Shown here: in pieces, positions 1 through 64,000 of the stretch | How the letters are laid out: each line of letters begins with the position of its first letter | Numbering within the stretch: the stretch's first letter is position 1 | Assembly: GCA_903951425.1 (NCBI GenBank) | Contig: CAJBBX010000157.1 | Coordinates: 59,990-123,989, forward strand | Reading direction: 5' to 3' | Source of the DNA: an uncultured Chthonomonas sp. | Lineage (GTDB): Bacteria; Armatimonadota; Chthonomonadetes; Chthonomonadales; CAJBBX01 | Length of the DNA stretch: 64,000 nt | Program-made: the position numbers and the translations under genes | Notes under the pieces: generated by a model | Databases searched by the model: none | The model's input: only the letters and a program-made list of their open reading frames with translations | Told to the model about the DNA's origin: nothing

Positions 1-330
1 GTCGACGCCCATCTCCATTGCCGGCGCTCTATGGGTGATGCCTGCAGCGCAGACCAGGATATCCAGCCGGCCGGCACGCTCCTGCACGCGAGCCGCCGCC
101 GCCTGCACGGATGCCGGGTCGGCCACATCGAGCGCGAAGGCGTCGCTTCCCGGCGAGAGGGCCTGTAGCTCGGCGCAGGTGTCCGCGACCTTGTCGGGGT
201 CACGCGACCCGGCGAAGACCGTGGCCCCCGCGCGGGCCATGCCCACGGCGATGGCCCTGCCCAGCCCACTGGTGCCGCCGGTGATGAGCGCAGTGCGGCC
301 GGAGATGTCAAATCCCTGATGAATGGTCAT
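1..330 (-). CDS. SDR-family oxidoreductase, N-terminal part
   Basis: The first 110 residues of a short-chain dehydrogenase/reductase are visible; the C-terminus runs off the window edge at base 1. A Rossmann nucleotide-binding motif TGGTSGLG lies near residues 17-24, followed by the conserved Asp of the ALDVAD segment and a CAAG motif in place of the usual NNAG. The catalytic Ser-Tyr-Lys lies outside the window, so the substrate cannot be judged; sugar-acid or polyol oxidation is plausible from the neighbour. The start ATG (330-328) overlaps the stop of the upstream pectate-lyase-like gene as ATGA, so the two are probably translationally coupled in one operon. Confidence 0.85.
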   Translation of the reverse strand, partial: MTIHQGFDISGRTALITGGTSGLGRAIAVGMARAGATVFAGSRDPDKVADTCAELQALSPGSDAFALDVADPASVQAAAARVQERAGRLDILVCAAGITHRAPAMEMGVD

Positions 331-2141
331 AGTCTGGCCCCCTTTGCTGCCGGCTTCCAGTGCCCTGTGTTGGCGTCAAACGTCCGTGCGCCTGCCTTCG
401 CGGTGGCACGCACCTGCACTCCGTAGACGGCGATCCCGAGGACCCGAGGATCGTTGGATCCCTTGATCACCTTGCGCGGCTCCCAGCTGTTGCAGCGCAG
501 TTCCATCACGGCGACCGCGCCGGAAGGAGTGAACGTCGCGCTCCAGAGCCGTGCGCCCGGCTTGTCGAAGGGGATTAGCTTCTGCTTGCCGAGGTAGAGG
601 CCTGAACCGGCGCCGGCGGCGTGGGCGGGCACATCGGCATGGATGCGCAGTTCCACGGCAGCCCCTGCCGTCACGGGCAGCTTCAGGACGCTGCGGGCCA
701 TGGACCAGCGCTGCGTCAGCGATCTGCCGTTGATGGTCAGCGCCTCGCGCCCATGCCAGAACTTGGTATATCGGCCGTCGCCGGGCGCGCCGATGGCCAC
801 GTCGTAGTTTCGCAGCGCCTCGGGCGTCCAGCGAAGGGTGTCGGCGCTGTTGGCGGACATCACGGTGCGGAAGCCGGCGTGGTTCTCCACCTTGAGGCCT
901 TCCGGCGCCTGGTTGCCTGTGATGATGACCGACTGCGCCGCCGCACCCACGCGCATGTTGAGCCCCGCCTGCAGGAAGGTGCATCCCTGCACAATCGCAG
1001 AGCCCTGCGGCAGATCGATGGCCGGTACACCGTGCTGGTTCACATCCCAGTTCACGAAGTTGCAGGAGGCGGCGGTGAACTGCGCGTCCTTGCTCCGCAG
1101 CAGAACGCACCGGTCGATGGGCCCCCAGAAGGAGCAGTTCACCAGGCTCACCTTGCCCCGGGTCTTGGGGCCGATCTCGAGGCAGACCGAGTCGGTGCTG
1201 CTCCAGCGGCCCACGAACTCGCCGTTGGTGATGAGCAGGCCCGGGTCCTGCGTCGACTCTACGTAGACTGCCCGGCGGCAGCTGTCGGCGCCGAGGCCCA
1301 GGAAGTTGCCGTTGGTGGGCCCGTGCTTGTACTCGCTGAACTTGTAGCCGACCCCGTATCCGAAGCAGAAGGTGTTGTGGATGTAGTGCCAGTCGGTCCG
1401 GCCCAGCTCGAAGGCGACGCCCTTCGTGTTCACCCACTTGCAGTAGGCGTCGTCCGGGTTGTAGAGCACGCCGAACGGCCAGAAGTGGATGTTCTCGATG
1501 TGTCCGATGTCGTAGCACTGGTCCACGAAGATGCCCCGCGCGATGGGGTAGCCCGTGACGTTTCGCACGATGTGGCGGTGGGCCAGCACCAGCCGGATGC
1601 CCTCGTAGGGGTTCACCAGGCAGCAGTCGCGGATGCCCACGTTCTCGGTGCCCTCCGAGGCGATGCAGGGCGGGTAGGGCACGGGGGGCACGTCCTGCTG
1701 CTTCCACTCGGGGTAGAAGACCACGAAGCCCGCCACCGACGAGCAGTTGCCCGCCAGGCGGATGAAAGGGGCGCTGTCGGGCTTGCCGCGTCCGGCGTAG
1801 GCCAGCAGCACCGACCCCGTAAGCGTCTGCACGTCGGCCTTGGAGACCGTGGGCGGCACGCGGAAAACGCCCTGTAGCGTCACGTTGGCGGGCACGCTGA
1901 GGGTGCCGCGGAGGGCGTACTTGCCGGCCGGAGCCTCAACGATGCCCCCGCCCTGCTTGCCCATGCCGTCGAGCGCCTGCTGGAAGGCGTCGGTGCAGTC
2001 GGTCTTGCCGTCGCCCACGGCGCCGTACTGCAGGACCGATACCGTCGACGCGGGCGTCGAGCCGGTCTGCGACGCCGTCCGCGCAGGGGCCAGCGCGCCA
2101 AGGAGCAGGAGGGCGGCAGCCGCCCGGAGCCGTCGATGCAT
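327..2141 (-). CDS. Secreted pectate-lyase-superfamily (right-handed beta-helix) protein
   Basis: A 604-residue protein starts with a signal peptide (hydrophobic run near residues 7-20, then Ala-rich cleavage region). Right after it comes a segment of the pectate lyase superfamily/GH28-like type, with YGAVGDGKTD followed by a run of residues as in GGGIVEAPAGKY, which is the classical N-terminal turn of secreted beta-helix polysaccharide enzymes. The middle is rich in short beta-strand repeats containing Asn and Gly. The C-terminal 150 residues look like an appended beta-sandwich. It probably acts on, or binds, a uronate- or pectin-like polysaccharide outside the cytoplasm; whether it is a lyase or hydrolase cannot be told. 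It is cotranscribed with the overlapping SDR gene. Confidence 0.8.
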   Translation of the reverse strand: MHRRLRAAAALLLLGALAPARTASQTGSTPASTVSVLQYGAVGDGKTDCTDAFQQALDGMGKQGGGIVEAPAGKYALRGTLSVPANVTLQGVFRVPPTVSKADVQTLTGSVLLAYAGRGKPDSAPFIRLAGNCSSVAGFVVFYPEWKQQDVPPVPYPPCIASEGTENVGIRDCCLVNPYEGIRLVLAHRHIVRNVTGYPIARGIFVDQCYDIGHIENIHFWPFGVLYNPDDAYCKWVNTKGVAFELGRTDWHYIHNTFCFGYGVGYKFSEYKHGPTNGNFLGLGADSCRRAVYVESTQDPGLLITNGEFVGRWSSTDSVCLEIGPKTRGKVSLVNCSFWGPIDRCVLLRSKDAQFTAASCNFVNWDVNQHGVPAIDLPQGSAIVQGCTFLQAGLNMRVGAAAQSVIITGNQAPEGLKVENHAGFRTVMSANSADTLRWTPEALRNYDVAIGAPGDGRYTKFWHGREALTINGRSLTQRWSMARSVLKLPVTAGAAVELRIHADVPAHAAGAGSGLYLGKQKLIPFDKPGARLWSATFTPSGAVAVMELRCNSWEPRKVIKGSNDPRVLGIAVYGVQVRATAKAGARTFDANTGHWKPAAKGARL

Positions 2142-2247
2142 GGGTGAGACCCCCTACACTCGTGATGGTCCATTTTAGCCCCTCGCAGCGGCTGTTGCGG
2201 CAGGGGTGGCCGGAACACAACATGTAAAGCCAATTTGCGTCTGGGTG

Positions 2248-2276
2248 TTGACAGCCGAGCTCGATCTTGATAGAAT
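2248..2276 (+). promoter_or_regulatory. Sigma70-type promoter of the GntR/LacI-like regulator
   Basis: A perfect -35 TTGACA (2248-2253), a 17-bp spacer and a near-consensus -10 TAGAAT (2271-2276) lie 22 bp upstream of the regulator's GTG start. This is the best promoter match seen in the window. It sits in the divergent 156-bp gap shared with the pectate-lyase-like operon, so autoregulation plus control of the divergent operon is plausible. Confidence 0.8.
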
Positions 2277-2297
2277 GAGTGCAGTCCGGAGGGCGCA

Positions 2298-3491
2298 GTG
2301 CGGCTCTCCCGACGCAGACAACCGATCCCAATGGCACCAGTACCGCTGTATGAGCGCATTCGCGACCGCATCAGGTCGGACTTCCTTAACGGCCAGTCCG
2401 GCGATGGTGTACGCCTTCCCGCGGAGCGGGAGCTTCAGGCGCTCTACGGCGCGAGCCGCCCCACTATAGCAAAGGCCCTGGCTGCACTCTCTGCCGAGGG
2501 CCTGGTTGCCAAGAGCCAGGGGCGTGGCTCGTTTGCCATTAACCGGGAAGGCCCCGAGCCCGCCCAGGGCCCAACTCGGCGCATCGGCTACGTGGCCTCC
2601 ATCGCCGGCGCCGACCTCGTCCAGCGCACCTTCGCCGGCATCTGCCGCGCCGCATGGCGTCGCGGCTTCCGCGCCCAGCTCGGTGCAGCCCAGAACACCG
2701 TGCGCGGCGAACGCGAGGCTGCGCTCGACCTGATCGATTCCGGCGCCCGCGGGCTCATCATCGGCCCGTGCTTCCGCTCGGTGGGCGAGGTCGAGACCGA
2801 CTACCTTGCCAAGGGCGACCTCGGCGTGCCCGTTGTACTCGTGGACACCGGCCTGCCGACGCATGGCGGCGCGCAGGTTGTGTTCGACAACCGACGGCTG
2901 GGCCGCTCGGTCTACGCATCGCTCCTGGCCCGGGGACACAAGCGCATCGGCATCTTTACCTGTGGTTCCGACTGGCTGCATTGGCCGCTGCTGGAGCGCA
3001 TGCGCGGATACCGCGACGCCGCCGCCGAGCATGGCGCCGAGATCGATCCCGACCTGGTCTTCGGCGTCCCCCTGGGCGCGGATCGGGAGATCATCCCTGC
3101 CGCCCTGGATCGCTGGCTCGCGATTACCGAGCCGCCCACCGCCATCATCGCCATGGAGGATCGGGCCGCCCTCGATGTCGTCGACGGCCTCCAGCATCGC
3201 GGGGTCCATGTCCCGGACGACGTGCGCGTCGTCGGGTACGACAATCTGGACGCCGCACGCAGGTTCCGCCCCGCCATCGCTACGACGAACCCGGATTTCG
3301 TCTGGATGGGCGAGACGGCCTGTGACATCTTGCTTGACGGGCTGCAGGAGGGCGACCTCCCGCAGCGAACCCATGTGCTGGATGTGCCGCTGCTCTCTCG
3401 CAGGGCATCGGACCATCCCACTGCCCAGCGAGGCGCTGCACGAGCGCACGTAGCGGGCGACGGCGAACCGGCAGGCGCCACTACGACCTGA
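2298..3491 (+). CDS. GntR-headed, LacI-type ligand-binding transcriptional regulator
   Basis: This 397-residue regulator has an N-terminal GntR winged-helix domain (about residues 14-80: LYERIRDRI, LPAERELQ, SRPTIAKAL, QGRGSFAI). A long periplasmic-binding-protein-like effector domain follows (about 95-370), as in AraR- and LacI-type sugar repressors. The GTG start at 2298 has GGAGGG (2288-2293) just upstream; an internal ATG at 2331 also leaves the whole HTH intact. It likely senses a sugar and represses the divergent pectate-lyase/SDR operon; the ligand is unknown. The last ~35 residues are low-complexity and outside the fold. Confidence 0.88.
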   Translation: MRLSRRRQPIPMAPVPLYERIRDRIRSDFLNGQSGDGVRLPAERELQALYGASRPTIAKALAALSAEGLVAKSQGRGSFAINREGPEPAQGPTRRIGYVASIAGADLVQRTFAGICRAAWRRGFRAQLGAAQNTVRGEREAALDLIDSGARGLIIGPCFRSVGEVETDYLAKGDLGVPVVLVDTGLPTHGGAQVVFDNRRLGRSVYASLLARGHKRIGIFTCGSDWLHWPLLERMRGYRDAAAEHGAEIDPDLVFGVPLGADREIIPAALDRWLAITEPPTAIIAMEDRAALDVVDGLQHRGVHVPDDVRVVGYDNLDAARRFRPAIATTNPDFVWMGETACDILLDGLQEGDLPQRTHVLDVPLLSRRASDHPTAQRGAARAHVAGDGEPAGATTT

Positions 3492-3601
3492 CCTGCCGGA
3501 GTTCGGCCGTCGTCTCGGCGGCCCGTGCGGCGGCTCTGTCGTCGCGCCTATCAGTACCAGTGCGCTCGCCGGGTGAGCGCCTGACCAGGAGGGAGCGCAA
3601 C

Positions 3602-3868
3602 ATGAAGCAGCAGGTCTCACCTGTTGCGGCGGCCATCGTGATCGTGGTGGTGCTAGTGATCGCGGGGGCTGCCTATCTGAAGTTCGGCAACACTGGCCCA
3701 GGCTCCAAGGCCGGCGAGCAGCCGCCTGGCATGCCTGCCAGTGTCCAAGAGGAGTTCGCGCGCCGCGGCGCCGCCATGACCGGCGGCAAGCCCACCGGCG
3801 GCGGCGGACCGCAGCTGAACCCGGGCGGCGGGAACCTGATCCCCCCGCCTCCACCGGGTGGCGGCTAG
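3602..3868 (+). CDS. Small single-pass membrane protein with Gly/Pro-rich tail
   Basis: An 88-residue protein with an N-terminal transmembrane helix (about residues 7-27, rich in Val/Ile/Ala) and a long extracytoplasmic tail of Gly and Pro, ending in a poly-Pro/Gly stretch. The ATG at 3602 is chosen because AGGAGG sits about 10 bases upstream; an upstream in-frame start at 3560 has no such site. It lies 87 bp before the prepilin gene on the same strand, so a role in the same secretion or surface apparatus is possible. No family is recognised. Confidence 0.65.
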   Translation: MKQQVSPVAAAIVIVVVLVIAGAAYLKFGNTGPGSKAGEQPPGMPASVQEEFARRGAAMTGGKPTGGGGPQLNPGGGNLIPPPPPGGG

Positions 3869-3955
3869 CGGCGTGACCCAAGTCGGGGTAGTACCAACTC
3901 CACCGAGGACGCGGCGTACCTCGCCGCATCTCGACCATCTGAAAGGGGTTTCCGA

Positions 3956-4759
3956 ATGAGGCGTAACGGCTTTACTCTGATCGAGCTGTTGGTCGTCATT
4001 GCGATCATCGCCATTCTGGCGGCGATCCTCTTCCCGGTCTTTGCCCAGGCCCGCGAGTCGGCTCGCACCATCTCCTGCCTCTCGAACGTCAAGCAGATCG
4101 GCCTGTCCGTGATGATGTACTCCCAGGACTATGACGAGCTCTTCCCGATGGGTACCTACCCGTACCCGCGCAACTGGGAAGTCAACATGGACATCCCCTC
4201 CGGCGGTGTGCCCGGCGGCCAGCAGGAGTTGGACTGCGGCCTGGCCAACGGCTGGGTCGGCTTCAACCCCGGCGACGGCGGCCCCAACTACACCAACTGC
4301 GCGTACGGCGGCACCTTCTACCGCACGCTGATGGCGGTCCAGTGCGGCCCCTATACCAAGAACAAGAACATCTGGTTCTGCCCGTCGGACAAGTACCGCA
4401 TCCCGAGCGCCGACAACATGGCGAAGGGCCTGCAGTCGTACCAGTGGTTCCCGAACTGGGTCTACAACTTCGCCGGCTCCGGCTTCCCGCTCTGCGGCCC
4501 GGACATGAGCACCATGAACCCCAGCGCAAAGTCCGACTATGCCTCGTCCCGCATGCTCTTCGTTGAGCGCGGCGTCTTCGGTTGGGACGGCCCGGATGCT
4601 TTCGGCGGCACAGCGCCGAACACCACCTACAACCACAGCCGCGGCTACAACGCCGCCTACTTTGACGGCCATGCCAAGCTCGTGAACTTCGGCCGCAAGG
4701 GCATGACCCTCCCGGCCAGCTACTGGAGCCCCGGCACTTGCGGTAACCCGACGTTCTAG
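3956..4759 (+). CDS. Type II/IV prepilin-like protein with H-X9-DG C-terminus
   Basis: A 267-residue secreted pseudopilin-like protein. It has a textbook type III signal: short basic leader, Gly-Phe cleavage site and Glu at +5 ([10 protein letters not shown]), followed by a ~20-residue hydrophobic helix. The globular part contains DYDELFP, typical of the DUF1559-like prepilins abundant in Armatimonadota and Planctomycetes. Near the C-terminus is the hallmark H-X9-DG motif (NHSRGY...FDG). It would be cleaved by a PilD-type peptidase and assembled on, or exported by, a type II/IV system. The PilB-like ATPase at 27.9 kb could power assembly, but that link is inference. A GAAAGGGG site precedes the ATG. 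Confidence 0.92.
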
Positions 4760-4814
4760 GGACGGAGTGATGCGGGCCTGCTGACACCCGGCACGGGCCC
4801 GCCACGTAGAACAA

Positions 4815-4852
4815 GGGTCGGTGGGGGTTGCGTGCGCAGCCCCCGCCGGCCC
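4815..4852 (+). terminator. GC-rich hairpin after the prepilin gene
   Basis: An 18-bp inverted repeat (4815-4832 with 4835-4852, allowing G-T pairs) lies 55 bp after the prepilin stop and before the next gene's ribosome site. No T-run follows, so this is a U-tract-less terminator or an mRNA-stabilising stem. Confidence 0.45.
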
Positions 4853-4878
4853 TTCGCCGTATCTGCCAGGAGGAACCC

Positions 4879-5460
4879 ATGCCCATCGAGCGCGCCGCCG
4901 TCGAGACCATCGAAGCATCCGCCCGCAGGATCGAGGGCGATGGCGCCCCCACGCTGGAGGAGGGCTGGCTCCGCGCCGAGGGCGTCCGGCTCGACATGTC
5001 GGCGGGCTTCAGGCTGAGGATCGACCAGCTCCGGCTACGCCTAACTATCACCGAGGTTGAGCTGAACCGCGCACTTGAGGGCCTGGACCTCGGTCCCGTG
5101 CGCAACGCGTCGGCGGCGATCCTCACCGGTCGCGTCAGGCTCACGGGGCGTTACAAGCTCATGGGGGGTCTGGCGGCGCCCTTCACGCTGGTGGCGGGGC
5201 TGGAGCCGCGCGCGGGCCTAAACGTGGCCCTGGATGTGCAGGAGCTGAGCGTCGTGGGAGTGCCGAACCCGGCCATCATCGCCCGGGCAGTGGAGGACCG
5301 GCTGAACGCTCGGGTGGACGAGGCCCTGGCGCAGGCTGATCTGCCCTTTCCGGCGCGACTGGAGACCGTTACGCTGGAGCCGGGCCGCGTTACGATCGGC
5401 CTTGCGGGGAGCCTGGACCTGTGGCGTCCGGGCTCGACACAGCGTCAGATCGGCGAATGA
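4879..5460 (+). CDS. LmeA/DUF2993-like protein, function unknown
   Basis: A 193-residue protein without a signal peptide or transmembrane segment. Alternating hydrophobic strands include the pattern VELNRALEGL followed by LTGRYKLMG and ELSVVGVPNPAIIARAVEDRLN, which resembles the DUF2993/LmeA lipid-binding beta fold; that assignment is tentative. ATG 4879 is chosen because AGGAGG lies 10 bases upstream. Its 3' end overlaps the 3' end of the convergent lgt gene by 71 bp, so both reading frames are constrained there. Confidence 0.6.
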   Translation: MPIERAAVETIEASARRIEGDGAPTLEEGWLRAEGVRLDMSAGFRLRIDQLRLRLTITEVELNRALEGLDLGPVRNASAAILTGRVRLTGRYKLMGGLAAPFTLVAGLEPRAGLNVALDVQELSVVGVPNPAIIARAVEDRLNARVDEALAQADLPFPARLETVTLEPGRVTIGLAGSLDLWRPGSTQRQIGE

Positions 5461-6232
5461 GCGCGATCAGCACGCCGATCAGGATCGGCGTGATCGCCAG
5501 CGAGAAGACCTGGGCGTCGGTCAACTGCCAACGGAACACCTCGGCCGTGGCGCCCTTGCGGAGACCCTCCACGAAGAAGCGGTAGACAGCGTAGAAGAGC
5601 AGGTAGCCCACGAACAGCAAGCCCCGCTTGTGCGGCCGCTTCAGTCCGGCGTCCAGCGCGGCGAAGGCGGCCAGACTGGCGATGGCCGAGTAGATTTGCG
5701 TGGGATGCGAAGGCTGCGTGAGCGCCGTGGCGTGTCCGTCGGCATGGAATCGCACCGCCCACGGCAGGTTGCACGCGGCGCCGTAGCAGCACCCGTTCAG
5801 GAAACAGCCGATTCGCCCGATGGCGTACGCCACGGCGAACCCTGCCGAAGCCATATCGGCCACTTCGAGGAACGAGAGGCCGTGCCGCTTGCAGTAGTAG
5901 GCGCAGTAGCCGAACCCGAAGATGGGCGCCCCGATGAACGAGAGCCCGCCGTTCCATATCTGGAACGCAGCCACGGGGTTGTGGCGGTAGAAGCCCCAGT
6001 TCAGGGCCACGTAGAGCACGCGGGTGCCGATGATCCCCGCCACGAGGCCCACCAACGAGGCATCGAACACCTGCTCCGGCGAGATGCCCGGAGGCGAACC
6101 CTCCGGCCGGGAGGCCTGGGCCCGGCGAGCGGCGCGCATGACGTACCAGAGCGCCACCAGGAAACCGCACATGACCAGGACGCCGTAGGAGCGGAGGGTG
6201 ATCGGGCCGGCGTGGAGCAGGACTGGATGCAT
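5390..6232 (-). CDS. lgt: Prolipoprotein diacylglyceryl transferase
   Basis: Lgt transfers diacylglycerol from phosphatidylglycerol to the lipobox Cys of prolipoproteins in the inner membrane. The 280-residue protein has about seven hydrophobic segments. The signature GRIGCFLNGCCYG holds the conserved Arg and Asn region; an early HAGPITLRSYGV segment and a late YRFFVEGLR segment are also typical of Lgt. The start ATG at 6232 is favoured because the Lgt N-terminus MHPVLLHAGPI begins there and it lies 5 bp after the lspA stop. It is the last gene of a dksA-like/lspA/lgt operon, so both steps of lipoprotein maturation are coexpressed. Confidence 0.95.
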   Translation of the reverse strand: MHPVLLHAGPITLRSYGVLVMCGFLVALWYVMRAARRAQASRPEGSPPGISPEQVFDASLVGLVAGIIGTRVLYVALNWGFYRHNPVAAFQIWNGGLSFIGAPIFGFGYCAYYCKRHGLSFLEVADMASAGFAVAYAIGRIGCFLNGCCYGAACNLPWAVRFHADGHATALTQPSHPTQIYSAIASLAAFAALDAGLKRPHKRGLLFVGYLLFYAVYRFFVEGLRKGATAEVFRWQLTDAQVFSLAITPILIGVLIALIRRSDAVSSPDATGPGSPQGRS

Positions 6233-6237
6233 GGCGC

Positions 6238-6756
6238 CTAGCCCGATCCAGCCGGCGGATCGGCGCTTTGACCAGGTCCAGCTGCGGATCGCGCGGGTTT
6301 GGCGACCGGATCGGACGCCGGCGGACGCAGAACGACGCGCCAGGCAAGCACGATCACTGCCACCGTGATCGCCGCGTCCGCGACGTTGAAGACCGGGATG
6401 ATTCGCACATCGAAGAAGTCGCGAACGTAGCCCAGCCAGCCGCGGTCGATGCCGTTGCCGACGGCGCCGCCCAGCGCCAGCGCCAGCGCGGCGCTGACCC
6501 ATAGATCCCTCTTCAGTTGCTTGTGGAAGGCGACGGAGAGAACCACCACCGCCACGCCTGCGATGGCGGCGAAGACCCACGGATGCGCCGAAAAGAGGCT
6601 GAACGCGCTCCGGTCATTCTGCGTGGGGTTGATGGTGATCAGCGAACCCAGAACCGGGTGTGGGCCGGGCGTAAGGTTCGACATGACTGCCCACTTGGTC
6701 AGCTGGTCGCTCGCGATCACCATGATAGCGCTCAGGTAGAAGAAGGCCGTGCGCAT
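6238..6756 (-). CDS. lspA: Lipoprotein signal peptidase (signal peptidase II)
   Basis: A 172-residue inner-membrane aspartyl protease that removes signal peptides from diacylated prolipoproteins. The two catalytic Asp motifs are present: GNGIDR (with GGAVGN before it) and FNVADAAI. Four hydrophobic segments are visible, and SDQLTKW is the typical first-loop motif. The start ATG (6756-6754) overlaps the stop of the upstream DksA-like gene as TGATG, implying coupled translation. The ~20-residue Pro/Ala-rich tail is dispensable-looking. Confidence 0.95.
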   Translation of the reverse strand: MRTAFFYLSAIMVIASDQLTKWAVMSNLTPGPHPVLGSLITINPTQNDRSAFSLFSAHPWVFAAIAGVAVVVLSVAFHKQLKRDLWVSAALALALGGAVGNGIDRGWLGYVRDFFDVRIIPVFNVADAAITVAVIVLAWRVVLRPPASDPVAKPARSAAGPGQSADPPAGSG

Positions 6757-7118
6757 CAGGACTCCTGCCGGGCCTGGCAGGTGATGCAGAAGCTGGTGTA
6801 GGGCACGGTCTCCAGCCTGGCTTGGGCGATGGCCTTGCCGCAATCGTCGCACAGGCCGTACTTGCCCTCATCGAGGCGCTTCAGGGCTTTCTGCACCTTG
6901 TGGAGGAGCTCCTCGACGTTTTCGGTGAGCGTCTCGCTCAGCTCGCGCTCAAACATCTCGGTGGCCATATCGGCGGGGTGGTTGGGATCGAAGTCGCCCA
7001 TCTGCACCGAGCCGCCGTCATCAGCGTCACGCACATGGTTGAGCTCGGCCAGCAGGCGAACCCGCAGGTCGCTCAGGCGTTGTCGCAGCGAATTAGTGTC
7101 GATCATCTCAGTGGTCAT
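6756..7118 (-). CDS. TraR/DksA-family zinc-finger protein
   Basis: A 120-residue DksA/TraR-type protein with a long N-terminal helical hairpin (residues ~8-85, heptad-like, with acidic DADDGG and DFDPNHPAD) and a C-terminal four-Cys zinc finger (CDDC ... CITC). Family members bind the RNA polymerase secondary channel; short versions like this are also found upstream of lspA as uncharacterised regulators. The ATG at 7118 is chosen; an in-frame TTG at 7157 would add 13 residues. First gene of the lspA-lgt operon. Confidence 0.85.
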   Translation of the reverse strand: MTTEMIDTNSLRQRLSDLRVRLLAELNHVRDADDGGSVQMGDFDPNHPADMATEMFERELSETLTENVEELLHKVQKALKRLDEGKYGLCDDCGKAIAQARLETVPYTSFCITCQARQES

Positions 7119-7273
7119 GGCAGGTTCCCGCAGCGTTGAGTTGGGACGGCCGAGCAACTACCATTATAGCGCGGCCCATCCGTGCAGGAGTTCCCTCAGT
7201 CCAAGACGAAATGAAGTCGCGCGGAGCCCGTCATGCACCTTCTGTGGCCGGGCGCCGCAAGGGGGGGGCACTG

Positions 7274-10200
7274 GTGAGGTTAGTCGTGTATGCGTGGGGT
7301 CTCTTCCTGGCGGCATGGTGCGTTGCGGCGCAGGCTGCGCCGGGCGATGCCGGGCAGGTCAACGTGGCCCTCGGCGCCTACGGCGCGACGGCTTGGGCCT
7401 CCTCGCACTTCGGGCCGGACTATGCGGCCGACCGCGTCCTCGACGGCCGATGGGCCTGCCGTGAGACCGACAAGTGGAACAGCCGCTCGAACGCTATGCC
7501 CCACTGGCTCGTGGTCGACCTGGGCGCGCAACGCAAGGTCGGCCGGGTCGTGGTCCGTCACGAGGGCGTCCTGCCCGGCGGAGAGGGCTACAACACCGCC
7601 GCCTACGAGCTGCAGGTCGGAGCCGGGCCGCAAGGGCCCTGGTCGCCGTTGGCGCCTGCCGTGCGGGGCAACCGGCGGTCTGTGACCGAGCACAGCTTCG
7701 CGCCGCGTCCGCTACGCTGGCTTCGGCTCTGGATTACGCAGGGGGCGCCCGGCGGCAACGAGTTCGCCCGCATCCTGGAGGTTGAGGCATACGTCTGCGG
7801 GGCCGACCTCGACGCACCTCTGGCCCGCGCCTACGCTCCGTCGCGCTGGCGCGCGGCGTCGGGAGGGCGGCTCGAGCAGGCCGTCTGCGTCGTGGGCGCC
7901 GGGCCGGGCCTCTCGCCGCCCGCCCGGCGCGCGCACCTCCTCATCGGCGGCCGCGACGTGACGCTGGAGCGCTCCGCGCCCGACGGTCCATTCCTGGGTT
8001 GGCTACCCGCCTCCGAGGCTCCGCGGTCCGCGCAAGCGAGCCTGCGCACCCAGGAAGGCGCCGGCAGACCGCTTGCCCTGACGATCGACCTGCCCGGTAG
8101 CCGCGACCTGCAGGGCCTCGGTTTTCCGCCTCGCTTCGCCCAGGGCCGGGTGCTGGCGATCTGCTCCAGCCACCAGGACATCGCCTGGATGGATACGCCG
8201 GCCCGCTGTATCCGCCAGCGCGACGAGCAGGTGATCACCCCAGCTCTGGATCTGCTGCGCCGCGACCCGTCTGCCCGCTTCGTGATGGAGGACACGCTGG
8301 CGCTGATGGAGTATTTGGAGCGCCATCCCGACCGCAAGCCCGAGTTGCTGGCCCTGACCTGCGCCCGCAGGCTCGAATGGGGCGCCACCTACAACCAGCC
8401 CTACGAGGGCCTACTCAGCGGCGAGATGCTGGCCCGGCAGCTCTACTTCGGTCGTCGCTGGCTGCAGAGGGCCCTTCCGGGTTGCGACGCGCGGGCGGCC
8501 TGGAGCCCCGACGTGCCCGGCCGCACGCTGCAGATGCCCCAGGTTCTTGCCAAGGCGGGTGTGCCATACCTCATGCTCAGCCGCCAGGAGCAGGGCTTCT
8601 TCCGCTGGCGCAGCCCCGACGGGAGCTCCGTTCTGGCATACTCGCCGGGCCACTACGGCACGGCGTGGGATCGCCTCTCCGGCCCGGCTAACGAGGTCGC
8701 CCGGCGCGTGGCGCAGGATGCCTTCGCTGTCGATGCCGCACAGGCCGCCGCCGGCCTTCCGCCAATGCTGGGGTACATCGTCTCAGTGGACGCCTCCGGG
8801 CCGCGCGACTTTGGCGACCTGATCCGCCAGTGGCCCGTGGCGGAGCGCAACGGCGCTACACCGGGACTTCCCGCTGTGCCCGCCTTCGCCACCGCCACCG
8901 CCGAAGAGATGCTGGGCCAGGTCGCCGCCGCGCGGCCGCAGGTCCGGACGATCCAGGGCGAGCGGCCCAACGTCTGGCTCTACATCCATGGGCCGACGCA
9001 CCACCAGGCCATCAGCGCCGGGCGCGCGGCGGCGCGGCTCTTGCCCGCCGCTGAGGCGTTCTCTGCCCTGGCTAGCCTCCGCCTGCGGTCTGAGGCGCCC
9101 TACCCGGTCAGGGCGCTGGACGCCGCGTGGCGCGCCCTGCTCTACCCGGACCATGGCTGGGGCGGCTACTACGGTGAGATCACGGACGACCTCTTCCGCG
9201 CCAAGCTCACCGAGGCGCGTGATGCCGGCCGCGTTCTGTTGGGCTCCGCGACCAGTCGCTTGGCCGCTCGCGTGCCGCCTGCGCCCGGTCCAGGCGTCGC
9301 GTTGGCCGTCTTTAACACGCAGCCGTGGCGTCGCTCGGGCCTGTTGGAAGCCACCGTGTCGCTTCCTCGCGGCGTCGCTCGCGCCGTCGAGGTGCGGCAG
9401 CCGGGCCATGCGCCCATGCCTGCGCAGGTGCTCAGGGGCACGCGTTGGCCCGACGGCTCGCTGAAGAGCGCCACCGTGGCCGCTGCCGTCGCCTCTGCGC
9501 CGTCGCTGGGCTATACGTCGGTGCGGCTCGCGCCAGCGGGGCCGGCGCGCGCCGCCGGCCATGCAGTGGGGACGACCCCGACCGAGTTGGTGAGCCCCTA
9601 CTACCGGGCGCGGCTCGCGCCCGGCGGCATCCGTGAGGTGGTCGACCTCGCCACCGGGAAGAGCCTGTTCGACACCCGCAAGTGGCTGGCGGGCGAGCTC
9701 TTCACCATGCAGTCTGAGGGCAACGGCGCTGGTGAGTTCGACAGGGTCCAGCAGCCCGCCATGGAGCAGTTCGATCGGGCCTCGAACCACCGCCCGGTGT
9801 GGCGCGTCGTGGCCGATGGGCCGCTCTTCACGGCTGTGGAGTGGAGCATGCCCCGGAGCGCCGAGCAGATGCGCCACGCCTCGTTCAGCCAGCGGCTGGT
9901 ACTCTACAAGGCCCTCAAGCGCATCGACCTGGAGACGCACATCCGGGGCTGGGACGGCACCCCGTACCGCGAGTTCCGGCTGGCCTTCCCGACGCCTGCC
10001 AGGCGCACCCGCGTGGCCTACCACGTGCCCATGGGCGTCTGCGAGGTGGGGAAGGGCGAGATCGCCGGCGCGGCAGGCGAGAGATACACGCAGCCCTGCG
10101 CCGAGGTGCGGCCGCGCGAGGTGCAGGAGTGGATCGCCGCCTTCGGGGACGGCGCCTGCGTTGCGCTGGCCGGCGACGTGGCAGTCTGGGACTGGGCCGA

Positions 10201-10723
10201 TCCCACGCCGAACACCGCTGCGGGCGCCCTCCTGCAGCCCGTCCTGCTCGCCTCGCGCAGGAGTTGCCACGGCCTGGGCAACTGGTACCTGCAGCCGGGC
10301 GACCACAGCTTCCGGATCAGCATCACTTCGGCGGCGGGGGACTGGCGGGCCACGCGCCGTGCCGCCTCCGATGCCGGAGCCCCTCTCGTCGCCGCGCCCG
10401 CCGCCGGACGCCGCCCCGTCTTGCCGCTGGATCTGAGCCTCTGCTCGTCCTCGGGCCGTAGCGTCGATGTCACCGCCGTGAAGCGCGCCGAGGAAGGTTC
10501 GGGTCTGGCTGTGCGGCTTTGCGACATGGAAGGCGCCGGCGGCACGGTTCGGCTGGAGCTGTCCGAGCTCGTGGCCGGAGCCCGATCAGCCAACCTTATC
10601 GAGTACCCCGGCGGCCCGTTGCGCCACGCCGCCAGGAGCGTCGAGTCGCCAGTGGGCGCCTATGCCATCGAGACCCTATTGGTGCGGCCGAGCCCATCCG
10701 CCTCACCTCGTCGAACACGCTAG
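7274..10723 (+). CDS. Secreted GH38-type alpha-mannosidase with F5/8 C domain
   Basis: With the GTG at 7274 (a G-run ribosome site at 7261-7268) the 1149-residue product begins with a clean signal peptide ending at AQAA; an in-frame upstream start at 7136 would bury it. Residues ~27-175 form an F5/8 type C (discoidin/CBM32) carbohydrate-binding domain. From ~290 comes a GH38 catalytic domain: SHQDIAW is the zinc-site His-X-Asp motif, and the Asp in WSPDVPG (about residue 413) is at the nucleophile position. The C-terminal ~550 residues match the beta-sandwich tail of GH38 enzymes. It probably trims alpha-mannosides outside the cytoplasm; exact linkage is unknown. It is followed 10 bp later by a UroD-family gene. 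Confidence 0.85.
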   Translation: MRLVVYAWGLFLAAWCVAAQAAPGDAGQVNVALGAYGATAWASSHFGPDYAADRVLDGRWACRETDKWNSRSNAMPHWLVVDLGAQRKVGRVVVRHEGVLPGGEGYNTAAYELQVGAGPQGPWSPLAPAVRGNRRSVTEHSFAPRPLRWLRLWITQGAPGGNEFARILEVEAYVCGADLDAPLARAYAPSRWRAASGGRLEQAVCVVGAGPGLSPPARRAHLLIGGRDVTLERSAPDGPFLGWLPASEAPRSAQASLRTQEGAGRPLALTIDLPGSRDLQGLGFPPRFAQGRVLAICSSHQDIAWMDTPARCIRQRDEQVITPALDLLRRDPSARFVMEDTLALMEYLERHPDRKPELLALTCARRLEWGATYNQPYEGLLSGEMLARQLYFGRRWLQRALPGCDARAAWSPDVPGRTLQMPQVLAKAGVPYLMLSRQEQGFFRWRSPDGSSVLAYSPGHYGTAWDRLSGPANEVARRVAQDAFAVDAAQAAAGLPPMLGYIVSVDASGPRDFGDLIRQWPVAERNGATPGLPAVPAFATATAEEMLGQVAAARPQVRTIQGERPNVWLYIHGPTHHQAISAGRAAARLLPAAEAFSALASLRLRSEAPYPVRALDAAWRALLYPDHGWGGYYGEITDDLFRAKLTEARDAGRVLLGSATSRLAARVPPAPGPGVALAVFNTQPWRRSGLLEATVSLPRGVARAVEVRQPGHAPMPAQVLRGTRWPDGSLKSATVAAAVASAPSLGYTSVRLAPAGPARAAGHAVGTTPTELVSPYYRARLAPGGIREVVDLATGKSLFDTRKWLAGELFTMQSEGNGAGEFDRVQQPAMEQFDRASNHRPVWRVVADGPLFTAVEWSMPRSAEQMRHASFSQRLVLYKALKRIDLETHIRGWDGTPYREFRLAFPTPARRTRVAYHVPMGVCEVGKGEIAGAAGERYTQPCAEVRPREVQEWIAAFGDGACVALAGDVAVWDWADPTPNTAAGALLQPVLLASRRSCHGLGNWYLQPGDHSFRISITSAAGDWRATRRAASDAGAPLVAAPAAGRRPVLPLDLSLCSSSGRSVDVTAVKRAEEGSGLAVRLCDMEGAGGTVRLELSELVAGARSANLIEYPGGPLRHAARSVESPVGAYAIETLLVRPSPSASPRRTR

Positions 10724-10733
10724 GAGAAGACCA

Positions 10734-12158
10734 ATGCCGCAGGACATGGAAGCCCTCTACCAGGCCCGCCTGGCCCGCTATACCACCGCTATGCGTAACG
10801 AAATGCCCGACATGGCGCCCATTCGACCCTTCGTGGCCGAGTTCACGGCGGCCTACTGCGGCATGACCTGCCAGGAAGTCACGCACGACTACCGCAAGGC
10901 CTTCGCGGCGGCGCGCCGGTGCGCAGCGGAGTTCGACTGGGACGCCGTGGTCTCCAACATGGTCTACGTCTGGACCGGCCTCACCGAGGCCATCGGCCTC
11001 CGCTACTACGGCGTGCCGGGTATCGACGTGCCCGCCAACACTGGCTTCCAGTACCGCGAGCCCGGCGAAGAAGGCGCCAACATGAAGGCAGATGAATATG
11101 ACGCCCTCATCGCTGACCCGACGGGCTTCCTGTACAACGTTTGGCTGCCTCGTGTGACCCGGTCGATCGCCGGACCCGGCTCGCCGGCCTCCGCCGCCGG
11201 CACGCAGGCCCTTGTGAAGGGCTCTATGGCGATGATGCAGTACTTCACCGCCTTCGGGGGTCAGAACGCGGCGCTCCGGAACGAGAGTGGCACGGTCAGC
11301 GCCATCGCCGGCATCCTGAAGGCTCCGCTGGATATCCTGGGCGACAAGCTCCGCGGCTACATGGGTCTCACCATGGACCTGCTGACCCAGCCCGACAAGG
11401 TGCGGCGGGCGTGCGAGGCGTTGGCGCCGCATCTACTCGCCGTGGCCGTCGGCAGTTCTGACCCAAGCAGGCAGACACCCGTGGGCTTCTGGATGCACCG
11501 CGGCTGTGTGCCCTTCGTCACACCGCAGCAGTTCGAGACGGTCTACTGGCCCACGCTCAAGCCCATCATCGAGGAGCTCTGGGCGCGGGGCATCCAGACC
11601 CTGTTCTATGCCGAGGGCAAGTGGGACCACCACCTGGCACGCTTCCGCGAGCTACCTGCCGGCAGCCTCGTCCTGCACGTGGACCAGAGCGATATCTTCG
11701 TCGTCCACCGCGCGGTGGGCGACCGGTACTGCCTCAGCGGCGGCATCCCCAACGTGCTGCTCAGCTACGGCAAGCCCGAGGAGGTCCGCGAGTTCACGCG
11801 CAAGGTGCTGGCCGACGTCGGCGCAGACGGCGGCTACATCGTCGATGCCGGCGCCATCATGCAGAACGACACGCGCACCGAGAACCTGCGGGCCATGACC
11901 CAGGCCGCCCGGGACTTCGGCGGTTACTCGCGAGGGCACTCGCGCCTGCAGCCGTCGAAGCCCTCCGGCATGGAGCCCGGCTCGGCCATCGGTCGCCTGC
12001 CCGCGCCGTCTGTCGCTCCCGGCCTCTGCGCCGACTACGCGACGGCCACCGTGGGGCGAGAGCCGAGGCAGGGCGACGCAGACCTCGATCGGGCCATCTG
12101 GTCGGACGTCGAGGGTCTCGCCTACACGTTCATCTGGCAAGTGCTGCTCTCGTTCTGA
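10734..12158 (+). CDS. Uroporphyrinogen-decarboxylase-family protein (not heme synthesis)
   Basis: A 474-residue cytoplasmic protein of the UroD/MtaA TIM-barrel superfamily: GVPGID near residue 100, HVDQSDIFVV and SGGIPNVLLSYGKPEEV in the C-terminal half. It lacks the N-terminal substrate-arginine motif of true HemE and is longer. Proteins of this type are common in glycan-utilisation loci of Armatimonadota and Planctomycetes, where their reaction is unknown (methyl transfer is one possibility). The ATG at 10734 has AGGAGA upstream. It lies 10 bp after the GH38 gene and is probably in the same operon. Confidence 0.8.
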   Translation: MPQDMEALYQARLARYTTAMRNEMPDMAPIRPFVAEFTAAYCGMTCQEVTHDYRKAFAAARRCAAEFDWDAVVSNMVYVWTGLTEAIGLRYYGVPGIDVPANTGFQYREPGEEGANMKADEYDALIADPTGFLYNVWLPRVTRSIAGPGSPASAAGTQALVKGSMAMMQYFTAFGGQNAALRNESGTVSAIAGILKAPLDILGDKLRGYMGLTMDLLTQPDKVRRACEALAPHLLAVAVGSSDPSRQTPVGFWMHRGCVPFVTPQQFETVYWPTLKPIIEELWARGIQTLFYAEGKWDHHLARFRELPAGSLVLHVDQSDIFVVHRAVGDRYCLSGGIPNVLLSYGKPEEVREFTRKVLADVGADGGYIVDAGAIMQNDTRTENLRAMTQAARDFGGYSRGHSRLQPSKPSGMEPGSAIGRLPAPSVAPGLCADYATATVGREPRQGDADLDRAIWSDVEGLAYTFIWQVLLSF

Positions 12159-12260
12159 GGCTCGGGCGTCCCGTGCCGCCGCGGGACCCGTCAGGTAGAC
12201 TCTTGGGCCGGTGGGCGTCGAGTCGGGTAGCGGCGGCGCGGGGAAGGGTGGAATCAGGAC

Positions 12261-13253
12261 ATGGTGCGCGTAGCGGTAGTGGGTCTCGGTCCCATCGGCA
12301 ACAGGCATTCGGATATGTATCGTCTGTCGCCGCTGGCCGAGTTGGTGGGCGTCTGTGATAGGCTTCAGGATCGGCGTGAGGAGGGCGCCTGCAGGCTGGG
12401 CGTTCCCGGTTTCGCCTCGGTGGAGGAGATGTGCGCCGCGGTGGCGCCCGACATCGTCAGCGTCGCCACCGGCGGCGTCGAGTACGGGAGCGACCACTTC
12501 GAGCCCACAATGCAGGCGCTGGAGGCCGGGTGTCACGTCCTATGTGAGAAGCCGATCTGCAACACGATCCCGGAAGCCGAGCAGATGGTGCGTCGCGCCC
12601 GGGAACTTCGCCGCTGCTTCGGCGTGGACATGAACCATCGCTTCACGCCGGCAGCGCGAGTGGCCAAGAGATGGCAGGACGAGGGCAGGCTGGGCCACCT
12701 GCTCTTTGTCAACATGGCCATGTGGATCTACAACCCCACCGAGAGTTCGCCCTACTTCCAGTTGAAGGCCCTCCACCCGCACACGGTGGACGTCATGCGC
12801 CACTTCTGCGGCGACATTGAGGCGGTGCAGTGCTTTGCCACCAAGGCCCCCGGCCGTTCGCTCTGGTCGACGGCGCAGTTCAACATGCGTTTCGTGAACG
12901 GAGCCGTTGGTTCGCTGACAGGGAGCTACGACATCCAGCGAGGCCATCCCATGGAACGGTGCGAGGTCGCAGGTACTGCAGGCCGTATCGTGATCGACGA
13001 TATGTACCGAGAGGCCACCCTCTATCCTGCGGGCGACATGGAGAAGCGGGTGTACACTAACCCGGTATTCGGCGGCATGGAGAGCTTTGTGGATACATTC
13101 CGCAACCGTCTGCACCGCTTCGTCGAGCAGGTCAACGATGGCGCCGATCCAGATGAGATCGACGGTAGCGGCGCCGACGGCCTGGCGGCCCAGAAGGTGC
13201 TGGCGGCCGCCATCCTGTCGTTGGAGACGGAGTCGGTGGTCCGGGTGGCCTGA
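12261..13253 (+). CDS. Gfo/Idh/MocA-family oxidoreductase
   Basis: A 330-residue NAD(P)-dependent sugar dehydrogenase-type protein. The Rossmann motif VAVVGLGPIGNRH lies at the N-terminus and the conserved EKP (CEKPICN, about residue 95) carries the Lys of the active site. DMNHRF and HPHTVDVMRHF follow, the latter supplying the usual catalytic His region. It likely oxidises or epimerises a hexose, hexuronate or inositol derivative released by the upstream mannosidase. A 102-bp gap separates it from the UroD-family gene, so it may have its own promoter. Confidence 0.88.
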   Translation: MVRVAVVGLGPIGNRHSDMYRLSPLAELVGVCDRLQDRREEGACRLGVPGFASVEEMCAAVAPDIVSVATGGVEYGSDHFEPTMQALEAGCHVLCEKPICNTIPEAEQMVRRARELRRCFGVDMNHRFTPAARVAKRWQDEGRLGHLLFVNMAMWIYNPTESSPYFQLKALHPHTVDVMRHFCGDIEAVQCFATKAPGRSLWSTAQFNMRFVNGAVGSLTGSYDIQRGHPMERCEVAGTAGRIVIDDMYREATLYPAGDMEKRVYTNPVFGGMESFVDTFRNRLHRFVEQVNDGADPDEIDGSGADGLAAQKVLAAAILSLETESVVRVA

Positions 13254-13298
13254 GGGCGGACCGCCTGCCGGCCGTCCGCCCAGGAGGAGACGCTGCAT

Positions 13299-14537
13299 AT
13301 GGGACTCTGGCCCTTCAACCGCAATCGCAGGAAGTTACCCTTCGGGCCTCCGGGTGCGTTCGACGAGGACGCCGCGGGTCCGGGTGGGCCTGGCCGCAAG
13401 GCCAAGCCCGGCGCCAAGGCCGACGATGTCGAGCTCACTACCTGGGACCATCCCGAGCGCGCACAGCGCCTTCGAGCCGTCATCGCCCTCTGGTTCGTGG
13501 TGGCCGCCGCCGTGACCGGCTACTTTCTATACCAGCGCGCCCTGGAGCTGGCTGACCCCAGCCGCAATCTGACCAACGTCATGGGCTCAGTCGGCGGGCA
13601 GACCAGCGCCGTGCTGCGCGATGCCGATGTCATCAAGATCCTGAACACCAAGTACAAGCTCCAGCCGCGGTTCATCTCCTCGCTCTCGTTGCCCATGGTC
13701 GAGACGCCGCCGTCGGGCCAGGACTTCCTGTGGCCGTCGAACCCATACGGCGTGGCCATCTATAAGCGCGGTGTGAAGCGGCCGATGGTGGCGTCGCAGG
13801 TGTTGTTCACGTCGCCGCTCGTCGTCTTCTCGCGCCCGGAGATCACGCAGGCGCTCTATGCCCGCGGGCTTGTGGGCGTCGGCAGCGGGGGCAACTACCG
13901 CGTTGACATGCGTGCCCTCGTGTCGCTGGTGTCCGGCAACCGGCCATGGAGCGACCTGGGCGTCAGCCGTTACCGCGGACCGATCTCGCTGGGTACCACA
14001 CTGCCCGACCAGACGAACCTCGGCATGATCCACGCAGGGCTCTGCGCCGATATCCTGCTGGGCGGTCGCGTGAAGACGCCTGCCGACGTAGGAGCAGTGA
14101 AGGGGCGCCTTCGGTTTGTCTTTCAGGGCGGCAACCTCATCGGCGAGAACTCTGACGAAACGGTTCCCGACTTCATGACGGCGAAGAACGTGAGACAGCC
14201 GTTGATGATGGGCTACGAGAGCGAGGCGCTGGACTTCAAGATATCGCTGCAGCGTTCGCCGCAGCCCAACGCCAAGGTTGGCGACGTCCTCTACCCGAAC
14301 CCCACCGTCTGGCGGACGCACCCCTTCATAGCGGTGAACCTGCGGGGCAAAAAGCTGATGGAGGCCCTGGCAGACCCCGCGATCCGCGACATCGCATGGG
14401 AGCGCTACGGACTGCGGCCGGTCTCGGGCACGAGCAATGCATCCGTGATCACCGCGATGCACGTGCCGAGCCAGATTGACGGGATCATCGCGCTACCTGA
14501 TGTCGGCATCGTATCGACGCTTCTCGAGGGCCTGTAG
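13299..14537 (+). CDS. Membrane-anchored binding-protein-like protein
   Basis: A 412-residue protein with a basic/Gly-rich cytoplasmic N-terminus, one transmembrane helix (about residues 57-80) and a large extracytoplasmic domain. That domain reads like a type-2 periplasmic binding protein: KYKLQPRFISS, SPLVVFSRPEI, RPWSDLGV, GPISLGTTLPDQTNLG and TVWRTHPFIAVN alternate strands and helices in that order. No family name can be given with certainty. The start ATG 13299 has AGGAGGAG 9 bases upstream. It might present a ligand to a transporter or sensor, or be a receptor-like anchored protein. It stands 45 bp after the oxidoreductase. Confidence 0.6.
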   Translation: MGLWPFNRNRRKLPFGPPGAFDEDAAGPGGPGRKAKPGAKADDVELTTWDHPERAQRLRAVIALWFVVAAAVTGYFLYQRALELADPSRNLTNVMGSVGGQTSAVLRDADVIKILNTKYKLQPRFISSLSLPMVETPPSGQDFLWPSNPYGVAIYKRGVKRPMVASQVLFTSPLVVFSRPEITQALYARGLVGVGSGGNYRVDMRALVSLVSGNRPWSDLGVSRYRGPISLGTTLPDQTNLGMIHAGLCADILLGGRVKTPADVGAVKGRLRFVFQGGNLIGENSDETVPDFMTAKNVRQPLMMGYESEALDFKISLQRSPQPNAKVGDVLYPNPTVWRTHPFIAVNLRGKKLMEALADPAIRDIAWERYGLRPVSGTSNASVITAMHVPSQIDGIIALPDVGIVSTLLEGL

Positions 14538-14548
14538 GCTACAAGAGA

Positions 14549-14588
14549 GGGGCCCGCTCCTTCAGGCCATGCCTGGGGAGCGGGCCCC
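14549..14588. terminator. Bidirectional terminator hairpin
   Basis: A perfect 12-bp inverted repeat GGGGCCCGCTCC ... GGAGCGGGCCCC with a 16-base loop lies between the convergent stops at 14537 (+) and 14623 (-). Its symmetry suits termination in both directions; there is no long T-run on either side. Confidence 0.7.
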
Positions 14589-14622
14589 TGCTTGCGTTAC
14601 AGCTACCGTGCTGCCTGTTGGC

Positions 14623-15636
14623 TTACAGGCTTCGGCGTACCTGGAATGCATGCGTCGCCGTGCCGCCCATACCGGGCATGTCGAGGGTGTTCTTGCCGGA
14701 GAAGGCGTAGCCCACATCCCATCCGTGGGTCTTCACGCCGACGCCGCCCGTCATCTTGCCCTCATAGGCGCCCATGCGGAGCGCAACCACGCCGAGGCGG
14801 CGCTCGACGCCGATCATGGTCCCGCGGCGGGCCGTCTTGGTGCCGGCGCCCACGATGGCGATGTCCTCATGGTCGATCAGGAACGTCGTGTTGTCGTTTT
14901 CCCAGAGGGCGAGGCCCACGCGGATGGCTGTGGAGTGGAACAGGTTCACGTTGTCGGCCAGGCCGAGGGCCGTGGCGCGCTGCACCACCCGCTCCATGTA
15001 GTTGTCGTACGTCGCGCCGATGCTGGAGTTCGCCGACAGCTTGTAGGTCAGGCCGATGCGGCCGCCGGGCACCTTCGGGCGGCTACTCAGTTCGGTCACC
15101 GTGCCCATCCCGGTAGCGCTGAACTTGGACTGGGTGCTCAGGTACGCCGTGCCCAGGCCCACCGCCAACCGGTTGTTCACGCGCCAGGCATACTCGATGG
15201 AGACGTCGTCCTCGGTGGCCTCGAGGTTCAGCGGTGTCGCACCGACGCGCATGGTGCCCTTGGCCCTGGCGATCGTGCCGACAACCTTGAACCGCTGGTT
15301 CGGGCCGATGGTCCCGCCCATGCCCACGAAGTACCGGTTCACGTCGGGCAGCGCCTCAAACGGCGAGACGGTGTAGTGTCCCTCTAAGGCGTAGGAGGAG
15401 AGGCTGACGAGGGAGGCCGGGTTGGCATGCCAGGTATCGCGATCATCGCCGATACAGGCATTGCCCAGCGCCATGTGCCGGATGTCAACGACGCCGGAGG
15501 AGCCCCACGGATGGAGTGCTGCGTAGTTCTCGGACGGAATGGGGAGACCGGGCGGGACAGAGGCGCCGGCTCCTCCGGACAGGAACGCCGCTGCCACCAG
15601 CGACATGGCCCACTGTACTCGGGTACGGCTGCGCAT
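14623..15636 (-). CDS. Outer-membrane beta-barrel protein (PorV/FadL-like)
   Basis: A 337-residue exported protein. A signal peptide (RRYR-like basic start, hydrophobic core, ASVPP cleavage region) is followed by MALGNACIGDDRDTWHANPASL, typical of the N-terminal hatch or first strand of PorV/FadL-type barrels (a 'NPA' motif after an Asp-rich turn). Alternating beta-strands run to the C-terminal end, which finishes QVRRSL rather than the usual terminal Phe. The ATG at 15636 is preceded by GGAAAGG. It supports a diderm envelope; the transported ligand is unknown. Confidence 0.65.
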   Translation of the reverse strand: MRSRTRVQWAMSLVAAAFLSGGAGASVPPGLPIPSENYAALHPWGSSGVVDIRHMALGNACIGDDRDTWHANPASLVSLSSYALEGHYTVSPFEALPDVNRYFVGMGGTIGPNQRFKVVGTIARAKGTMRVGATPLNLEATEDDVSIEYAWRVNNRLAVGLGTAYLSTQSKFSATGMGTVTELSSRPKVPGGRIGLTYKLSANSSIGATYDNYMERVVQRATALGLADNVNLFHSTAIRVGLALWENDNTTFLIDHEDIAIVGAGTKTARRGTMIGVERRLGVVALRMGAYEGKMTGGVGVKTHGWDVGYAFSGKNTLDMPGMGGTATHAFQVRRSL

Positions 15637-15726
15637 GGGTGTTTCGCCTTTCCAAGCAGGGTGCTGTATTTGCCCGCCGGCTCTCGGAGCCGACACCGGC
15701 GCCGTCCAGCGTGCGCACCGTCCGGC

Positions 15727-15732
15727 ATTATA
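15727..15732 (-). promoter_or_regulatory. Candidate -10 box for the outer-membrane barrel gene
   Basis: A perfect TATAAT hexamer is read on the minus strand, 91 bases upstream of the barrel gene's ATG in the 116-bp gap after the DUF4091 gene. No convincing -35 accompanies it, so it is a weak or activated promoter candidate. Confidence 0.35.
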
Positions 15733-15752
15733 TCTGCTGGCGGACCGTCGGG

Positions 15753-17399
15753 CTACCTCTTCGTTCGAGGTTGGCCCGAGGTACTGGCGATGGCGCGCAG
15801 AAGGGCCTCCCGCGAGGCCAGCACCGCCTCCGGCCGCCGGTTCCACTCGAACCAGGTCGTCGCCACCGGAGCGCAGAGGGACTGCGTCCGCGCCTTGCCC
15901 AGCCGGCGTTCGGCCATAGCCAGGAGGTCGTAGTCCTGGGTGCCGTCACGGATCGCCTTCAAGCGCAGGGACTGCACCGGTGACTTCATGCCGACGTCGA
16001 TGCCGGGGTAGAGAAGCACGCCCTCGCCATTGAAGAAGAGGTAGCTGATCGGGTTCAGCCAGGGGTCCTCGGTTTGGCTCCACTCGACAACGCACCAGTA
16101 GAGCAGGCCCGTGCACCTCTCAGCCCAGCTCTGCCAGAGCGCCACGCGGTAGTTCAGCAGGGGGTGGTCCAGGAGCCAGAACGGCGTGGGACGCTTGCCC
16201 TGGGCCAGTGCCGTGTAGCTCCAGACCTGCTTGCCCTTTGCCAGTTGCTCGGCGATGGGGCCGGGGTCCCATTCGGACCACAATGGGCACCAGATGTCGA
16301 CGTACGGCTCCAGGCTACCCCACTCGGGATTCTCGGGCCTGGGCTGCTCCGTTAGCAGTAGCCTGACCCTCGGGTCGGCGCAACGGAGGACCTTCGAGAC
16401 GGCGCGGACGCGGTCGTAATCGGCCAGGCTCTCGGGCTCATCGACAGGGTAGGCGTAGGCTTGGTCGGCCCAACCGTTCTGCTGCAGCATGGCCATGTAG
16501 GCGCGCACGAACCGGACGGTTCGCTCCTTGCCGGAGCCCCACTGGTCAGGGCCCGGGATCGGCAACTGCATGGCGCTACCGGGTAGCATCTGCATGTACT
16601 CCCGCACGGCAGGCACGGCGGTCCATGCCTTGGCCGTGCCGTCGGCTTCGGCGCCGCAGTACGAGTCAACGGGTCGGTTCGGTGCGAGCCTGTTGCGCAT
16701 CAGCACGCGCTCGCAGAGCCGCTCAATGTCCTTTGACGCCACGGTGTACCGCTTAACGCCTGCATAGAGGCTGGCCCGCGCCATGGACCCGAAATCGCTC
16801 TGGATCGTCGGGCCGTCGGGGAGGCGGACGGGATAGACCTGCACCAGGAAGTCGGAGCGGAGCGGGGCGGCGTCCTGTAGGCTGACGGTGACAGCCCCCC
16901 TGTAGAGCCCGGGAGGTATCCGGGCCGGCGTCCGGATCTCGATGTAGAAGATGGCCCTGGCGCCCTCGCGCACGGGCGCGGGCAGGGCGCGGAACCGTGT
17001 CGCACCGGGGTGGCGCTCGTCTGGGGCGATGGCCGTGGGGATCAGCGCGTCGGGCCATGGCCCGGCTGGGTACGGCGACCTGGGCGAGGGCTTGCTCACG
17101 GTGATCCAGTGTTCGCGGTAGCAGGCCGGTTCGCCCAGCCTGGCGCCGCCCGGGCCTACGGGGGTATCGACGCGTACGCCGGTGACGACGAGGGGACGTC
17201 CGGCAGCATCGACCACCGCCTGCAGGCCCACCCACTCGGACTGCCCGGCGGCGAACCGGGTGTAGCGCGGCGGCGCGGCGGCGTCCCCTGGAACCGGACG
17301 GTAGAGTGCGTGCGTCACGGTGAGACTCGGTCCGGGTGTGCCGCACCCTAGGCCGGCCAGCAGCAGGAAGGCGGCCGTCGGTGCGAGACAACGCAACAT
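15753..17399 (-). CDS. DUF4091/GH123-like secreted glycoside hydrolase
   Basis: A 548-residue exported protein with a signal sequence and an early Cys (GLGC) that may be a divergent lipobox. Residues ~60-250 are a beta-sandwich-like N-terminal domain. The C-terminal ~300 residues form a DUF4091 catalytic (beta/alpha)8-type region: AYPVDEPES has the Asp-Glu pair (about residues 318-319) that is catalytic in GH123 relatives, and LYWCVVEW, LYPG and LRLKAIRDGTQDYDLL follow as in the family. An N-acetylhexosaminidase or related activity is possible. ATG 17399 has GGAGG upstream. A 61-residue protein gene lies just upstream in the same direction. Confidence 0.8.
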   Translation of the reverse strand: MLRCLAPTAAFLLLAGLGCGTPGPSLTVTHALYRPVPGDAAAPPRYTRFAAGQSEWVGLQAVVDAAGRPLVVTGVRVDTPVGPGGARLGEPACYREHWITVSKPSPRSPYPAGPWPDALIPTAIAPDERHPGATRFRALPAPVREGARAIFYIEIRTPARIPPGLYRGAVTVSLQDAAPLRSDFLVQVYPVRLPDGPTIQSDFGSMARASLYAGVKRYTVASKDIERLCERVLMRNRLAPNRPVDSYCGAEADGTAKAWTAVPAVREYMQMLPGSAMQLPIPGPDQWGSGKERTVRFVRAYMAMLQQNGWADQAYAYPVDEPESLADYDRVRAVSKVLRCADPRVRLLLTEQPRPENPEWGSLEPYVDIWCPLWSEWDPGPIAEQLAKGKQVWSYTALAQGKRPTPFWLLDHPLLNYRVALWQSWAERCTGLLYWCVVEWSQTEDPWLNPISYLFFNGEGVLLYPGIDVGMKSPVQSLRLKAIRDGTQDYDLLAMAERRLGKARTQSLCAPVATTWFEWNRRPEAVLASREALLRAIASTSGQPRTKR

Positions 17400-17462
17400 G
17401 GGGTAACCTCCGGCGCCGATGCCCCGGTCGCCTGGGGCGCTGGGCGCCGGAGGCACGAGGCG

Positions 17463-17651
17463 TCAGCCTACCGCGGCAGGGGGCTCGGCCGCGAACACCA
17501 CGTTGTGGTGTTTGTCCGCGATCTGGCCCAGGTGAGCGGCGGAGAGGACGCAGTAGTCCGCATCCGTGCTGACCACGTAGTAGGTCGCTCCACCCCTCTG
17601 GGCGAGGGTGAGCGCGATCTGTCGTGCTTCGTCGAGGGAATACCGCTCCAT
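17463..17651 (-). CDS. Small conserved-looking hypothetical protein
   Basis: A 61-62 residue protein starting MERYSLDEARQIAL, with a likely helix, then two short strands (YYVVSTDADYCVL) and another helix-loop. It has a strong ribosome site, AAGGAGG, 8 bases before the ATG. It is neither secreted nor membrane-bound. It lies 63 bp upstream of the DUF4091 gene, same strand, and is divergent from rpmH. No function can be assigned. Confidence 0.6.
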   Translation of the reverse strand: MERYSLDEARQIALTLAQRGGATYYVVSTDADYCVLSAAHLGQIADKHHNVVFAAEPPAAVG

Positions 17652-17759
17652 TGCAGTTCCTCCTTCATGGATTGCGCGATGCAACGCCGCACCGCACTAC
17701 CATGCTACACCCGCGCGCGCCCGCTGTCAAGCGGGGCCGAGGCTTGGCGGGCCAACGTG

Positions 17760-17768
17760 TGCTATACT
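17760..17768 (+). promoter_or_regulatory. Extended -10 promoter of rpmH
   Basis: TGC followed by TATACT gives an extended -10 element (TGnTATACT) 30 bases before the rpmH GTG. No good -35 is present at 16-18 bp, which is usual for extended -10 promoters. Confidence 0.5.
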
Positions 17769-17798
17769 GACACCCACTGAGTATCGGAGGTCGGCAGA

Positions 17799-17933
17799 GT
17801 GAAGAGAACTTACCAGCCCAAGAACCGACGCCACAAGCGTGTGCACGGGTTCCGGCAGCGGATGCATACTAAGGATGGCCGCAACGTGTTGCGCGCGCGC
17901 CGCCTTAAGGGCCGCGAGCGGCTCACCGTCTAG
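17799..17933 (+). CDS. rpmH: Ribosomal protein bL34
   Basis: A 44-residue very basic protein reading [18 protein letters not shown]... and ending LKGRERLTV, the standard L34 sequence. The start is GTG at 17799 with GGAGG at 17786-17790. It heads the rpmH-rnpA-yidD-yidC-khpB cluster, which is conserved in most bacteria and often sits near the replication origin; dnaA is not adjacent here. It builds the large ribosomal subunit. Confidence 0.97.
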
Positions 17934-17951
17934 AGCCACGGAACCAGGCCG

Positions 17952-18308
17952 GTGCTGCCGCGTGAGCAGCGGCTTCTGCTCCAACGGGATTTTGCGAACG
18001 CTTACGCCAGACGCAGGTCCTTCGCGTTGCCTCTCGCCGTGTTGTACGTTCGAGGCGGCCGCGAGGGGCCTTCGCGTTTTGGCTTTGTCGCGGGTAAGAA
18101 GGTGGGCAAGGCGGCTTGCCGTAATCGGGCAAGACGCCGCTTGCGAGAGGCTTGCCGGGCGTTGCTTCCGTCGGTCAAGCAGGGCTTTGACTTTGTCGTC
18201 GTGGCCCGGTCCGGGTCGGCAAGCGCCACGTACTGGCAGTTGCTGGCCGCGTTGGACCAGCTCCTGGGCATGGCTCATGTCAAAACCGATGCGCCTCGCG
18301 AACCGTAG
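17952..18308 (+). CDS. rnpA: Ribonuclease P protein component
   Basis: A 118-residue basic protein partnering with RNase P RNA to mature tRNA 5' ends. The diagnostic RNR-type motif NRARRRLRE is present, preceded by FVAGKKVGKAACRNRA, with FDFVVVAR following. GTG start at 17952, 18 bp after rpmH. The C-terminal Ala/Pro extension is normal. Cotranscribed with rpmH and yidD. Confidence 0.95.
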   Translation: MLPREQRLLLQRDFANAYARRRSFALPLAVLYVRGGREGPSRFGFVAGKKVGKAACRNRARRRLREACRALLPSVKQGFDFVVVARSGSASATYWQLLAALDQLLGMAHVKTDAPREP

Positions 18309-18316
18309 ACTAGGTC

Positions 18317-18529
18317 ATGTGTATGCGGTCGGCCGCCCTGTGGCTCATACGTCTCTACCAACGGAGCGCGCGGTGGCGTCCCCCGGTCTGCCGGTTCACC
18401 CCCACCTGTTCCGAGTACGCGGCCCAGGCCATTGAGCGCTATGGCCTCCTCAAGGGCATGGCCCTGGGGCTCTGGCGCATTCTACGATGCAATCCGTTCC
18501 ATCCCGGCGGCGATGATCCCGTGCGTTAG
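18317..18529 (+). CDS. yidD: Membrane protein insertion efficiency factor
   Basis: A 70-residue YidD-family protein with the characteristic [17 protein letters not shown] segment and the terminal CNPFHPGG(D)DPV motif. It is a peripheral inner-membrane protein thought to help YidC-dependent insertion. It starts 8 bp after rnpA and precedes yidC by 45 bp, the standard gene order. A second in-frame ATG at 18323 would shorten it by two residues. Confidence 0.95.
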
Positions 18530-18574
18530 CGCGGGCCTCACGCTGCCTTTGCCTCCCTGGAGCATAGAAGCCTC

Positions 18575-19891
18575 ATGATCCTGGCATCTCGCCGGACGAT
18601 CGCCCTCATCGCCGCGCTCTGCGCTGCGGTGGCCCTCTCGTCCCTGGTCCTGGCCCAGCAGCCCGGCCAGGCCGCCCTCGATGCCCAGCTCACCGAACTG
18701 GACCGCGTCATCGAGGCGAACAAGGGCAAGAACCTGCAAAGAACCACCGAGGCGATGTTCGAGCGCGCCAAGATCCTTGAGCGGCAGAACGCCAAGGAGG
18801 ATGTCCGGCGCACGTACGATGAGATCGTCCGAGAGAACAGAGGCAAGGACAACGAGCAGGCAGCCGAGGCCCTCTACCGGCAGGGCGCCTTCACGCTGGA
18901 GGCCCGAGGCGAGACCGAGACCGGCAGGCGTGCCGCGATGGATGCCGCGCATACGACGTGGAAACAGCTTCGCGACGACTTCGCCGAGACGACCGCCGGG
19001 CGCAGGCTGGTCTCACCCGGTGCCGACTTCCCTGATGGGGCGCTCAAGCACGTGGAGAACCTGATCGACCGCCGCAACAGCGCCGACTGGAAGTATCAGG
19101 TCATGGACGCCATGGTGCGGCTCACGGGCAAGAACCCATCGTACAGCTATGCCCTGGCGCTGATCCTGCTGGCCGTGCTGGTTAAGGTCCTCCTCCTGCC
19201 GCTGACCAAGAAGCAGTATGCCTCCATGCGCGAGATGCAGCGCATGCAGCCGTTGATCAAAGAGCTCCAGAAGAAGTACAAGCAGCAGGAGCTGAGCCAG
19301 AAGACGATGGAGCTGTACAAGGAGCATGGCGTCAACCCGTTTGGCGGATGCCTGCCGGCCGTCGTGCAGATCCCGTTCCTGATCGTGATCTTTAACGCCA
19401 TCCGCGAGTATGAGATCGCGTTCGGCGCGGGGCACTTCCTCTGGATCGGCAGCAAGCTGGCCACTCCCGACATCGCCGTCATGGGTTACCAGATCGTGGG
19501 GGCTAATCTGGGCAGGCCGGATATCATCCTGCTCGCGCTCTATGCCGTCACGAACTGGGTCACCATGAAGATGACCCCTGCCAGCGACCCGCAGCAGCAG
19601 CAGCAGCAGAACACCATGGCACTGATGACGTCCGTCCTCTTCTTCGTGATGTTTATCCAGTACAAGTGGTCTTCGGCCTTCGTGCTCTACTGGTTCGCGC
19701 TTAACCTGCTCTCGATCTACCAGCAGTACGAGTACATCTACAAGCCGCATAAGGCGCGGCAGAGCGCCGAGGCCGCCGGCGGAGCGCTGGCAGCGGCTGC
19801 TGGATCGGGCGTCGTGATCGAGTCCGACTCCATATCGGCGGGCTCGTCGACCGATAGGCCCCGCGTTCGACCCCGCCGGAAGAAGCGATGA
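18575..19891 (+). CDS. yidC: YidC/Oxa1-family membrane insertase with helical periplasmic domain
   Basis: A 438-residue insertase. It has a cleavable-looking or first TM segment (residues ~7-28), then about 110 residues of amphipathic helix pairs (RAKILERQN, ALYRQGAF, repeats resembling TPR) in place of the large beta-domain of proteobacterial YidC. The conserved insertase core follows from ~190: ALALILLAVLVKVLLLPLTKKQ, a long KEL-rich cytoplasmic hairpin, NPFGGCLPAVVQIPFLIVIF and two or three more TM segments. The tail is basic (RPRRKKR), as is typical. It inserts inner-membrane proteins. The periplasmic helical domain is the odd part. Confidence 0.93.
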   Translation: MILASRRTIALIAALCAAVALSSLVLAQQPGQAALDAQLTELDRVIEANKGKNLQRTTEAMFERAKILERQNAKEDVRRTYDEIVRENRGKDNEQAAEALYRQGAFTLEARGETETGRRAAMDAAHTTWKQLRDDFAETTAGRRLVSPGADFPDGALKHVENLIDRRNSADWKYQVMDAMVRLTGKNPSYSYALALILLAVLVKVLLLPLTKKQYASMREMQRMQPLIKELQKKYKQQELSQKTMELYKEHGVNPFGGCLPAVVQIPFLIVIFNAIREYEIAFGAGHFLWIGSKLATPDIAVMGYQIVGANLGRPDIILLALYAVTNWVTMKMTPASDPQQQQQQNTMALMTSVLFFVMFIQYKWSSAFVLYWFALNLLSIYQQYEYIYKPHKARQSAEAAGGALAAAAGSGVVIESDSISAGSSTDRPRVRPRRKKR

Positions 19892-19922
19892 TCGCAGCCC
19901 GGAACCCAAGGAGAAGCAACCC

Positions 19923-20411
19923 ATGAGCGCCGTTTCGCACGACGTCGACTTCAGTGCGTATGCCGCCCCGCTCGAGGCGGTGGTGGCCGAGTTGGACCAG
20001 ATCCTGAAGGTCGCTGAACTGGACCTGGAGCCTGTTGCCCGGGCTTGGAATGAGCCGCACCTCGAAGTGGAACTGGTGGGGCCCGACGCCGCCGGCACCT
20101 TCGGCCGCAGTGGGAAGTACCTCGATGCGCTGCAGTACGTGGCCAATCTGGTGGTTGTCCGCCGCGTCGGCCCCGGTGTGCGCATCATCGTGGATGCCTG
20201 CGGCTACCGCGAGCAGCGCGCGGCCACGCTGACGGAGCTGGCCCTGGAGTTCGCTGCGCAGGTGAAGGAGCGGCAGGAGGAGTGCGAGCTTGACCCGTTG
20301 CCGCCGCATGAGCGACGTATAGTGCACCAGGCAATCTCTGACGATCCTGGCATCCGCACCTACAGCGAAGGGGAAGAGCCCGATCGACGGCTGATCATCG
20401 CCCCCCGGTAA
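19923..20411 (+). CDS. khpB: KhpB/Jag-type RNA-binding protein (KH and R3H domains)
   Basis: A 162-residue cytoplasmic protein, last of the rpmH cluster. It lacks the N-terminal Jag domain. Residues ~35-105 form the KH domain (LEVELVGPDA ... GKYLDALQYVANLVV), and residues ~107-162 the R3H domain (REQRAATLTELAL ... LPPHERRIVHQAI), ending in basic residues. It probably binds RNA and, in other bacteria, influences cell-envelope growth. Gap of 31 bp after yidC with AAGGAGAAG upstream of the ATG. Confidence 0.88.
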   Translation: MSAVSHDVDFSAYAAPLEAVVAELDQILKVAELDLEPVARAWNEPHLEVELVGPDAAGTFGRSGKYLDALQYVANLVVVRRVGPGVRIIVDACGYREQRAATLTELALEFAAQVKERQEECELDPLPPHERRIVHQAISDDPGIRTYSEGEEPDRRLIIAPR

Positions 20412-20441
20412 CGGCCGGCGCCGGATCGCGACGCAAAATAT

Positions 20442-20471
20442 ACGCCCACCCCCGTTGCGGGAGGTGGGCGT
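20442..20471 (+). terminator. Terminator-like hairpin after khpB
   Basis: A 9-bp inverted repeat ACGCCCACC ... GGTGGGCGT with a 12-base spacer that itself contains a short CCCG/CGGG pairing lies 31 bp after the khpB stop. No T-tract follows. It may end the rpmH operon. Confidence 0.55.
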
Positions 20472-20505
20472 CCACCAATCGGTGGCATTCCTTGAAAAGG
20501 AGGAC

Positions 20506-20613
20506 ATGCGCTACTGGACCTTACGGGGTCTGCCCGCAGAGTGTTCCGTCATGCTAAAGAATCGGTCCGCTTCCGCACCGCATGCCTCCGATCCCCGCCG
20601 ACGCTGGAGGTGA
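20506..20613 (+). CDS. Possible short leader reading frame upstream of the thioesterase
   Basis: A 35-codon frame starting MRYWTLRGLP and ending TGA at 20613. A strong AAGGAGG lies at 20497-20503, but only 2 bases from the ATG, which is tight. Its stop overlaps the GGAGGTGA that serves the thioesterase TTG at 20618, so it could couple translation. No family match is evident; it may equally be a chance frame. Confidence 0.2.
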   Translation: MRYWTLRGLPAECSVMLKNRSASAPHASDPRRRWR

Positions 20614-20617
20614 CGCC

Positions 20618-21100
20618 TTGGCCTTCCTCCCCAACTCAGAGCGCTGCTTCGTCTGCGGCAGTGGCAACCCCTGCGGCCTCCACGTCCGGTTTCAGACCGA
20701 CGGCCAGACCGTTTGGACCACCCTCCGCGTCACAGAGTCGCATATGGGCTACCGGGGCATCGTCCACGGAGGCGTTCTGACGGCCCTGCTCGACGAGACC
20801 ATGGGCTGGGCGCCCGCCGTGGTCATGAAGCGGCTGGTGATGGCCGTCGAACTGAAACTTGAGTTCCGCAAGTCCGTCCCGGTGGGCGAGGAGATCACCG
20901 TGCGCGGCTGGGTGACCGACGCAAGCCGCCGCATCTGGGAGGGCGCCGGAGAGATCTGCGGCACCGACGGCACGCTCTACGTGCGGGGCCGGGGCCGCTT
21001 CTCGCCGCTCAAGCCGGACCAGGCCGCCGAAGTGCTCGGCTACTTGGAGTTCCAGGACGACACGCTTCCGCCGTCCGCACTGGCGCCGGAGCAGCAGTAG
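20618..21100 (+). CDS. Hotdog-fold PaaI-type thioesterase
   Basis: A 160-residue acyl-CoA thioesterase-like protein. The hotdog core is recognisable: CFVCGSGNPCGLHV near the N-terminus, GIVHGGVLTALLDETMGW (the HGG helix with the catalytic-position Asp/Glu region) and MAVELKLEFRKSVPVGEEI. The start is taken as TTG at 20618 because GGAGGTGA sits 7 bases before it; an in-frame ATG at 20582 has no ribosome site and would add 12 residues. It stops 2 bases before the polymerase ATG, so the two genes form one transcription unit. Substrate unknown. Confidence 0.85.
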   Translation: MAFLPNSERCFVCGSGNPCGLHVRFQTDGQTVWTTLRVTESHMGYRGIVHGGVLTALLDETMGWAPAVVMKRLVMAVELKLEFRKSVPVGEEITVRGWVTDASRRIWEGAGEICGTDGTLYVRGRGRFSPLKPDQAAEVLGYLEFQDDTLPPSALAPEQQ

Positions 21101-21102
21101 CG

Positions 21103-23328
21103 ATGCCCACCCGGCGCCATGACCTCTTCGCGGGCTCCCTCTTCGACGACCCGCGTGACGCCGCAGAGGACGGCGCCGCGCCCGAGGCCGCGAGGATTCT
21201 GTTCGGCGCCGACGAGACGCGGCGGATCGTAGCCGCCGAGGCCGACGACGAAGGTCTGACGCTCTGGCGCCGCATGGGCGACGACCGCGTGGTGGTGGAG
21301 CGCGCCCCGAGCCGGCCCTGGCTTCTGCTGGCCGCGCCTGCGGCGGGCATGGCCGTGTCACGCGAACTGGAGGGCGGCCACTACCGACTGCTCTGCGAGT
21401 TTCACTCCCGCGAGGCCCAGCGCGTTGCCCGCCTCTACCTCCGCGACAGGCAGGTCGAACACGCCGCCTACGTCAGCCCCACCAAGGCCGCCCTGGTCGC
21501 CGCGGGCCGCACACTCTTCAAGGGCATGGCCATGGCCGAAGTGCGCCGGATGCAGATCGACATCGAGACGCAGGGCCTCTCCGGTGACGCCCCCGACTCA
21601 CGCGTCCTCTGCATCGCCGTGGGCGACAACCGCGGCCTTGAGGATGTGCTGGTGGGCGACGAGACGGACATCCTCGGCCGCCTTGCCGCGCTGGTGGCCG
21701 AGCGCGACCCTGATGTGATCGAGGGCCACAACATCCTCGGCTTCGACATCCCCTTCCTGTTGGCCCGCGCACGGGCCAATCGCGCGCGTCTTGCGCTGGG
21801 CCGCGACGGTTCCGAGCCCGTGCCCGGCATGGAGCGCAATCTGGCGCTGGGCGGCGCTTCGCGGCCGTTCCGGCCGATCTACGTCTACGGTCGCCACGTC
21901 GTCGATACCTACCTGGCCGTGCAGCAGTTCGACGCCGCCCGCGGGGAGTTGGCCGGCTACGGGCTCAAGGAGGCGGCGCGGGCGTATGGCATCGCCGAGC
22001 CCAATCGCATCGAACTGGACCGCGCCACGCTGGCCGAGACCTACCGCACCGACCCTGCGCGCGTGCTGGAGTACGCCGCACAGGACATCCGTGAAACGCA
22101 ACGACTGGCTGAGCTGACCCTGGCCACCCAGTTCTACCAGGCCCAGATGGTGCCGGACAGCTACGCGGCGGTGGCGGTGACCGGCAGCGGCGAGAAGATC
22201 AACGCGATCTTCGTGCGCGCCTACCTCGACGCCGGCCGGGGTCTGCCTCGGAGCCGGGGCGCGACGGACAATCAGGGCGGCCATGTGGAGACGCGCATCA
22301 CCGGCGTGGTGCAACGCGTGGTCAAGGCCGATGTGGAGAGCCTCTACCCGAGCCTGATGCTGAAGCACGGCATCCACCCGGAGAGCGACTGCCTGGGCGT
22401 CTTCCTGCCCGCGCTGGCCGAGTTGACGCGCCGCCGACTGGAGGCGAAGGCCCGCGTCAAGACCTGCCCCATAGCCGAGAGGCACTACTGGGAAGGCCTC
22501 CAGGGCTCGTTCAAGGTGCTGATCAACTCCTTCTACGGCTACCTCGGCGCGCCCACGTTCTACTTCAACGATCCGGTGCAAGCGGGGAACGTCACCCGCC
22601 TGGGACGGGAACTGGTGCTGAAGGTAGCGGGTCAGTTGGATGCCGACGGAGCGAAGATCATCGAGATCGACACCGACGGCGTTTACTTCGTGCCTCCGGC
22701 GGACGTCGAGGGCGAGGAGGCCGAGCGCGCCTATGTGGGCCGCCTGGACAATACGCTTCCGGAGGGGATCCGGTTGGCGTTCGACGGTCGGTACCGAGCC
22801 ATGGTCAGCCTGAAGCCCAAGAACTACGTGCTTCAGGGCTACGACGGCAAGCGCATACTCAAGGGCGCCTCGCTGCGGTCCCGGGCAGACGAGCCCTTCG
22901 GTCGCGAGTTCCTGGAGCGGTCCATCGACCTGCTCATCGAGGGCGATACGGCGGGCTTCGCCGCGCTCTACGACGCTACGGCCGCGAGGCTGCGCGACCA
23001 CCGCGTGCCCATCGCGCAGTTGGCCCGCCGCGAGCGGATCACCGGAAAGACCTTCAGTAGCTCCGCCAAGCAGCGCACGGCGGCTCTGGTCCAGGGCGTG
23101 GCCGTGGGCGAGTACGTCTACGTCTACGAGCGCTCTGACGGCAGGCTCGGCCTCATGGAGGAGTTCACGCCTGGCTCCGAGAGCCCGCTGGCCTACATGG
23201 AGAAGCTCCACAAGTTCGCGTGCAGGCTCCGCGAGGCCGTTGGGCCGGGGTTCGACGACCTGATCCCGCGCCCGAGCCGCGCCGGGGTAGTGCGGCAGCC
23301 CCGGCTGGACCTGTTCGGCGACGATTAG
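21103..23328 (+). CDS. Family B DNA polymerase with 3'-5' exonuclease
   Basis: A 741-residue DNA polymerase of family B. The exonuclease motifs are in order: Exo I DIET (D153, E155), Exo II GHNILGFDIPFL, Exo III YAAQDIRET. The polymerase motifs follow: A with KADVESLYPS (D410), B with KVLINSFYGYLG (K471, N475), and C with IDTDG (D523, D525). All catalytic residues are intact, so it should be active and proofreading. It is compact compared with E. coli Pol II and archaeal-like in layout. Its first 140 residues are a divergent N-terminal domain. It starts 2 bp after the thioesterase stop. It may serve repair or translesion synthesis; the replicative enzyme is presumably a DnaE elsewhere. Confidence 0.93.
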   Translation: MPTRRHDLFAGSLFDDPRDAAEDGAAPEAARILFGADETRRIVAAEADDEGLTLWRRMGDDRVVVERAPSRPWLLLAAPAAGMAVSRELEGGHYRLLCEFHSREAQRVARLYLRDRQVEHAAYVSPTKAALVAAGRTLFKGMAMAEVRRMQIDIETQGLSGDAPDSRVLCIAVGDNRGLEDVLVGDETDILGRLAALVAERDPDVIEGHNILGFDIPFLLARARANRARLALGRDGSEPVPGMERNLALGGASRPFRPIYVYGRHVVDTYLAVQQFDAARGELAGYGLKEAARAYGIAEPNRIELDRATLAETYRTDPARVLEYAAQDIRETQRLAELTLATQFYQAQMVPDSYAAVAVTGSGEKINAIFVRAYLDAGRGLPRSRGATDNQGGHVETRITGVVQRVVKADVESLYPSLMLKHGIHPESDCLGVFLPALAELTRRRLEAKARVKTCPIAERHYWEGLQGSFKVLINSFYGYLGAPTFYFNDPVQAGNVTRLGRELVLKVAGQLDADGAKIIEIDTDGVYFVPPADVEGEEAERAYVGRLDNTLPEGIRLAFDGRYRAMVSLKPKNYVLQGYDGKRILKGASLRSRADEPFGREFLERSIDLLIEGDTAGFAALYDATAARLRDHRVPIAQLARRERITGKTFSSSAKQRTAALVQGVAVGEYVYVYERSDGRLGLMEEFTPGSESPLAYMEKLHKFACRLREAVGPGFDDLIPRPSRAGVVRQPRLDLFGDD

Positions 23329-23332
23329 CCGC

Positions 23333-24250
23333 TCAGAGCGCGGGCTGCACCGCCCCGATGATCTCCTGGACCGACGCGGCGCCCGTCTGGCTCAGGTACT
23401 GCTCAATTCCATCGACGATCTCCACCGCCGCCATGGGGTTGACGAAGTTGGCCGTGCCGATCGCCACCGCGGACGCGCCCGCCAGCATGAACTCCACGGC
23501 GTCTGTCGCGTTCATGATGCCGCCCATGCCCAGTATGGGCGCCTTTGCGGCTTGCGCCACCCGCCATACGGCCAGGAGGGCCAGCGGCTTGATGCAGGGC
23601 CCTGAGAGCCCTGCCTGCCGGTTGGCGATCTTGAACTTGCGCGTGCGGGTGTCGATGGCCGTGCCCACGTAGGTGTTCACCAGCGAGAGGGCGTCGGCGC
23701 CGGCATCCACGGCGGACCGCGCGATGTCGGCGATGCGCGTGACGTTGGGCGTGAGCTTGGCGATCATGGGCAGCGTGGTGGCTGCACGCACCGCGCCGAT
23801 GACCTGTGCCGTCAGCGCCGGGTCCACGCCGAACTCCAGCCCGCCGCAGGCCTGATTCGGGCAGGAGACGTTCACTTCCAGCGCCGCCACGCCCGCTTGG
23901 CCGTCGAGGCGTTCCGCCAGCGTGACGAAGTCCTCGATCCGGTCCGCAGCGATGTTCACGATGATCGCCGTGTCGAACTGCCGCAGGTAGGGCAGCTTCT
24001 CGGCCAGGAAGGCCTCGAGCCCGGGGTTTTGCAGCCCGATGGCGTTCAGCATTCCGGAGGCGGTCTCGGTGGTCCGGGGCATGGGGTTGCCGCGCCGGGG
24101 TAGGACCGTAACGGCCTTGGTGGTGAGGCCCCCCAAGCGGCTCAGGTCGTAGAAGTCGGCCCACTCCGAGCCGAAGCCGAATGTGCCCGACGCCGTAACG
24201 ACCGGGTTCTTCAGACGCAGCGGACCCAGGCTTGTGGTCAGGTCAGGCAT
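23333..24250 (-). CDS. pyrD: Dihydroorotate dehydrogenase B, catalytic subunit
   Basis: A 305-residue FMN-dependent TIM-barrel enzyme of pyrimidine synthesis. NPVVTASGTFGFG is the N-terminal signature, NVSCPN holds the class 1B catalytic Cys, and the FMN loop ILGMGGIMNATDAVEFMLAGASAVAIGTA is complete. Being class 1B, it needs the PyrK iron-sulfur/FAD subunit, encoded two genes upstream in the same operon. Its ATG (24250) overlaps the stop of the nitrilase gene by 8 bases. It is convergent with the polymerase gene 4 bp away. Confidence 0.95.
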   Translation of the reverse strand: MPDLTTSLGPLRLKNPVVTASGTFGFGSEWADFYDLSRLGGLTTKAVTVLPRRGNPMPRTTETASGMLNAIGLQNPGLEAFLAEKLPYLRQFDTAIIVNIAADRIEDFVTLAERLDGQAGVAALEVNVSCPNQACGGLEFGVDPALTAQVIGAVRAATTLPMIAKLTPNVTRIADIARSAVDAGADALSLVNTYVGTAIDTRTRKFKIANRQAGLSGPCIKPLALLAVWRVAQAAKAPILGMGGIMNATDAVEFMLAGASAVAIGTANFVNPMAAVEIVDGIEQYLSQTGAASVQEIIGAVQPAL

Positions 24251-25082
24251 TGGCGGGGGCCCCCAGCAGGCCGTAGAGCTCCGGGCGTCGATCTCCAACG
24301 GGGTCCTGCTCCCACTCGCCGGGCTCGATCACGATGCGCTTCCGGCGCGCCTCGGCGGGGTCGATCTGCGCGAACAGGATCGTCTCCTCCTCGCCGTCGG
24401 CCTCGGCCAACACGCGCCCTGTGGCGTCCACGATCTGGCTCCGGCCGATGAACTGCCGTCCGCGCTCCACGCCCACGCGGTCGGCCGCCACCACGAAGAC
24501 GCGGTTCTCCCGCGCTCGCGCCCGCAGCACGAAGTCCGGCGTGCTCTCGGCGCCTGCGGGCCAGTTGGTGGGCACGGCCAAGACGTCCATTCCCTGCAGC
24601 GCCAGCACGCGGGCCGGCTCCGGGAAGCGTACATCGTAGCAGATCAGGCAACCCAGCGAGCCCCACGCCGCCTCGAAGGTCGGGAGGCGGTCGCCCTTGC
24701 TGAGGAAGCGATCGACGCCCAGCGTCGGCAGGTGCGTCTTGCGGTAGGTCGCGACCTCGCCGGATGGCATGGCGACGCAGGCCGAGTTGTAGACCTGCTC
24801 GCCCGGAGCGGCCTCGAGGTAACCCAGCACCCCCGTGACGCCCAGTTCGGCGCAACGCGCCGCGAAGCGCTGCAGCGGCTCGGCGTCCTGCGCCAGTGCG
24901 TGGGGCGCGGCCTCATCCCGCGACGCGAAGCAGTAGCCCGAGAGCGCCGCTTCCGGCAGCACGATCAGTGCGGCGCCCAGGGAGGCCGCCCGCTCCAGCC
25001 ACGCTAACGCACGTTCGAAGTTGCCGGACACATCGCAGATTCGTATGTCCATCTGAACCGCTGCGACTGTGATGACGCTCAC
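24243..25082 (-). CDS. Carbon-nitrogen hydrolase (nitrilase superfamily)
   Basis: A 279-residue amidase-type hydrolase with the full Glu-Lys-Cys triad: E44 in LPEAAL, K115 in YRKTHLP and C148 in LICYDVRFPE. ARARENRVFVVAADRVG and FIGRSQIVDATGRVLAEA are the usual downstream motifs. Substrate is not determinable by eye. The operon position between pyrK and pyrD suggests a carbamoyl or ureido compound, or a deaminated glutamine derivative (omega-amidase type), but this is inference. GTG start overlaps the pyrK stop as GTGA. Confidence 0.88.
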   Translation of the reverse strand: MSVITVAAVQMDIRICDVSGNFERALAWLERAASLGAALIVLPEAALSGYCFASRDEAAPHALAQDAEPLQRFAARCAELGVTGVLGYLEAAPGEQVYNSACVAMPSGEVATYRKTHLPTLGVDRFLSKGDRLPTFEAAWGSLGCLICYDVRFPEPARVLALQGMDVLAVPTNWPAGAESTPDFVLRARARENRVFVVAADRVGVERGRQFIGRSQIVDATGRVLAEADGEEETILFAQIDPAEARRKRIVIEPGEWEQDPVGDRRPELYGLLGAPANA

Positions 25083-25885
25083 CAGATCACCTCCGCGGCG
25101 TCGAAGATCGGCCCCTCGTGGCAGGACCGAACCAGCGTGTAGCCCTCCGGCTCCGCATCATTGCGTAGCTTGATGATGCAGCCCATGCAGACGCCCAGAC
25201 CGCAGGGCATGACGGTCTCCAGCGAAACGCGGCAGGAGACGCCCGCCTCGACGCAGAGCGAAGCCACGGCCCGCAGCATGGGGGTAGGACCGCAGGCGTA
25301 GACCGCGCAGCCGCCACTGGCGGCGATCTGGTCACTCAGTTCATCAGCTACGGTGCCGCGGCGCCCGGCAGACCCATCGTCGGTCGTTTCGCGGAGTGTC
25401 ACGCCCACCGCGGCGAAGTCGGCTCCGGCTACCAGCAGGTCGCGGCTTCGTGCGCCGTTGATGACGCAAATCGACTCGGGCGCGTGGCCGGCGGCCACCA
25501 TCTCGCGGGCCAAGAAGTAGAGCGGCGGCGCGCCCACGCCACCTGCCACCAGCATGTGGCGCACATCGGGGCGCGGGTCCGGCTCAAAGCTGTTGCCCAG
25601 CGGACCCACAAGGGAGATCGAAGCTCCCACCCTCAAGGCGCTCATGCCGATGGTGAACGCGCCGCGTGCCACGTAGACGATGGCAAGCGTGCCGGCCTCA
25701 GGGTCGGTGCGGAAGACCGAGAATGGACGCCGCATGAGCGGGCTACCTGCGCCCACGTAGAGCGCCTGCAGGAACTGCCCTGGACGGGCGTCGCGGGCGA
25801 TGGCCGGAGCCAGCACCGTCATCTCGAATTGCGCGTCGCCAAGGTCTCGGTGGGACAGGATGGAGGCTGTAAGGGAGTGCCGCAT
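25079..25885 (-). CDS. pyrK: Dihydroorotate dehydrogenase electron-transfer subunit
   Basis: A 268-residue ferredoxin-reductase-type protein that passes electrons from dihydroorotate via FAD and a 2Fe-2S cluster to NAD. It has the FAD-binding RRPFSVF motif, the NAD-binding VAGGVGAPPLYFLAREM and YACGPTPMLRAV segments, and a C-terminal Cys cluster (CGLGVCMGC plus a later Cys before HEGP) for the iron-sulfur centre. The ATG at 25885 fits the family's N-terminus, although no clear ribosome site precedes it. First gene of the pyrK-nitrilase-pyrD operon, divergent from the fucosidase gene. Confidence 0.92.
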   Translation of the reverse strand: MRHSLTASILSHRDLGDAQFEMTVLAPAIARDARPGQFLQALYVGAGSPLMRRPFSVFRTDPEAGTLAIVYVARGAFTIGMSALRVGASISLVGPLGNSFEPDPRPDVRHMLVAGGVGAPPLYFLAREMVAAGHAPESICVINGARSRDLLVAGADFAAVGVTLRETTDDGSAGRRGTVADELSDQIAASGGCAVYACGPTPMLRAVASLCVEAGVSCRVSLETVMPCGLGVCMGCIIKLRNDAEPEGYTLVRSCHEGPIFDAAEVIW

Positions 25886-25972
25886 AGCGGGTAAAGAGTA
25901 CCAGATGGTATGCTTCGGCGGCCCGCAAACAGCGGCGGCGGCGCGGTCGGCGCGCCCGCGTGGAGGTAACGG

Positions 25973-27721
25973 ATGCTTGTGAAACGCATGGTCTGGTTGG
26001 TTGCGGCCCTGGCGGTGACCGGTTGGAGCGCACGGGCGCAGGGCCCGAGCGCCGATCCGTACGCGGGTGAGACGAAGGTCCAGCGCGACCTCCGCATGAG
26101 GTGGTGGCGCGAGGCCCGGTTCGGCATGTTCATCCACTGGGGCGTCTACTCGGTGCCCGCCGGCGTCTACCGCGGCAAGCCCGTGGGCGGCATCGGCGAG
26201 TGGATCATGAACAGCGCCAAGATACCGGTGGCCGAGTACCGCGGCTTTGCCCGCGAGTTCAACCCGGTGAAGTACGATGCCGACCGCTGGGTCTCCCTGG
26301 CCAAGCGCGCGGGGATGAAGTACATCATCATCACCAGCAAGCACCACGACGGGTTTGCCATGTTCGGTACCAAGGCGTCCGACTGGAGCATCACCAAGGC
26401 CTCGCCCTTCGGCCGCGACCCGCTGAAGGAGTTGGCGGCGGCCTGCAGTAAGCACGGCCTGAAGCTGGGCTTCTACTACTCCCAGGCGCAGGACTGGACC
26501 AACCCCGGCGGCGCTGCCATCGGCGGCCAGTGGGACCCCGCCCAGAAGGGCGACATGACGGAGTACATCCGCCGCGTGGCCGCCCCGCAGGTTCGCGAGT
26601 TGCTCACCAACTACGGCAAGATCGCCGTCTTCTGGTGGGATACCCCAGCCGATATGACCCGCGACCGGGCCGACATGCTGGCGCCGCTCCTCCGGCTGCA
26701 GCCGGGCATCATCCACAACAACCGCCTGGGCATCTATCCCGGCGACTCCGAGACCCCCGAGCAGTTCGTCCCCGCCACGGGCTACCCCGGCCGCGACTGG
26801 GAGACCTGCATGACGATGAATGACACCTGGGGATTCAAGAGTACCGACCACGAGTGGAAGTCGCCCGAGACGTTGGTCAAGACACTGGTCGACATCGCGT
26901 CGAAGGGCGGCAACTTCCTGCTGAACGTTGGCCCCACCAGCCTGGGCGAGATACCCCAGCCCTCCGTCGAGCGGTTGGAGCGCGTGGGCCAGTGGATGAA
27001 GGTGAACTCCCAGGCCATCTACGGCGCCCAGGCCAGCCCCTTCAAGCGGCTGCCGTGGGGTCGCTGCACTGTGAAGCCCGACAAGGCAGGAGCGACCCTC
27101 TACCTCCACGTGTTCGACTGGCCGAAGGATGGCCGCCTGCTGGCTCCCGGTCTGAAGAGCGCCGTGCGGGACGCTCGCCTGCTGGCCGGCCGCGGAACCT
27201 TGAAGGCGCGGAACACGCCTGAGGGCGTGGAACTCGAAGTGCCCACGCTGCCTATGGACCCGATCTGCACCACCATCGCCCTGCGCGTGGCCGGCCCCGT
27301 GCAGGTGGAGAACGCCGTCATGGCCCAGGCTGCCGGCGGCACGGTGCAGCTGGCGGCCATCGACGCTACCTGTCACGGCAGCCAGATTCGCTACGAGAGC
27401 GGCGCCGGGCGCGACAACATCGGATTCTGGCTCGATCCGTCGGAGTGGGTGGAGTGGCGCTTTCGCCTGGCCACCCCAGGTCGCTACCGCCTCTCGGCAG
27501 CGATCGCGGCCACTGGCTCAGGGACGTTCACAGTGAGCGTGGGCGGCAAGTCCATCGAGGCCGTGGCCCCCGAGACCGGCGATTATGGGCGCTTCCAAGA
27601 TGCCGTCCTGGGGGAAGTGCAGCTAGATCAGCCGGGCCTCGTCACGGTGACGGTTAAGGCCAAGGCCGAGGGCTGGAGCCCGATCAACCTGAAGGCACTA
27701 CGGCTGGTCCCTGTTCGGTAG
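25973..27721 (+). CDS. Secreted GH29 alpha-L-fucosidase with C-terminal CBM-like domain
   Basis: A 582-residue exported enzyme. The signal peptide ends near WSARAQ. The GH29 TIM barrel spans about 35-360: RFGMFIHWGVYSVPAG, SKHHDGFAMF, LKLGFYYSQ and FWWDTP, whose Asp is at the nucleophile position; the N-terminal and HHDG residues shape the fucose site. The last ~130 residues form a beta-sandwich resembling a carbohydrate-binding module. GGAGGT precedes the ATG by 5 bases. It would release L-fucose from host- or plant-derived glycans. Confidence 0.92.
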   Translation: MLVKRMVWLVAALAVTGWSARAQGPSADPYAGETKVQRDLRMRWWREARFGMFIHWGVYSVPAGVYRGKPVGGIGEWIMNSAKIPVAEYRGFAREFNPVKYDADRWVSLAKRAGMKYIIITSKHHDGFAMFGTKASDWSITKASPFGRDPLKELAAACSKHGLKLGFYYSQAQDWTNPGGAAIGGQWDPAQKGDMTEYIRRVAAPQVRELLTNYGKIAVFWWDTPADMTRDRADMLAPLLRLQPGIIHNNRLGIYPGDSETPEQFVPATGYPGRDWETCMTMNDTWGFKSTDHEWKSPETLVKTLVDIASKGGNFLLNVGPTSLGEIPQPSVERLERVGQWMKVNSQAIYGAQASPFKRLPWGRCTVKPDKAGATLYLHVFDWPKDGRLLAPGLKSAVRDARLLAGRGTLKARNTPEGVELEVPTLPMDPICTTIALRVAGPVQVENAVMAQAAGGTVQLAAIDATCHGSQIRYESGAGRDNIGFWLDPSEWVEWRFRLATPGRYRLSAAIAATGSGTFTVSVGGKSIEAVAPETGDYGRFQDAVLGEVQLDQPGLVTVTVKAKAEGWSPINLKALRLVPVR

Positions 27722-27747
27722 CCATCGCGCCTCGTTCGTCGCCCGAT

Positions 27748-27778
27748 CGGCCCCCGGCGCCATGCGGCTCGGGGGCCG
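27748..27778 (+). terminator. Terminator hairpin after the fucosidase gene
   Basis: An 8-bp perfect stem CGGCCCCC/GGGGGCCG encloses a 15-base loop, starting 27 bp after the stop and followed by CTTTG. A weak T-run makes this a likely intrinsic terminator. Confidence 0.6.
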
Positions 27779-27881
27779 CTTTGCGTCTGCGCCAGGCGAC
27801 AGAGCCGGACCCTCGCACGGCTGTGTCATAATAGATCGTCGAAGCGATTGATCGTCAGTGATACAATCAAGGAGAGGGCCC

Positions 27882-29384
27882 ATGACCGAGCAAGAGCAAG
27901 CGCCGGACCCGGCGAAGTCGGACGAGCTTCTTTCACTGGACCAGGCGGTGCGCTTCCTGGGCGTCAGCCGGCCCACGGTCTACCGTATGCTGTCCGCCGG
28001 CGACCTGAAGGGAATGCGAGTGGGCCGCCAGTGGCGCTTCCGCAAGGACGACCTGATGGCCCACATGATGCGGTCGCCCTCGGCGCTGGGGCCCCAGGCC
28101 GCCGACGACGCCGAAGCCGAGCTGGCGTTCTTTGCCGGGGAGTGCGTCGGCCTGGGCGCCGCGACGGACGAGGAGCCGCCGGGCGACAACGATCCGGCCT
28201 CCGCCACGGTGGCTCGCCTCTGCGACGCCATGGTGCGCCTGGCGCTCGCCTTGCGCGCTTCAGACCTGCATATCGAGCCGCGGCGCTCCGGCGGTGAGGG
28301 GTGCGCGCTGGTCCGATGTCGCGTCGACGGGCTGCTCCACGTGGTGCGGCGCATGCCCCGGCGGTTGCTGGAGCCGGTCGTCGATCGCCTGAAGTCCATG
28401 GCCGGGCTCGATGTCGGCGAGCGGCGCCTGCCTCAGTCCGGCCGATTCGGCGTGCTCCTTGGCGATCGCGAGTTCGAACTACGCACGGCGACGCTTCCGG
28501 TCTTCGGCGGCGAGGCGATCACCCTCCGCGTGCTCGTCCGCGATGCCCAGGTTCCCGACCTGGGGCGCCTGAACGTCTCCGACGACCTGCGCGCCCGGCT
28601 CGACGGCCTGTTGCATCAGCCCAATGGCATCCTTCTCGTCTCTGGCCCTACCGGTAGCGGAAAGACCACGACGCTCTACGCGGCATTGCAGTCGATCTCC
28701 GGCGATGGAGTGAAGACCATGACCGTGGAGGACCCCGTCGAGCTGGTCATACCCAACGCCACGCAGGTCGCGGTGAACCCGCGCGGAGGGATCACGGTGG
28801 CGTCGGCTCTGCGGGCCGTCATGCAGCACGACCCGGATGTGATCATGCTGGCCGACGTGACCGACCAGGAGACCGCCGAGGCCGCTGTCCAGATCGCCAT
28901 GAACGGCCATCTGGTCCTGTGTCAGCTCCACGCCGAGAGCGCCGGTGGGGCCATCGAGCGTTTTGTCTCGCTCTGTTCCGATCCCTACTACCCGGCAGCC
29001 ACCCTCCTCGGCGCGCTCAATCAGCGGCTGGTCCGCCGGGTCTGCAGTGATTGCGGCGCCGAGATCGAGGCCCCGCCACCCGCGGCAGTGCGCTTGGTCG
29101 AGGTCGCCGGTACTGCCGAGGACCTCTCGGCGCGATGGCGCCGCGGTTCCGGCTGCCCGGCCTGCCGCATGACCGGCTCCCGCGGTCGTGGGGCCCTCTA
29201 CGAGCTGATCACCGTCGACCGTGAACTCGCCGCAGCGATCCGCTCGCAGGCCTCAGCAGAGGAGTTGGACGCCACCGCGCTGGCACAGGGGCAGGAGAAC
29301 CTCGTCATAGACGGCCTTCGGAAGGCGACAACGGGCCTCACGACCGCCGAGGAGGTGCTCCGCGTGCTCGGCGTCGCCCTCTAG
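27882..29384 (+). CDS. PilB/GspE-like ATPase fused to an excisionase-type HTH
   Basis: A 500-residue secretion/pilus-type ATPase. Residues ~15-65 are an excisionase-type helix-turn-helix (LSLDQAVRFLGVSRPTVYRML ... RVGRQWRF), replacing the usual N-terminal MshEN domain. The AAA core has Walker A GPTGSGKTTT (from residue 255). The Walker B/Asp box reads ADVTDQET (D325), where the family consensus is GEIRDxET, so the catalytic Glu and the Arg are replaced. The His box reads GHLVLCQLHAES. The Zn tetracysteine is present as two CxxC pairs (CSDC, CPAC). ATP hydrolysis may be altered. ATG has AAGGAGAGG upstream; its end overlaps the convergent Fpg/Nei gene by 4 bp. Gene context does not give a pilus operon. 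Confidence 0.8.
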   Translation: MTEQEQAPDPAKSDELLSLDQAVRFLGVSRPTVYRMLSAGDLKGMRVGRQWRFRKDDLMAHMMRSPSALGPQAADDAEAELAFFAGECVGLGAATDEEPPGDNDPASATVARLCDAMVRLALALRASDLHIEPRRSGGEGCALVRCRVDGLLHVVRRMPRRLLEPVVDRLKSMAGLDVGERRLPQSGRFGVLLGDREFELRTATLPVFGGEAITLRVLVRDAQVPDLGRLNVSDDLRARLDGLLHQPNGILLVSGPTGSGKTTTLYAALQSISGDGVKTMTVEDPVELVIPNATQVAVNPRGGITVASALRAVMQHDPDVIMLADVTDQETAEAAVQIAMNGHLVLCQLHAESAGGAIERFVSLCSDPYYPAATLLGALNQRLVRRVCSDCGAEIEAPPPAAVRLVEVAGTAEDLSARWRRGSGCPACRMTGSRGRGALYELITVDRELAAAIRSQASAEELDATALAQGQENLVIDGLRKATTGLTTAEEVLRVLGVAL

Positions 29385-30319
29385 TCCTGGTCGCTCGCCG
29401 GGCCGCCCAGCGCGGCCCGGTGGCCGGCCCGCATCTCCTCCATCTCTGTCAGGCTGCGCGGCCAGTCCTCGTGCAGCAAGCGCGAGAGGGCCCGGTCGGC
29501 CAGTAGCTTGCCGCCGGTCTGGCACTCGGCGCAGTAGTTGGCCTCGTTGTCGGCGTAGGCGATGCGCTGGACCGGCGCCCCGCAGGTGGGGCAGGGAAGG
29601 CCGAAGCGGCCATGCACCGCCATCTCGGGTCTGAAGGCGGTCACCTTCTCGGGGAAGCGGCCCTTGCGCTCGGAGCGGAGCCGGTCGGTCCACTCGCCGA
29701 TGACCTCGACGAGGGCCGTGCGAAGCCGCTCCATCTCGGCATCGGCCATCTGCGTGGTGAGCTTGAAGGGCGAGAGCCGGGCGCGGTGGAGGATCTCGTC
29801 CGAGTAGGCATTGCCGATCCCCGAGAGGAGACGCGGGTCGGTGAGCGCGCGCTTCACCGTGTGGGGTTCCCGGCGAAGGGCCTCGGCGAAGGCCGCCGGC
29901 GTGGCGGCCAGCGGCTCGATTCCCCCGGGGTCCAGATCGGTCAACGCCTCGCGGCCTTCCAGCAGGTGGAGCGAGGCCCGCTTGCGTTGCGAGGCCTCGG
30001 TCAGGATCAGGGCGCCCTCGGTGAATCGGAATGCGAGTAGGTTCATCTTGCCGCCTGTGGAGGCGTTCGGTGCGCGCCAGTGGAGGCGGCCCGCGATCAT
30101 CAGGTGGATTACCGCGTGGTGCTCGCCCTCGAACGCCAGCACGATGCGCTTACCGATCCGCGAGACGCCGGTGACCGCCCGACCTGCGTAGTCGGCGGGT
30201 CCGGGGCTGACGGTACGTAGCACAAACGGGCTGCGTACCTCCAGGCTTCGGAGGGTTCGCCCTGCGACGACTTCCTGCAGGGCCTCCACGTAGACCGTGA
30301 TGTCGGGTAACTCGGGCAT
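29381..30319 (-). CDS. Fpg/Nei-family DNA glycosylase
   Basis: A 312-residue base-excision-repair enzyme. Mature N-terminus PELPDITVYVEAL keeps the catalytic Pro-Glu, but the next residues diverge from Fpg (PELPEVET). The central H2TH region is visible (SGIGNAYSDEILHRARLSP). A four-Cys zinc finger (CPTC ... CAEC) lies at ~245-270, but ~45 residues remain after it, an unusual tail. It removes oxidised bases; whether it prefers 8-oxoG or pyrimidines is uncertain. GGGAGTGA lies before the ATG. Confidence 0.88.
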   Translation of the reverse strand: MPELPDITVYVEALQEVVAGRTLRSLEVRSPFVLRTVSPGPADYAGRAVTGVSRIGKRIVLAFEGEHHAVIHLMIAGRLHWRAPNASTGGKMNLLAFRFTEGALILTEASQRKRASLHLLEGREALTDLDPGGIEPLAATPAAFAEALRREPHTVKRALTDPRLLSGIGNAYSDEILHRARLSPFKLTTQMADAEMERLRTALVEVIGEWTDRLRSERKGRFPEKVTAFRPEMAVHGRFGLPCPTCGAPVQRIAYADNEANYCAECQTGGKLLADRALSRLLHEDWPRSLTEMEEMRAGHRAALGGPASDQD

Positions 30320-30465
30320 GGGTTCACTCCCGGCGGGCGCGCGCCTTGCGGCGCATCCTATGCTACCGCGCAATGGCCCAAGGGGGGCGCAGGGCCTTGG
30401 GGTATGGTATCCATGTGCCGCCCATGCCCGGATGATGCTCGCGGCGCCTGTGAAAGGAAGGCTAG

Positions 30466-32019
30466 ATGCGACCTGTCTGTGTGATCGTGCGCGACGGCTG
30501 GGGATACAATCGGAACCCGCACGCCAATGCGGTCTTCGCCGCCCGCACCCCCAACATCGACCGGCTCAAGAGCCGTTATCCGTGGACGCTGCTGGATGCC
30601 AGCGGCGAGCCCGTAGGCCTGCCCGACGGCTACCAGGGCTCCAGCGAAGTGGGCCACCTGAACATGGGCGCCGGCCGCATCGTGGTCCAGGAGTTGAAGC
30701 GGCTCGACGAGGGCCTGGCCTCCGGCGAGGTCTTCCGGTACGAGCGCTGGGTCCAGATGATGGCCGCGTGGAAGGCCGGCGGCGGTCGGCTCCACCTCTT
30801 CGGCCTGCTGCAGGATGAGGGCGTCCATGCGCATCAGGAGCACCTGTTCAAGGTGATGCGCCGGGCGCGCGCCGAGTGGCTCGAGGGCGAGATCATCCTC
30901 CATCCCTTCCTGGACGGCCGCGACACGCCGCCGCGCTCCAGCATGGAGTACGTGGCCGCGCTGAAGCAGGTGATGGGCCAGGTGGGCGGCTGCTGCATCG
31001 GCACCGCCATGGGCCGCTACTACGCCATGGATCGCTCGCGCAACTGGACGCTGACCAGCCAGGCCTACGAGTGCATCGTTGCGGCCGCGGGGCGCGCCGG
31101 CGGAGACATCGAGGATGCGATTTCCGAGAGCTACGCGGACGACCGGACGCCCGACGGCGCCGAGATGGTGGATGAGTACATCCCGCCGTATGTTCTGGGA
31201 GGTTACGACGGCATCCGCGACGGCGACTGCGTCTTCCACACCAACTACCGGCAGGATCGGGCAGCGCAGCTCACCATGGCCTTCGTCAGCGACGACTACG
31301 CCGGCCTGCGCTCTCGGAGGCCGCTGGTTACCTACCTCGGCTTCACCCGGTACTACGACGAACTGGAGGAGTACCTCTTGCCGCCCATGAGCGAGGGCGG
31401 CGGCATGAACCGCCTGCTGGGCGAGGTGGTCGCCGAGGCGGGCCTGCGGCAACTCCGCATCGCCGAGACGCAGAAGTTCCGCCACGTCACAAGCTTCTTC
31501 AACGGCAAGAGCACCACGCCCTACGCCGGTGAGGACCAGGTGGAGATCAAAGGGCGCTTCGACCCCGCCATGTTCGCCGTACACCCCGAGATGGACGCCT
31601 ACAACGTGGCCGACGAGGTGCTTCGCCGCCTGGAGGAGTTCCCCTACGGCTTCATCGTGATCAACTTCGCCAATGGCGACATGGTGGGCCACACGGGCAT
31701 CTTCGCCGCAGCGCAGAAGGCGGTCGAGGTGGTGGACGAGTGCGTGGGCAAGGTGGTGGATCGGCTGCTGGAGCTGGACGCGCACATCCTGATCACCGCC
31801 GACCACGGCAACTCGGAGCAGATGCTGGACTACGTGACCGGCAAGACCAAGACCAGCCACACGCTCTGCCCGGTGGAGTGCCTCTACGTGGCGTCCGACT
31901 CGCCCGAGCGGAACCTCATCCCGCGGGGCAAGCTGGCCGACATCGCGCCGACGGTCCTGCGCCTGCTGGGCCTGCCCGTGCCCGAGGAGATGACGGCGGA
32001 CTGCCTGTTGGCCGAGTAG
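30466..32019 (+). CDS. gpmI: 2,3-bisphosphoglycerate-independent phosphoglycerate mutase
   Basis: A 517-residue manganese-dependent glycolytic mutase of the alkaline phosphatase superfamily. Metal-ligand D10 lies in the RDGWG motif and the nucleophile Ser is S60 in GSSEVGHLNMGAG. The phosphatase half has TADHGNSEQM and KTSHTLCPVE at the end; the substrate half has HPFLDGRDTPP and GRYYAMDRSRNW. It interconverts 3- and 2-phosphoglycerate. Length and motif order are standard. AAGGAAGG precedes the ATG. Confidence 0.96.
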   Translation: MRPVCVIVRDGWGYNRNPHANAVFAARTPNIDRLKSRYPWTLLDASGEPVGLPDGYQGSSEVGHLNMGAGRIVVQELKRLDEGLASGEVFRYERWVQMMAAWKAGGGRLHLFGLLQDEGVHAHQEHLFKVMRRARAEWLEGEIILHPFLDGRDTPPRSSMEYVAALKQVMGQVGGCCIGTAMGRYYAMDRSRNWTLTSQAYECIVAAAGRAGGDIEDAISESYADDRTPDGAEMVDEYIPPYVLGGYDGIRDGDCVFHTNYRQDRAAQLTMAFVSDDYAGLRSRRPLVTYLGFTRYYDELEEYLLPPMSEGGGMNRLLGEVVAEAGLRQLRIAETQKFRHVTSFFNGKSTTPYAGEDQVEIKGRFDPAMFAVHPEMDAYNVADEVLRRLEEFPYGFIVINFANGDMVGHTGIFAAAQKAVEVVDECVGKVVDRLLELDAHILITADHGNSEQMLDYVTGKTKTSHTLCPVECLYVASDSPERNLIPRGKLADIAPTVLRLLGLPVPEEMTADCLLAE

Positions 32020-32091
32020 CCCTCGGTTGGGTCTGGTGCGCGGCGGCCGGGGGAGGTCTCCTGGCCGCCGCGCCTGCGTCTGGTTCTGCCG

Positions 32092-35000
32092 TTACGGCCG
32101 CGGGATGACCGGGGCCGTGCCACAGCGGGGCCGCACCGAGAGCCGCTCCAGTCCTGGGTAGGCGGGGTCGGGCATGGCTCGGACCTCCTCCTCGCCCTTG
32201 CTGGGACAGTTGGCGTCGACCCACGCGATCAGCATCTGCAGCTCCTGTCCCGCCACGCGGACACCATAGTGCGTTCCACTGGAGGCCATGTCGACGAGAC
32301 GACTGGCGTAGGAGAGATGCTGCATGGGCGGCATGGTGACATAGCTCCTCGGGTCGCTCTGGGCGAAGTCCTCGCATTTGAGGGCGCCGGCAAGCCCGGA
32401 GTTCACCAGCGTCAGGTAGGGCTCACCCCAGACGCCGGACGGCCTCTCGGTCAGGTCCAGCGCCCTGCGCCCCGCGCCTGCCCCGGTGTGGCACGACCCG
32501 CAGTGCTTGGCCAGCACGGGGCGCGCGAAGCCGCCGTAGCTCACGGTCCGCTGCCCCCATGACGGCGTCAGGAGTTCCGCCGGCGGACGCACCGTGGCGG
32601 TTCCCCTCCGTGTGGCAGGGGTCACGCTGTGCAGTTCGTGGCAGCCCACGCAGCCCCGCTTTTCGCCGGGCATCAGGCCGCTGAAGGAGCGCATGGTCTG
32701 TAGTGCGCGGCCACGTCGGTCAAGCAGCTGGAAGTGGAGCGGAACGCCGGCCGGCGCCGTGAAGTTGACCGAGCCGTCGGCGGCCACGGGCGCCGTGCCC
32801 AAGATGCGCTTATAGCCCTCCTCCTGGAACCCCGAAAGGGAGGGGCCGGAGTAGCGGCCGTCGCGGGTCCACTGGCTGTAGGTCTTCGGATCCATGGCGA
32901 TGACGCGGAGCGCTGCCACCTTGCCGCGAAGCTCCGGCGCGCCCTCGGTGACGTTGGCGCTGAAAAACGTGCCCGGCTGCTTGGGCTTGCGCAGCCTTCC
33001 GGTGCCGGGCCAGGCCACGCGGCTGGAGTAGGCTGGAGGCTTCTGCCTCGCACGAAGGGGGATGGCGTGCCAGATGTGGTGCGCCCCTTCGTAGATCAGC
33101 TCCCGGTTGCCCCACACATCCATGAGGTAGAGCGCGAACTTGCCCTTCCGATCGGCAGAGACGAGGAAGAGCGTCTCGGAGAGCGGGTAGGGGGTCTTGT
33201 AGGCGCCGAAGCGGCCCGAGGCGTGGTAGTCGGCCTTCTCCTTGGGGTCCAGCGGCGGCCGGCCGCACTCGGGCCAAGCCGCCTCGGCGGTGACCTTGGT
33301 GAGCCCGTGCGGGAAGTTGCGGCCCTTGGCCGGGTCGAGGATGCCTATAGAGCCCGCGAACCAGTTGTGGTGCGCCAGGCCTGTGAACATCACACGGTTG
33401 CTGCCGGGAATGGCCCGAGGCTCGGCCAGATGGTCGGGCCAGACGCTCTGATTGCCCCAGAAGGTGGCTGTGCCCGTGCCGTCCGGGTTGGTGGTCCAGA
33501 GGCTCTGGATGCGCCAGAGGGCCTTATCCGTGTACTCCCAGCGCGAGTAGATGAGCCGGCCGTCGTTCATCACGGTGGGGCACCAGTCCGGCTCGCTGTT
33601 CTGGCTGATCAGGTACACGTTGCCGCCGTCGGCGTCGCACCGGGCGAGCACGTACGAGAAGGTGTAGGGCATGCAACGGACGTAGGAGTTGCTGCGGCTG
33701 CTGCTGAAGGCGATGTGCCCGTCGGGCAGGTAGACGGGGTCGATGTCGTCGTAGGGCCCCGACGTGAGCTGCTTCAAGCCGCTACCGTCGGCGCCGATCT
33801 CGTACAGGTGGAACGCGCCCTCGTCCCAGGGCTTCATGCAGAAGAGCACGCGCTTGCCGTCGAAGGAGACATCCGGGCTCCAGAATGCGCCGGGCTTCTC
33901 CGGGGCGAGCTTGGTGAGCCTTCCGCCGGGTTGCAGTCCGTCGAGCAGCAGCAGACGCCCTCCGGGCATGGCCATCATGCCGTTTCGGTGGCGCGCTTGG
34001 TGCTGCCATTCGGCGCCCTGCGGGTAGGGCTGGTCGATGAAGAGCACCTTGCTGAAGTCGACCTCTGGGCTCTTTAGCATGATGCGGCGCTTCACCGCCC
34101 GAATCGCCACGTAGGTGCGCCGGACCTCTTCGCTGTCGCGGGGAGCGTCTGCCGTTGCGGACCTGCCGGCCTCGGCCATGCGGGCGATCTCGTCTGCCGA
34201 TGCGGGCCTGGGCAGGATTTCGACCTCGTCCATGGAGCCCGCGAAGGCTCCGCTGCTGGTCGCCTCGCCTCGCCCGCCCAGCGTGAAGTGCGCCGTGATG
34301 GGCTTCGGAGCGCCCACGAAGGGCCGCGAGCCGTCAAGCCTGCCGTCCACGTAGAGCGCAACCGTCTTGCCGTCCACCACCATGGCGACATGGTGCCAGG
34401 CGCCGTCGTCCACCCGCGTCTTGCCGTCGAGGACGTTGCCGTCGGCATCGGTCCAGTGGTGGCCCCGCACAACGCCCTGGTAGCTCATGAACAGGAAGTG
34501 GCCGGCGCCTACTCCGGAGCCCAGGATGTCGGCCTCCTGCGAGGTGGCGCTGATCCACGCCGTGAGCGTGTACCGGGCGGCGGCGATCTCGGCTGGTGTC
34601 GGCCCGCAGTCGACGGCTCCCGCTCCCGACCATGCCGCGGCGAGGCCTGCCACGCCGGGCTCGCGGGCGGGGAACTCGCCGCCGATCCCGTTCCGCCTGT
34701 GGGCGGTGGCGTCGATGGGGGCGCCGCCCTTCTCCTCCTCGAAGTTCCAGTGCGCCAGCGCGTCCGGCGTGGCAGGCAGGCGCGTGGTGGCCAGTGCCGC
34801 CGCCGGCGGGGCGGGCAACTGGGCCTCGAGTCCGGCCAGTTCGGCCAGTTCGCGGCGCACGTCCACGGGGTGAGGGCCGGTCGCGAGCCGCTGCGCCATC
34901 TCCCTCGCCCAGCCGATCTCCTGCCGTGCGCGCCGGACGAGCGGGCGGCCTTCGGCCTGGTAGAGCCAGTCAGCCTCGAGCATCGAGGCGGCCTCGCCGG

Positions 35001-35190
35001 GCTCCAGGTCGCGCGTGGCGGGCTCCACCGGATGCGTCACCACGGGCGCGACCTCGTGCGGCATGGGCGGCGGCCCGGCGTCGCGTCCGATCGCCACCGC
35101 ACCGACCAGCGCCGCCAGCAGGGCGGCCGCACCCAGCGTCAATGCGGTGTGCGCCGACCCCGACCGCCCCGGACTTCGTTTCATTCCCAT
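32092..35190 (-). CDS. HzsA-related diheme protein with LamG domain
   Basis: A 1032-residue exported protein. After an N-terminal transmembrane or signal segment (~17-35) comes a Laminin_G_3/concanavalin-like domain (~150-315, AWHHVAMVVDGKTVALYVDG). A beta-propeller-like region with SPDVSFDGKRVLF and LPDGHIAFSSSR repeats follows. The C-terminal part carries two heme c motifs, C847VGCH and C897GSCH, near an ending HZS-alpha-like segment (MPPMQHLSYASRLVDM ... AWVDANCP). Proteins of this kind are annotated 'HzsA-related' in Planctomycetes; hydrazine synthesis itself is not implied. It starts 10 bp inside the upstream ABC permease gene (ATG 35190, GGAGG upstream). Confidence 0.75.
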   Translation of the reverse strand: MGMKRSPGRSGSAHTALTLGAAALLAALVGAVAIGRDAGPPPMPHEVAPVVTHPVEPATRDLEPGEAASMLEADWLYQAEGRPLVRRARQEIGWAREMAQRLATGPHPVDVRRELAELAGLEAQLPAPPAAALATTRLPATPDALAHWNFEEEKGGAPIDATAHRRNGIGGEFPAREPGVAGLAAAWSGAGAVDCGPTPAEIAAARYTLTAWISATSQEADILGSGVGAGHFLFMSYQGVVRGHHWTDADGNVLDGKTRVDDGAWHHVAMVVDGKTVALYVDGRLDGSRPFVGAPKPITAHFTLGGRGEATSSGAFAGSMDEVEILPRPASADEIARMAEAGRSATADAPRDSEEVRRTYVAIRAVKRRIMLKSPEVDFSKVLFIDQPYPQGAEWQHQARHRNGMMAMPGGRLLLLDGLQPGGRLTKLAPEKPGAFWSPDVSFDGKRVLFCMKPWDEGAFHLYEIGADGSGLKQLTSGPYDDIDPVYLPDGHIAFSSSRSNSYVRCMPYTFSYVLARCDADGGNVYLISQNSEPDWCPTVMNDGRLIYSRWEYTDKALWRIQSLWTTNPDGTGTATFWGNQSVWPDHLAEPRAIPGSNRVMFTGLAHHNWFAGSIGILDPAKGRNFPHGLTKVTAEAAWPECGRPPLDPKEKADYHASGRFGAYKTPYPLSETLFLVSADRKGKFALYLMDVWGNRELIYEGAHHIWHAIPLRARQKPPAYSSRVAWPGTGRLRKPKQPGTFFSANVTEGAPELRGKVAALRVIAMDPKTYSQWTRDGRYSGPSLSGFQEEGYKRILGTAPVAADGSVNFTAPAGVPLHFQLLDRRGRALQTMRSFSGLMPGEKRGCVGCHELHSVTPATRRGTATVRPPAELLTPSWGQRTVSYGGFARPVLAKHCGSCHTGAGAGRRALDLTERPSGVWGEPYLTLVNSGLAGALKCEDFAQSDPRSYVTMPPMQHLSYASRLVDMASSGTHYGVRVAGQELQMLIAWVDANCPSKGEEEVRAMPDPAYPGLERLSVRPRCGTAPVIPRP

Positions 35191-36392
35191 CGTATGGCCT
35201 CCACAGGGTCCTTGGCCGCCGCCTGCAACGCCGGCGCCACTCCGAAGATGATGCCCACAGCCGTGCAGACCGTCAGCGCGGTGCATACGGCCACAGATGC
35301 GATTGCAGGCTTGAGTGGCGTCAGGTACGAAACCGTCGCGCAGACGCCCTGGGCCAGCGTTAGCCCCGCCGCGCCGCCCAGGATGCAGATGCACACCGCC
35401 TCGGCCAGGAACTGCCGGAAGATGTCGGCGCGCGTGGCGCCGACGGCCTTCCGGATGCCGATCTCCCGCGTACGCTCCGTGACGGTGACCAGCATGATGT
35501 TCATCACGCCCACGCCGGCCACGACCAGCGATACGGCGCTGATGCCGCTGAGCAGGGCCGTGATGATCCCGAAGACACGGAACATGGCCCCTAGTAGCGT
35601 CTCCTGGGTTAGCACACCAAAGTCATCGTGGCCGTCATGGTTGGCGCGTACCTCGCGGCGGACCTGCTCCAGTACCGCGGCAGGCGCCTTGCGGTAGTCC
35701 GTCTTCAGGAAGATGCGGTTGACTTGGCCCTCGGGAAAGAAGCGCTTGGCTGTGCGGAACGGTATGTAGGCCACGTTGGCGAAGGAGAAGACCCCCAGCG
35801 ACAGGGACGACTCCGGCTCCGGAGCCAGTGTGCCCACCACACGGAACCGCTTGCCGCGGATCGTCACAGAACCGCCCAGCGCCGGGCCCTTGCCGAAGAT
35901 GACATGGCGCGGCGTGTCGGCCAGCACGCATACGGGCTGGTCGGCCTCGGTGTCGTTCCAGATGCGCCCCTCGGCCAGCTCCGTCGGGCGCATCCTGAAG
36001 ATAATGGGCTCGGACGCCACCACCAGCGACGACGCCGACTCCTTGCCGTACTCCACGCTGCCCGCCGTGAGCATCATGGGGCAGGCGCGGGCCACGCCGG
36101 GCACGCGCCTGATGACCTCCACATCGCTCTCGCGCAGTGTGCTGAGGGCAGCCAGCGACATGAAGTTGGGCATGCCGCCGGGGGCCAGCTTGCCCGAGAT
36201 GAGCGTCACGAGGTCGGCGCCCAGCCGCTGGAGCTCGTTGTCGATGTCCTTCTCCACGCCGCGCGCCAGAGCCACCAGCAACACTGCGCTGCCGACGCCG
36301 ATGGCGACCCCGAGCACGGTGAGGACGCTGCGGAGCCCATTGTCGACCAGGGAGCGCGCGACCCCTCGGCAGACGGTGAGTGCCTGGCGCAT
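35181..36392 (-). CDS. MacB/FtsX-type ABC transporter permease
   Basis: A 403-residue permease with an N-terminal TM helix, a large periplasmic MacB_PCD-like domain (~45-270) and three C-terminal TM helices. VGVMNIMLVTVTERTREIGIRKAVGATRADI is the diagnostic FtsX signature. Such proteins work with a MacB-type ATPase in lipoprotein or macrolide/peptide efflux; no ATPase gene is beside it here. It lies 22 bp after a Gfo/Idh/MocA gene and overlaps the HzsA-related gene by 10 bp, so the three are one transcription unit. Confidence 0.9.
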   Translation of the reverse strand: MRQALTVCRGVARSLVDNGLRSVLTVLGVAIGVGSAVLLVALARGVEKDIDNELQRLGADLVTLISGKLAPGGMPNFMSLAALSTLRESDVEVIRRVPGVARACPMMLTAGSVEYGKESASSLVVASEPIIFRMRPTELAEGRIWNDTEADQPVCVLADTPRHVIFGKGPALGGSVTIRGKRFRVVGTLAPEPESSLSLGVFSFANVAYIPFRTAKRFFPEGQVNRIFLKTDYRKAPAAVLEQVRREVRANHDGHDDFGVLTQETLLGAMFRVFGIITALLSGISAVSLVVAGVGVMNIMLVTVTERTREIGIRKAVGATRADIFRQFLAEAVCICILGGAAGLTLAQGVCATVSYLTPLKPAIASVAVCTALTVCTAVGIIFGVAPALQAAAKDPVEAIRWE

Positions 36393-36414
36393 GGGCTCCG
36401 CTCGGTCTCGTCGG

Positions 36415-37464
36415 CTACTTGCCGGTCAGCAGCGCGATGTACTGGCGTGCCACCTGGAGGTCCTGCAGGGCCTCCTGCGCGGTGCACATGGGCGGGATCT
36501 CGCCCTTGACGGCGCGCACAAAGTTGATAGCCTGTTGGCGCATGGCGTGAACCCAGGGCAGCGTGGGCGAGGTCAGCACCGGGCCGCCGGCCGCCGCGTC
36601 GTTGTATATCTCCAGCTTGCCGGGCCGGTTGCTGGCCAGCGGCGCCGGGAGGTCGATCTTTACCCAGGCCCGCTCGAATGCCACCAGTGCCGACTCCTGC
36701 CAGTCGATGCTCGTCGTGTACGGCGACATCTCGATGGTGGCCGTGACGCCGCTCTCGCTCTGGACCACCAGCATCACCTCGCTCGGGTCGGCGTAGACCA
36801 CCTTGTAGGGCTCGCCAAGCAGATGGCGTATCAGGTTGACCTGGTGGATATAGTAGTTCACGAAGCTGATGTAGCGCTCGTAGGTGGGCGCGTCCATGTC
36901 CTCCGCCGGGGCGTCCCACTCAAGCGGCGGCATGGGGTCGTCGCTGCCGATCATGTCGGTGAAGCCGTTGGCAACCCAGTCGCCGGCAGGCATCAGGATG
37001 CGAACGTAGCGCATCTTGCCGGCCGTGCCGGAGGCCTTCATCTCCTCGATGGCGGCCTTGCCTGCCATCGTGGCCGGGTCGCTCCTCTTGTGGTATCCCA
37101 CCATGTGCCAGGAGCCGCCCGCTGCCAGCGCGTCCAGGACCTTCTGGCCGGCGGTGATGTTGCCTGCCAGCGGCTTCTCGGTGAAGATGGGGATGCCGTA
37201 CGATGCCAGTTCGGAGATGAGCACGCCGTGCCGCGTGAAGGGCTGCGACGCCACGATGCCGTCGAGCTTCTCGGCCGCCAGCATGGCCTTGTGGTCAGGG
37301 TAGACCTTGGGCACGCCGTACCTGGCCGCCACGGCCGCGGCCAGCTTGGGCCGCACCTCGGCGATGGCTACCACATCGCAGTCCGGGATGGCGGCGTAGT
37401 TGCGCAGGTGCGCGCACTGGCCCATGCCGCCGACGCCGACGAAGCCGATTCTGGGTTTGGACAT
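36415..37464 (-). CDS. Gfo/Idh/MocA-family oxidoreductase
   Basis: A 349-residue NAD(P)-dependent sugar dehydrogenase-type protein: Rossmann GFVGVGGMG at the N-terminus, FTEKPL (catalytic-region Lys), VGYHKRSDP and VNYYIHQVNLIRHL with the conserved His. ATG 37464 is preferred because AGGAG lies 9 bases upstream; a GTG two codons earlier is in frame. It follows the 1027-residue secreted protein by 41 bp and precedes a permease. Confidence 0.85.
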   Translation of the reverse strand: MSKPRIGFVGVGGMGQCAHLRNYAAIPDCDVVAIAEVRPKLAAAVAARYGVPKVYPDHKAMLAAEKLDGIVASQPFTRHGVLISELASYGIPIFTEKPLAGNITAGQKVLDALAAGGSWHMVGYHKRSDPATMAGKAAIEEMKASGTAGKMRYVRILMPAGDWVANGFTDMIGSDDPMPPLEWDAPAEDMDAPTYERYISFVNYYIHQVNLIRHLLGEPYKVVYADPSEVMLVVQSESGVTATIEMSPYTTSIDWQESALVAFERAWVKIDLPAPLASNRPGKLEIYNDAAAGGPVLTSPTLPWVHAMRQQAINFVRAVKGEIPPMCTAQEALQDLQVARQYIALLTGK

Positions 37465-37505
37465 GTTCACTTGCTCCTATCCGTGGATGCGCCCGATGGC
37501 GCGTG

Positions 37506-40500
37506 CTACTGCGTTCCTGCCGACCGCCGTGGCATCTGTATGATGACACGCACACCTTGGCCCGAATGCCGTTGCCGGATCGTCAGGCGGCGCTTCTCGG
37601 GCGACCAACTCCAGCCGAGCTTCTCCACCCCTGTCCCTCGTGCGCGGGGCAGCTCGGCGGCGCCCCACCGCACCGTCCGCGGCTCGGCGATCCCGGAGAC
37701 TACCGTCTCCGTGACCCAGCCCGGACGATGGGCAAGATCGAAGACCACCGCATCGCCCTGCCGGCGAAGCCCGCTCAGCTGCCCGCGCGTGGTGAGGTGG
37801 ACGTTGCCGCCCGGGCCGCGCAAGACATCCGACGATAGGTCCGCCGGGTGCGGCTCGCCCAACAGCGCGCGAAGCGGACCCTCCAGCCTGATGGGGCTGA
37901 TGAAGGCGGGCAGGATCGTGTTTGATCCAAGGTGCCACGTATCCGGCAGCAGGCCGGTGACGGGTGCCTTGTCGAAGGTCTGGTTGCAGCCGCTGGCCAC
38001 CACACCTGCTACGGCCAGCCGTAGCGTGGGATCCTCCACGTGCCGCAGCAGGGCCTGCACGCTCTGCGCCCAGCAGAGGCCGCACCACTGCACCAGGTTG
38101 CCGAACCAGGTGACAACGTAGAACGACGTGCCGAAGACCGGAATGGAGCCGTAGGGCGTCGGGTGGCGCGTAGCATCCATGAAGACGCGTGTGCCCGGGT
38201 AGGCGCCCTTGACGCTCGGGTTTGGATTACCGGCCTTGGGCTCCGGGATGACGCAGTTCATGCCGGGACCTGTGCCGGCCACCTGGTACGAGTAGAGGAA
38301 CGGCAGGCCGGTCCGCGCCCAGTAGCGCGCCCGCTCAAGCCACCGCCGCTCGCCCGTGAGCTGGTAGCCGATCCGGTAGCAGTCCGTGGCCACGGCGGCG
38401 GCATAGATGTCCGGAATGTCCTTGTGAACCTCCCAGGTCTGGGAGCCGGCGGGCACGTCGAAGCGCATCATGCCCTGCAGCGCCTTGAGGCCCGACCGCA
38501 CCGAGACCGGGTCGCCGGTGGCCAGCGCGTGCTGCAGGATCGGCAGTGCGTTCACTGCGCAGAGCCCCACGCAGGAGGTGCCCGCGCGGCCCAGGTCGCT
38601 CCGCTTGCCGCCCGTGAACTCCCGGCATCGTGCGGCCACATCGGGCGTGCACACGTAGGGCCAGGTGCCGTCCGGCGCCTGAGTGGCGATGGTGGCCGGT
38701 GGTTGCCCCGGCTGCACCGACGGGAACGCGAGGTCAGGTCGCGAGGCCGCAGATAGGCCGGCGGTTGCGGCGATCTCCATCTTGCCGTGGCGTCGCGCAT
38801 AGTCCAGCAGGCCCGCCTCGATGTCCGGCCGCGGACCGGGCTGCTCGCCGGTGCGCCAGTGGTTCACATAGCCTCGGCCGGGCACGCGGCAGGTCTCCGC
38901 CCAGCCCCAGGCAATATCCTCCAAGAAGCCGGGCAGCGGCTTGGGCGTCCACGGTGGTTTCGGCTGGCCGTAGGCGCGGTACCAGTTCGGCACGGCGTCC
39001 ACCACCCCGGCTTCGGGCGCGCAGAGGAGCTTGCACCGGAGCCGCACCGTTTGGCCTGCCGCCATCTCAAATCCGAGTTCCGACGACGCCCGCTCGTTGG
39101 CCCGCTCGAACTCCGGCGCCGTCGGCACGAAGAGGCCGGCGAGGTGGTTGGCCTGCCCGTCCAGGAAGTTGGGCGAAGCGAACTCGGCCATGGGCATGGC
39201 ATGGCCGGGCGCCCAGGGCGCCGTCGCGTCCCACATCAGGCCCACCAGGGCGTCGCGCGTGGCCACGGCTGCCAGTGGCACCGTGATCTGGTAGGGCAGG
39301 GGAGCGGTGCGGAGGCCCAGGCTCTCGCCTACGCTTTCGGTATCCGACGACCGCCCCGCCGCGCCCAGGTACTCCAGTCCGGGCAGGATCGCCCCGGTCC
39401 GGCTCAAGCCCTGTCCGCCCTCGCCGGCGAGCACCGTAGGCGCTCCGAAGCGCAGGAGCTGCAGTGCGGAGCCGGCGGTGAACGAGGCATCACAGTCGAT
39501 CCACGGCTTGCCGGGTGCGGCATCGAGCCGTAGCCTGACAGCGCCGAGGCCGTCGCGCAGGTCCGCCTGCAGCGTGGCGCTTCGGGCCGTGCGGCCCGCC
39601 ACGCGGAACGCCGGGACCAGGTGGCTCACCAAGCCCTGCCGCGCCACCACGAGGCTCGCCAGCGGCGCGCAGAGGGCGGCACGGACCCGCTTGCCGCGTG
39701 CCTGGGTCGTAAGCCATACCGCAGAGACCGGGCCCCGTCGCACCAACTCGACGCCGCATGGTCCGCCGCCAACGGCTGTCACCGGCCCTCCTTGCGGAGC
39801 CACCGCGCACTCGGCAACCAGGCCGGTGTGATCGTCGATCCCTACGGCTGCGGTGTAGCGTCCGCCGCGTGCCGGCACGCGCACCGCCCAGGTCCAGCGC
39901 CACACGCCGTTCCCCTCGATGTTCAGCACAGGGGCGCCGGTCCCGAGCCGCGCCGTGAGACCGCCCGAGAGCGGGCCGCCGACGTTGGCGACATCCAGTG
40001 TCAGCAGGACGGAGGCACCAGCAGGCGCCGAGGCCCGGTTCGCCGCGAAGCGCCGCACGGCCAGCCGGGGCGCCTTGCAGACAAGCGCCATCCACTCGAA
40101 CTCGATCTCGGCCGACTCGCCGCCGCCGTTCACCGGGTCCAGTCTGAGCATCTCCAGGCGGCCGCCCCAGCCCCTCAGTTCGGTGAGCCGGACCTCAAAT
40201 GTGCGGAAACGGTTGTCGCCGGGGCACTGGAAGATCGGGATGTCGTTCGAGGCGGGATTGGAGCCGCTGGAGGTGGCGAAGTAGACCTGGCACGATCCGG
40301 CCTGGCTACTCCGCATGCGCACGCGGAGGTGGCTGACCGATCCCGCGTCGATCCCCACGGGCCGCACCGCCATGCTGGCATCAGCGCCCAGGGCCCGCGT
40401 CCGCAACGTGCCGCCCGAGGCGGCTAGCGGCGCCAGCGCGTTGGTTGCGGCCCAGCCCAGGGCAACGCGCTCGGAGAAGCGCCACTCCAACACGGTGCGG

Positions 40501-40589
40501 TCCGGTTGGCCGAGATGCAGTTGCCCGAGAGCGGCGGGTCCGGCCGATGCCAGCAGGGCGGCAAGCGTGATGAGGCGTAGACTTGGCAT
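37506..40589 (-). CDS. Large secreted protein with toroid-like region, unknown glycan enzyme
   Basis: A 1027-residue exported protein with a standard signal peptide (MPSLRLITLAALLASAG). The first ~450 residues are beta-sandwich-like repeats (VLLTLDVANVGG..., an immunoglobulin- or CBM-like pattern). The second half (~560-980) is helical, with GFLEDIAWGWAETC, LDYARRHGKMEIAATAG, CVGLCAVNALPILQHAL, YAAAVATDCYRIGYQLTGERRWLERARYWARTG and WCGLCWAQSVQALLRH, the repeat pattern of an (alpha/alpha) toroid. A glycosidase or lyase is likely but no family can be named. A conserved palindromic site lies 72 bp upstream. Confidence 0.7.
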   Translation of the reverse strand: MPSLRLITLAALLASAGPAALGQLHLGQPDRTVLEWRFSERVALGWAATNALAPLAASGGTLRTRALGADASMAVRPVGIDAGSVSHLRVRMRSSQAGSCQVYFATSSGSNPASNDIPIFQCPGDNRFRTFEVRLTELRGWGGRLEMLRLDPVNGGGESAEIEFEWMALVCKAPRLAVRRFAANRASAPAGASVLLTLDVANVGGPLSGGLTARLGTGAPVLNIEGNGVWRWTWAVRVPARGGRYTAAVGIDDHTGLVAECAVAPQGGPVTAVGGGPCGVELVRRGPVSAVWLTTQARGKRVRAALCAPLASLVVARQGLVSHLVPAFRVAGRTARSATLQADLRDGLGAVRLRLDAAPGKPWIDCDASFTAGSALQLLRFGAPTVLAGEGGQGLSRTGAILPGLEYLGAAGRSSDTESVGESLGLRTAPLPYQITVPLAAVATRDALVGLMWDATAPWAPGHAMPMAEFASPNFLDGQANHLAGLFVPTAPEFERANERASSELGFEMAAGQTVRLRCKLLCAPEAGVVDAVPNWYRAYGQPKPPWTPKPLPGFLEDIAWGWAETCRVPGRGYVNHWRTGEQPGPRPDIEAGLLDYARRHGKMEIAATAGLSAASRPDLAFPSVQPGQPPATIATQAPDGTWPYVCTPDVAARCREFTGGKRSDLGRAGTSCVGLCAVNALPILQHALATGDPVSVRSGLKALQGMMRFDVPAGSQTWEVHKDIPDIYAAAVATDCYRIGYQLTGERRWLERARYWARTGLPFLYSYQVAGTGPGMNCVIPEPKAGNPNPSVKGAYPGTRVFMDATRHPTPYGSIPVFGTSFYVVTWFGNLVQWCGLCWAQSVQALLRHVEDPTLRLAVAGVVASGCNQTFDKAPVTGLLPDTWHLGSNTILPAFISPIRLEGPLRALLGEPHPADLSSDVLRGPGGNVHLTTRGQLSGLRRQGDAVVFDLAHRPGWVTETVVSGIAEPRTVRWGAAELPRARGTGVEKLGWSWSPEKRRLTIRQRHSGQGVRVIIQMPRRSAGTQ

Positions 40590-40660
40590 ACGCTAAGCTA
40601 CGACGCGCCCGGTCGGAACTCCTGCCGGGCCGCAGTGAAGGCGCCCCGGCCCACGACCCC

Positions 40661-40685
40661 ATTGACAAATGACAATCCTGTCAAT
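40661..40685 (-). promoter_or_regulatory. Candidate operator: ATTGACA inverted repeat
   Basis: ATTGACA (40661-40667) and TGTCAAT (40679-40685) form an inverted repeat with 11 bp between arms, and further partial copies (TGACAAT, GGTCAA) lie inside and just after. It sits between the isomerase stop and the large secreted protein's start, 72 bp upstream of that start, and looks like a repressor or activator site. Confidence 0.4.
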
Positions 40686-40730
40686 GAGGTCAAGGCCGGA
40701 CGTCTACTATGCCTGTGCGGCGGGTCGCCG

Positions 40731-41486
40731 TCAGCGGTTGCCCGCGGCCAGGCCGTTGGAGGTGAGGTACGTGTAGCTGGTCTGTACGTCGGCCAGCATG
40801 TCGCCGTCGGACTGGTCCTGCTCGACGATGAGCCACTCGACGACTGCCGGGTCCAGCGCGCCGATGGCGGCAGGCAGGTTTACCTGACCGCAGCCGGCGG
40901 CCGTAAAGTGGGCATCGCCGCCCAGGAGGCCGTCCTTGACGTGGGCCAGGATAACCCGCTTACCGATGCGACCCAGCACCTCGACGGGGTCTGCGCCGCC
41001 GTACGCCACCCAGTAGAGGTCCAACTGGCTGCGGAGCGACGGGGCCGCCTCGAGCATCACGTCGAGGGCGTAACGGCCGTCCTCTACGCGAGCGAACTCC
41101 CAATAGTGGTTGTGCACATGCACCGAGATGCCGTATGGCGCGAGCAGCTCCGCCGCGGCCTGCATCTTGCCGGCGGCGGCCTTGCAGCCATCCACCGTGT
41201 TCAGGTCGTTGGGTCCGAAGCCGCTAACGAGCCGTGTCGATCCGATCCCGCGCTGGTAGGCGACGATCTCGTCGAGCGTCTCCGCCGTGGGCAACGAGCC
41301 GTGGTTGCTGCATACGACCATGCCCATGTCCGCGATGGAACTTGCGATCTGGGCCGGGGTCTGGCCATAGGCGCCGCACACTTCGAGGCCCTTGTAGCCG
41401 ATGGCGGCCACCGCCTTCAGCGTGCTGTGGTAGTCCTGCTCGAATGCGTCCCTGAGCGTGTACGTCTGCAATGCGATCGGTTTCAT
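40731..41486 (-). CDS. TIM-barrel sugar phosphate isomerase/epimerase
   Basis: A 251-residue xylose-isomerase-like TIM barrel protein (AP endonuclease 2 superfamily). It has QTYTLRDAF near the N-terminus, GLEVCGAYG, VSGFGPND, HVHNHYWEFARVED (metal-binding His/Glu region), LDLYWVAYGG and LAHVKDG, the standard metal-ligand pattern of IolE/hydroxypyruvate-isomerase-like enzymes. It likely isomerises a sugar derivative in the same pathway as the downstream secreted enzymes. It is first on this strand, with CGGAGTAA before the ATG. Confidence 0.88.
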   Translation of the reverse strand: MKPIALQTYTLRDAFEQDYHSTLKAVAAIGYKGLEVCGAYGQTPAQIASSIADMGMVVCSNHGSLPTAETLDEIVAYQRGIGSTRLVSGFGPNDLNTVDGCKAAAGKMQAAAELLAPYGISVHVHNHYWEFARVEDGRYALDVMLEAAPSLRSQLDLYWVAYGGADPVEVLGRIGKRVILAHVKDGLLGGDAHFTAAGCGQVNLPAAIGALDPAVVEWLIVEQDQSDGDMLADVQTSYTYLTSNGLAAGNR

Positions 41487-41682
41487 CGTGTTACTCCGGT
41501 GGCGTGGATTGCCGAGGATGCCACACAGTTCGACACCGGGCGTCCGTACTCCTACCATGCGGCGGGGTTGTCTGAGCCGATGTGCGGCGTCTGCCTGCTT
41601 TGCCCCTGCAGAGCCTGGCGTTCGACTATACTGAGCCATTCGGCGGCGGCGTTGTCGACGCGGCGTGCTCGGGGAGGTTTGG

Positions 41683-43137
41683 ATGGCTTGTGGATGCTGG
41701 GTGGCAGGTCTCGCGCTCCTTGCGGCGGCTTGCGCAGGATTGGCCGAGCAAGGCTTCGTGCCCGATGGGCGCCTCAACCGCGACGACGTCACAAACCTGA
41801 TGGCGGCGGACGCCCGATTGTCGGATGGCTTCCGGCGGGGGCCTGCCGGCACCCACGGCAAGTTCCCGGTGGACGGGTGGACGCGCGCCGACCAGGCCCT
41901 GACGTGGGAGATCGACGCTCCCCGGGCCGACGGGTATGCCGTCAACGTCCTCTTCCACTGCCCATCCGGGCATGCACTGGATCTGACGGTGGCAGCCGCC
42001 GGTCGACAGGTGACGCTGTCGGCGCAGCCCACGCGGCACGGATGGACCCGGGAGCGGCTTGAGGGCGTCCTGCGTTTGTCCCGCGGCCGGCAGACCGTCA
42101 CGCTGCAGGCGCGGCCTCACGGCGGCGCCGCAGCGTTCGAGGCATCGGTCTTCTCGGTCGAGCTCGTGCGCCCGTCCGTGGCCCAGCGGCTGCACCGTGC
42201 AGCGCTCCGCATGCGCTCCGACACCACCTGGATGCAGAAGACCGGCTACGGCCTGATGTGCCACTGGACCTCCCAGACCTGTCCGCGCAACGGGTCGCCC
42301 AAGCCCTACGCCGACGCGGTCCGCGACTTCGATGTCGAGGGACTGGCGCGGCAGGTGCAGGAGACCGGCGCCGGGTTCTTGGTGCTCACCACTTCGCACG
42401 CAGAGCAGTACTTCCCGGCTCCGCTGCAGGCGCTCGACCGAATCCTGCCGGGCCGCACCGCAAGCCGCGACCTCGTCTCTGACCTGGCCGCGGCGCTGGG
42501 TCGACGGGGCATCAAGCTGATGCTCTATTACCATATCGGCGCCTCCAGCGACGCGGCATGGATGCGGGCCAGCGGCTTCTGGGAGACCGACACGAGCCGC
42601 ATTTTCGGCGGATGGAAGTCCATCGTGCAGGAGGTGGGGCGGCGGTACGGCCGGGCGCTGGCGGGCTGGTGGTTCGACGATGGAGTGATCAACTACTACT
42701 ACCGTAGCCCCCGCTGGGAGGAGCTCACCCGGGCCGCCAAGGCCGGTTTCCCCGGCCGGGTGGTCGCCTACAACCCGTGGCTCTGGCCCTCCCCCACGGA
42801 GATCCAGGACTACTGCTGCGGGGAGCTCTTTGAGGACCCGAGCGTCGGTGGCCTGGTGCCTGCGGGAGGTGATGGGCGCTACATCGGCGGCACGTACCAA
42901 GGGCTGCAGGCCTGCGCCACGCTCATCGCTGAGGGCGACTGGGTCCACTCGCGGCAGGACGCCCCGGTGGGTCCGCCGCGCTGGACCGCGGGCGGCCTGG
43001 TCGACCTCTTGGGCCGGTTCGAGGCGCACCGCAACGTGCCGATCTTCAATCTGGAGATCACCCAGGAGGGCGCCTTCTCGCCGGAGACTGTGGCCGTATT
43101 CCGCCAGGCCCACGCCAAGAGGGGCAACGGCCAATGA
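41683..43137 (+). CDS. Secreted fucosidase-like (GH29-type) protein
   Basis: A 484-residue exported protein starting at ATG 41683, with GGGGAGG 5 bases upstream (an in-frame GTG at 41665 adds six residues). After the signal peptide, residues ~30-165 are a beta-sandwich-like N-terminal domain. The rest is a GH29-like TIM barrel: TGYGLMCHWTSQTC, TGAGFLVLTTSHAEQYF, KLMLYYHIGAS and GWWFDDG, whose Asp aligns with the GH29 nucleophile, although the HHDG motif of the true fucosidases is changed to SHAE. Substrate specificity is uncertain. Its stop overlaps the start of the next gene as ATGA. Confidence 0.75.
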   Translation: MACGCWVAGLALLAAACAGLAEQGFVPDGRLNRDDVTNLMAADARLSDGFRRGPAGTHGKFPVDGWTRADQALTWEIDAPRADGYAVNVLFHCPSGHALDLTVAAAGRQVTLSAQPTRHGWTRERLEGVLRLSRGRQTVTLQARPHGGAAAFEASVFSVELVRPSVAQRLHRAALRMRSDTTWMQKTGYGLMCHWTSQTCPRNGSPKPYADAVRDFDVEGLARQVQETGAGFLVLTTSHAEQYFPAPLQALDRILPGRTASRDLVSDLAAALGRRGIKLMLYYHIGASSDAAWMRASGFWETDTSRIFGGWKSIVQEVGRRYGRALAGWWFDDGVINYYYRSPRWEELTRAAKAGFPGRVVAYNPWLWPSPTEIQDYCCGELFEDPSVGGLVPAGGDGRYIGGTYQGLQACATLIAEGDWVHSRQDAPVGPPRWTAGGLVDLLGRFEAHRNVPIFNLEITQEGAFSPETVAVFRQAHAKRGNGQ

Positions 43138-45722
43138 CCCGAAGCCTCGTCGTGCGCTTGGCCCTTGCCGCCTCGGTCTGCCTCGCCTCGCCAGCCCTCG
43201 CCGGCGGGGTTGCCACCCTTCGCACTGCCGGCACCGAGGCATCGGTCGATGCCCGCGGCCGCCTTGTCTCGCTCAAGGCGCGAGGCGGCATGGAGTTGCT
43301 TTCATCCACGGCCGTGGCGGACCTTTTCGCGCTGGAGCTTGAGCAGGACGGCGCACCCGTCACCGTGGGCGCGAGCCAGGCCGGTTCGGTTCAGGTGACG
43401 AGCCCAACGGCCTCGAGCGTGCGCATAGTCTACACCGGCGTCGGAGCAGCGGGGCTGGATGTGACCGTCACGGCCCGCTCGGCGCCCAAGGAGCCGCTGC
43501 TGCTCTGGCGCATCGGGTGCCGCCTGCCGGTGGGCGTTCGTCTCACCCGCGTCCACTTCCCGGTGGTGGCGCTGGAGCCTCGTACCGAAGGGCGCGACGC
43601 CTGGGTTTCAGGCGCCACCAAGGGCGGCCTGCACCCGAGCCCGTCCGCTTGGCAGGTGGGTCGGAGCCACTACGTGAGCCAGCCCGGCAGCCTGGCGGCG
43701 GCCTTCGCCTGCTACTACGCCGCGCACGGCGGCTACACCACGCAGGCCCGCGACGTCGAGGGGCACCCCCGCGCTGTCGGGATCGGCCGCACCGCGACGG
43801 CGCTGGATGTGCGGTGGCTCACCTCCTGCTGGGCTACGGGTCGATGGAGCCCCGACATCGACTTCGCCATGGGCGCGTTCCAGAGCACACGCGGGTTCGT
43901 GACCGACTGGCGCGACGCGGCCGACCTCTACAAGGTCTGGGCGCTACGGCAACCATGGTGCGCGCGCACGTTCGACAAGCGCACCGACCTGCCCGCCTGG
44001 CTGCGGCAGGGACCGGCCATGGTCCGCTTCCACCGCGGCTGGCTTGCTGATCCGGCCTCCATCGACCGTTGGATGAAGGACTACTGGCGGGCGCGCTTCC
44101 CCAGGATGCCCCTCATCACCGCCTACTGGGGATGGGAGAAGGTGGAGACCTGGGTCACGCCGGACTACTTCCCGGCCTTCCCCAGCGACGCGCGGTTCCG
44201 GGCACTGGTCGCTCGCAACCGGGCCCTGGGCGCCCATGCCTTCCTCTGGCCGTCGGGCTACCACTACACGCTGACCTTCGGCAAGCAGGCCGACGGCTCC
44301 CTCCGATGGGACGACCGTGCTCGTTTCGACGCCGTCGCTCGGCCGCACGCCGTGGTGGAGAGAAGCGGCAAGACCCTCATCGGCGACCGCGGCTGGCTGG
44401 AGGGCGGCCAAACCGCCACGCTCTGCCCCGGCGATCTCTGGACGCGGCGCTGGTTCGATGCCATCTCGGTCAGTTGCGCCCAGCGCGGCGCTGACATGGT
44501 TCAGGTCGATCAGGTGGTCGGCGGCGCGTTCCCGGCCTGCTGGAACCCATCCCACGGCCACCCGGTCGGCCCGGGTCCGTGGATGACCGAGGTCTTCCAC
44601 GCCCAGCTCACGAGCATGGCAGCGGCCACCCGGCAGGCGCTGCCCGGCTCCGTGGTCTGCTTCGAGGAGCCCAACGAGCGCTTCCTGCAGCAGGTCGGCA
44701 TACAGGACTACCGCGACTGGGAAGTGGTGGGGCAGGGCGGCGCCGAGCCCGCATCTGTTTTCAACTACCTCTATCACGAGTATGTGCCCACCTTCCAGAG
44801 CAACCCGCGCCAAGGCGACCTGCTCCAGGCTTCCTGGTGCCTGGTCACCGGCCAGATGCCGCACCTGATGCCCGATCGCCGCGTGGGCCCCGGTCCGGCG
44901 CTGGCCAACGGCGCGTTCGAGGAGGGTGGCGCCGAGGCGCCCTCGGGTTGGGACAAGGTGGGCGGATACCAGGGCGAGGTCTGGAGCGGCAGGTGCGACC
45001 TTGATGCGCAGGAGCGGCATGGCGGCCGCGCATCGCTGCGCCTGACGAACGGGCCCGGCCAGACCGTGCAGGTTTCGCAGAACGTTCCCGTGGCCGGCGC
45101 CTTCGCCGCGGGTAGGCGCTATCGGCTCAGCGCGTGGGTGAAGGGCGGTGGAGCGCAGTCCGGCAACGCGCTGATGGTGGGCTGCTTCGCCGAGGGTATG
45201 AAGCCCACCTGGAGCGGCTCCATCGCCCTGCCCTCGGAGCCCGGCGGCTGGGTGCAGGGCGCGTCTGACTTCACGCTGCCGGAGGGCTCCCGCGTCCTGC
45301 GGGTGATGCTCCACCTGCGCGGCGAGGGCACGGTCTGGATCGACGATGTCCAGCTGGCCGAACTCCGGCCGGACGGCTCGGCCGCACCGGTGCTGCGCTC
45401 GCCCTTCCCCGCGGACCATGCCTTCATGCGCCGATGGGTCGACCTCTACCATGGCGAGGGTAGACCCTACCTGGCGCTGGGCCGCACGCTCCAGCGGCCG
45501 GCCCTGCAATGCGAAAGGGTGGATAGCGATGGCTGGCGGCGCCCCTCGGTCCTGCACAATGCCTACCAGGCCCCCGACGGCTCCCAGGCGGCGATCCTCG
45601 TCAACGCATCCGACGCCCCGCGCGCCTGCCGGCTGAACTGGCAGGGCCGCCGGTTTGACCTGCGCCTGGCGCCCTGGGAGGCCAGGCTGGTGCGGGGGAA
45701 GGAGAAGGCGCAACGGCGTTAG
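43134..45722 (+). CDS. DUF6259-type secreted glycosidase with CBM-like domain
   Basis: An 862-residue exported protein. A signal peptide is followed by a galactose-mutarotase-like beta-sandwich (~25-270). A (beta/alpha)8 region of the DUF6259 type comes next: YWGWEKVETWVTPDYFPAF, HAFLWPSGYHYTL, DMVQVDQVVGG and VVCFEEPNERFLQ. A C-terminal jelly-roll (~600-740; VSQNVPVAG, RYRLSAWVKG, IDDVQLAEL) looks like a CBM4/9-like module. It likely cleaves a complex glycan, possibly with the coupled upstream GH29-like enzyme, whose stop overlaps its ATG. Confidence 0.72.
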   Translation: MTRSLVVRLALAASVCLASPALAGGVATLRTAGTEASVDARGRLVSLKARGGMELLSSTAVADLFALELEQDGAPVTVGASQAGSVQVTSPTASSVRIVYTGVGAAGLDVTVTARSAPKEPLLLWRIGCRLPVGVRLTRVHFPVVALEPRTEGRDAWVSGATKGGLHPSPSAWQVGRSHYVSQPGSLAAAFACYYAAHGGYTTQARDVEGHPRAVGIGRTATALDVRWLTSCWATGRWSPDIDFAMGAFQSTRGFVTDWRDAADLYKVWALRQPWCARTFDKRTDLPAWLRQGPAMVRFHRGWLADPASIDRWMKDYWRARFPRMPLITAYWGWEKVETWVTPDYFPAFPSDARFRALVARNRALGAHAFLWPSGYHYTLTFGKQADGSLRWDDRARFDAVARPHAVVERSGKTLIGDRGWLEGGQTATLCPGDLWTRRWFDAISVSCAQRGADMVQVDQVVGGAFPACWNPSHGHPVGPGPWMTEVFHAQLTSMAAATRQALPGSVVCFEEPNERFLQQVGIQDYRDWEVVGQGGAEPASVFNYLYHEYVPTFQSNPRQGDLLQASWCLVTGQMPHLMPDRRVGPGPALANGAFEEGGAEAPSGWDKVGGYQGEVWSGRCDLDAQERHGGRASLRLTNGPGQTVQVSQNVPVAGAFAAGRRYRLSAWVKGGGAQSGNALMVGCFAEGMKPTWSGSIALPSEPGGWVQGASDFTLPEGSRVLRVMLHLRGEGTVWIDDVQLAELRPDGSAAPVLRSPFPADHAFMRRWVDLYHGEGRPYLALGRTLQRPALQCERVDSDGWRRPSVLHNAYQAPDGSQAAILVNASDAPRACRLNWQGRRFDLRLAPWEARLVRGKEKAQRR

Positions 45723-45757
45723 GCCGCAACCGGCGCAGCCCAACCCGGTCGGTCCCG

Positions 45758-46771
45758 TCAGTGCGTGGCGCCCAGTTTCCGCAGGTGACGCATGAGGCGC
45801 GTCCGGCCACTCGGCAGCGGACCAACCTCGTGCCACGCCTCAGCAGTCCGTAGTGGGCCCAGATAAAGCCCTGCCTCGACGAGGGCCAGTGGGGTCATAC
45901 CCGCGTGGTCGACCGCGTCCAGCCTCGCGCCGAGCTTCACCAAGATCGTCGCCATCTCCCCGATATGGACGCCTGCTGCGATGTGGAGAGGCGTCCTGCC
46001 GTCCGCGTCCGGTTGGTTCGGATCGGCGCCTGCCTCTACCAGTCGCCTGATCTGGCGGGGGCCGGCAGTTCGTGTGAGTGCGACGTTGTGCAAGGCGGCC
46101 CGGCCCTTCTCGTCGGTACTGCGCACATCTGAGCCTCGGGCCAGCAGCACTGCCACGACCTCGTCGTGCCTGTCGGCACAGGCGGCAACCAGTGGCGTAC
46201 AACCCGTGTCATCACGAGCGGCGATGTCTGCCCCGGCATCTAGCAGAAGCTTGGTTGCTGCCGCAGTGGTCGCGTAGTGGAGTGGCGTCCTGCCTTGCCG
46301 TCCGCGCCGGTTCGGATCGGCTCCCGCTTCCAGGAGCGTGCTGATGATCTCAAACGCGACTGGCGCTTTCGTGTAGTGGAATACCGCACAGTGCAGCGCG
46401 GTGTCGTGCCCCTCGGTGGCGTTGGGGTCTGCGCCGGTGGCCAGCAGCACTCGGACAGTCGCGAGGTCGTCTGCCGGGTGCCAGTACATGTCGCCAAATT
46501 GAGCGGCCCAGTGGAGTGCGGTCCGTCCATCCGATAGTGCCACGTTGGGATCGGCGCCTGCGGCCAGGAGTGCCGCAACAACCCTGGGAAGGGAGCTCTC
46601 TGCCGCCCGCATGAGTGGTGTGCATCCGTCTCCGTGGCGGTGTTCCCGTTCCTCGTAGACCCTCGGCTTCCGTGCAAGCAGCCGCGCCAGTGCCGCGAGC
46701 CGGGCATCCTCGTCCGGGTACACCGCCTCGGAATTCGGATGGCGATTGAATATGTACCAGATGTCTGCCAC
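45758..46771 (-). CDS. Ankyrin-repeat protein
   Basis: A 337-residue cytoplasmic protein with about seven ankyrin repeats spanning residues ~45-310 (DGCTPLMRAAES, DGRTALHWAAQFG, GHDTALHCAVFH, QGRTPLHYATT, TGCTPLVAACADR, DGRTPLHIAAG, AGMTPLALVEAG). No catalytic domain. GTG start with AAGGAGG 8 bases upstream. It probably mediates a protein-protein contact. It is 75 bp downstream of the toxin gene on the same strand and might be an accessory of that module, but this is only proximity. Confidence 0.88.
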   Translation of the reverse strand: MADIWYIFNRHPNSEAVYPDEDARLAALARLLARKPRVYEEREHRHGDGCTPLMRAAESSLPRVVAALLAAGADPNVALSDGRTALHWAAQFGDMYWHPADDLATVRVLLATGADPNATEGHDTALHCAVFHYTKAPVAFEIISTLLEAGADPNRRGRQGRTPLHYATTAAATKLLLDAGADIAARDDTGCTPLVAACADRHDEVVAVLLARGSDVRSTDEKGRAALHNVALTRTAGPRQIRRLVEAGADPNQPDADGRTPLHIAAGVHIGEMATILVKLGARLDAVDHAGMTPLALVEAGLYLGPLRTAEAWHEVGPLPSGRTRLMRHLRKLGATH

Positions 46772-46846
46772 TTCACCTGCCTCCTTGCAGCGGAACGCAG
46801 GCGGGTCGCTCCCGGATGTGCGCTCGGCAGCAGGTTCGGCGGAGGC

Positions 46847-47225
46847 TCACGCGCTTCCTGCGGCCCACAGGTACGGCAGGTCCAGGCAATCCCCGATTGT
46901 TGCCGCGATCTCGGCGCGAAGCTGTGGATCGGAGACGACGCCGTAGCAGGCGCCGAGCCGGCGCTTGTCGATCGCGCGGATCTGGTAGCAGAGGGCCATC
47001 GACTCCATCGGCAGACCGGCTGTGCCGGCCCGCAGTAGCACCTCGCCGGCTCGGGCGGGCCTGCCGCTCTTCATGCTGGTCAGTGGGACCACCGCCACGA
47101 CGTCGTAGCGCACGTTCAGCGGCTCGGCAGAGATCACCAGCTTCGGACGTTCGCCTGCCTGCTCACGTCCGATGATCGGGGTCGAGGTCTGCATGGTAGA
47201 TGCGCCACTGCAGTCCAGCGGTCAT
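46847..47225 (-). pseudogene. MazF/PemK-type toxin with apparent frameshift
   Basis: The MazF-like body (IIGREQAGERPKLVIS ... VPLTSMKSG ... ESMALCYQIRAIDKRRLG) is open from 47194 in one frame but lacks the normal N-terminus. The missing part, MTAGLQWRIYHADLDP, is found in another frame starting at ATG 47225-47223, which overlaps the antitoxin stop as ATGA. The two join if one base is removed from the CCCC run (47178-47181, GGGG on the plus strand), giving the usual DP-IIG junction. So this is a frameshifted toxin, a sequencing error or a slippage-controlled gene. Family members are sequence-specific mRNA endoribonucleases. Intact length would be ~125 residues. Confidence 0.75.
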
Positions 47226-47524
47226 CGGTCGGCATTCGGGTCGACCACGGGCGGCCAGCGCTCCTGGCCGACGTGCCGGAAGTCGCCCATCGTGGCGCGC
47301 ATGTCGGCGACGAAGCCGGGATCACCCATGGCCTCGTCGGCAAGCCAGCGCATTCGGGCATGTCGCACCACGCGAGCCCGCATCCGGATCGAGTCCTCTA
47401 TGAACGCCGTCTGCGTGGCCGCAAGACCTAGCCGCACAGCCTCTTGCGCGGTCTCGTGGAGCTGTACCGGCAGTCGAAGGGTCACCTTGTTCCTTACCGG
47501 CGGTGTCTCAACCTGGATGGACAT
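47222..47524 (-). CDS. Ribbon-helix-helix antitoxin
   Basis: A 100-residue protein with an N-terminal strand-helix-helix (NKVTLRLPVQLHETAQEAVRLG, FIEDSIRMRARV) matching the RHH/CopG antitoxin fold, and an acidic Trp/Pro-containing tail (PPVVDPNADR) suited to toxin binding. It precedes and overlaps the toxin's ATG by ATGA, the standard MazEF-type coupling. GAGGG sits before its ATG. It would repress its own operon and neutralise the toxin. Confidence 0.78.
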   Translation of the reverse strand: MSIQVETPPVRNKVTLRLPVQLHETAQEAVRLGLAATQTAFIEDSIRMRARVVRHARMRWLADEAMGDPGFVADMRATMGDFRHVGQERWPPVVDPNADR

Positions 47525-47593
47525 GTAACCCTCGTTATCGTGCGGGCGCTGCTGATGGCGCGGCGTGCCGTCAGTTTGGTACCCGCCCCGTCT

Positions 47594-50089
47594 CTACCTG
47601 AACTCCCTCATCCTCACGTCCTTGAACTGAACCTTCATCGGCGGTCCGGGGTGCATCTGGAGGGCTATGACGCCGCTCTTGGCCGCTTCCGTGGCGTGGC
47701 GGTCATTGATGTGGCACATGAGGATGCCGTTGACGAAGAGGCTGATCTCGGGTCCGCGGCAAACGACGCGGTAGCTGTTCCAGTCGCCCTGCCGGAAGCG
47801 CTTCAGCAGCGTTGCCGGGTCGCCTATCGCCGTGACGGTCTTGGCGCCGTCTGCGGCGAAGGTTGCGTCCTCGCCTCGCCCGGCGATGAGGCCGCGGCTG
47901 TGGTGGTAGACAAAGCCCACCAGGGCGCCGTCGCCGGTCATGTCCGCCTGGTAGCCGAAGGTGTCCCAGTTGGGCCGCTCTTCGGTCCGGATCTGGATGC
48001 CGGAGTTGGCCGCCTCGCTGAGCCGGAAGCTCGCGCGCAGTTCGAAGTCGGCCGGCTTGCCTCCGCGCCACATCAGGTAGTTGCAGTCCGTGCAGGGCTT
48101 GGCGGGTGTGCTCTCGGAGGTCAGCGCACCCTCCTCGACGGTCCACCAGCCGTCCTTGCCCTCCCAGCCTGAGAGGTCGATCCCGTTGAAGATGGACTTG
48201 AAGCCCGCCTCAACGGCGCCCTTCGGCACCCGCACCAGTAGCCGCTGGATGCGGCCCGTGAGCTGGCTGTCGCTCGTTCGGATCAGCCGCATGGCCTCGG
48301 CCACTTCGCCCGGGGAGGCGCCGACGATCTTCTCGCCGATCGCTACGGCCGCCACTGCCGCTTCCTCCGTGAGGGCGTCGCCGGTCAGGTAGGGCGTCAC
48401 GAGTTCCAGGGACCGGACTGTGGGGATGCGTCCCAGCGCGGCCAGCGCCGGCGCACGCTCTTCGTTGCGCTCGATGAGGGCCAGCGCCTGCTCGAGTTGC
48501 GACAGCTTGGCTGCGTCGGGCGCCTTCATGGTGGGGATGAGCCGCAGGAGGCCTCGAACCGCGAGGACCCTGGTCTTGGCGTTCGACGTGGTCGCTGCAA
48601 GGCGGGCCAGGTGCGGCGTCGCGTCGGCGGTGGGCCAAGCGCACAGGGCCCGCGTGGCGGTCTCACTCACCTCAGCGACGGATGAGCCGGTGGCTTCTCG
48701 CACCGCCGCCAGCGCCTGTGGGCCGCCCAGGGCGCCAAGAATGCGCAGGAGCGCCAGCTTGGGCTCGCCCTGCGCCGTCGACAACGCAGGCAGCAGCTTG
48801 GCGACGCAGGGGGCGGGGTCGGACTGCCGCGTGCAGACCGCCAGTAACGCGGCCTCGGCATCTGCGACGCTCCTGCCCGAAAGCATGGCGGCCACCATGC
48901 CGGCGACCTGCGACGGGCCGGCCATCTCGCCCAGGGCTCGGAACGCCGCGACGGACACGCCTGCATCACTGTCGCGCGCGGCCTTCACCAGCGCCGGGGC
49001 GGCGAGCGCGATGCGTCGGCGCACGGCCATCTCGATTCCCGCGATGCGCGTTGCGGGCGCACGGTCGGCCAGGAGCGCCATGGCTGCCGCATCGGCCCCG
49101 GCGTCCGGGAAGCCGGTCAGGCCGGCCAGCGCGGCGGCGGCCACCCCGGCATCGGCATCCTTCGCCAGGGCGATGAGGATCGGCAGCGACGACGGGCCGG
49201 CAAGCTGCGCCAGGCTGCGGATGGATGCGATGCGGAGTTCGGGGGAGCCGTGCCTGGCCGAGGCTTCCAGGGCAGGCGACGCTACCCGGTCGCCCCGGTT
49301 CCCGAGCGTCTGCGCCAGCAGGACCTGCTTCGCCTTGCCGGCTCGCGGGAGCTCGGCTGCCAGTGCGCGGGTGAAGTCTGGCCCACTGATGCCCTGCGAT
49401 ATGCGCATGGCTCCAGCCGCCGAGACCAGGGAGTCGGTTCGGATCGTGCGTAGGATGAGCGGAATGCCGGCGCGGCCCCTGCTTCGCATGGAGCCCAGTA
49501 GTGCCGCGTCGCGCACGTGGGTCGGTAGCCCTGACGTGGCGCGTACTCGGTCGTAGGCCGCCGCCGCGCGGCCGGCCGGCATCGCCTCGGCGCATCGGAG
49601 CAACCCCTCGCAGACGGCGGGCCGGTTGGCGGGCGCCACGGCGCCGAGGGCCTCCTCCAGCGCGGGAGCCGCGTCGGCGCCGATGCTGCCTAGCGCCCGT
49701 GCTGCCGCCTGCGCCACCCCCGGATCGCTGCTGGACAGGCGTTGGGCGAGCGGCCCCACGGCCATCTGGTCCTTGCGGACGCCGATGCTGGTGATGACGC
49801 CCTCAAGGAGGCGGCCGTTGGTCTGCGACAGCGCGCGCCGCAGAGCCGCGTCGACCGACGGATCGGCGATCGGCTCGAGCGCGTACCGTGCCATGTGCGA
49901 GAGCGCCTGGTCCGGCAGCAGGCGCGCAAGGACAGGCACGGCGGCCTTGGTCCCGTACCTCGCCAGTTCTCGGCAGGCGTCGGCCTTGGCCTGCATCGGC
50001 GCGTCGGACTTGAGGGTGGCGATCAGCTTGCCCTCCTGCGCGAACGCAGGGGCGGCGAGCGCGAGCATGGCGACGATCAGGCGTTTCAT
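47594..50089 (-). CDS. HEAT-repeat and DUF1080 secreted protein
   Basis: An 831-residue exported protein. After a signal peptide (MKRLIVAMLALAAPAFAQ) come about 500 residues of HEAT-like helical repeats (RLLPDQALSHMARYAL, AAARALGSIGADAAPAL...). The last ~200 residues are a DUF1080 (3-keto-disaccharide hydrolase) jelly-roll: FNGIDLSGWEGKDGWWTVEEGALTSE, FELRASFRLSEAANSGIQIRT and WNSYRVVCRGPEISLFVNGI. It likely binds or cleaves 3-keto-glycosides made by a partner Gfo/Idh enzyme, which is the upstream gene 24 bp away. Confidence 0.88.
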   Translation of the reverse strand: MKRLIVAMLALAAPAFAQEGKLIATLKSDAPMQAKADACRELARYGTKAAVPVLARLLPDQALSHMARYALEPIADPSVDAALRRALSQTNGRLLEGVITSIGVRKDQMAVGPLAQRLSSSDPGVAQAAARALGSIGADAAPALEEALGAVAPANRPAVCEGLLRCAEAMPAGRAAAAYDRVRATSGLPTHVRDAALLGSMRSRGRAGIPLILRTIRTDSLVSAAGAMRISQGISGPDFTRALAAELPRAGKAKQVLLAQTLGNRGDRVASPALEASARHGSPELRIASIRSLAQLAGPSSLPILIALAKDADAGVAAAALAGLTGFPDAGADAAAMALLADRAPATRIAGIEMAVRRRIALAAPALVKAARDSDAGVSVAAFRALGEMAGPSQVAGMVAAMLSGRSVADAEAALLAVCTRQSDPAPCVAKLLPALSTAQGEPKLALLRILGALGGPQALAAVREATGSSVAEVSETATRALCAWPTADATPHLARLAATTSNAKTRVLAVRGLLRLIPTMKAPDAAKLSQLEQALALIERNEERAPALAALGRIPTVRSLELVTPYLTGDALTEEAAVAAVAIGEKIVGASPGEVAEAMRLIRTSDSQLTGRIQRLLVRVPKGAVEAGFKSIFNGIDLSGWEGKDGWWTVEEGALTSESTPAKPCTDCNYLMWRGGKPADFELRASFRLSEAANSGIQIRTEERPNWDTFGYQADMTGDGALVGFVYHHSRGLIAGRGEDATFAADGAKTVTAIGDPATLLKRFRQGDWNSYRVVCRGPEISLFVNGILMCHINDRHATEAAKSGVIALQMHPGPPMKVQFKDVRMREFR

Positions 50090-50113
50090 GGTGTGGTCCT
50101 CTCCGTGCCCGGC

Positions 50114-51442
50114 CTAGAACGTGTACGGCGCGCGCATGGCGCGGGAGCGCAACCGGTTGGCCTCGGGGTCGCCCACGAACTCGGCCTTCCGCAGGTCGAA
50201 CTTGAGGGATCGCTTCAGCTGTTCGCAGATGTCGGCAGCCAGGCAGATGCACATGGACCGTACCATCACCTCGGGGTTCGCCACGGCCTGCCGCCGCGAC
50301 CGGATGCAGTCCAAGAAGTCGCGCACGTGGTTCATGGGCCGCTGCGTCCGGCTCGTGTACTCCGACACGACCTTCTTGAAATCTGCCAGGAGCGCCGGAG
50401 TCGAGACGTCGGGTTGGGCGTACCCGTCTGCGGCCGCCGCCCAGCCGTCCGGCCCATCAAATCGTTCGCCACAGGCGCCGTGCCAGAGCTTGCACGGGTC
50501 CCAGACCGACCCCGGTGACCGGAAGAGCACAAGCTTCACGCCGTTGGAGAGGCGCGTCACCATGGTCTTGTCCGGTCCTGCGAACTCGAAGTCGATGGTC
50601 GTCACCCTTGACATGTCCAGACCGGCCAGCGCCTGTGCCACGGTATGGGCTCCCCACATGGCGACGTCCGTGGCGAAGTCGTACTGGTGGTACCAGCCTC
50701 CTCCGTTTACGTAGCCGCCGTTGTAGGGCCGCCACGGGCATGGGCCGATCCAGGCGTCCCAGTCCAGTTCGTTCTTTGGTGGCTCGGGCTCGGCGGGCAG
50801 CCAGTCGCGGCTCGCCCCGTCGCGCCATCGGATATCGGCGTAGGCGGTGTGGATCGGGCCCAGGCGGCCGGACCGCGCCATCTCAATGGCGAAGACGTGG
50901 TTCGACTCGCTGAGCCGCTGGGCGCCGGTCTGGTAGACGCGTCCGTACCGGCGGGCCGTGTCGGCGACCATCTGTCCCTGCGCCATGGTCAGGCAGGCCG
51001 GCTTCTCGCAGTAGACGTCTTTGCCCGCCCGCATGGCCAGCACCGACGCGAGCGCGTGCCAGCGGTCGCCGGTGGCGATGAGTACGCCCTCCACATCGGT
51101 TCGCTCGGCGAGGAGCCGCGTCATGTCGCTGTAGGCGGCGCAGTTCCTGTTGCCATACGCGCCGTCCACCGCGGCCTTCGCCGCCTCGCGCCGTCCCCGG
51201 TGCACGTCGCAGACGGCGACGAACCGCACATCGGCCTCGCCCAGCATCCACCCGAGGTCGCCCGACCCACGGCCGCCCAGCCCGATGCCGGCCATAATGA
51301 TCCGCTCGCTGGGCGGCAGCGCGCCGCCGCGTCCCAGCGCCGATGCCGGGACGATGGCCGGTAGCGCCAGGGCGCCCGCCGTCGCCGCGCTGCCGGCCAG
51401 AAGATGACGCCTCGTCAGAGACGTGTCGCCTGCATTGCTCAT
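50114..51442 (-). CDS. Tat-exported Gfo/Idh/MocA-family oxidoreductase
   Basis: A 442-residue NAD-dependent-fold sugar oxidoreductase with a twin-arginine signal peptide (LTRRHLLAG ... PAIVPASA). The Rossmann motif IGLGGRGSGD, CEKPACL with the catalytic Lys, QRLSESNHVF and the C-terminal MCICLAADICEQLKRSL fit the exported Gfo/Idh/MocA subfamily that oxidises sugars in the periplasm, often making 3-keto sugars. It is paired with the HEAT-DUF1080 gene, which supports a 3-keto-glycoside pathway. GGAGGAAGG is 11 bases before the ATG. Confidence 0.88.
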   Translation of the reverse strand: MSNAGDTSLTRRHLLAGSAATAGALALPAIVPASALGRGGALPPSERIIMAGIGLGGRGSGDLGWMLGEADVRFVAVCDVHRGRREAAKAAVDGAYGNRNCAAYSDMTRLLAERTDVEGVLIATGDRWHALASVLAMRAGKDVYCEKPACLTMAQGQMVADTARRYGRVYQTGAQRLSESNHVFAIEMARSGRLGPIHTAYADIRWRDGASRDWLPAEPEPPKNELDWDAWIGPCPWRPYNGGYVNGGGWYHQYDFATDVAMWGAHTVAQALAGLDMSRVTTIDFEFAGPDKTMVTRLSNGVKLVLFRSPGSVWDPCKLWHGACGERFDGPDGWAAAADGYAQPDVSTPALLADFKKVVSEYTSRTQRPMNHVRDFLDCIRSRRQAVANPEVMVRSMCICLAADICEQLKRSLKFDLRKAEFVGDPEANRLRSRAMRAPYTF

Positions 51443-51607
51443 GTTGGTGTCAACCTTCCTCCCGGCCCATCGGCGCGATCAGGCGCCACGGCAACCATTC
51501 CGTCCAACCATCTATTCGGCATTCGCCGTAAGGTTCCCTGTCGCGCACCGTCAGGCCGCGCTCAGGTCGCTCAGGGCCGCTGCATCGTGTGCGAGCCGAT
51601 AGGAACG

Positions 51608-51613
51608 TATACT
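51608..51613 (+). promoter_or_regulatory. Candidate -10 box for a leaderless kinase transcript
   Basis: TATACT ends only 5 bases before the ATG at 51619, which would put transcription start at or next to the ATG. There is no ribosome site. This is the arrangement of leaderless genes; no -35 is convincing. Confidence 0.35.
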
Positions 51614-51618
51614 ATTCT

Positions 51619-52947
51619 ATGCGAATTCAGGGCAAGCCGCGCCGCGGAACTGATGCGGCATCCGCTGATGGACGCCGCCGCGCCGACGAAGGCGCCGGCT
51701 CGGCATGCAGCCATGCCGCGCACGACCACTGCCCGCTCACTCGGGAGCACCTTTCGGCGCTCTATCAAGCCGACCGAAGCGTTGGGCTCCTCTTTAAGTA
51801 CCTGCTCCTGGTCGCGACTCCCATCGCAGGCCTCTACCTGAGCCCCGTCTCCGCCCGCTCGTTCCTGTTCTGGGCCGCCTTGGGCCTCTACTCACTCGGC
51901 ACGATCGGCCTGCACATTGCCTACACGCGCACCCGAGATTGCGAGCGTTGCCTGGTCGCGGTCTGCGTCACGCTGGAGTGCTACTACGTCGTGGTCGCGG
52001 CGTGGCTCTTCCATGCGCCGCTTGAGGTGCTGGTGGTCTTCCCGGTGCTCAAGCTGACGCAGCTTATCGAGTCGGTCCGGTTCCATGTGCGAGTGACCGC
52101 CGGAGCTGCGGCCACCGTGTGCGTGACCCTGCTGGCGCTCAATCCTCACCGGTTTGTCGAAGCCCAGTTCGGGTGGGAGGTCCTTTGCATCGGCTTCATG
52201 GCAGCATCGTCGTTGCTCCTCAGCCACAGGATGCGCCGCGCGATCTGTCCCGGGTGCGTGGTGACCCACCAGCAGACCGTTCTCCTCGACAGCGTGATGC
52301 GGGCCCAAGAGGATGAACGGAAGCGCATCGCCAGAGAGCTGCACGACAGCCGCAGCCAGAGCCTATCCGCCCTGATCATTAACCTGGACCTCCTGCGCGC
52401 CGCGCTACCCAGCGATGCGGGTACCGCCGTCAAGCACCTGGACCTCGTCCGGCAGATGGCGAACCAGTCGCTGGATGATACCCAGCGTATGGTCCATGAG
52501 TTGCGGCCCGTGCTTCTGGATGACCTGGGCCTGGAGGCGGCGGTCAGGTGGTTCGTTCGGAATGCAGTGGAGCCCCGCGGCCTCTCCGTGGGGCTGTCGA
52601 TGGCAGGCATCGAGGGCAGGCGGTATGAGCCCGGCGTTGAGATCGCCGCGTTCAGGATCCTCCAAGAGGCCCTGGCCAACTGCGTGCGGCATTCGGACGC
52701 CTGTACGGTTCAGGTGCATGTGGCCGAGACTGCGCGCGGATTGTGCGGCATCGTGGAGGATGATGGCCGCGGGTTCCGGATGGACGATTCGCGGGGAGGC
52801 CCGGTCGCGGGCAGTATGATCGGGTTGTACGGCATGCGCGAGCGGGCCGTACTGCTCGGAGGGACATTCGCTGTCGCGTCGGTTCCGGGCCAGGGAACGA
52901 CCGTTGAGTTTGGACTGCCGCTTGTTGGGGGGAGCCGTGGGAACTGA
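51619..52947 (+). CDS. NarL-type membrane histidine kinase with CxxC motifs
   Basis: A 442-residue kinase. N-terminal cytoplasmic stretch (~1-55), then about six TM segments (~57-200) with no large periplasmic loop. The HisKA_3 dimerisation helix ERKRIARELHDSRSQSLSALI has the phospho-His; the ATPase domain has NCVRHSDA (N-box), DDGRGF (G1) and GLYGMRERAVLLGG (G2). Two CxxC motifs stand out: CERC in the second loop and CPGC just before the kinase helix, so redox or metal sensing is plausible. The response regulator overlaps its end by 11 bp. It sits immediately upstream of the cytochrome cluster. Confidence 0.88.
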   Translation: MRIQGKPRRGTDAASADGRRRADEGAGSACSHAAHDHCPLTREHLSALYQADRSVGLLFKYLLLVATPIAGLYLSPVSARSFLFWAALGLYSLGTIGLHIAYTRTRDCERCLVAVCVTLECYYVVVAAWLFHAPLEVLVVFPVLKLTQLIESVRFHVRVTAGAAATVCVTLLALNPHRFVEAQFGWEVLCIGFMAASSLLLSHRMRRAICPGCVVTHQQTVLLDSVMRAQEDERKRIARELHDSRSQSLSALIINLDLLRAALPSDAGTAVKHLDLVRQMANQSLDDTQRMVHELRPVLLDDLGLEAAVRWFVRNAVEPRGLSVGLSMAGIEGRRYEPGVEIAAFRILQEALANCVRHSDACTVQVHVAETARGLCGIVEDDGRGFRMDDSRGGPVAGSMIGLYGMRERAVLLGGTFAVASVPGQGTTVEFGLPLVGGSRGN

Positions 52948-53590
52948 CGCAATAACTGTTCTCCTTGTCGAGGACCACTCCGTCGTCCGTGAAGGCGTTC
53001 GCATGGTTCTTTCGGCCCAGGCCGACATCAGTGTGGTCGGCGAAGCCGCCGACGCAGCGACGGCGACGAAGGCGGCCGGCGAACTGAAGCCCATGGTGAT
53101 CGTGATGGACCTGGGGCTACCCGACGCCGAGGGCACGTCTGGGATCAGGCAGGTACTTCGGTCGAGCTCTTCAAGCAGGCTGATCGTGCTCACCGTTCAG
53201 GAGGACGACGAGTACCTGGCATCGGCTCTCAAGGCAGGTGCGGTCGGCTATGTGCCCAAGCGCGCCGCGGCGATTGACCTGGTGACCGCCGTTCGCGCCG
53301 TGGCGCGTGGCGAGGGTTACATCCATTCGTCCATGACCCAGGGCCTGATCGTCGACTACCTGCGCCACACCTCGGCTCCGAAGCAGGACTACGACGGCCT
53401 GACGATGCGTGAGGTCGAAATCCTAAAGATGGTGGCCGAGGGCCGCACGACCCAGGAGATCGCCGACGCCCTCTTCGTCAGCCCGAAGACCGTCCAGGCC
53501 CATCGAGCAAACATGATGGCCAAGCTGGACGTACACAACAGCGCCGCACTGGTTAGATATGCCATGCAGAAGGGGCTCATACACATCTAG
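52937..53590 (+). CDS. NarL/LuxR-family response regulator
   Basis: A 217-residue regulator. Receiver domain (~5-125) with phospho-acceptor Asp in VIVMDLGLPDAEG and the switch Thr/Ser and Lys positions present (VLTVQEDDE, YVPKRAA). C-terminal LuxR HTH (~150-210): LTMREVEILKMVAEGRTTQEIADALFVSPKTVQAHRANMMAKL. GTG start overlaps the kinase end, so they are cotranscribed. The dyads upstream of both cytochrome genes are natural candidate sites for it. Confidence 0.92.
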   Translation: MGTDAITVLLVEDHSVVREGVRMVLSAQADISVVGEAADAATATKAAGELKPMVIVMDLGLPDAEGTSGIRQVLRSSSSSRLIVLTVQEDDEYLASALKAGAVGYVPKRAAAIDLVTAVRAVARGEGYIHSSMTQGLIVDYLRHTSAPKQDYDGLTMREVEILKMVAEGRTTQEIADALFVSPKTVQAHRANMMAKLDVHNSAALVRYAMQKGLIHI

Positions 53591-53660
53591 GCACCGTATG
53601 CCGTTGGCCAGAACCCGTGGGGACGTATAGCGGTCTGCCGGCCGGCGGGCGTGACGCGTG

Positions 53661-53678
53661 TAGGGCTACTTGGGCCTA
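53661..53678 (+). promoter_or_regulatory. Extra TAGG-N10-CCTA element upstream of cytochrome 1
   Basis: TAGG and CCTA half-sites are spaced by 10 instead of 8 bases, 20 bp upstream of the first full dyad. It has no counterpart upstream of the second cytochrome gene. A possible degenerate regulator site, weakly supported. Confidence 0.25.
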
Positions 53679-53698
53679 ATCGTGAAGCCCTGCACAAC

Positions 53699-53736
53699 TA
53701 GGTATTGCACCCTACGTCATTAGGCCGCAGGCCCTA
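53699..53736 (+). promoter_or_regulatory. Twin TAGG-N8-CCTA dyads, operator for cytochrome 1
   Basis: Two dyads, TAGG-N8-CCTA at 53699-53714 and 53721-53736, have centres 22 bp (two helical turns) apart. Both contain a GC-rich centre. They end 23 bp before the -10 GATAAT at 53760, so the distal dyad covers the -35 position and there is no -35 consensus, typical of class II activator sites. The identical arrangement recurs upstream of the second cytochrome gene. Confidence 0.6.
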
Positions 53737-53759
53737 TGGCCCGGATGGCCGCTGTGCAC

Positions 53760-53765
53760 GATAAT
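53760..53765 (+). promoter_or_regulatory. -10 box of cytochrome 1 gene
   Basis: GATAAT within CACGATAATAT, a sequence exactly preserved upstream of the second cytochrome gene. It lies 79 bases before the ATG at 53844. Confidence 0.45.
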
Positions 53766-53843
53766 ATCGGTAGACCGCTACCAACCTCCGTAGGCACGGT
53801 CCGCGCAACGGAGGGCGGTCACCATTGACTCAAAGGAGCTGCT

Positions 53844-54926
53844 ATGGGGACCACTTTGGTGAAGCGAGCCATCATGGGAGGCGCCGTCGTGGCGCCGCTG
53901 GCGCTGGCGCTCTTGATGGCTGTCCAGCCCAAGGCTCGCGGTGGTGAGTATCACCACGGGCTCAACGTAATCTGCTCGGACTGCCACACGATGCACTTCA
54001 GCCAGACACACGCCTACGACGGCACTGCGGCAGACCCGCTGCCGGCCGGCGGCCCGAACGGGCGACTGCTGAAGGCGACGGGTGCGGAACTCTGCAAGTC
54101 CTGCCATGATGGGCAGCCTGACGCGCCGGACACCGTGGGCGAGCACGGCAACGGCTATGTCCGCGAGGCCGGCGCCCTGAACACCGGCTCTGCGCCGTAC
54201 GAAAGTTGGAAGGGCCACACGCTGGGCGCTACAAACACAGCGCCGGGCGGAACCTGGACCCCAGCCGCCACCGGGCTTGAGTGCGTGAACTGCCACAGCG
54301 TTCACGGCATGAGCGCCACTTCGGCCGCCACCACCCTGGATGTCGCGGGCAATCCGACCTTCAGCCAGTACCGGAACCTCAGTAGCAGGGCCGGCGGGTC
54401 TGCCGTTCGCCTCGGCGTCTCGTACGCCAAAGGCACCAACGACCTGACCAAGGACATCTTTATTCGTGGTTGGACCCGTGGCGACCTGGCCAACAACTAC
54501 AGTGTTGCCAACGTTGACTTCAACGAGCCGGTCAGTACCAAGTCCGGCGTAGGCCGCTGGTGTCAGGCCTGCCACACCAACTTCCACGGGGCCAGCGCTG
54601 ACGCCAACATGCACAACGGCGCCGACTGGGTCCGCCACCCGGCCGCCGACACCAACATGAGCACCACGACGTTCAAAACCAAGCTGTACCGCCTGAAGGT
54701 CATGAGCCCGACCGGTGACTGGGGCACGCAGGGATCTGCATGGGCCACTCCGCCCGCCGACATGACCCCCTCCTGCACCACCTGTCACAAGGCTCATGGC
54801 AACCAGAACCCGTACGGCCTCATCTACCAGAAGGGCACCGGCCCGGTCACGGAAGAGGGCGACGCCGACGGTCAGACCGAAGGCCTGCGCAGCATGTGCA
54901 AGCAGTGCCACAGCCAGGGCGGCTAG
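53844..54926 (+). CDS. Periplasmic hexaheme c-type cytochrome, copy 1
   Basis: A 360-residue exported protein with a signal peptide (~1-30, hydrophobic VVAPLALALLMAV). It carries six CxxCH heme c motifs starting at C44 (CSDCH), C84 (CKSCH), C147 (CVNCH), C240 (CQACH), C311 (CTTCH) and C352 (CKQCH); several have the H-x-x-H or PHG tails of the doubled-CXXCH family. No domain besides the heme-binding chain. It would carry electrons in the periplasm. AAAGGAG before the ATG. It is flanked by its own operator and terminator and is paralogous to the gene at 55230. Confidence 0.93.
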   Translation: MGTTLVKRAIMGGAVVAPLALALLMAVQPKARGGEYHHGLNVICSDCHTMHFSQTHAYDGTAADPLPAGGPNGRLLKATGAELCKSCHDGQPDAPDTVGEHGNGYVREAGALNTGSAPYESWKGHTLGATNTAPGGTWTPAATGLECVNCHSVHGMSATSAATTLDVAGNPTFSQYRNLSSRAGGSAVRLGVSYAKGTNDLTKDIFIRGWTRGDLANNYSVANVDFNEPVSTKSGVGRWCQACHTNFHGASADANMHNGADWVRHPAADTNMSTTTFKTKLYRLKVMSPTGDWGTQGSAWATPPADMTPSCTTCHKAHGNQNPYGLIYQKGTGPVTEEGDADGQTEGLRSMCKQCHSQGG

Positions 54927-54962
54927 TCCTTAGCCGACCGTCCGCTGGACCTACTGTAGGCC

Positions 54963-55000
54963 GCTCAGGGGCATCGGCATCACTGCCGACGCCCCTGAGC
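54963..55000 (+). terminator. Terminator of cytochrome 1 gene
   Basis: A 16-bp stem GCTCAGGGGC-[A/C mismatch]-TCGGC ... GCCGACGCCCCTGAGC with loop ATCACT starts 37 bp after the stop. The same core stem and ATCAC loop recurs after the second copy. No T-run follows. Confidence 0.65.
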
Positions 55001-55083
55001 CATTGGCGGGCGGTAGTCGGGCTCACAGGCTCCCTTGTGCGCGCCGCGGGCAGGACCGCTCCAATTGTGAAGACCTGCGCAAC

Positions 55084-55121
55084 TAGGTACTGCGCCCTAC
55101 CTCATTAGGCCGCAGGCCCTA
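55084..55121 (+). promoter_or_regulatory. Twin TAGG-N8-CCTA dyads, operator for cytochrome 2
   Basis: Dyads at 55084-55099 and 55106-55121, again 22 bp centre to centre and ending 24 bp before the -10 GATAAT. Half-sites are identical to unit A while the spacers differ slightly (TACTGCGC versus TATTGCAC), so the half-sites are the selected part. Confidence 0.6.
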
Positions 55122-55145
55122 TGGCCCCCAACGGCACTGCTGCAC

Positions 55146-55151
55146 GATAAT
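55146..55151 (+). promoter_or_regulatory. -10 box of cytochrome 2 gene
   Basis: GATAAT inside GCACGATAATAT, identical to the unit A promoter and 79 bases before the ATG at 55230. Confidence 0.45.
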
Positions 55152-55229
55152 ATGGGAAAGACTGCTACCATCTCCAGAGCCATGTCCCAGGCCACGGTAA
55201 GCAGTCACCCGAGAGGCAAAGGAGCTGCC

Positions 55230-56309
55230 ATGGCCACGAGTGTGCTAAGGCGAATCGTGATGGGAGGCGCGGTCGTCGCGCCATTGGCTCTCGGTCTTCT
55301 GATGGCCAACCAACCTCAGGCCCGAGGCGGTGAGTACCACGACGGGGCGAGCGCCATCTGCTCCGAGTGCCATACCATGCACTTCAGTCAGACACATGCC
55401 TATGACGGCGGAGCAGCCGCTCCGTTGGGTTCCGGCCCGAATGCCTTCTTGCTGAAGGTTTCTGGTACCGAGCTCTGCAAGTCCTGCCACGACGGCAGGG
55501 TGGACACGCCCGACGTGGTGGCGGAGCACGGCAACGGCTATGTACGTCAGTCCGGAGGCCTGTCAAGCGGCTCCGCACCCTATGAGAGCTGGAAGGGCCA
55601 CATGCTGGGAGCCACGAACACGGCGCCCGGGGGCACCTGGACCCCCGCTGCGGGTGGCCTCGATTGCGTGAACTGCCACACCGCCCACGGCCTCGATGCG
55701 GCAACTGCGCCCACGACGCTGGATACCGCCGGTAACCCGACCCTGAGCCAGTACCGCAACCTGAGGCCCGATGTGGGCAACGCGAGCGGTAGGATCGGCA
55801 TCTCCTATGCCAAGGGCGTCAACGACCTGACCAAGGACATCTTCGTCCGCGGTTGGACCCGAGGCGACCTGACGAACAACTACAGCGTGGCGAACGTCGA
55901 TTACAACGAGCCCGTCAACGCCAAGTCGGGCCTCGGCCGTTGGTGCCAGGCGTGCCACACCAACTTCCATGGGGCACAGACCGACGCGAACATGCACAAC
56001 GGCGCCGACTGGGTCCGCCACCCGTCCGCCGACGCGAACATGAGCACCACGACCTTCAAGGCCAAGCTCTACCGCCTGAAGGTCATGAGCCCGGCAGGGG
56101 ACTGGGGTACGCAGGGGGCGGCATGGGCGACCCCGCCGTCGGACTTGACCCCGACCTGCACCACCTGTCACAAGGCTCACGGCAACCAGAACCCGTACGG
56201 GCTCATTTATCTGAAGGGCACCGGCGCGGTCACGGAAGAGGGCGATGCTGACGGGCAGACCGAAGGCCTGCGCACGATGTGCAAGCAGTGCCACAGCCAG
56301 GGAGGGTAG
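55230..56309 (+). CDS. Periplasmic hexaheme c-type cytochrome, copy 2
   Basis: A 359-residue paralogue of the preceding cytochrome with the same six CxxCH motifs in the same positions (CSECH, CKSCH, CVNCH, CQACH, CTTCH, CKQCH) and the same signal peptide plan. Most differences are conservative and clustered between the first and third motifs. ATG 55230 is chosen because AAAGGAG lies 7 bases upstream and the N-terminus then matches copy 1; an in-frame start at 55152 would hide the signal peptide. Confidence 0.93.
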   Translation: MATSVLRRIVMGGAVVAPLALGLLMANQPQARGGEYHDGASAICSECHTMHFSQTHAYDGGAAAPLGSGPNAFLLKVSGTELCKSCHDGRVDTPDVVAEHGNGYVRQSGGLSSGSAPYESWKGHMLGATNTAPGGTWTPAAGGLDCVNCHTAHGLDAATAPTTLDTAGNPTLSQYRNLRPDVGNASGRIGISYAKGVNDLTKDIFVRGWTRGDLTNNYSVANVDYNEPVNAKSGLGRWCQACHTNFHGAQTDANMHNGADWVRHPSADANMSTTTFKAKLYRLKVMSPAGDWGTQGAAWATPPSDLTPTCTTCHKAHGNQNPYGLIYLKGTGAVTEEGDADGQTEGLRTMCKQCHSQGG

Positions 56310-56350
56310 CCTGGCGGTATCTCCTCGGGTGATCCACTAGTAGGGCTCCG

Positions 56351-56378
56351 GGGGCGTCGGCATCACGGCCGACGCCCC
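56351..56378 (+). terminator. Terminator of cytochrome 2 gene
   Basis: An 11-bp perfect stem GGGGCGTCGGC/GCCGACGCCCC with loop ATCACG, extendable by further G-C pairs. It lies 41 bp after the stop and is the copy of the unit A terminator. Confidence 0.65.
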
Positions 56379-56517
56379 GGGGCCGTTGGTGCGTTGAACG
56401 AGTGTAAGGATTGCTTAGAGCTACGCGATATATTTGTCCTTTCGGCCATGCGCGTATGTCTTATTGATGGATGACGGCATGGCGTTACCGTATGTCGTCG
56501 GAGGTTATTGTCCGGAT

Positions 56518-58530
56518 ATGCAAGTGGTCAGTAGTGGTCTGAAAGGCGTTCGAGGCGTTGCGTTGCCGGCACAAATGCTGCTGGTGGCATTGGTGGCCTT
56601 TGTCGTCGGCACGCCCCCGGCGGCTGGCCAGGTCTCCGCCCCCAACGGGGGGTGGGATGCCCGCTGGTCGCCCGACGGGGCCCAGATCGCCTTCGTCTCC
56701 CAGTGCGCCGGTGAGCCGCCGAACCTCTGGGTCGTTCGCTCCGGCGGCGGACGCGCCCGGAGGCTGACCTCGCTTGGCGCCCGGAGCTTCGTATGGGCGT
56801 CAGACAGCGCGGCGCTGCTGACGCAGTCCTGGCAGAACGGCCGCAAGCGCTGGCTCCGGGTTCCGATCAGCGGCAGGCCGGTAGCCGACGCATGGCCGTG
56901 GCTACCTGCGGGCGCAGCGGAGCCGGTGGCCAGTCCCGACGGCGGCTACCTTGCCTACGTTCAGCGATCGGGCATGTGGCAGGACATGTGGGTCGCCCGC
57001 TCCAGCGGAGCCGACCGTGTTCGCGTCACTACCAAGCTCTACACGGAGAGCCCGCTCTGGTCGCCTGATGGGCGCAGGCTGGCCTTCCAGGCCGCGAACC
57101 CGCATATCGAGTGGCAGACCCGCGCTTGGATTTACGACCGCGAGAAGAAGACGTCCGTGCACATGAAGGGGCTGGGCACGACGGTCCATGCCTGGTCGCC
57201 GGATGGTACCAAGCTCGCCTTCAGCATGGCGAAGCCGCCCAAGGGCTTCGTGCTCGGCGTCTGCGACGTGGCGACCAGCGTGGCTGTCCCCGTTGAGAAG
57301 CTGGTCCACACCGGCCAGGGCGTTGAGTGGAGCCGCGACGGCAAGTCGCTGGCCGTCACCGTGTCGCAAGGCATCGGCAGCGTGGTCAGCTTCGTGCGGC
57401 CGAACGGCACGGTCATCTCGCGCATTGGTGATACCAAGATGTTGACGCGCTTCCCGTCGCTGTCGCCGGACGGCAAGCGTGTTGTGTTCGAGGGGCAAGC
57501 CGCAGGCAAGAGCTTCGGCAGCGAAGTATGGGTAGCAGACGCCGATGGCGGCGGCATGGAGCGGCTGGTCCCAAGCCTCTCGGCCGACTGGGCGCCGGCG
57601 CCCTCGCCGGATGGGCGGCGTGTGGCCTTCCTCAGCACCCGGACCGGCAGGTGCCGGCTCTGGATCGCGGAAGGGTCCGGCGCATCGCCCAGGGCCCTCG
57701 GTGACGCCGACCCCGGCGCGCGGCTGCTCTGGTCGCCCGACTCCACACAGCTGCTCGTCTTCCAGCGTGTGCAGAGCACGCTCTACCCCTTCACCGCCAA
57801 GGCGGCGGGTCGGCCCTTGCCCATCAACCCTTCCATTCCGTATGCGGCGTGGTCAGGCGACTCGAAGCGGATCGTCTATACCGGCATGAACCAGCACCGA
57901 CCGGCGTTGCTCGTCTACGATCTGGCGAAGAACATGGCCAGATCGTTCATGAACGTGGCCGCCGCCAAGACCGCCGCCGATGCGTTCGGTAGCTGGTCGC
58001 CGAACATGCGGCGGTTCGCGTTTGTGCGGGGTAGGGATTTGTGGCTGTGCGACGGAGCTGGTAGCGGCGCCCGAAAGCTCTCAAGGCTGACGGGGAATAA
58101 CGACCCCGAGTTGTGCGATGTTCGCTGGTCGCCACGGGGTGACCGCATTCTGGTGACCATGCTCAACGTTTCGCCGGCGGGTTCCTGGTTTGAGGCCCGG
58201 CTCATCGGCGTGGACGGCAAGAGCAAGACGATCCTGAGCGAGCCGGTGAAGTCCGATTTCGCATCCCAGCGCATTGCGTACACGAACCCGCCGCTCTGGA
58301 TGTCGGACAACGCCATCCTGCTTTCCTCCGATATGGCCGGCACTCCGCAGCTTTGGCGGCTCAGCCCCAACGGTGGCAAGCCCACCGCGGTGCTCTCGCG
58401 TCCGGCAGCCTTTCCGGCTGTTATGCGCGACGGGAGCATCCTGTTTGTCGCGCCGGTCGCCGGCCGACCCACGATCTTCACGACCGACCCAGCCGGGCGG
58501 AACCCACGCCCGTTCTTGAAGGCCAAGTAG
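56518..58530 (+). CDS. Exported WSPDG-type beta-propeller protein
   Basis: A ~670-residue protein with a hydrophobic export segment (~18-36) followed by a long TolB/PD40-like propeller: at least ten repeats of the WSPDG/SPDGRR kind (WDARWSPDGAQIAFVS, SPDGGYLAYV, WSPDGRRLAFQ, WSPDGTKLAFS, WSRDGKSLAV, SPDGKRVVFEG, PSPDGRRVAFLS, WSPDSTQLLVF, WSPNMRRFAFV). The start is uncertain: ATG 56518 gives the best signal region (GGAGG at 56500-56504, 13 bases away), while the frame stays open to a TTG at 56434. It abuts the porin-cytochrome gene with no gap, suggesting a scaffold or accessory for it. Confidence 0.8.
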   Translation: MQVVSSGLKGVRGVALPAQMLLVALVAFVVGTPPAAGQVSAPNGGWDARWSPDGAQIAFVSQCAGEPPNLWVVRSGGGRARRLTSLGARSFVWASDSAALLTQSWQNGRKRWLRVPISGRPVADAWPWLPAGAAEPVASPDGGYLAYVQRSGMWQDMWVARSSGADRVRVTTKLYTESPLWSPDGRRLAFQAANPHIEWQTRAWIYDREKKTSVHMKGLGTTVHAWSPDGTKLAFSMAKPPKGFVLGVCDVATSVAVPVEKLVHTGQGVEWSRDGKSLAVTVSQGIGSVVSFVRPNGTVISRIGDTKMLTRFPSLSPDGKRVVFEGQAAGKSFGSEVWVADADGGGMERLVPSLSADWAPAPSPDGRRVAFLSTRTGRCRLWIAEGSGASPRALGDADPGARLLWSPDSTQLLVFQRVQSTLYPFTAKAAGRPLPINPSIPYAAWSGDSKRIVYTGMNQHRPALLVYDLAKNMARSFMNVAAAKTAADAFGSWSPNMRRFAFVRGRDLWLCDGAGSGARKLSRLTGNNDPELCDVRWSPRGDRILVTMLNVSPAGSWFEARLIGVDGKSKTILSEPVKSDFASQRIAYTNPPLWMSDNAILLSSDMAGTPQLWRLSPNGGKPTAVLSRPAAFPAVMRDGSILFVAPVAGRPTIFTTDPAGRNPRPFLKAK

Positions 58531-61500
58531 GTGGCCAGGCGCGCGGCACGGAAGAGAGGCCAGTTCTGCCTGGCGGTGGCGCTTACAGCGCTACTGCTCG
58601 GCTTCACACTGGTGACCGATCCCGTGCGCGCGGCCCAGAGCGCCTATTCCAAGACCGAGCATGGAGGCCGCGACAACAACGCCGACGGCACGACCGGCGC
58701 CAAGCGCGACCCGAACCAGCCGTCGGCGGGGTATACCATCGACGCGACCAAGTTTCCGGCCGGCGACTGCATCCACTGCCATGACCAGCACGCCTCGTAC
58801 AACGGCGTCGAGCACCCCGCCAACGCCCTGCTGGCCTTCCTGACGCCCACGAACTCCATGTGCGCCTCTTGCCACGACAAGCCGCACGGCGCGTCGTTCA
58901 ACCTCGGGGGGTTCGCGGGCTGGGCCGGAACGCAGCGAACCCTGGTCTACACGCAGAGCAAGCACGGGAGCCGTACGTCCGGCCTCCAGTGGGTAGCGGG
59001 CCAGTCCTACGCCGGCGTGCTGAACGTTCTGAACGGCAACCTTACCGCCGTCGCCCCGCCGCCCGGGCGGGACAAGGTGTGCGAGAAGGGTGACTGCCTC
59101 AACTGCCACAGCGCCCATGGCTACTACCCGGGCGTCGCCGCGGCGGCGCTGGCCTCGCCGGCGGAACAGACCGACGGGCTCCTCAAGTCGATGCTGACCC
59201 GCACCATGGGCTCTCAGACCGGCGCCTCACCAGCCGAGTCCAACGCCATGTGCAACTACTGCCACGACAACAACCAGATGTTCGGCTCCGGCGGCGACCA
59301 TGACCTGGCATCGAAGTCCTACTGGTATAAGGGCTCGACCGGTCCGTCGACAACCTACACGGGCTACAAGGCCACCGTGCATAACACCAGTGCGCTGGCC
59401 TCGAACCTCTATCCCGGCGGCTCCAGCTATGCTGCCCGGACCGGCGAGAAGGGCCTCTGCCTCAACTGCCACGATCCGCATGGCGGCGCTCCCGGCGGCA
59501 ACATCAATGGAGCTCCTGGATCAGCCGCAGCCGGCAACAAGATGCTCGTGGCGCCGATGATCGACCCGTCGACACCCGCCACCCGCAACGCCCTCTGCTT
59601 CCAGTGCCACAACACCATCGCCGGGACGGGCGCCCAGAAGTTCGTCGGTCAGGCCCAGTTCCAAGGCAGCAAGCACGGCAGCAGCACGAATGCGTACTGG
59701 GGCAGGACCACCGACGTCTACAACACCTCGGCCACGAGCTACAACGCCGCCACCGCAGCTTGGGGACCCAGGTCGGCCGGCGACTACGGCCTCTGCGTCA
59801 ACTGCCACAACCCGCACACGAAGACGGTCTCAGCCGTCAGCGTGAACGGCAGCACCACAGTGCCTAAGCTGCTGTTGGAGACGTACAACACGGGCAACTC
59901 AACGGGCAGTGGCAGCTACAGCGCCAACAACAACAAGCTCTGCTACAACTGCCACAACGAGGCGCGGCTGACCAGCGGCTCCACCTCGAGGTTCCCGCGG
60001 CATTCCCTGCATGTGAACAACGCCCGCGCCTTCTGCAATGACTGCCACAACCCGCACGGCTACAACCCCGCGCAGGTCATGGGCTCACCTCCCGCAGGCG
60101 CCCGCGGCATCTCCTTCAACACCTCGACGGTCACCGCATCGGGCCAGAACGTCACGATCAATGGAACGGCGACGAGGGGACCGGTCTGGTTCTACGGGGC
60201 GACGGTGTCTGGTAACGCGAACCGCGCCGGTTGCGCGCTCAGCTGCCACGGCGAGGACCACAACCCGCAGGAGTACACGCCGGGCGCTGCGCCAGCGCCG
60301 GTGAAGCTCATCACCCCCGAGCAGCCCTTGGCGGGGGCGAAGGTGCTGCGGGCGTTGCTGGTGGTCGAGCCGGGCGCTTCACTGCCCGCGCAGGTGCAAG
60401 TTGCGTTCGACGCACCGGCGAAGCGGTCCAAGTCTACGCCGGTTCAGGTGAACCCGGTCAATGCCGCGCCCTCACGAAGTGCGTCCGGTGGGCAGGAGTG
60501 TACGGTCGACATCCCGTTGCCCACTTGGACGGAGCGTTCCTCGCATGCGGTCTACATCAGGGCCAACGAGGGCCGCGACGCACCATGGAGCGGCACGATG
60601 GTGGGTGTGGCGCCTCAGGGCGGGCCGGTCGTCACCGTGGGGTACTACCTCGGCGACGCTGCGGGCCAACCGGCGCCGACGCCTGGTGGAACTCCCGCCG
60701 TGCCTGAGCATTCGACGGTCTACCTGCGGGTTCGCGGGCCCGGCGTGGCCTCCGGCCGTGTCTCCATCGATGCTCCGGGCGATCTGAACGACGTTGCCGA
60801 TGCGCCCCTGACCGCCCTGACGCCTGATGATGCTGTCATCGAGTGGACCGTCGGGAAGGCAGTAGATACAGCCGGCCGCGCCTCTGTTACCCTCAAGGGA
60901 GCGGATGGTCGAGTGACCGCACCGGCGGCCGGGGCCTATGTGTTCGTCGGCGATGGGCCTCGCCGGCAGTCGTACGTGGATCTCCTCTCGTCGCCGGAGA
61001 TCGTCAATGCTGATGCGCGGTCCAATGCCTCGGTCATGGCCCGCGTAACCGATGCCAACGGGCGGCCCCTGCCCGGCCGCGCCGTGGAGTTCCGCAGGAC
61101 GGCCGGCGGCGGCTCGCTGATGGCCCGCGCGCCAGTCACCGACGATCGGGGGCAGGCGGAGGCCGCCTACCTCGCCGGCGTTACGGCTGAGACCGCCACG
61201 TTTGAGGCGGTCGATAGGGCCACCGGCGCCAGGGGCTGGGGCTACGTGCGCCTTCGCCTGCAAAGCTCCATCGCGATTACGCTGCTGGACAGCGGCGCGC
61301 AGAATATGGCGCTGCCTGCCTCGGAGCGCCTCTCACTCACCCTGCAAGCCTTCCCGCGCCGTCTTCCCTGTGACGGTGTCAGTACGGCCAACCTGGTGGT
61401 GATGGTCACCGACGGCCGAGGGCTGCCGAAGCCAGGCGTCATGGTCAGCTTCGACACCGCTGGGGACAATGGGCGTGTGTTGGCATCGCATCCGGTCACC

Positions 61501-63741
61501 GATATCACCGGCCGCGCAGACGCCGTTTATGTCGCCGGGCGACGTCCCGGCGACGCCACCATCGTGGCCAAGGATGCCATGACCGGCGCGTCCGCCACGA
61601 CGACCATCACGCTCAACAGCAGCGGAGCGGCTAAGGTCACGCTCGACGCCGCGCCGACCGTACTGCCCGCCGACGGCCGCAGCATGTCGCAGGTTGTCGT
61701 ACGGGTCAAGGACCTGGCCGGCCAGCCTGTTGCCGGCGCAGACGTCATTCTTAGCACCCAGAGCGGCTACGGCACGCTTGCCACCCGTGAGGCCACAACC
61801 GACGCAGTCGGGGAGGTCCTGACGGTCTTCGCGGCCGGGCAGATGGCGGGCATCGATGCGGTTGTGGCAACGGTCGTTTCGCCCATTCCCGGCGATCCAG
61901 AGGACTCGTCTTCGTCCGTCTCCGGCCTGGCCCCTGGCAGGTTTGCCCCGGCCGGCGCGGGCGGAAGCCCGAGTGGCTCCCGTGGCGGCGCCGGCGGGGG
62001 AACGGGCGGCGGAGCAGGCGCTACGGCGGCCGGCGGCGGCGCCGTGGTTGCCGGCGGGTTCGGTTGGGACTTCAGCGAGGGCTCAGGCTCCTTCTTCGGC
62101 CTAAAGGACATCGGTCTGCCGACGCCGTTGGTGACCGTGCTGAACAACCTCTCCGTCGTCTATTCGCGCTGGGATGAGTTCCTGACCCTGAACTCCGCCG
62201 ACACCGGGAGCAAGTTCCGCCGGCTGTCCGCAGACACGTGGTCCATACGCTTCAAGCGCCCGTTGCGGCTGGGCATCGGTGGGTTAACGGTCTCGTACGA
62301 CATGGATAGCGGCGAGACCGCACAGTACGGGTGGCTCAGCCGGTACAGCCGTAGCCGCGCCACGGTCCGCAGCAGCAGCAGGTACCTCGACGTTGCGGCC
62401 ACTGTGACCGGCAATGATACAGATGGCGAGGACCTGCGTAGCGGCCTGACTATGCGGGGCCGCGCATCGGACACCTACCTCGGCGCCACGCTCCGCCCGC
62501 CGCACTGGCCAACCGTGACACTTTCGCACTACTCCACCCACCTGGATAGCACGTCGGGCGCCATGGGTTACAACGCGGGCATTAAGCGGACGAACCTATC
62601 GCTGTACCGCCAGTTTGGTCCGATCGGCCTCCAGTGGACGAGTAGCCAGACGACGCAGAACCAGGGCTACGGCACTGGCGTTCTGCGCAGCTCATTCCGC
62701 TACAGCAATGCCGGCCTGGTCCTCACGCGCGACATCCTGAAAGGGCTCAGTGTGGACCTGAGCCTCAACCGGACGGGCACCAGCACGGAGGGGGTAGCCG
62801 CCACGCGCGACACGACGCAGACCAACTCCAGCTTCCAGTTCAGGTTCACTCCGCTAGCGAACATGACCCTCAGCGGAGCTACGAACGGATCTGACGTGTC
62901 CGATTCGACCAATACCGCGGGCGCTTACTCGTCCTCCGACCAGTCGCTCGAGTTCGCATACCAACCGCTCGCATCGCTCGGGCTGTCGGCCGGCCTGCGC
63001 TCAGATGGGGCAAGCGTGGCGGGACAGCGCTCCAACCTCAGCGGCAGCCACTACGGCGCCAGCATGCGCCTGTCGCCGCGCGTCAACATAGGCTTCACCA
63101 AGACGCGTACGGCTGAGCCCGACCTCGGTCCGTCGGTGGGCTTCCAGTCTGACAACACGGCGGTCCAGTTGGTCCACACGCGTATTCTGCCGCTCACCGA
63201 CATGATTGTGGGTTGGTCCAAGATCCGTGGGGCATCGACGACCAACGACAGCGACATCGGCACATGGTCCGCCCGTTTCCTCTCGCAGGTTCGCTACGAC
63301 ATGCGGTTCTCGGCCGGGCTCTCGAACTCCACGGTGTCCGGCGCCAGCGACGGCATCGGGTTCGACCTCGATAGCCGAACGCGCGACATGGGGCTCACCT
63401 GGACGCCGAACCGCTGGACTCAGGCTGACTTCCTCATCACGGAGCTCACCCAGCTGGGCCAGGGGGCAACATCTACCAGCCGGCTGACGACCTTCCGGCT
63501 TTCGACCATGTTGAGTCGGCGGTCCTACGTCGTGTTTGAGGCGGCCGACAACGTCCTCGACCAGCAGTTGCTCGTGCCAACAAGCCTCGGCCAGAGCCTC
63601 CGCGGCAGCCGGTTCTCGCTACGCCTGAACTGCATCGCGGGGCTCGGCACCACGCTCTTCGGCCAGTATGAGCGCAGCCGCGATGACGCAAGTGCAAGCA
63701 GTATCAGCCGTTTCCGTATGGGAGTGTCGACAGGATTCTGA
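58531..63741 (+). CDS. Fused multiheme cytochrome, Ig-like and outer-membrane beta-barrel protein
   Basis: A 1736-residue exported protein, GTG start directly after the propeller gene's TAG. Signal peptide ~1-36. Residues 80-573 hold nine CxxCH motifs (first Cys at 80, 111, 189, 241, 310, 356, 422, 471, 502) plus a CALSCH (CxxxCH) at 568, several with the HNPHG tails of doubled-CXXCH cytochromes. Residues ~810-1118 are three bacterial Ig-like (Big_1/invasin-type) domains. A Gly/Ser-rich linker spans ~1128-1178. The last ~540 residues show alternating, aromatic-girdled strands ending in Phe (VSTGF), as for Bam-assembled outer-membrane barrels. Inferred role: electron transfer across the outer membrane from a single chain. 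No homologue of this exact architecture is known to me; porin and cytochrome are separate polypeptides in Mtr- and Pcc-type systems. Confidence 0.82.
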   Translation: MARRAARKRGQFCLAVALTALLLGFTLVTDPVRAAQSAYSKTEHGGRDNNADGTTGAKRDPNQPSAGYTIDATKFPAGDCIHCHDQHASYNGVEHPANALLAFLTPTNSMCASCHDKPHGASFNLGGFAGWAGTQRTLVYTQSKHGSRTSGLQWVAGQSYAGVLNVLNGNLTAVAPPPGRDKVCEKGDCLNCHSAHGYYPGVAAAALASPAEQTDGLLKSMLTRTMGSQTGASPAESNAMCNYCHDNNQMFGSGGDHDLASKSYWYKGSTGPSTTYTGYKATVHNTSALASNLYPGGSSYAARTGEKGLCLNCHDPHGGAPGGNINGAPGSAAAGNKMLVAPMIDPSTPATRNALCFQCHNTIAGTGAQKFVGQAQFQGSKHGSSTNAYWGRTTDVYNTSATSYNAATAAWGPRSAGDYGLCVNCHNPHTKTVSAVSVNGSTTVPKLLLETYNTGNSTGSGSYSANNNKLCYNCHNEARLTSGSTSRFPRHSLHVNNARAFCNDCHNPHGYNPAQVMGSPPAGARGISFNTSTVTASGQNVTINGTATRGPVWFYGATVSGNANRAGCALSCHGEDHNPQEYTPGAAPAPVKLITPEQPLAGAKVLRALLVVEPGASLPAQVQVAFDAPAKRSKSTPVQVNPVNAAPSRSASGGQECTVDIPLPTWTERSSHAVYIRANEGRDAPWSGTMVGVAPQGGPVVTVGYYLGDAAGQPAPTPGGTPAVPEHSTVYLRVRGPGVASGRVSIDAPGDLNDVADAPLTALTPDDAVIEWTVGKAVDTAGRASVTLKGADGRVTAPAAGAYVFVGDGPRRQSYVDLLSSPEIVNADARSNASVMARVTDANGRPLPGRAVEFRRTAGGGSLMARAPVTDDRGQAEAAYLAGVTAETATFEAVDRATGARGWGYVRLRLQSSIAITLLDSGAQNMALPASERLSLTLQAFPRRLPCDGVSTANLVVMVTDGRGLPKPGVMVSFDTAGDNGRVLASHPVTDITGRADAVYVAGRRPGDATIVAKDAMTGASATTTITLNSSGAAKVTLDAAPTVLPADGRSMSQVVVRVKDLAGQPVAGADVILSTQSGYGTLATREATTDAVGEVLTVFAAGQMAGIDAVVATVVSPIPGDPEDSSSSVSGLAPGRFAPAGAGGSPSGSRGGAGGGTGGGAGATAAGGGAVVAGGFGWDFSEGSGSFFGLKDIGLPTPLVTVLNNLSVVYSRWDEFLTLNSADTGSKFRRLSADTWSIRFKRPLRLGIGGLTVSYDMDSGETAQYGWLSRYSRSRATVRSSSRYLDVAATVTGNDTDGEDLRSGLTMRGRASDTYLGATLRPPHWPTVTLSHYSTHLDSTSGAMGYNAGIKRTNLSLYRQFGPIGLQWTSSQTTQNQGYGTGVLRSSFRYSNAGLVLTRDILKGLSVDLSLNRTGTSTEGVAATRDTTQTNSSFQFRFTPLANMTLSGATNGSDVSDSTNTAGAYSSSDQSLEFAYQPLASLGLSAGLRSDGASVAGQRSNLSGSHYGASMRLSPRVNIGFTKTRTAEPDLGPSVGFQSDNTAVQLVHTRILPLTDMIVGWSKIRGASTTNDSDIGTWSARFLSQVRYDMRFSAGLSNSTVSGASDGIGFDLDSRTRDMGLTWTPNRWTQADFLITELTQLGQGATSTSRLTTFRLSTMLSRRSYVVFEAADNVLDQQLLVPTSLGQSLRGSRFSLRLNCIAGLGTTLFGQYERSRDDASASSISRFRMGVSTGF

Positions 63742-63747
63742 CGTCAG

Positions 63748-63785
63748 GGCGCCGCTTCGACCCCGCATCCAAGCTGGGCGGCGCC
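63748..63785 (+). terminator. Hairpin after the fused cytochrome gene
   Basis: GGCGCCGC (63748-63755) and GCGGCGCC (63778-63785) form an 8-bp stem with a 22-base loop, 6 bp after the stop. It may terminate the operon or only attenuate it before the next gene. Confidence 0.4.
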
Positions 63786-63804
63786 GGAAGGGGGTATGTG
63801 CTCC

Positions 63805-64000
63805 ATGAGTTTATTGGGCAAAGTACTACTCGGGCTATATATAGCCTCTCGCACACTCGGCGGCGGCACGGGTCAGGTGCGGACCACCGAGGGATACTAC
63901 GTCCGCGACCGAGCTATGGAGCAGGCTGCCGTCCGCCTGGCCATCCTGCCGTTCGACAACCTCAGCGACGACACGCAGGCTGACCGCAAGGTGTTGGGCA
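63805..64000 (+). CDS. Start of an exported protein, cut by the window end
   Basis: About 65 residues are visible: MSLLGKVLLGLYIASRT..., with a weak hydrophobic leader, then VRLAILPFDNLSDDTQADRKVLG. LAILPFDNLS is the opening of TolB/FlgO/CsgG-like or TPR-regulator proteins, so an N-terminal beta-alpha fold of that kind is likely. GGAAGG is 13 bases upstream of ATG 63805; an in-frame ATG at 63796 is closer to it. It follows the fused cytochrome gene by 63 bp and may be an accessory of the same system. Confidence 0.55.
   Translation, partial: MSLLGKVLLGLYIASRTLGGGTGQVRTTEGYYVRDRAMEQAAVRLAILPFDNLSDDTQADRKVLG

Follow-up and report, generated by a model that had tools for sequence, protein, structure and literature searches.

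One Armatimonadota protein that joins a decaheme cytochrome, Ig-like domains and a predicted barrel of the outer membrane, and its two-gene relatives

Does a single gene of an Armatimonadota bacterium join the cytochrome and the porin of an extracellular electron conduit, two parts that are separate proteins in the multiheme porin-cytochrome systems used for comparison? The question is raised by a stretch of 64,000 nucleotides (the window), the end of which is also the end of its contig (C157), in a genome of 6.08 Mb rated 100% complete and 3.08% contaminated. A first-pass annotation had described one uninterrupted frame of 1736 codons with nine CxxCH motifs, one CxxxCH motif and three Ig-like domains, and this description is borne out by the frame itself, the motif count and Pfam: translation starts at a GTG, no internal stop occurs, and the ten motifs are spread over residues 80 to 573 (Table 1). 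Above the curated Pfam cut-offs, the protein matches Paired_CXXCH_1 (E 3.6e-15), Big_1 in three stretches (E 4.8e-25), Invasin_D3 (E 8.8e-20) and the MtrC/MtrF family PF22113, and the Ig part also has a weak PDB match to invasin (E 0.0031). The profile of the fused cytochrome part has no PDB match at E 0.01, its AlphaFold2 model reaches a pLDDT of only 31.4, and its heme motifs are spaced by about 47-55 residues on average, versus 27 in a 16-heme protein of the same cluster. A single covalent cytochrome-Ig-barrel chain in an Armatimonadota host is supported.

Table 1. Coordinates of the fused gene, its parts and the neighbouring cluster genes in the window
Feature	Position	Strand	Size or basis
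NarL-type sensor histidine kinase (HisKA_3 + HATPase_c), upstream of cluster	51589..52947	+	Pfam
Response regulator, LuxR/NarL type	52904..53590	+	Pfam Response_reg + GerE
Hexaheme cytochrome 1, OmcS-like family, profile A7 member	53844..54926	+	6 CxxCH; alignment A7
Hexaheme cytochrome 2, OmcS-like	55152..56309	+	6 CxxCH; phmmer vs OmcS E 2.4e-6
TolB/PD40-type beta-propeller	56434..58530	+	Pfam PD40 E 1.1e-31
Fusion protein gene: decaheme cytochrome, beta segment, three Ig-like domains, linker, predicted C-terminal barrel	58531..63741	+	1736 aa
Predicted Sec signal peptide, residues 1-35, VRA|AQ-like cleavage site	58531..58635	+	by inspection
Multiheme domain, residues 36-590, 9 CxxCH + terminal CxxxCH	58636..60300	+	motifs
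Terminal CxxxCH heme motif, CALSCH	60232..60249	+	sequence
Variable beta-rich segment, residues 591-811	60301..60963	+	low-confidence strands in model
Three Big_1 / Invasin_D3-like Ig domains, about residues 812-1125	60964..61905	+	Pfam
Linker, Gly-rich in the window's genus	61906..62115	+	sequence, dN/dS 0.14
Predicted C-terminal outer-membrane beta-barrel domain, residues 1196-1736, about 28 predicted strands	62116..63738	+	model
CsgG/GNA1162-like gene start, cut by contig/window end	63796..64000	+	continues on contig C43, locus L040

The chain is found repeatedly, both within and beyond the genus. The window's own protein belongs to a 90%-identity cluster of eight members, which lie on 16 contigs of up to 311,527 bases. 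A search with the whole protein in 291 genomes of the phylum gave a match at E ≤ 0.001 in 55, mainly to the Ig part, and a chain over the full span in four: the window's own genome (G000), G028 of the same genus, where the copy is broken by contig ends (residues 682 to 699), and G055 and G056, which belong to another family of the same order and show 45-46% identity. In G056, a single in-frame TAA falls in the cytochrome part (locus L037, about 8317) of a gene that is otherwise collinear, representing either a sequencing error or decay. The same domain order, which the first-pass annotation had proposed to seek in other genomes, occurs in four further intact and collinear relatives, i.e., the G055 copy (1719 aa) and P0003 (1740 aa), P0004 (2175 aa) and P0005 (1783 aa), the latter three from a database of 5.8 billion proteins; P0004 carries an insert of more than 400 extra residues between the cytochrome and Ig parts. 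An alignment of these five intact proteins contains 24 invariant His, including all 10 motif His, and 13 of the 14 that lie outside the motifs are within the multiheme domain. The last residue is Phe in all five, in line with the C-terminal Phe noted in the window, and the Gly-rich linker described together with it can be recognized in the window's genus (G000 and G028), the linkers of G055, G056 and P0003 not being rich in Gly.

Comparison of G000 with G028 shows selection on the three main parts, with dN/dS values of 0.07 for the cytochrome, 0.059 for the Ig part and 0.05 for the barrel, the values for the remaining parts being 0.175 (beta segment), 0.14 (linker) and 0.29 (signal peptide). 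An assembly artefact is ruled out by the eight member sequences on 16 contigs, the four additional intact relatives and these dN/dS values. Synonymous divergence between the same two copies is uneven (barrel 0.86, linker 0.85, cytochrome 0.32, beta segment 0.16), which may stem from recombination or a mixed MAG. The distribution of the fusion is patchy, as a congener rated 100% complete (G029) has no match to the fusion protein.

The nature of the C-terminal domain relies on structure prediction. The AlphaFold2 model of residues 1196-1736 is all-beta but for one short helix (mean pLDDT 69.2, pTM 0.45) and has 29 strand elements, two short neighbours of which may be one, giving about 28 in a model of moderate quality; the MtrB barrel has 26 strands. 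A second-look ranking of the Foldseek matches of this model places MtrB first, and the VIA-align list, in which no Geobacter-type porin occurs, implies nothing about porins of that type. The barrel claimed from the sequence is likely wide and MtrB-like as far as the model goes, and its C-terminal position together with the predicted strand number would speak against both a 12-stranded translocator and an N-terminal inverse barrel. At the sequence level, no Pfam family exceeds its cut-off on the C-terminal 541 residues (the best being DUF4987, E 0.22), MtrB_PioB (PF11854) matches neither the barrel nor anything else in the whole genome, the fused barrel profile has no PDB match, and no standalone barrel relative was detected at E ≤ 1 among 7,995 candidates scored. 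This search missed the barrels encoded as separate genes, which were found via cluster synteny instead. Cytochrome matches in Opitutaceae and Nitrospirae (L012-L015) are weak, and no fused barrel was seen with them. One Nitrospirae locus (L012) encodes, by eye, a barrel-like protein of 606 residues (2711-4531) and a separate protein of 1140 residues with 11 CxxCH (7220-10642), possibly representing another porin-cytochrome cluster whose barrel has no detectable relation to the present one; this porin was rejected as a barrel relative (Prob 0.1).

The synteny leads to a second form of the system. A profile of the hexaheme cytochromes matches nine of the 291 genomes, and the CsgG-like protein matches 28 at E ≤ 0.001, nine of them at E 5.6e-17 or better, followed by the next at 1.6e-6; these nine are the same in both searches, and four of them are the fused genomes. 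The other five (G058, G226, G229, G274 and G275), whose pairs are distributed over four families (f11, f33, f34 and f44), have a cytochrome gene, then a barrel gene, then the CsgG-like gene, the first two overlapping by 4 bases in G229. Their cytochromes have 10, 10, 8, 8 and 10 distinct heme motifs (counting CCSDCH once and including one CxxxxCH), the last of which is likewise a CxxxCH, and end 10-13 residues past it; Pfam gives no Big_1 match in any of the five cytochromes or the five barrels. In the G058 cluster, the CsgG-like gene is followed by a ResB cytochrome c biogenesis gene (L065, 16946-18364). Profile alignment by hhalign covers almost the full length of both parts and relates fused and split barrels with Prob 98.4, E 5.6e-15 and a score of 121 over 488 columns, controls (the reversed profile, 20 column shuffles and one receptor-like protein) scoring 27.8 or less, while BLASTP of split barrels against fused proteins reaches E 0.005 at best and the split barrel profile has a single, unrelated PDB match (E 0.76). 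For the cytochromes, the alignment has Prob 99.7, E 2.9e-26 and a score of 218 over 418 columns and reaches the terminal CxxxCH, against scores of 30.2 or less for reversed and shuffled controls. Because multiheme proteins match each other—the fused cytochrome profile also scores 114 against the 16-heme profile and 66 against the hexaheme profile—this E-value counts for less than the span, order and terminal motif.

Three unrooted trees each require one change between fused and split states, with support of 100/100, the tree program warning of long branches in two of the three and, for the barrels, of sequences that differ in composition. Since the multiheme systems compared are split, a single fusion plus insertion of the Ig domains is the simplest reading, and the single chain most likely arose when a porin-cytochrome pair became fused, once; a single fission of a fused gene is the possible converse.

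The fused gene is embedded in a cluster of further cytochrome genes. The stop codon of the upstream propeller abuts its start with a 0-base gap, and beyond the window the cluster resumes at the start of contig C43, as a contig of G028 matches both ends with 14 bases between them. There, the tetraheme gene and then the gene of the 16-heme protein follow, along with an NHL propeller placed by comparison with G028, for a total of 42 heme motifs in the cluster (6+6+10+4+16). The gene order is the same in G055, and also in G056 as far as listed, the tetraheme being outside that listing. The best PDB relative of the 16-heme protein is 6r2q_A (E 1.3e-20 alone, 6.1e-25 as a four-row profile), a chain labelled 'Cystathionine beta-synthase' and taken as MtrA in view of its length (333), the title of the entry and the composition published for the Mtr complex. 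The hexaheme profile A7 has OmcS (6ef8) as its sole PDB match (E 8.1e-9, in collinear pieces), hexaheme 1 alone having none at 0.1. An MtrA relative with 16 motifs is present in all nine cluster-bearing genomes, as are OmcS relatives, spanning six families. The first-pass annotation's further suggestion, that the fusion would yield a 1:1 conduit in which no separate subunits need to be assembled, is unsupported, since the cluster encodes four more cytochromes: the 16-heme MtrA relative, two OmcS-like hexahemes and the tetraheme. By a simple pattern and with starts as predicted, no lipobox was found in the five fused proteins, the five split cytochromes, or the hexahemes, tetraheme and 16-heme protein of the window's genome. 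The same genome has two matches for cytochrome c assembly and one for Omp85, one match above and one below the cut-off for cytochrome bd, and none in searches for heme-copper oxidase and NapC/NrfH-type proteins. Two more multiheme proteins are encoded outside the cluster on contig C187 (L041, 2276-3724 with 8 CxxCH and 5501-6553 with 9 CxxCH). A response-regulator-like frame lies, by eye, near the G275 cluster (L066, 17302-18000), as the NarL-type regulator and kinase do by the window's own cluster, which suggests shared regulation.

The relatives in which cytochrome and barrel are adjacent genes support a porin-cytochrome role, and a role as electron conduit is probable. In the localisation, electron path and direction that we infer, the predicted barrel would sit in the outer membrane and receive its wire from the periplasm, namely the 16-heme MtrA-like protein that the cluster encodes separately; the decaheme and Ig parts at the N-terminus would form a tethered periplasmic arm feeding electrons to that wire, and the OmcS-like hexahemes would pass them onward outside the cell. 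This arrangement, with the fusion as the outer-membrane core of the conduit, is given a little better than an even chance as a whole; a 16-heme wire inside the barrel is evenly poised, and so, taken separately, is a position of the decaheme and Ig parts on the periplasmic side. Two analogies would favour the latter: domains preceding a C-terminal barrel are left in the periplasm by default, as argued for Cyc2 in the available text of PMC8406198, and MtrA inserts into MtrB from the periplasm, MtrC taking type II secretion (PMC7198977, available part). Encoded by its own gene, the decaheme would be a soluble partner in the periplasm, which fusion would turn into a fixed one at 1:1 stoichiometry. 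A more far-reaching version, less likely than not, would make the protein the first multiheme porin-cytochrome known as a single chain, in which an Ig stalk would hold the decaheme as an arm spanning the periplasm and wiring the inner membrane to a barrel that would charge OmcS-type filaments.

Alternatively, the fused decaheme might fill its own barrel, in the role of MtrA or Cyc2; the one chain would then make up the entire transmembrane wire, with the 16-heme protein as a periplasmic carrier. This is rather unlikely, even though the split cytochrome gene, whose product has no lipobox by the simple pattern, directly adjoins the barrel gene and became fused to it, and Cyc2 offers a precedent, with its cytochrome at the N-terminus and its barrel at the C-terminus (PMC8406198, available part): the wider motif spacing would make the fused decaheme bulkier than an MtrA-type wire, and it is the 16-heme protein that is strongly related to MtrA, the fused part being without a PDB match at E 0.01.

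Improbable by a further step is an autotransporter-like display, in which the decaheme would be a surface reductase in the role of MtrC, with a stalk or adhesin made of the Ig domains and the barrel as anchor and channel. The Big_1 and Invasin_D3 matches and the weak match to invasin point this way, such domains being known from surface adhesins; Big_1 domains are usually located outside the cell, which counts against a periplasmic placement, and the order of passenger then barrel is that of type V autotransporters. The PF22113 match also fits, but does not discriminate, as the 16-heme protein and hexaheme 1 pass the same cut-off. Against display, a holo-cytochrome of about 500 residues would have to traverse the barrel in its folded state, together with the Ig domains, and the split relatives keep the pairing of cytochrome and barrel without a Big_1 match. 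The Ig domains themselves may serve as adhesin or as spacer. That the barrel merely anchors the chain or lets solutes diffuse, with the cytochrome used for heme storage, detoxification or as an enzyme, would fit a genome with cytochrome bd oxidase and no NapC/NrfH-type match, but is highly improbable given the MtrA and OmcS relatives in nine of nine cluster-bearing genomes across six families.

For the phylum, electron transfer to the outside is not new as a prediction, contrary to what the first-pass annotation had supposed: available parts of PMC9671151 report a Cyc2 gene in the Armatimonadota MAG mg022 and an MtoA gene in mg024, both of which also have cytochromes of 10 or more motifs. Beyond these genes, Armatimonadota gain a cluster of OmcS-like and MtrA-like proteins. 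In the open-licence PMC literature, the accessible portions of PMC9671151 and PMC6137239 contain no fused multiheme porin in Armatimonadota, and the portions of other articles name only monoheme fusions of the Cyc2/Cyc572 type; the phrase 'porin-cytochrome fusion' occurs in PMC8415449 and PMC8446621, the available part of PMC11475568 does not mention fused multiheme porins, and a term search of the MtrCAB survey PMC8805035 did not return the word Armatimonad. The fusion and its split sisters reveal which cytochrome is the partner of which barrel, two parts whose ratio the fusion would fix, and provide a before/after pair for testing their cooperation. For engineering, a one-piece conduit would save one assembly step.

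Among known systems, the MtrCAB complex of Shewanella (6R2Q) resembles the present one in having MtrB as the nearest structure to the barrel model in the second-look ranking, an MtrA-related protein encoded with the barrel, and a ten-heme partner. It differs in that here barrel and decaheme form one chain with added Ig domains, the barrel has no match to the MtrB_PioB family, the putative wire has 16 hemes instead of 10, and no counterpart of the surface lipoprotein decaheme MtrC was recognized by lipobox. The PCC3/PCC4 and Geobacter-type clusters, as described in the available text of PMC5566968, likewise combine a porin with several multiheme cytochromes, but as separate genes, and PCC3/PCC4 include a conserved inner-membrane protein that is not seen among the cluster genes listed here. 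Cyc2 shares the single chain with N-terminal cytochrome and (here predicted) C-terminal barrel, but has one heme and 16 strands (PMC8406198, same limit), as opposed to the 10 motifs, the Ig domains and the roughly 28 predicted strands of the present protein. Both hexahemes match the OmcS filament protein (6EF8) in their six CxxCH and collinearly, including the N-terminal CHTMH motif, although overall similarity is low (38 bits). Invasin and autotransporter adhesins share the Big_1/Invasin_D3 Ig-like domains above the Pfam cut-off. We infer that the fusion system works like a porin-cytochrome complex, even if it departs from the known ones in the MtrB_PioB, separate-subunit and surface-lipoprotein features. 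Closest to it is the split Armatimonadota pair, which has the same cluster, the terminal CxxxCH and profile matches to both parts, and differs in its two genes, its lack of a Big_1 match and its 8 or 10 heme motifs.
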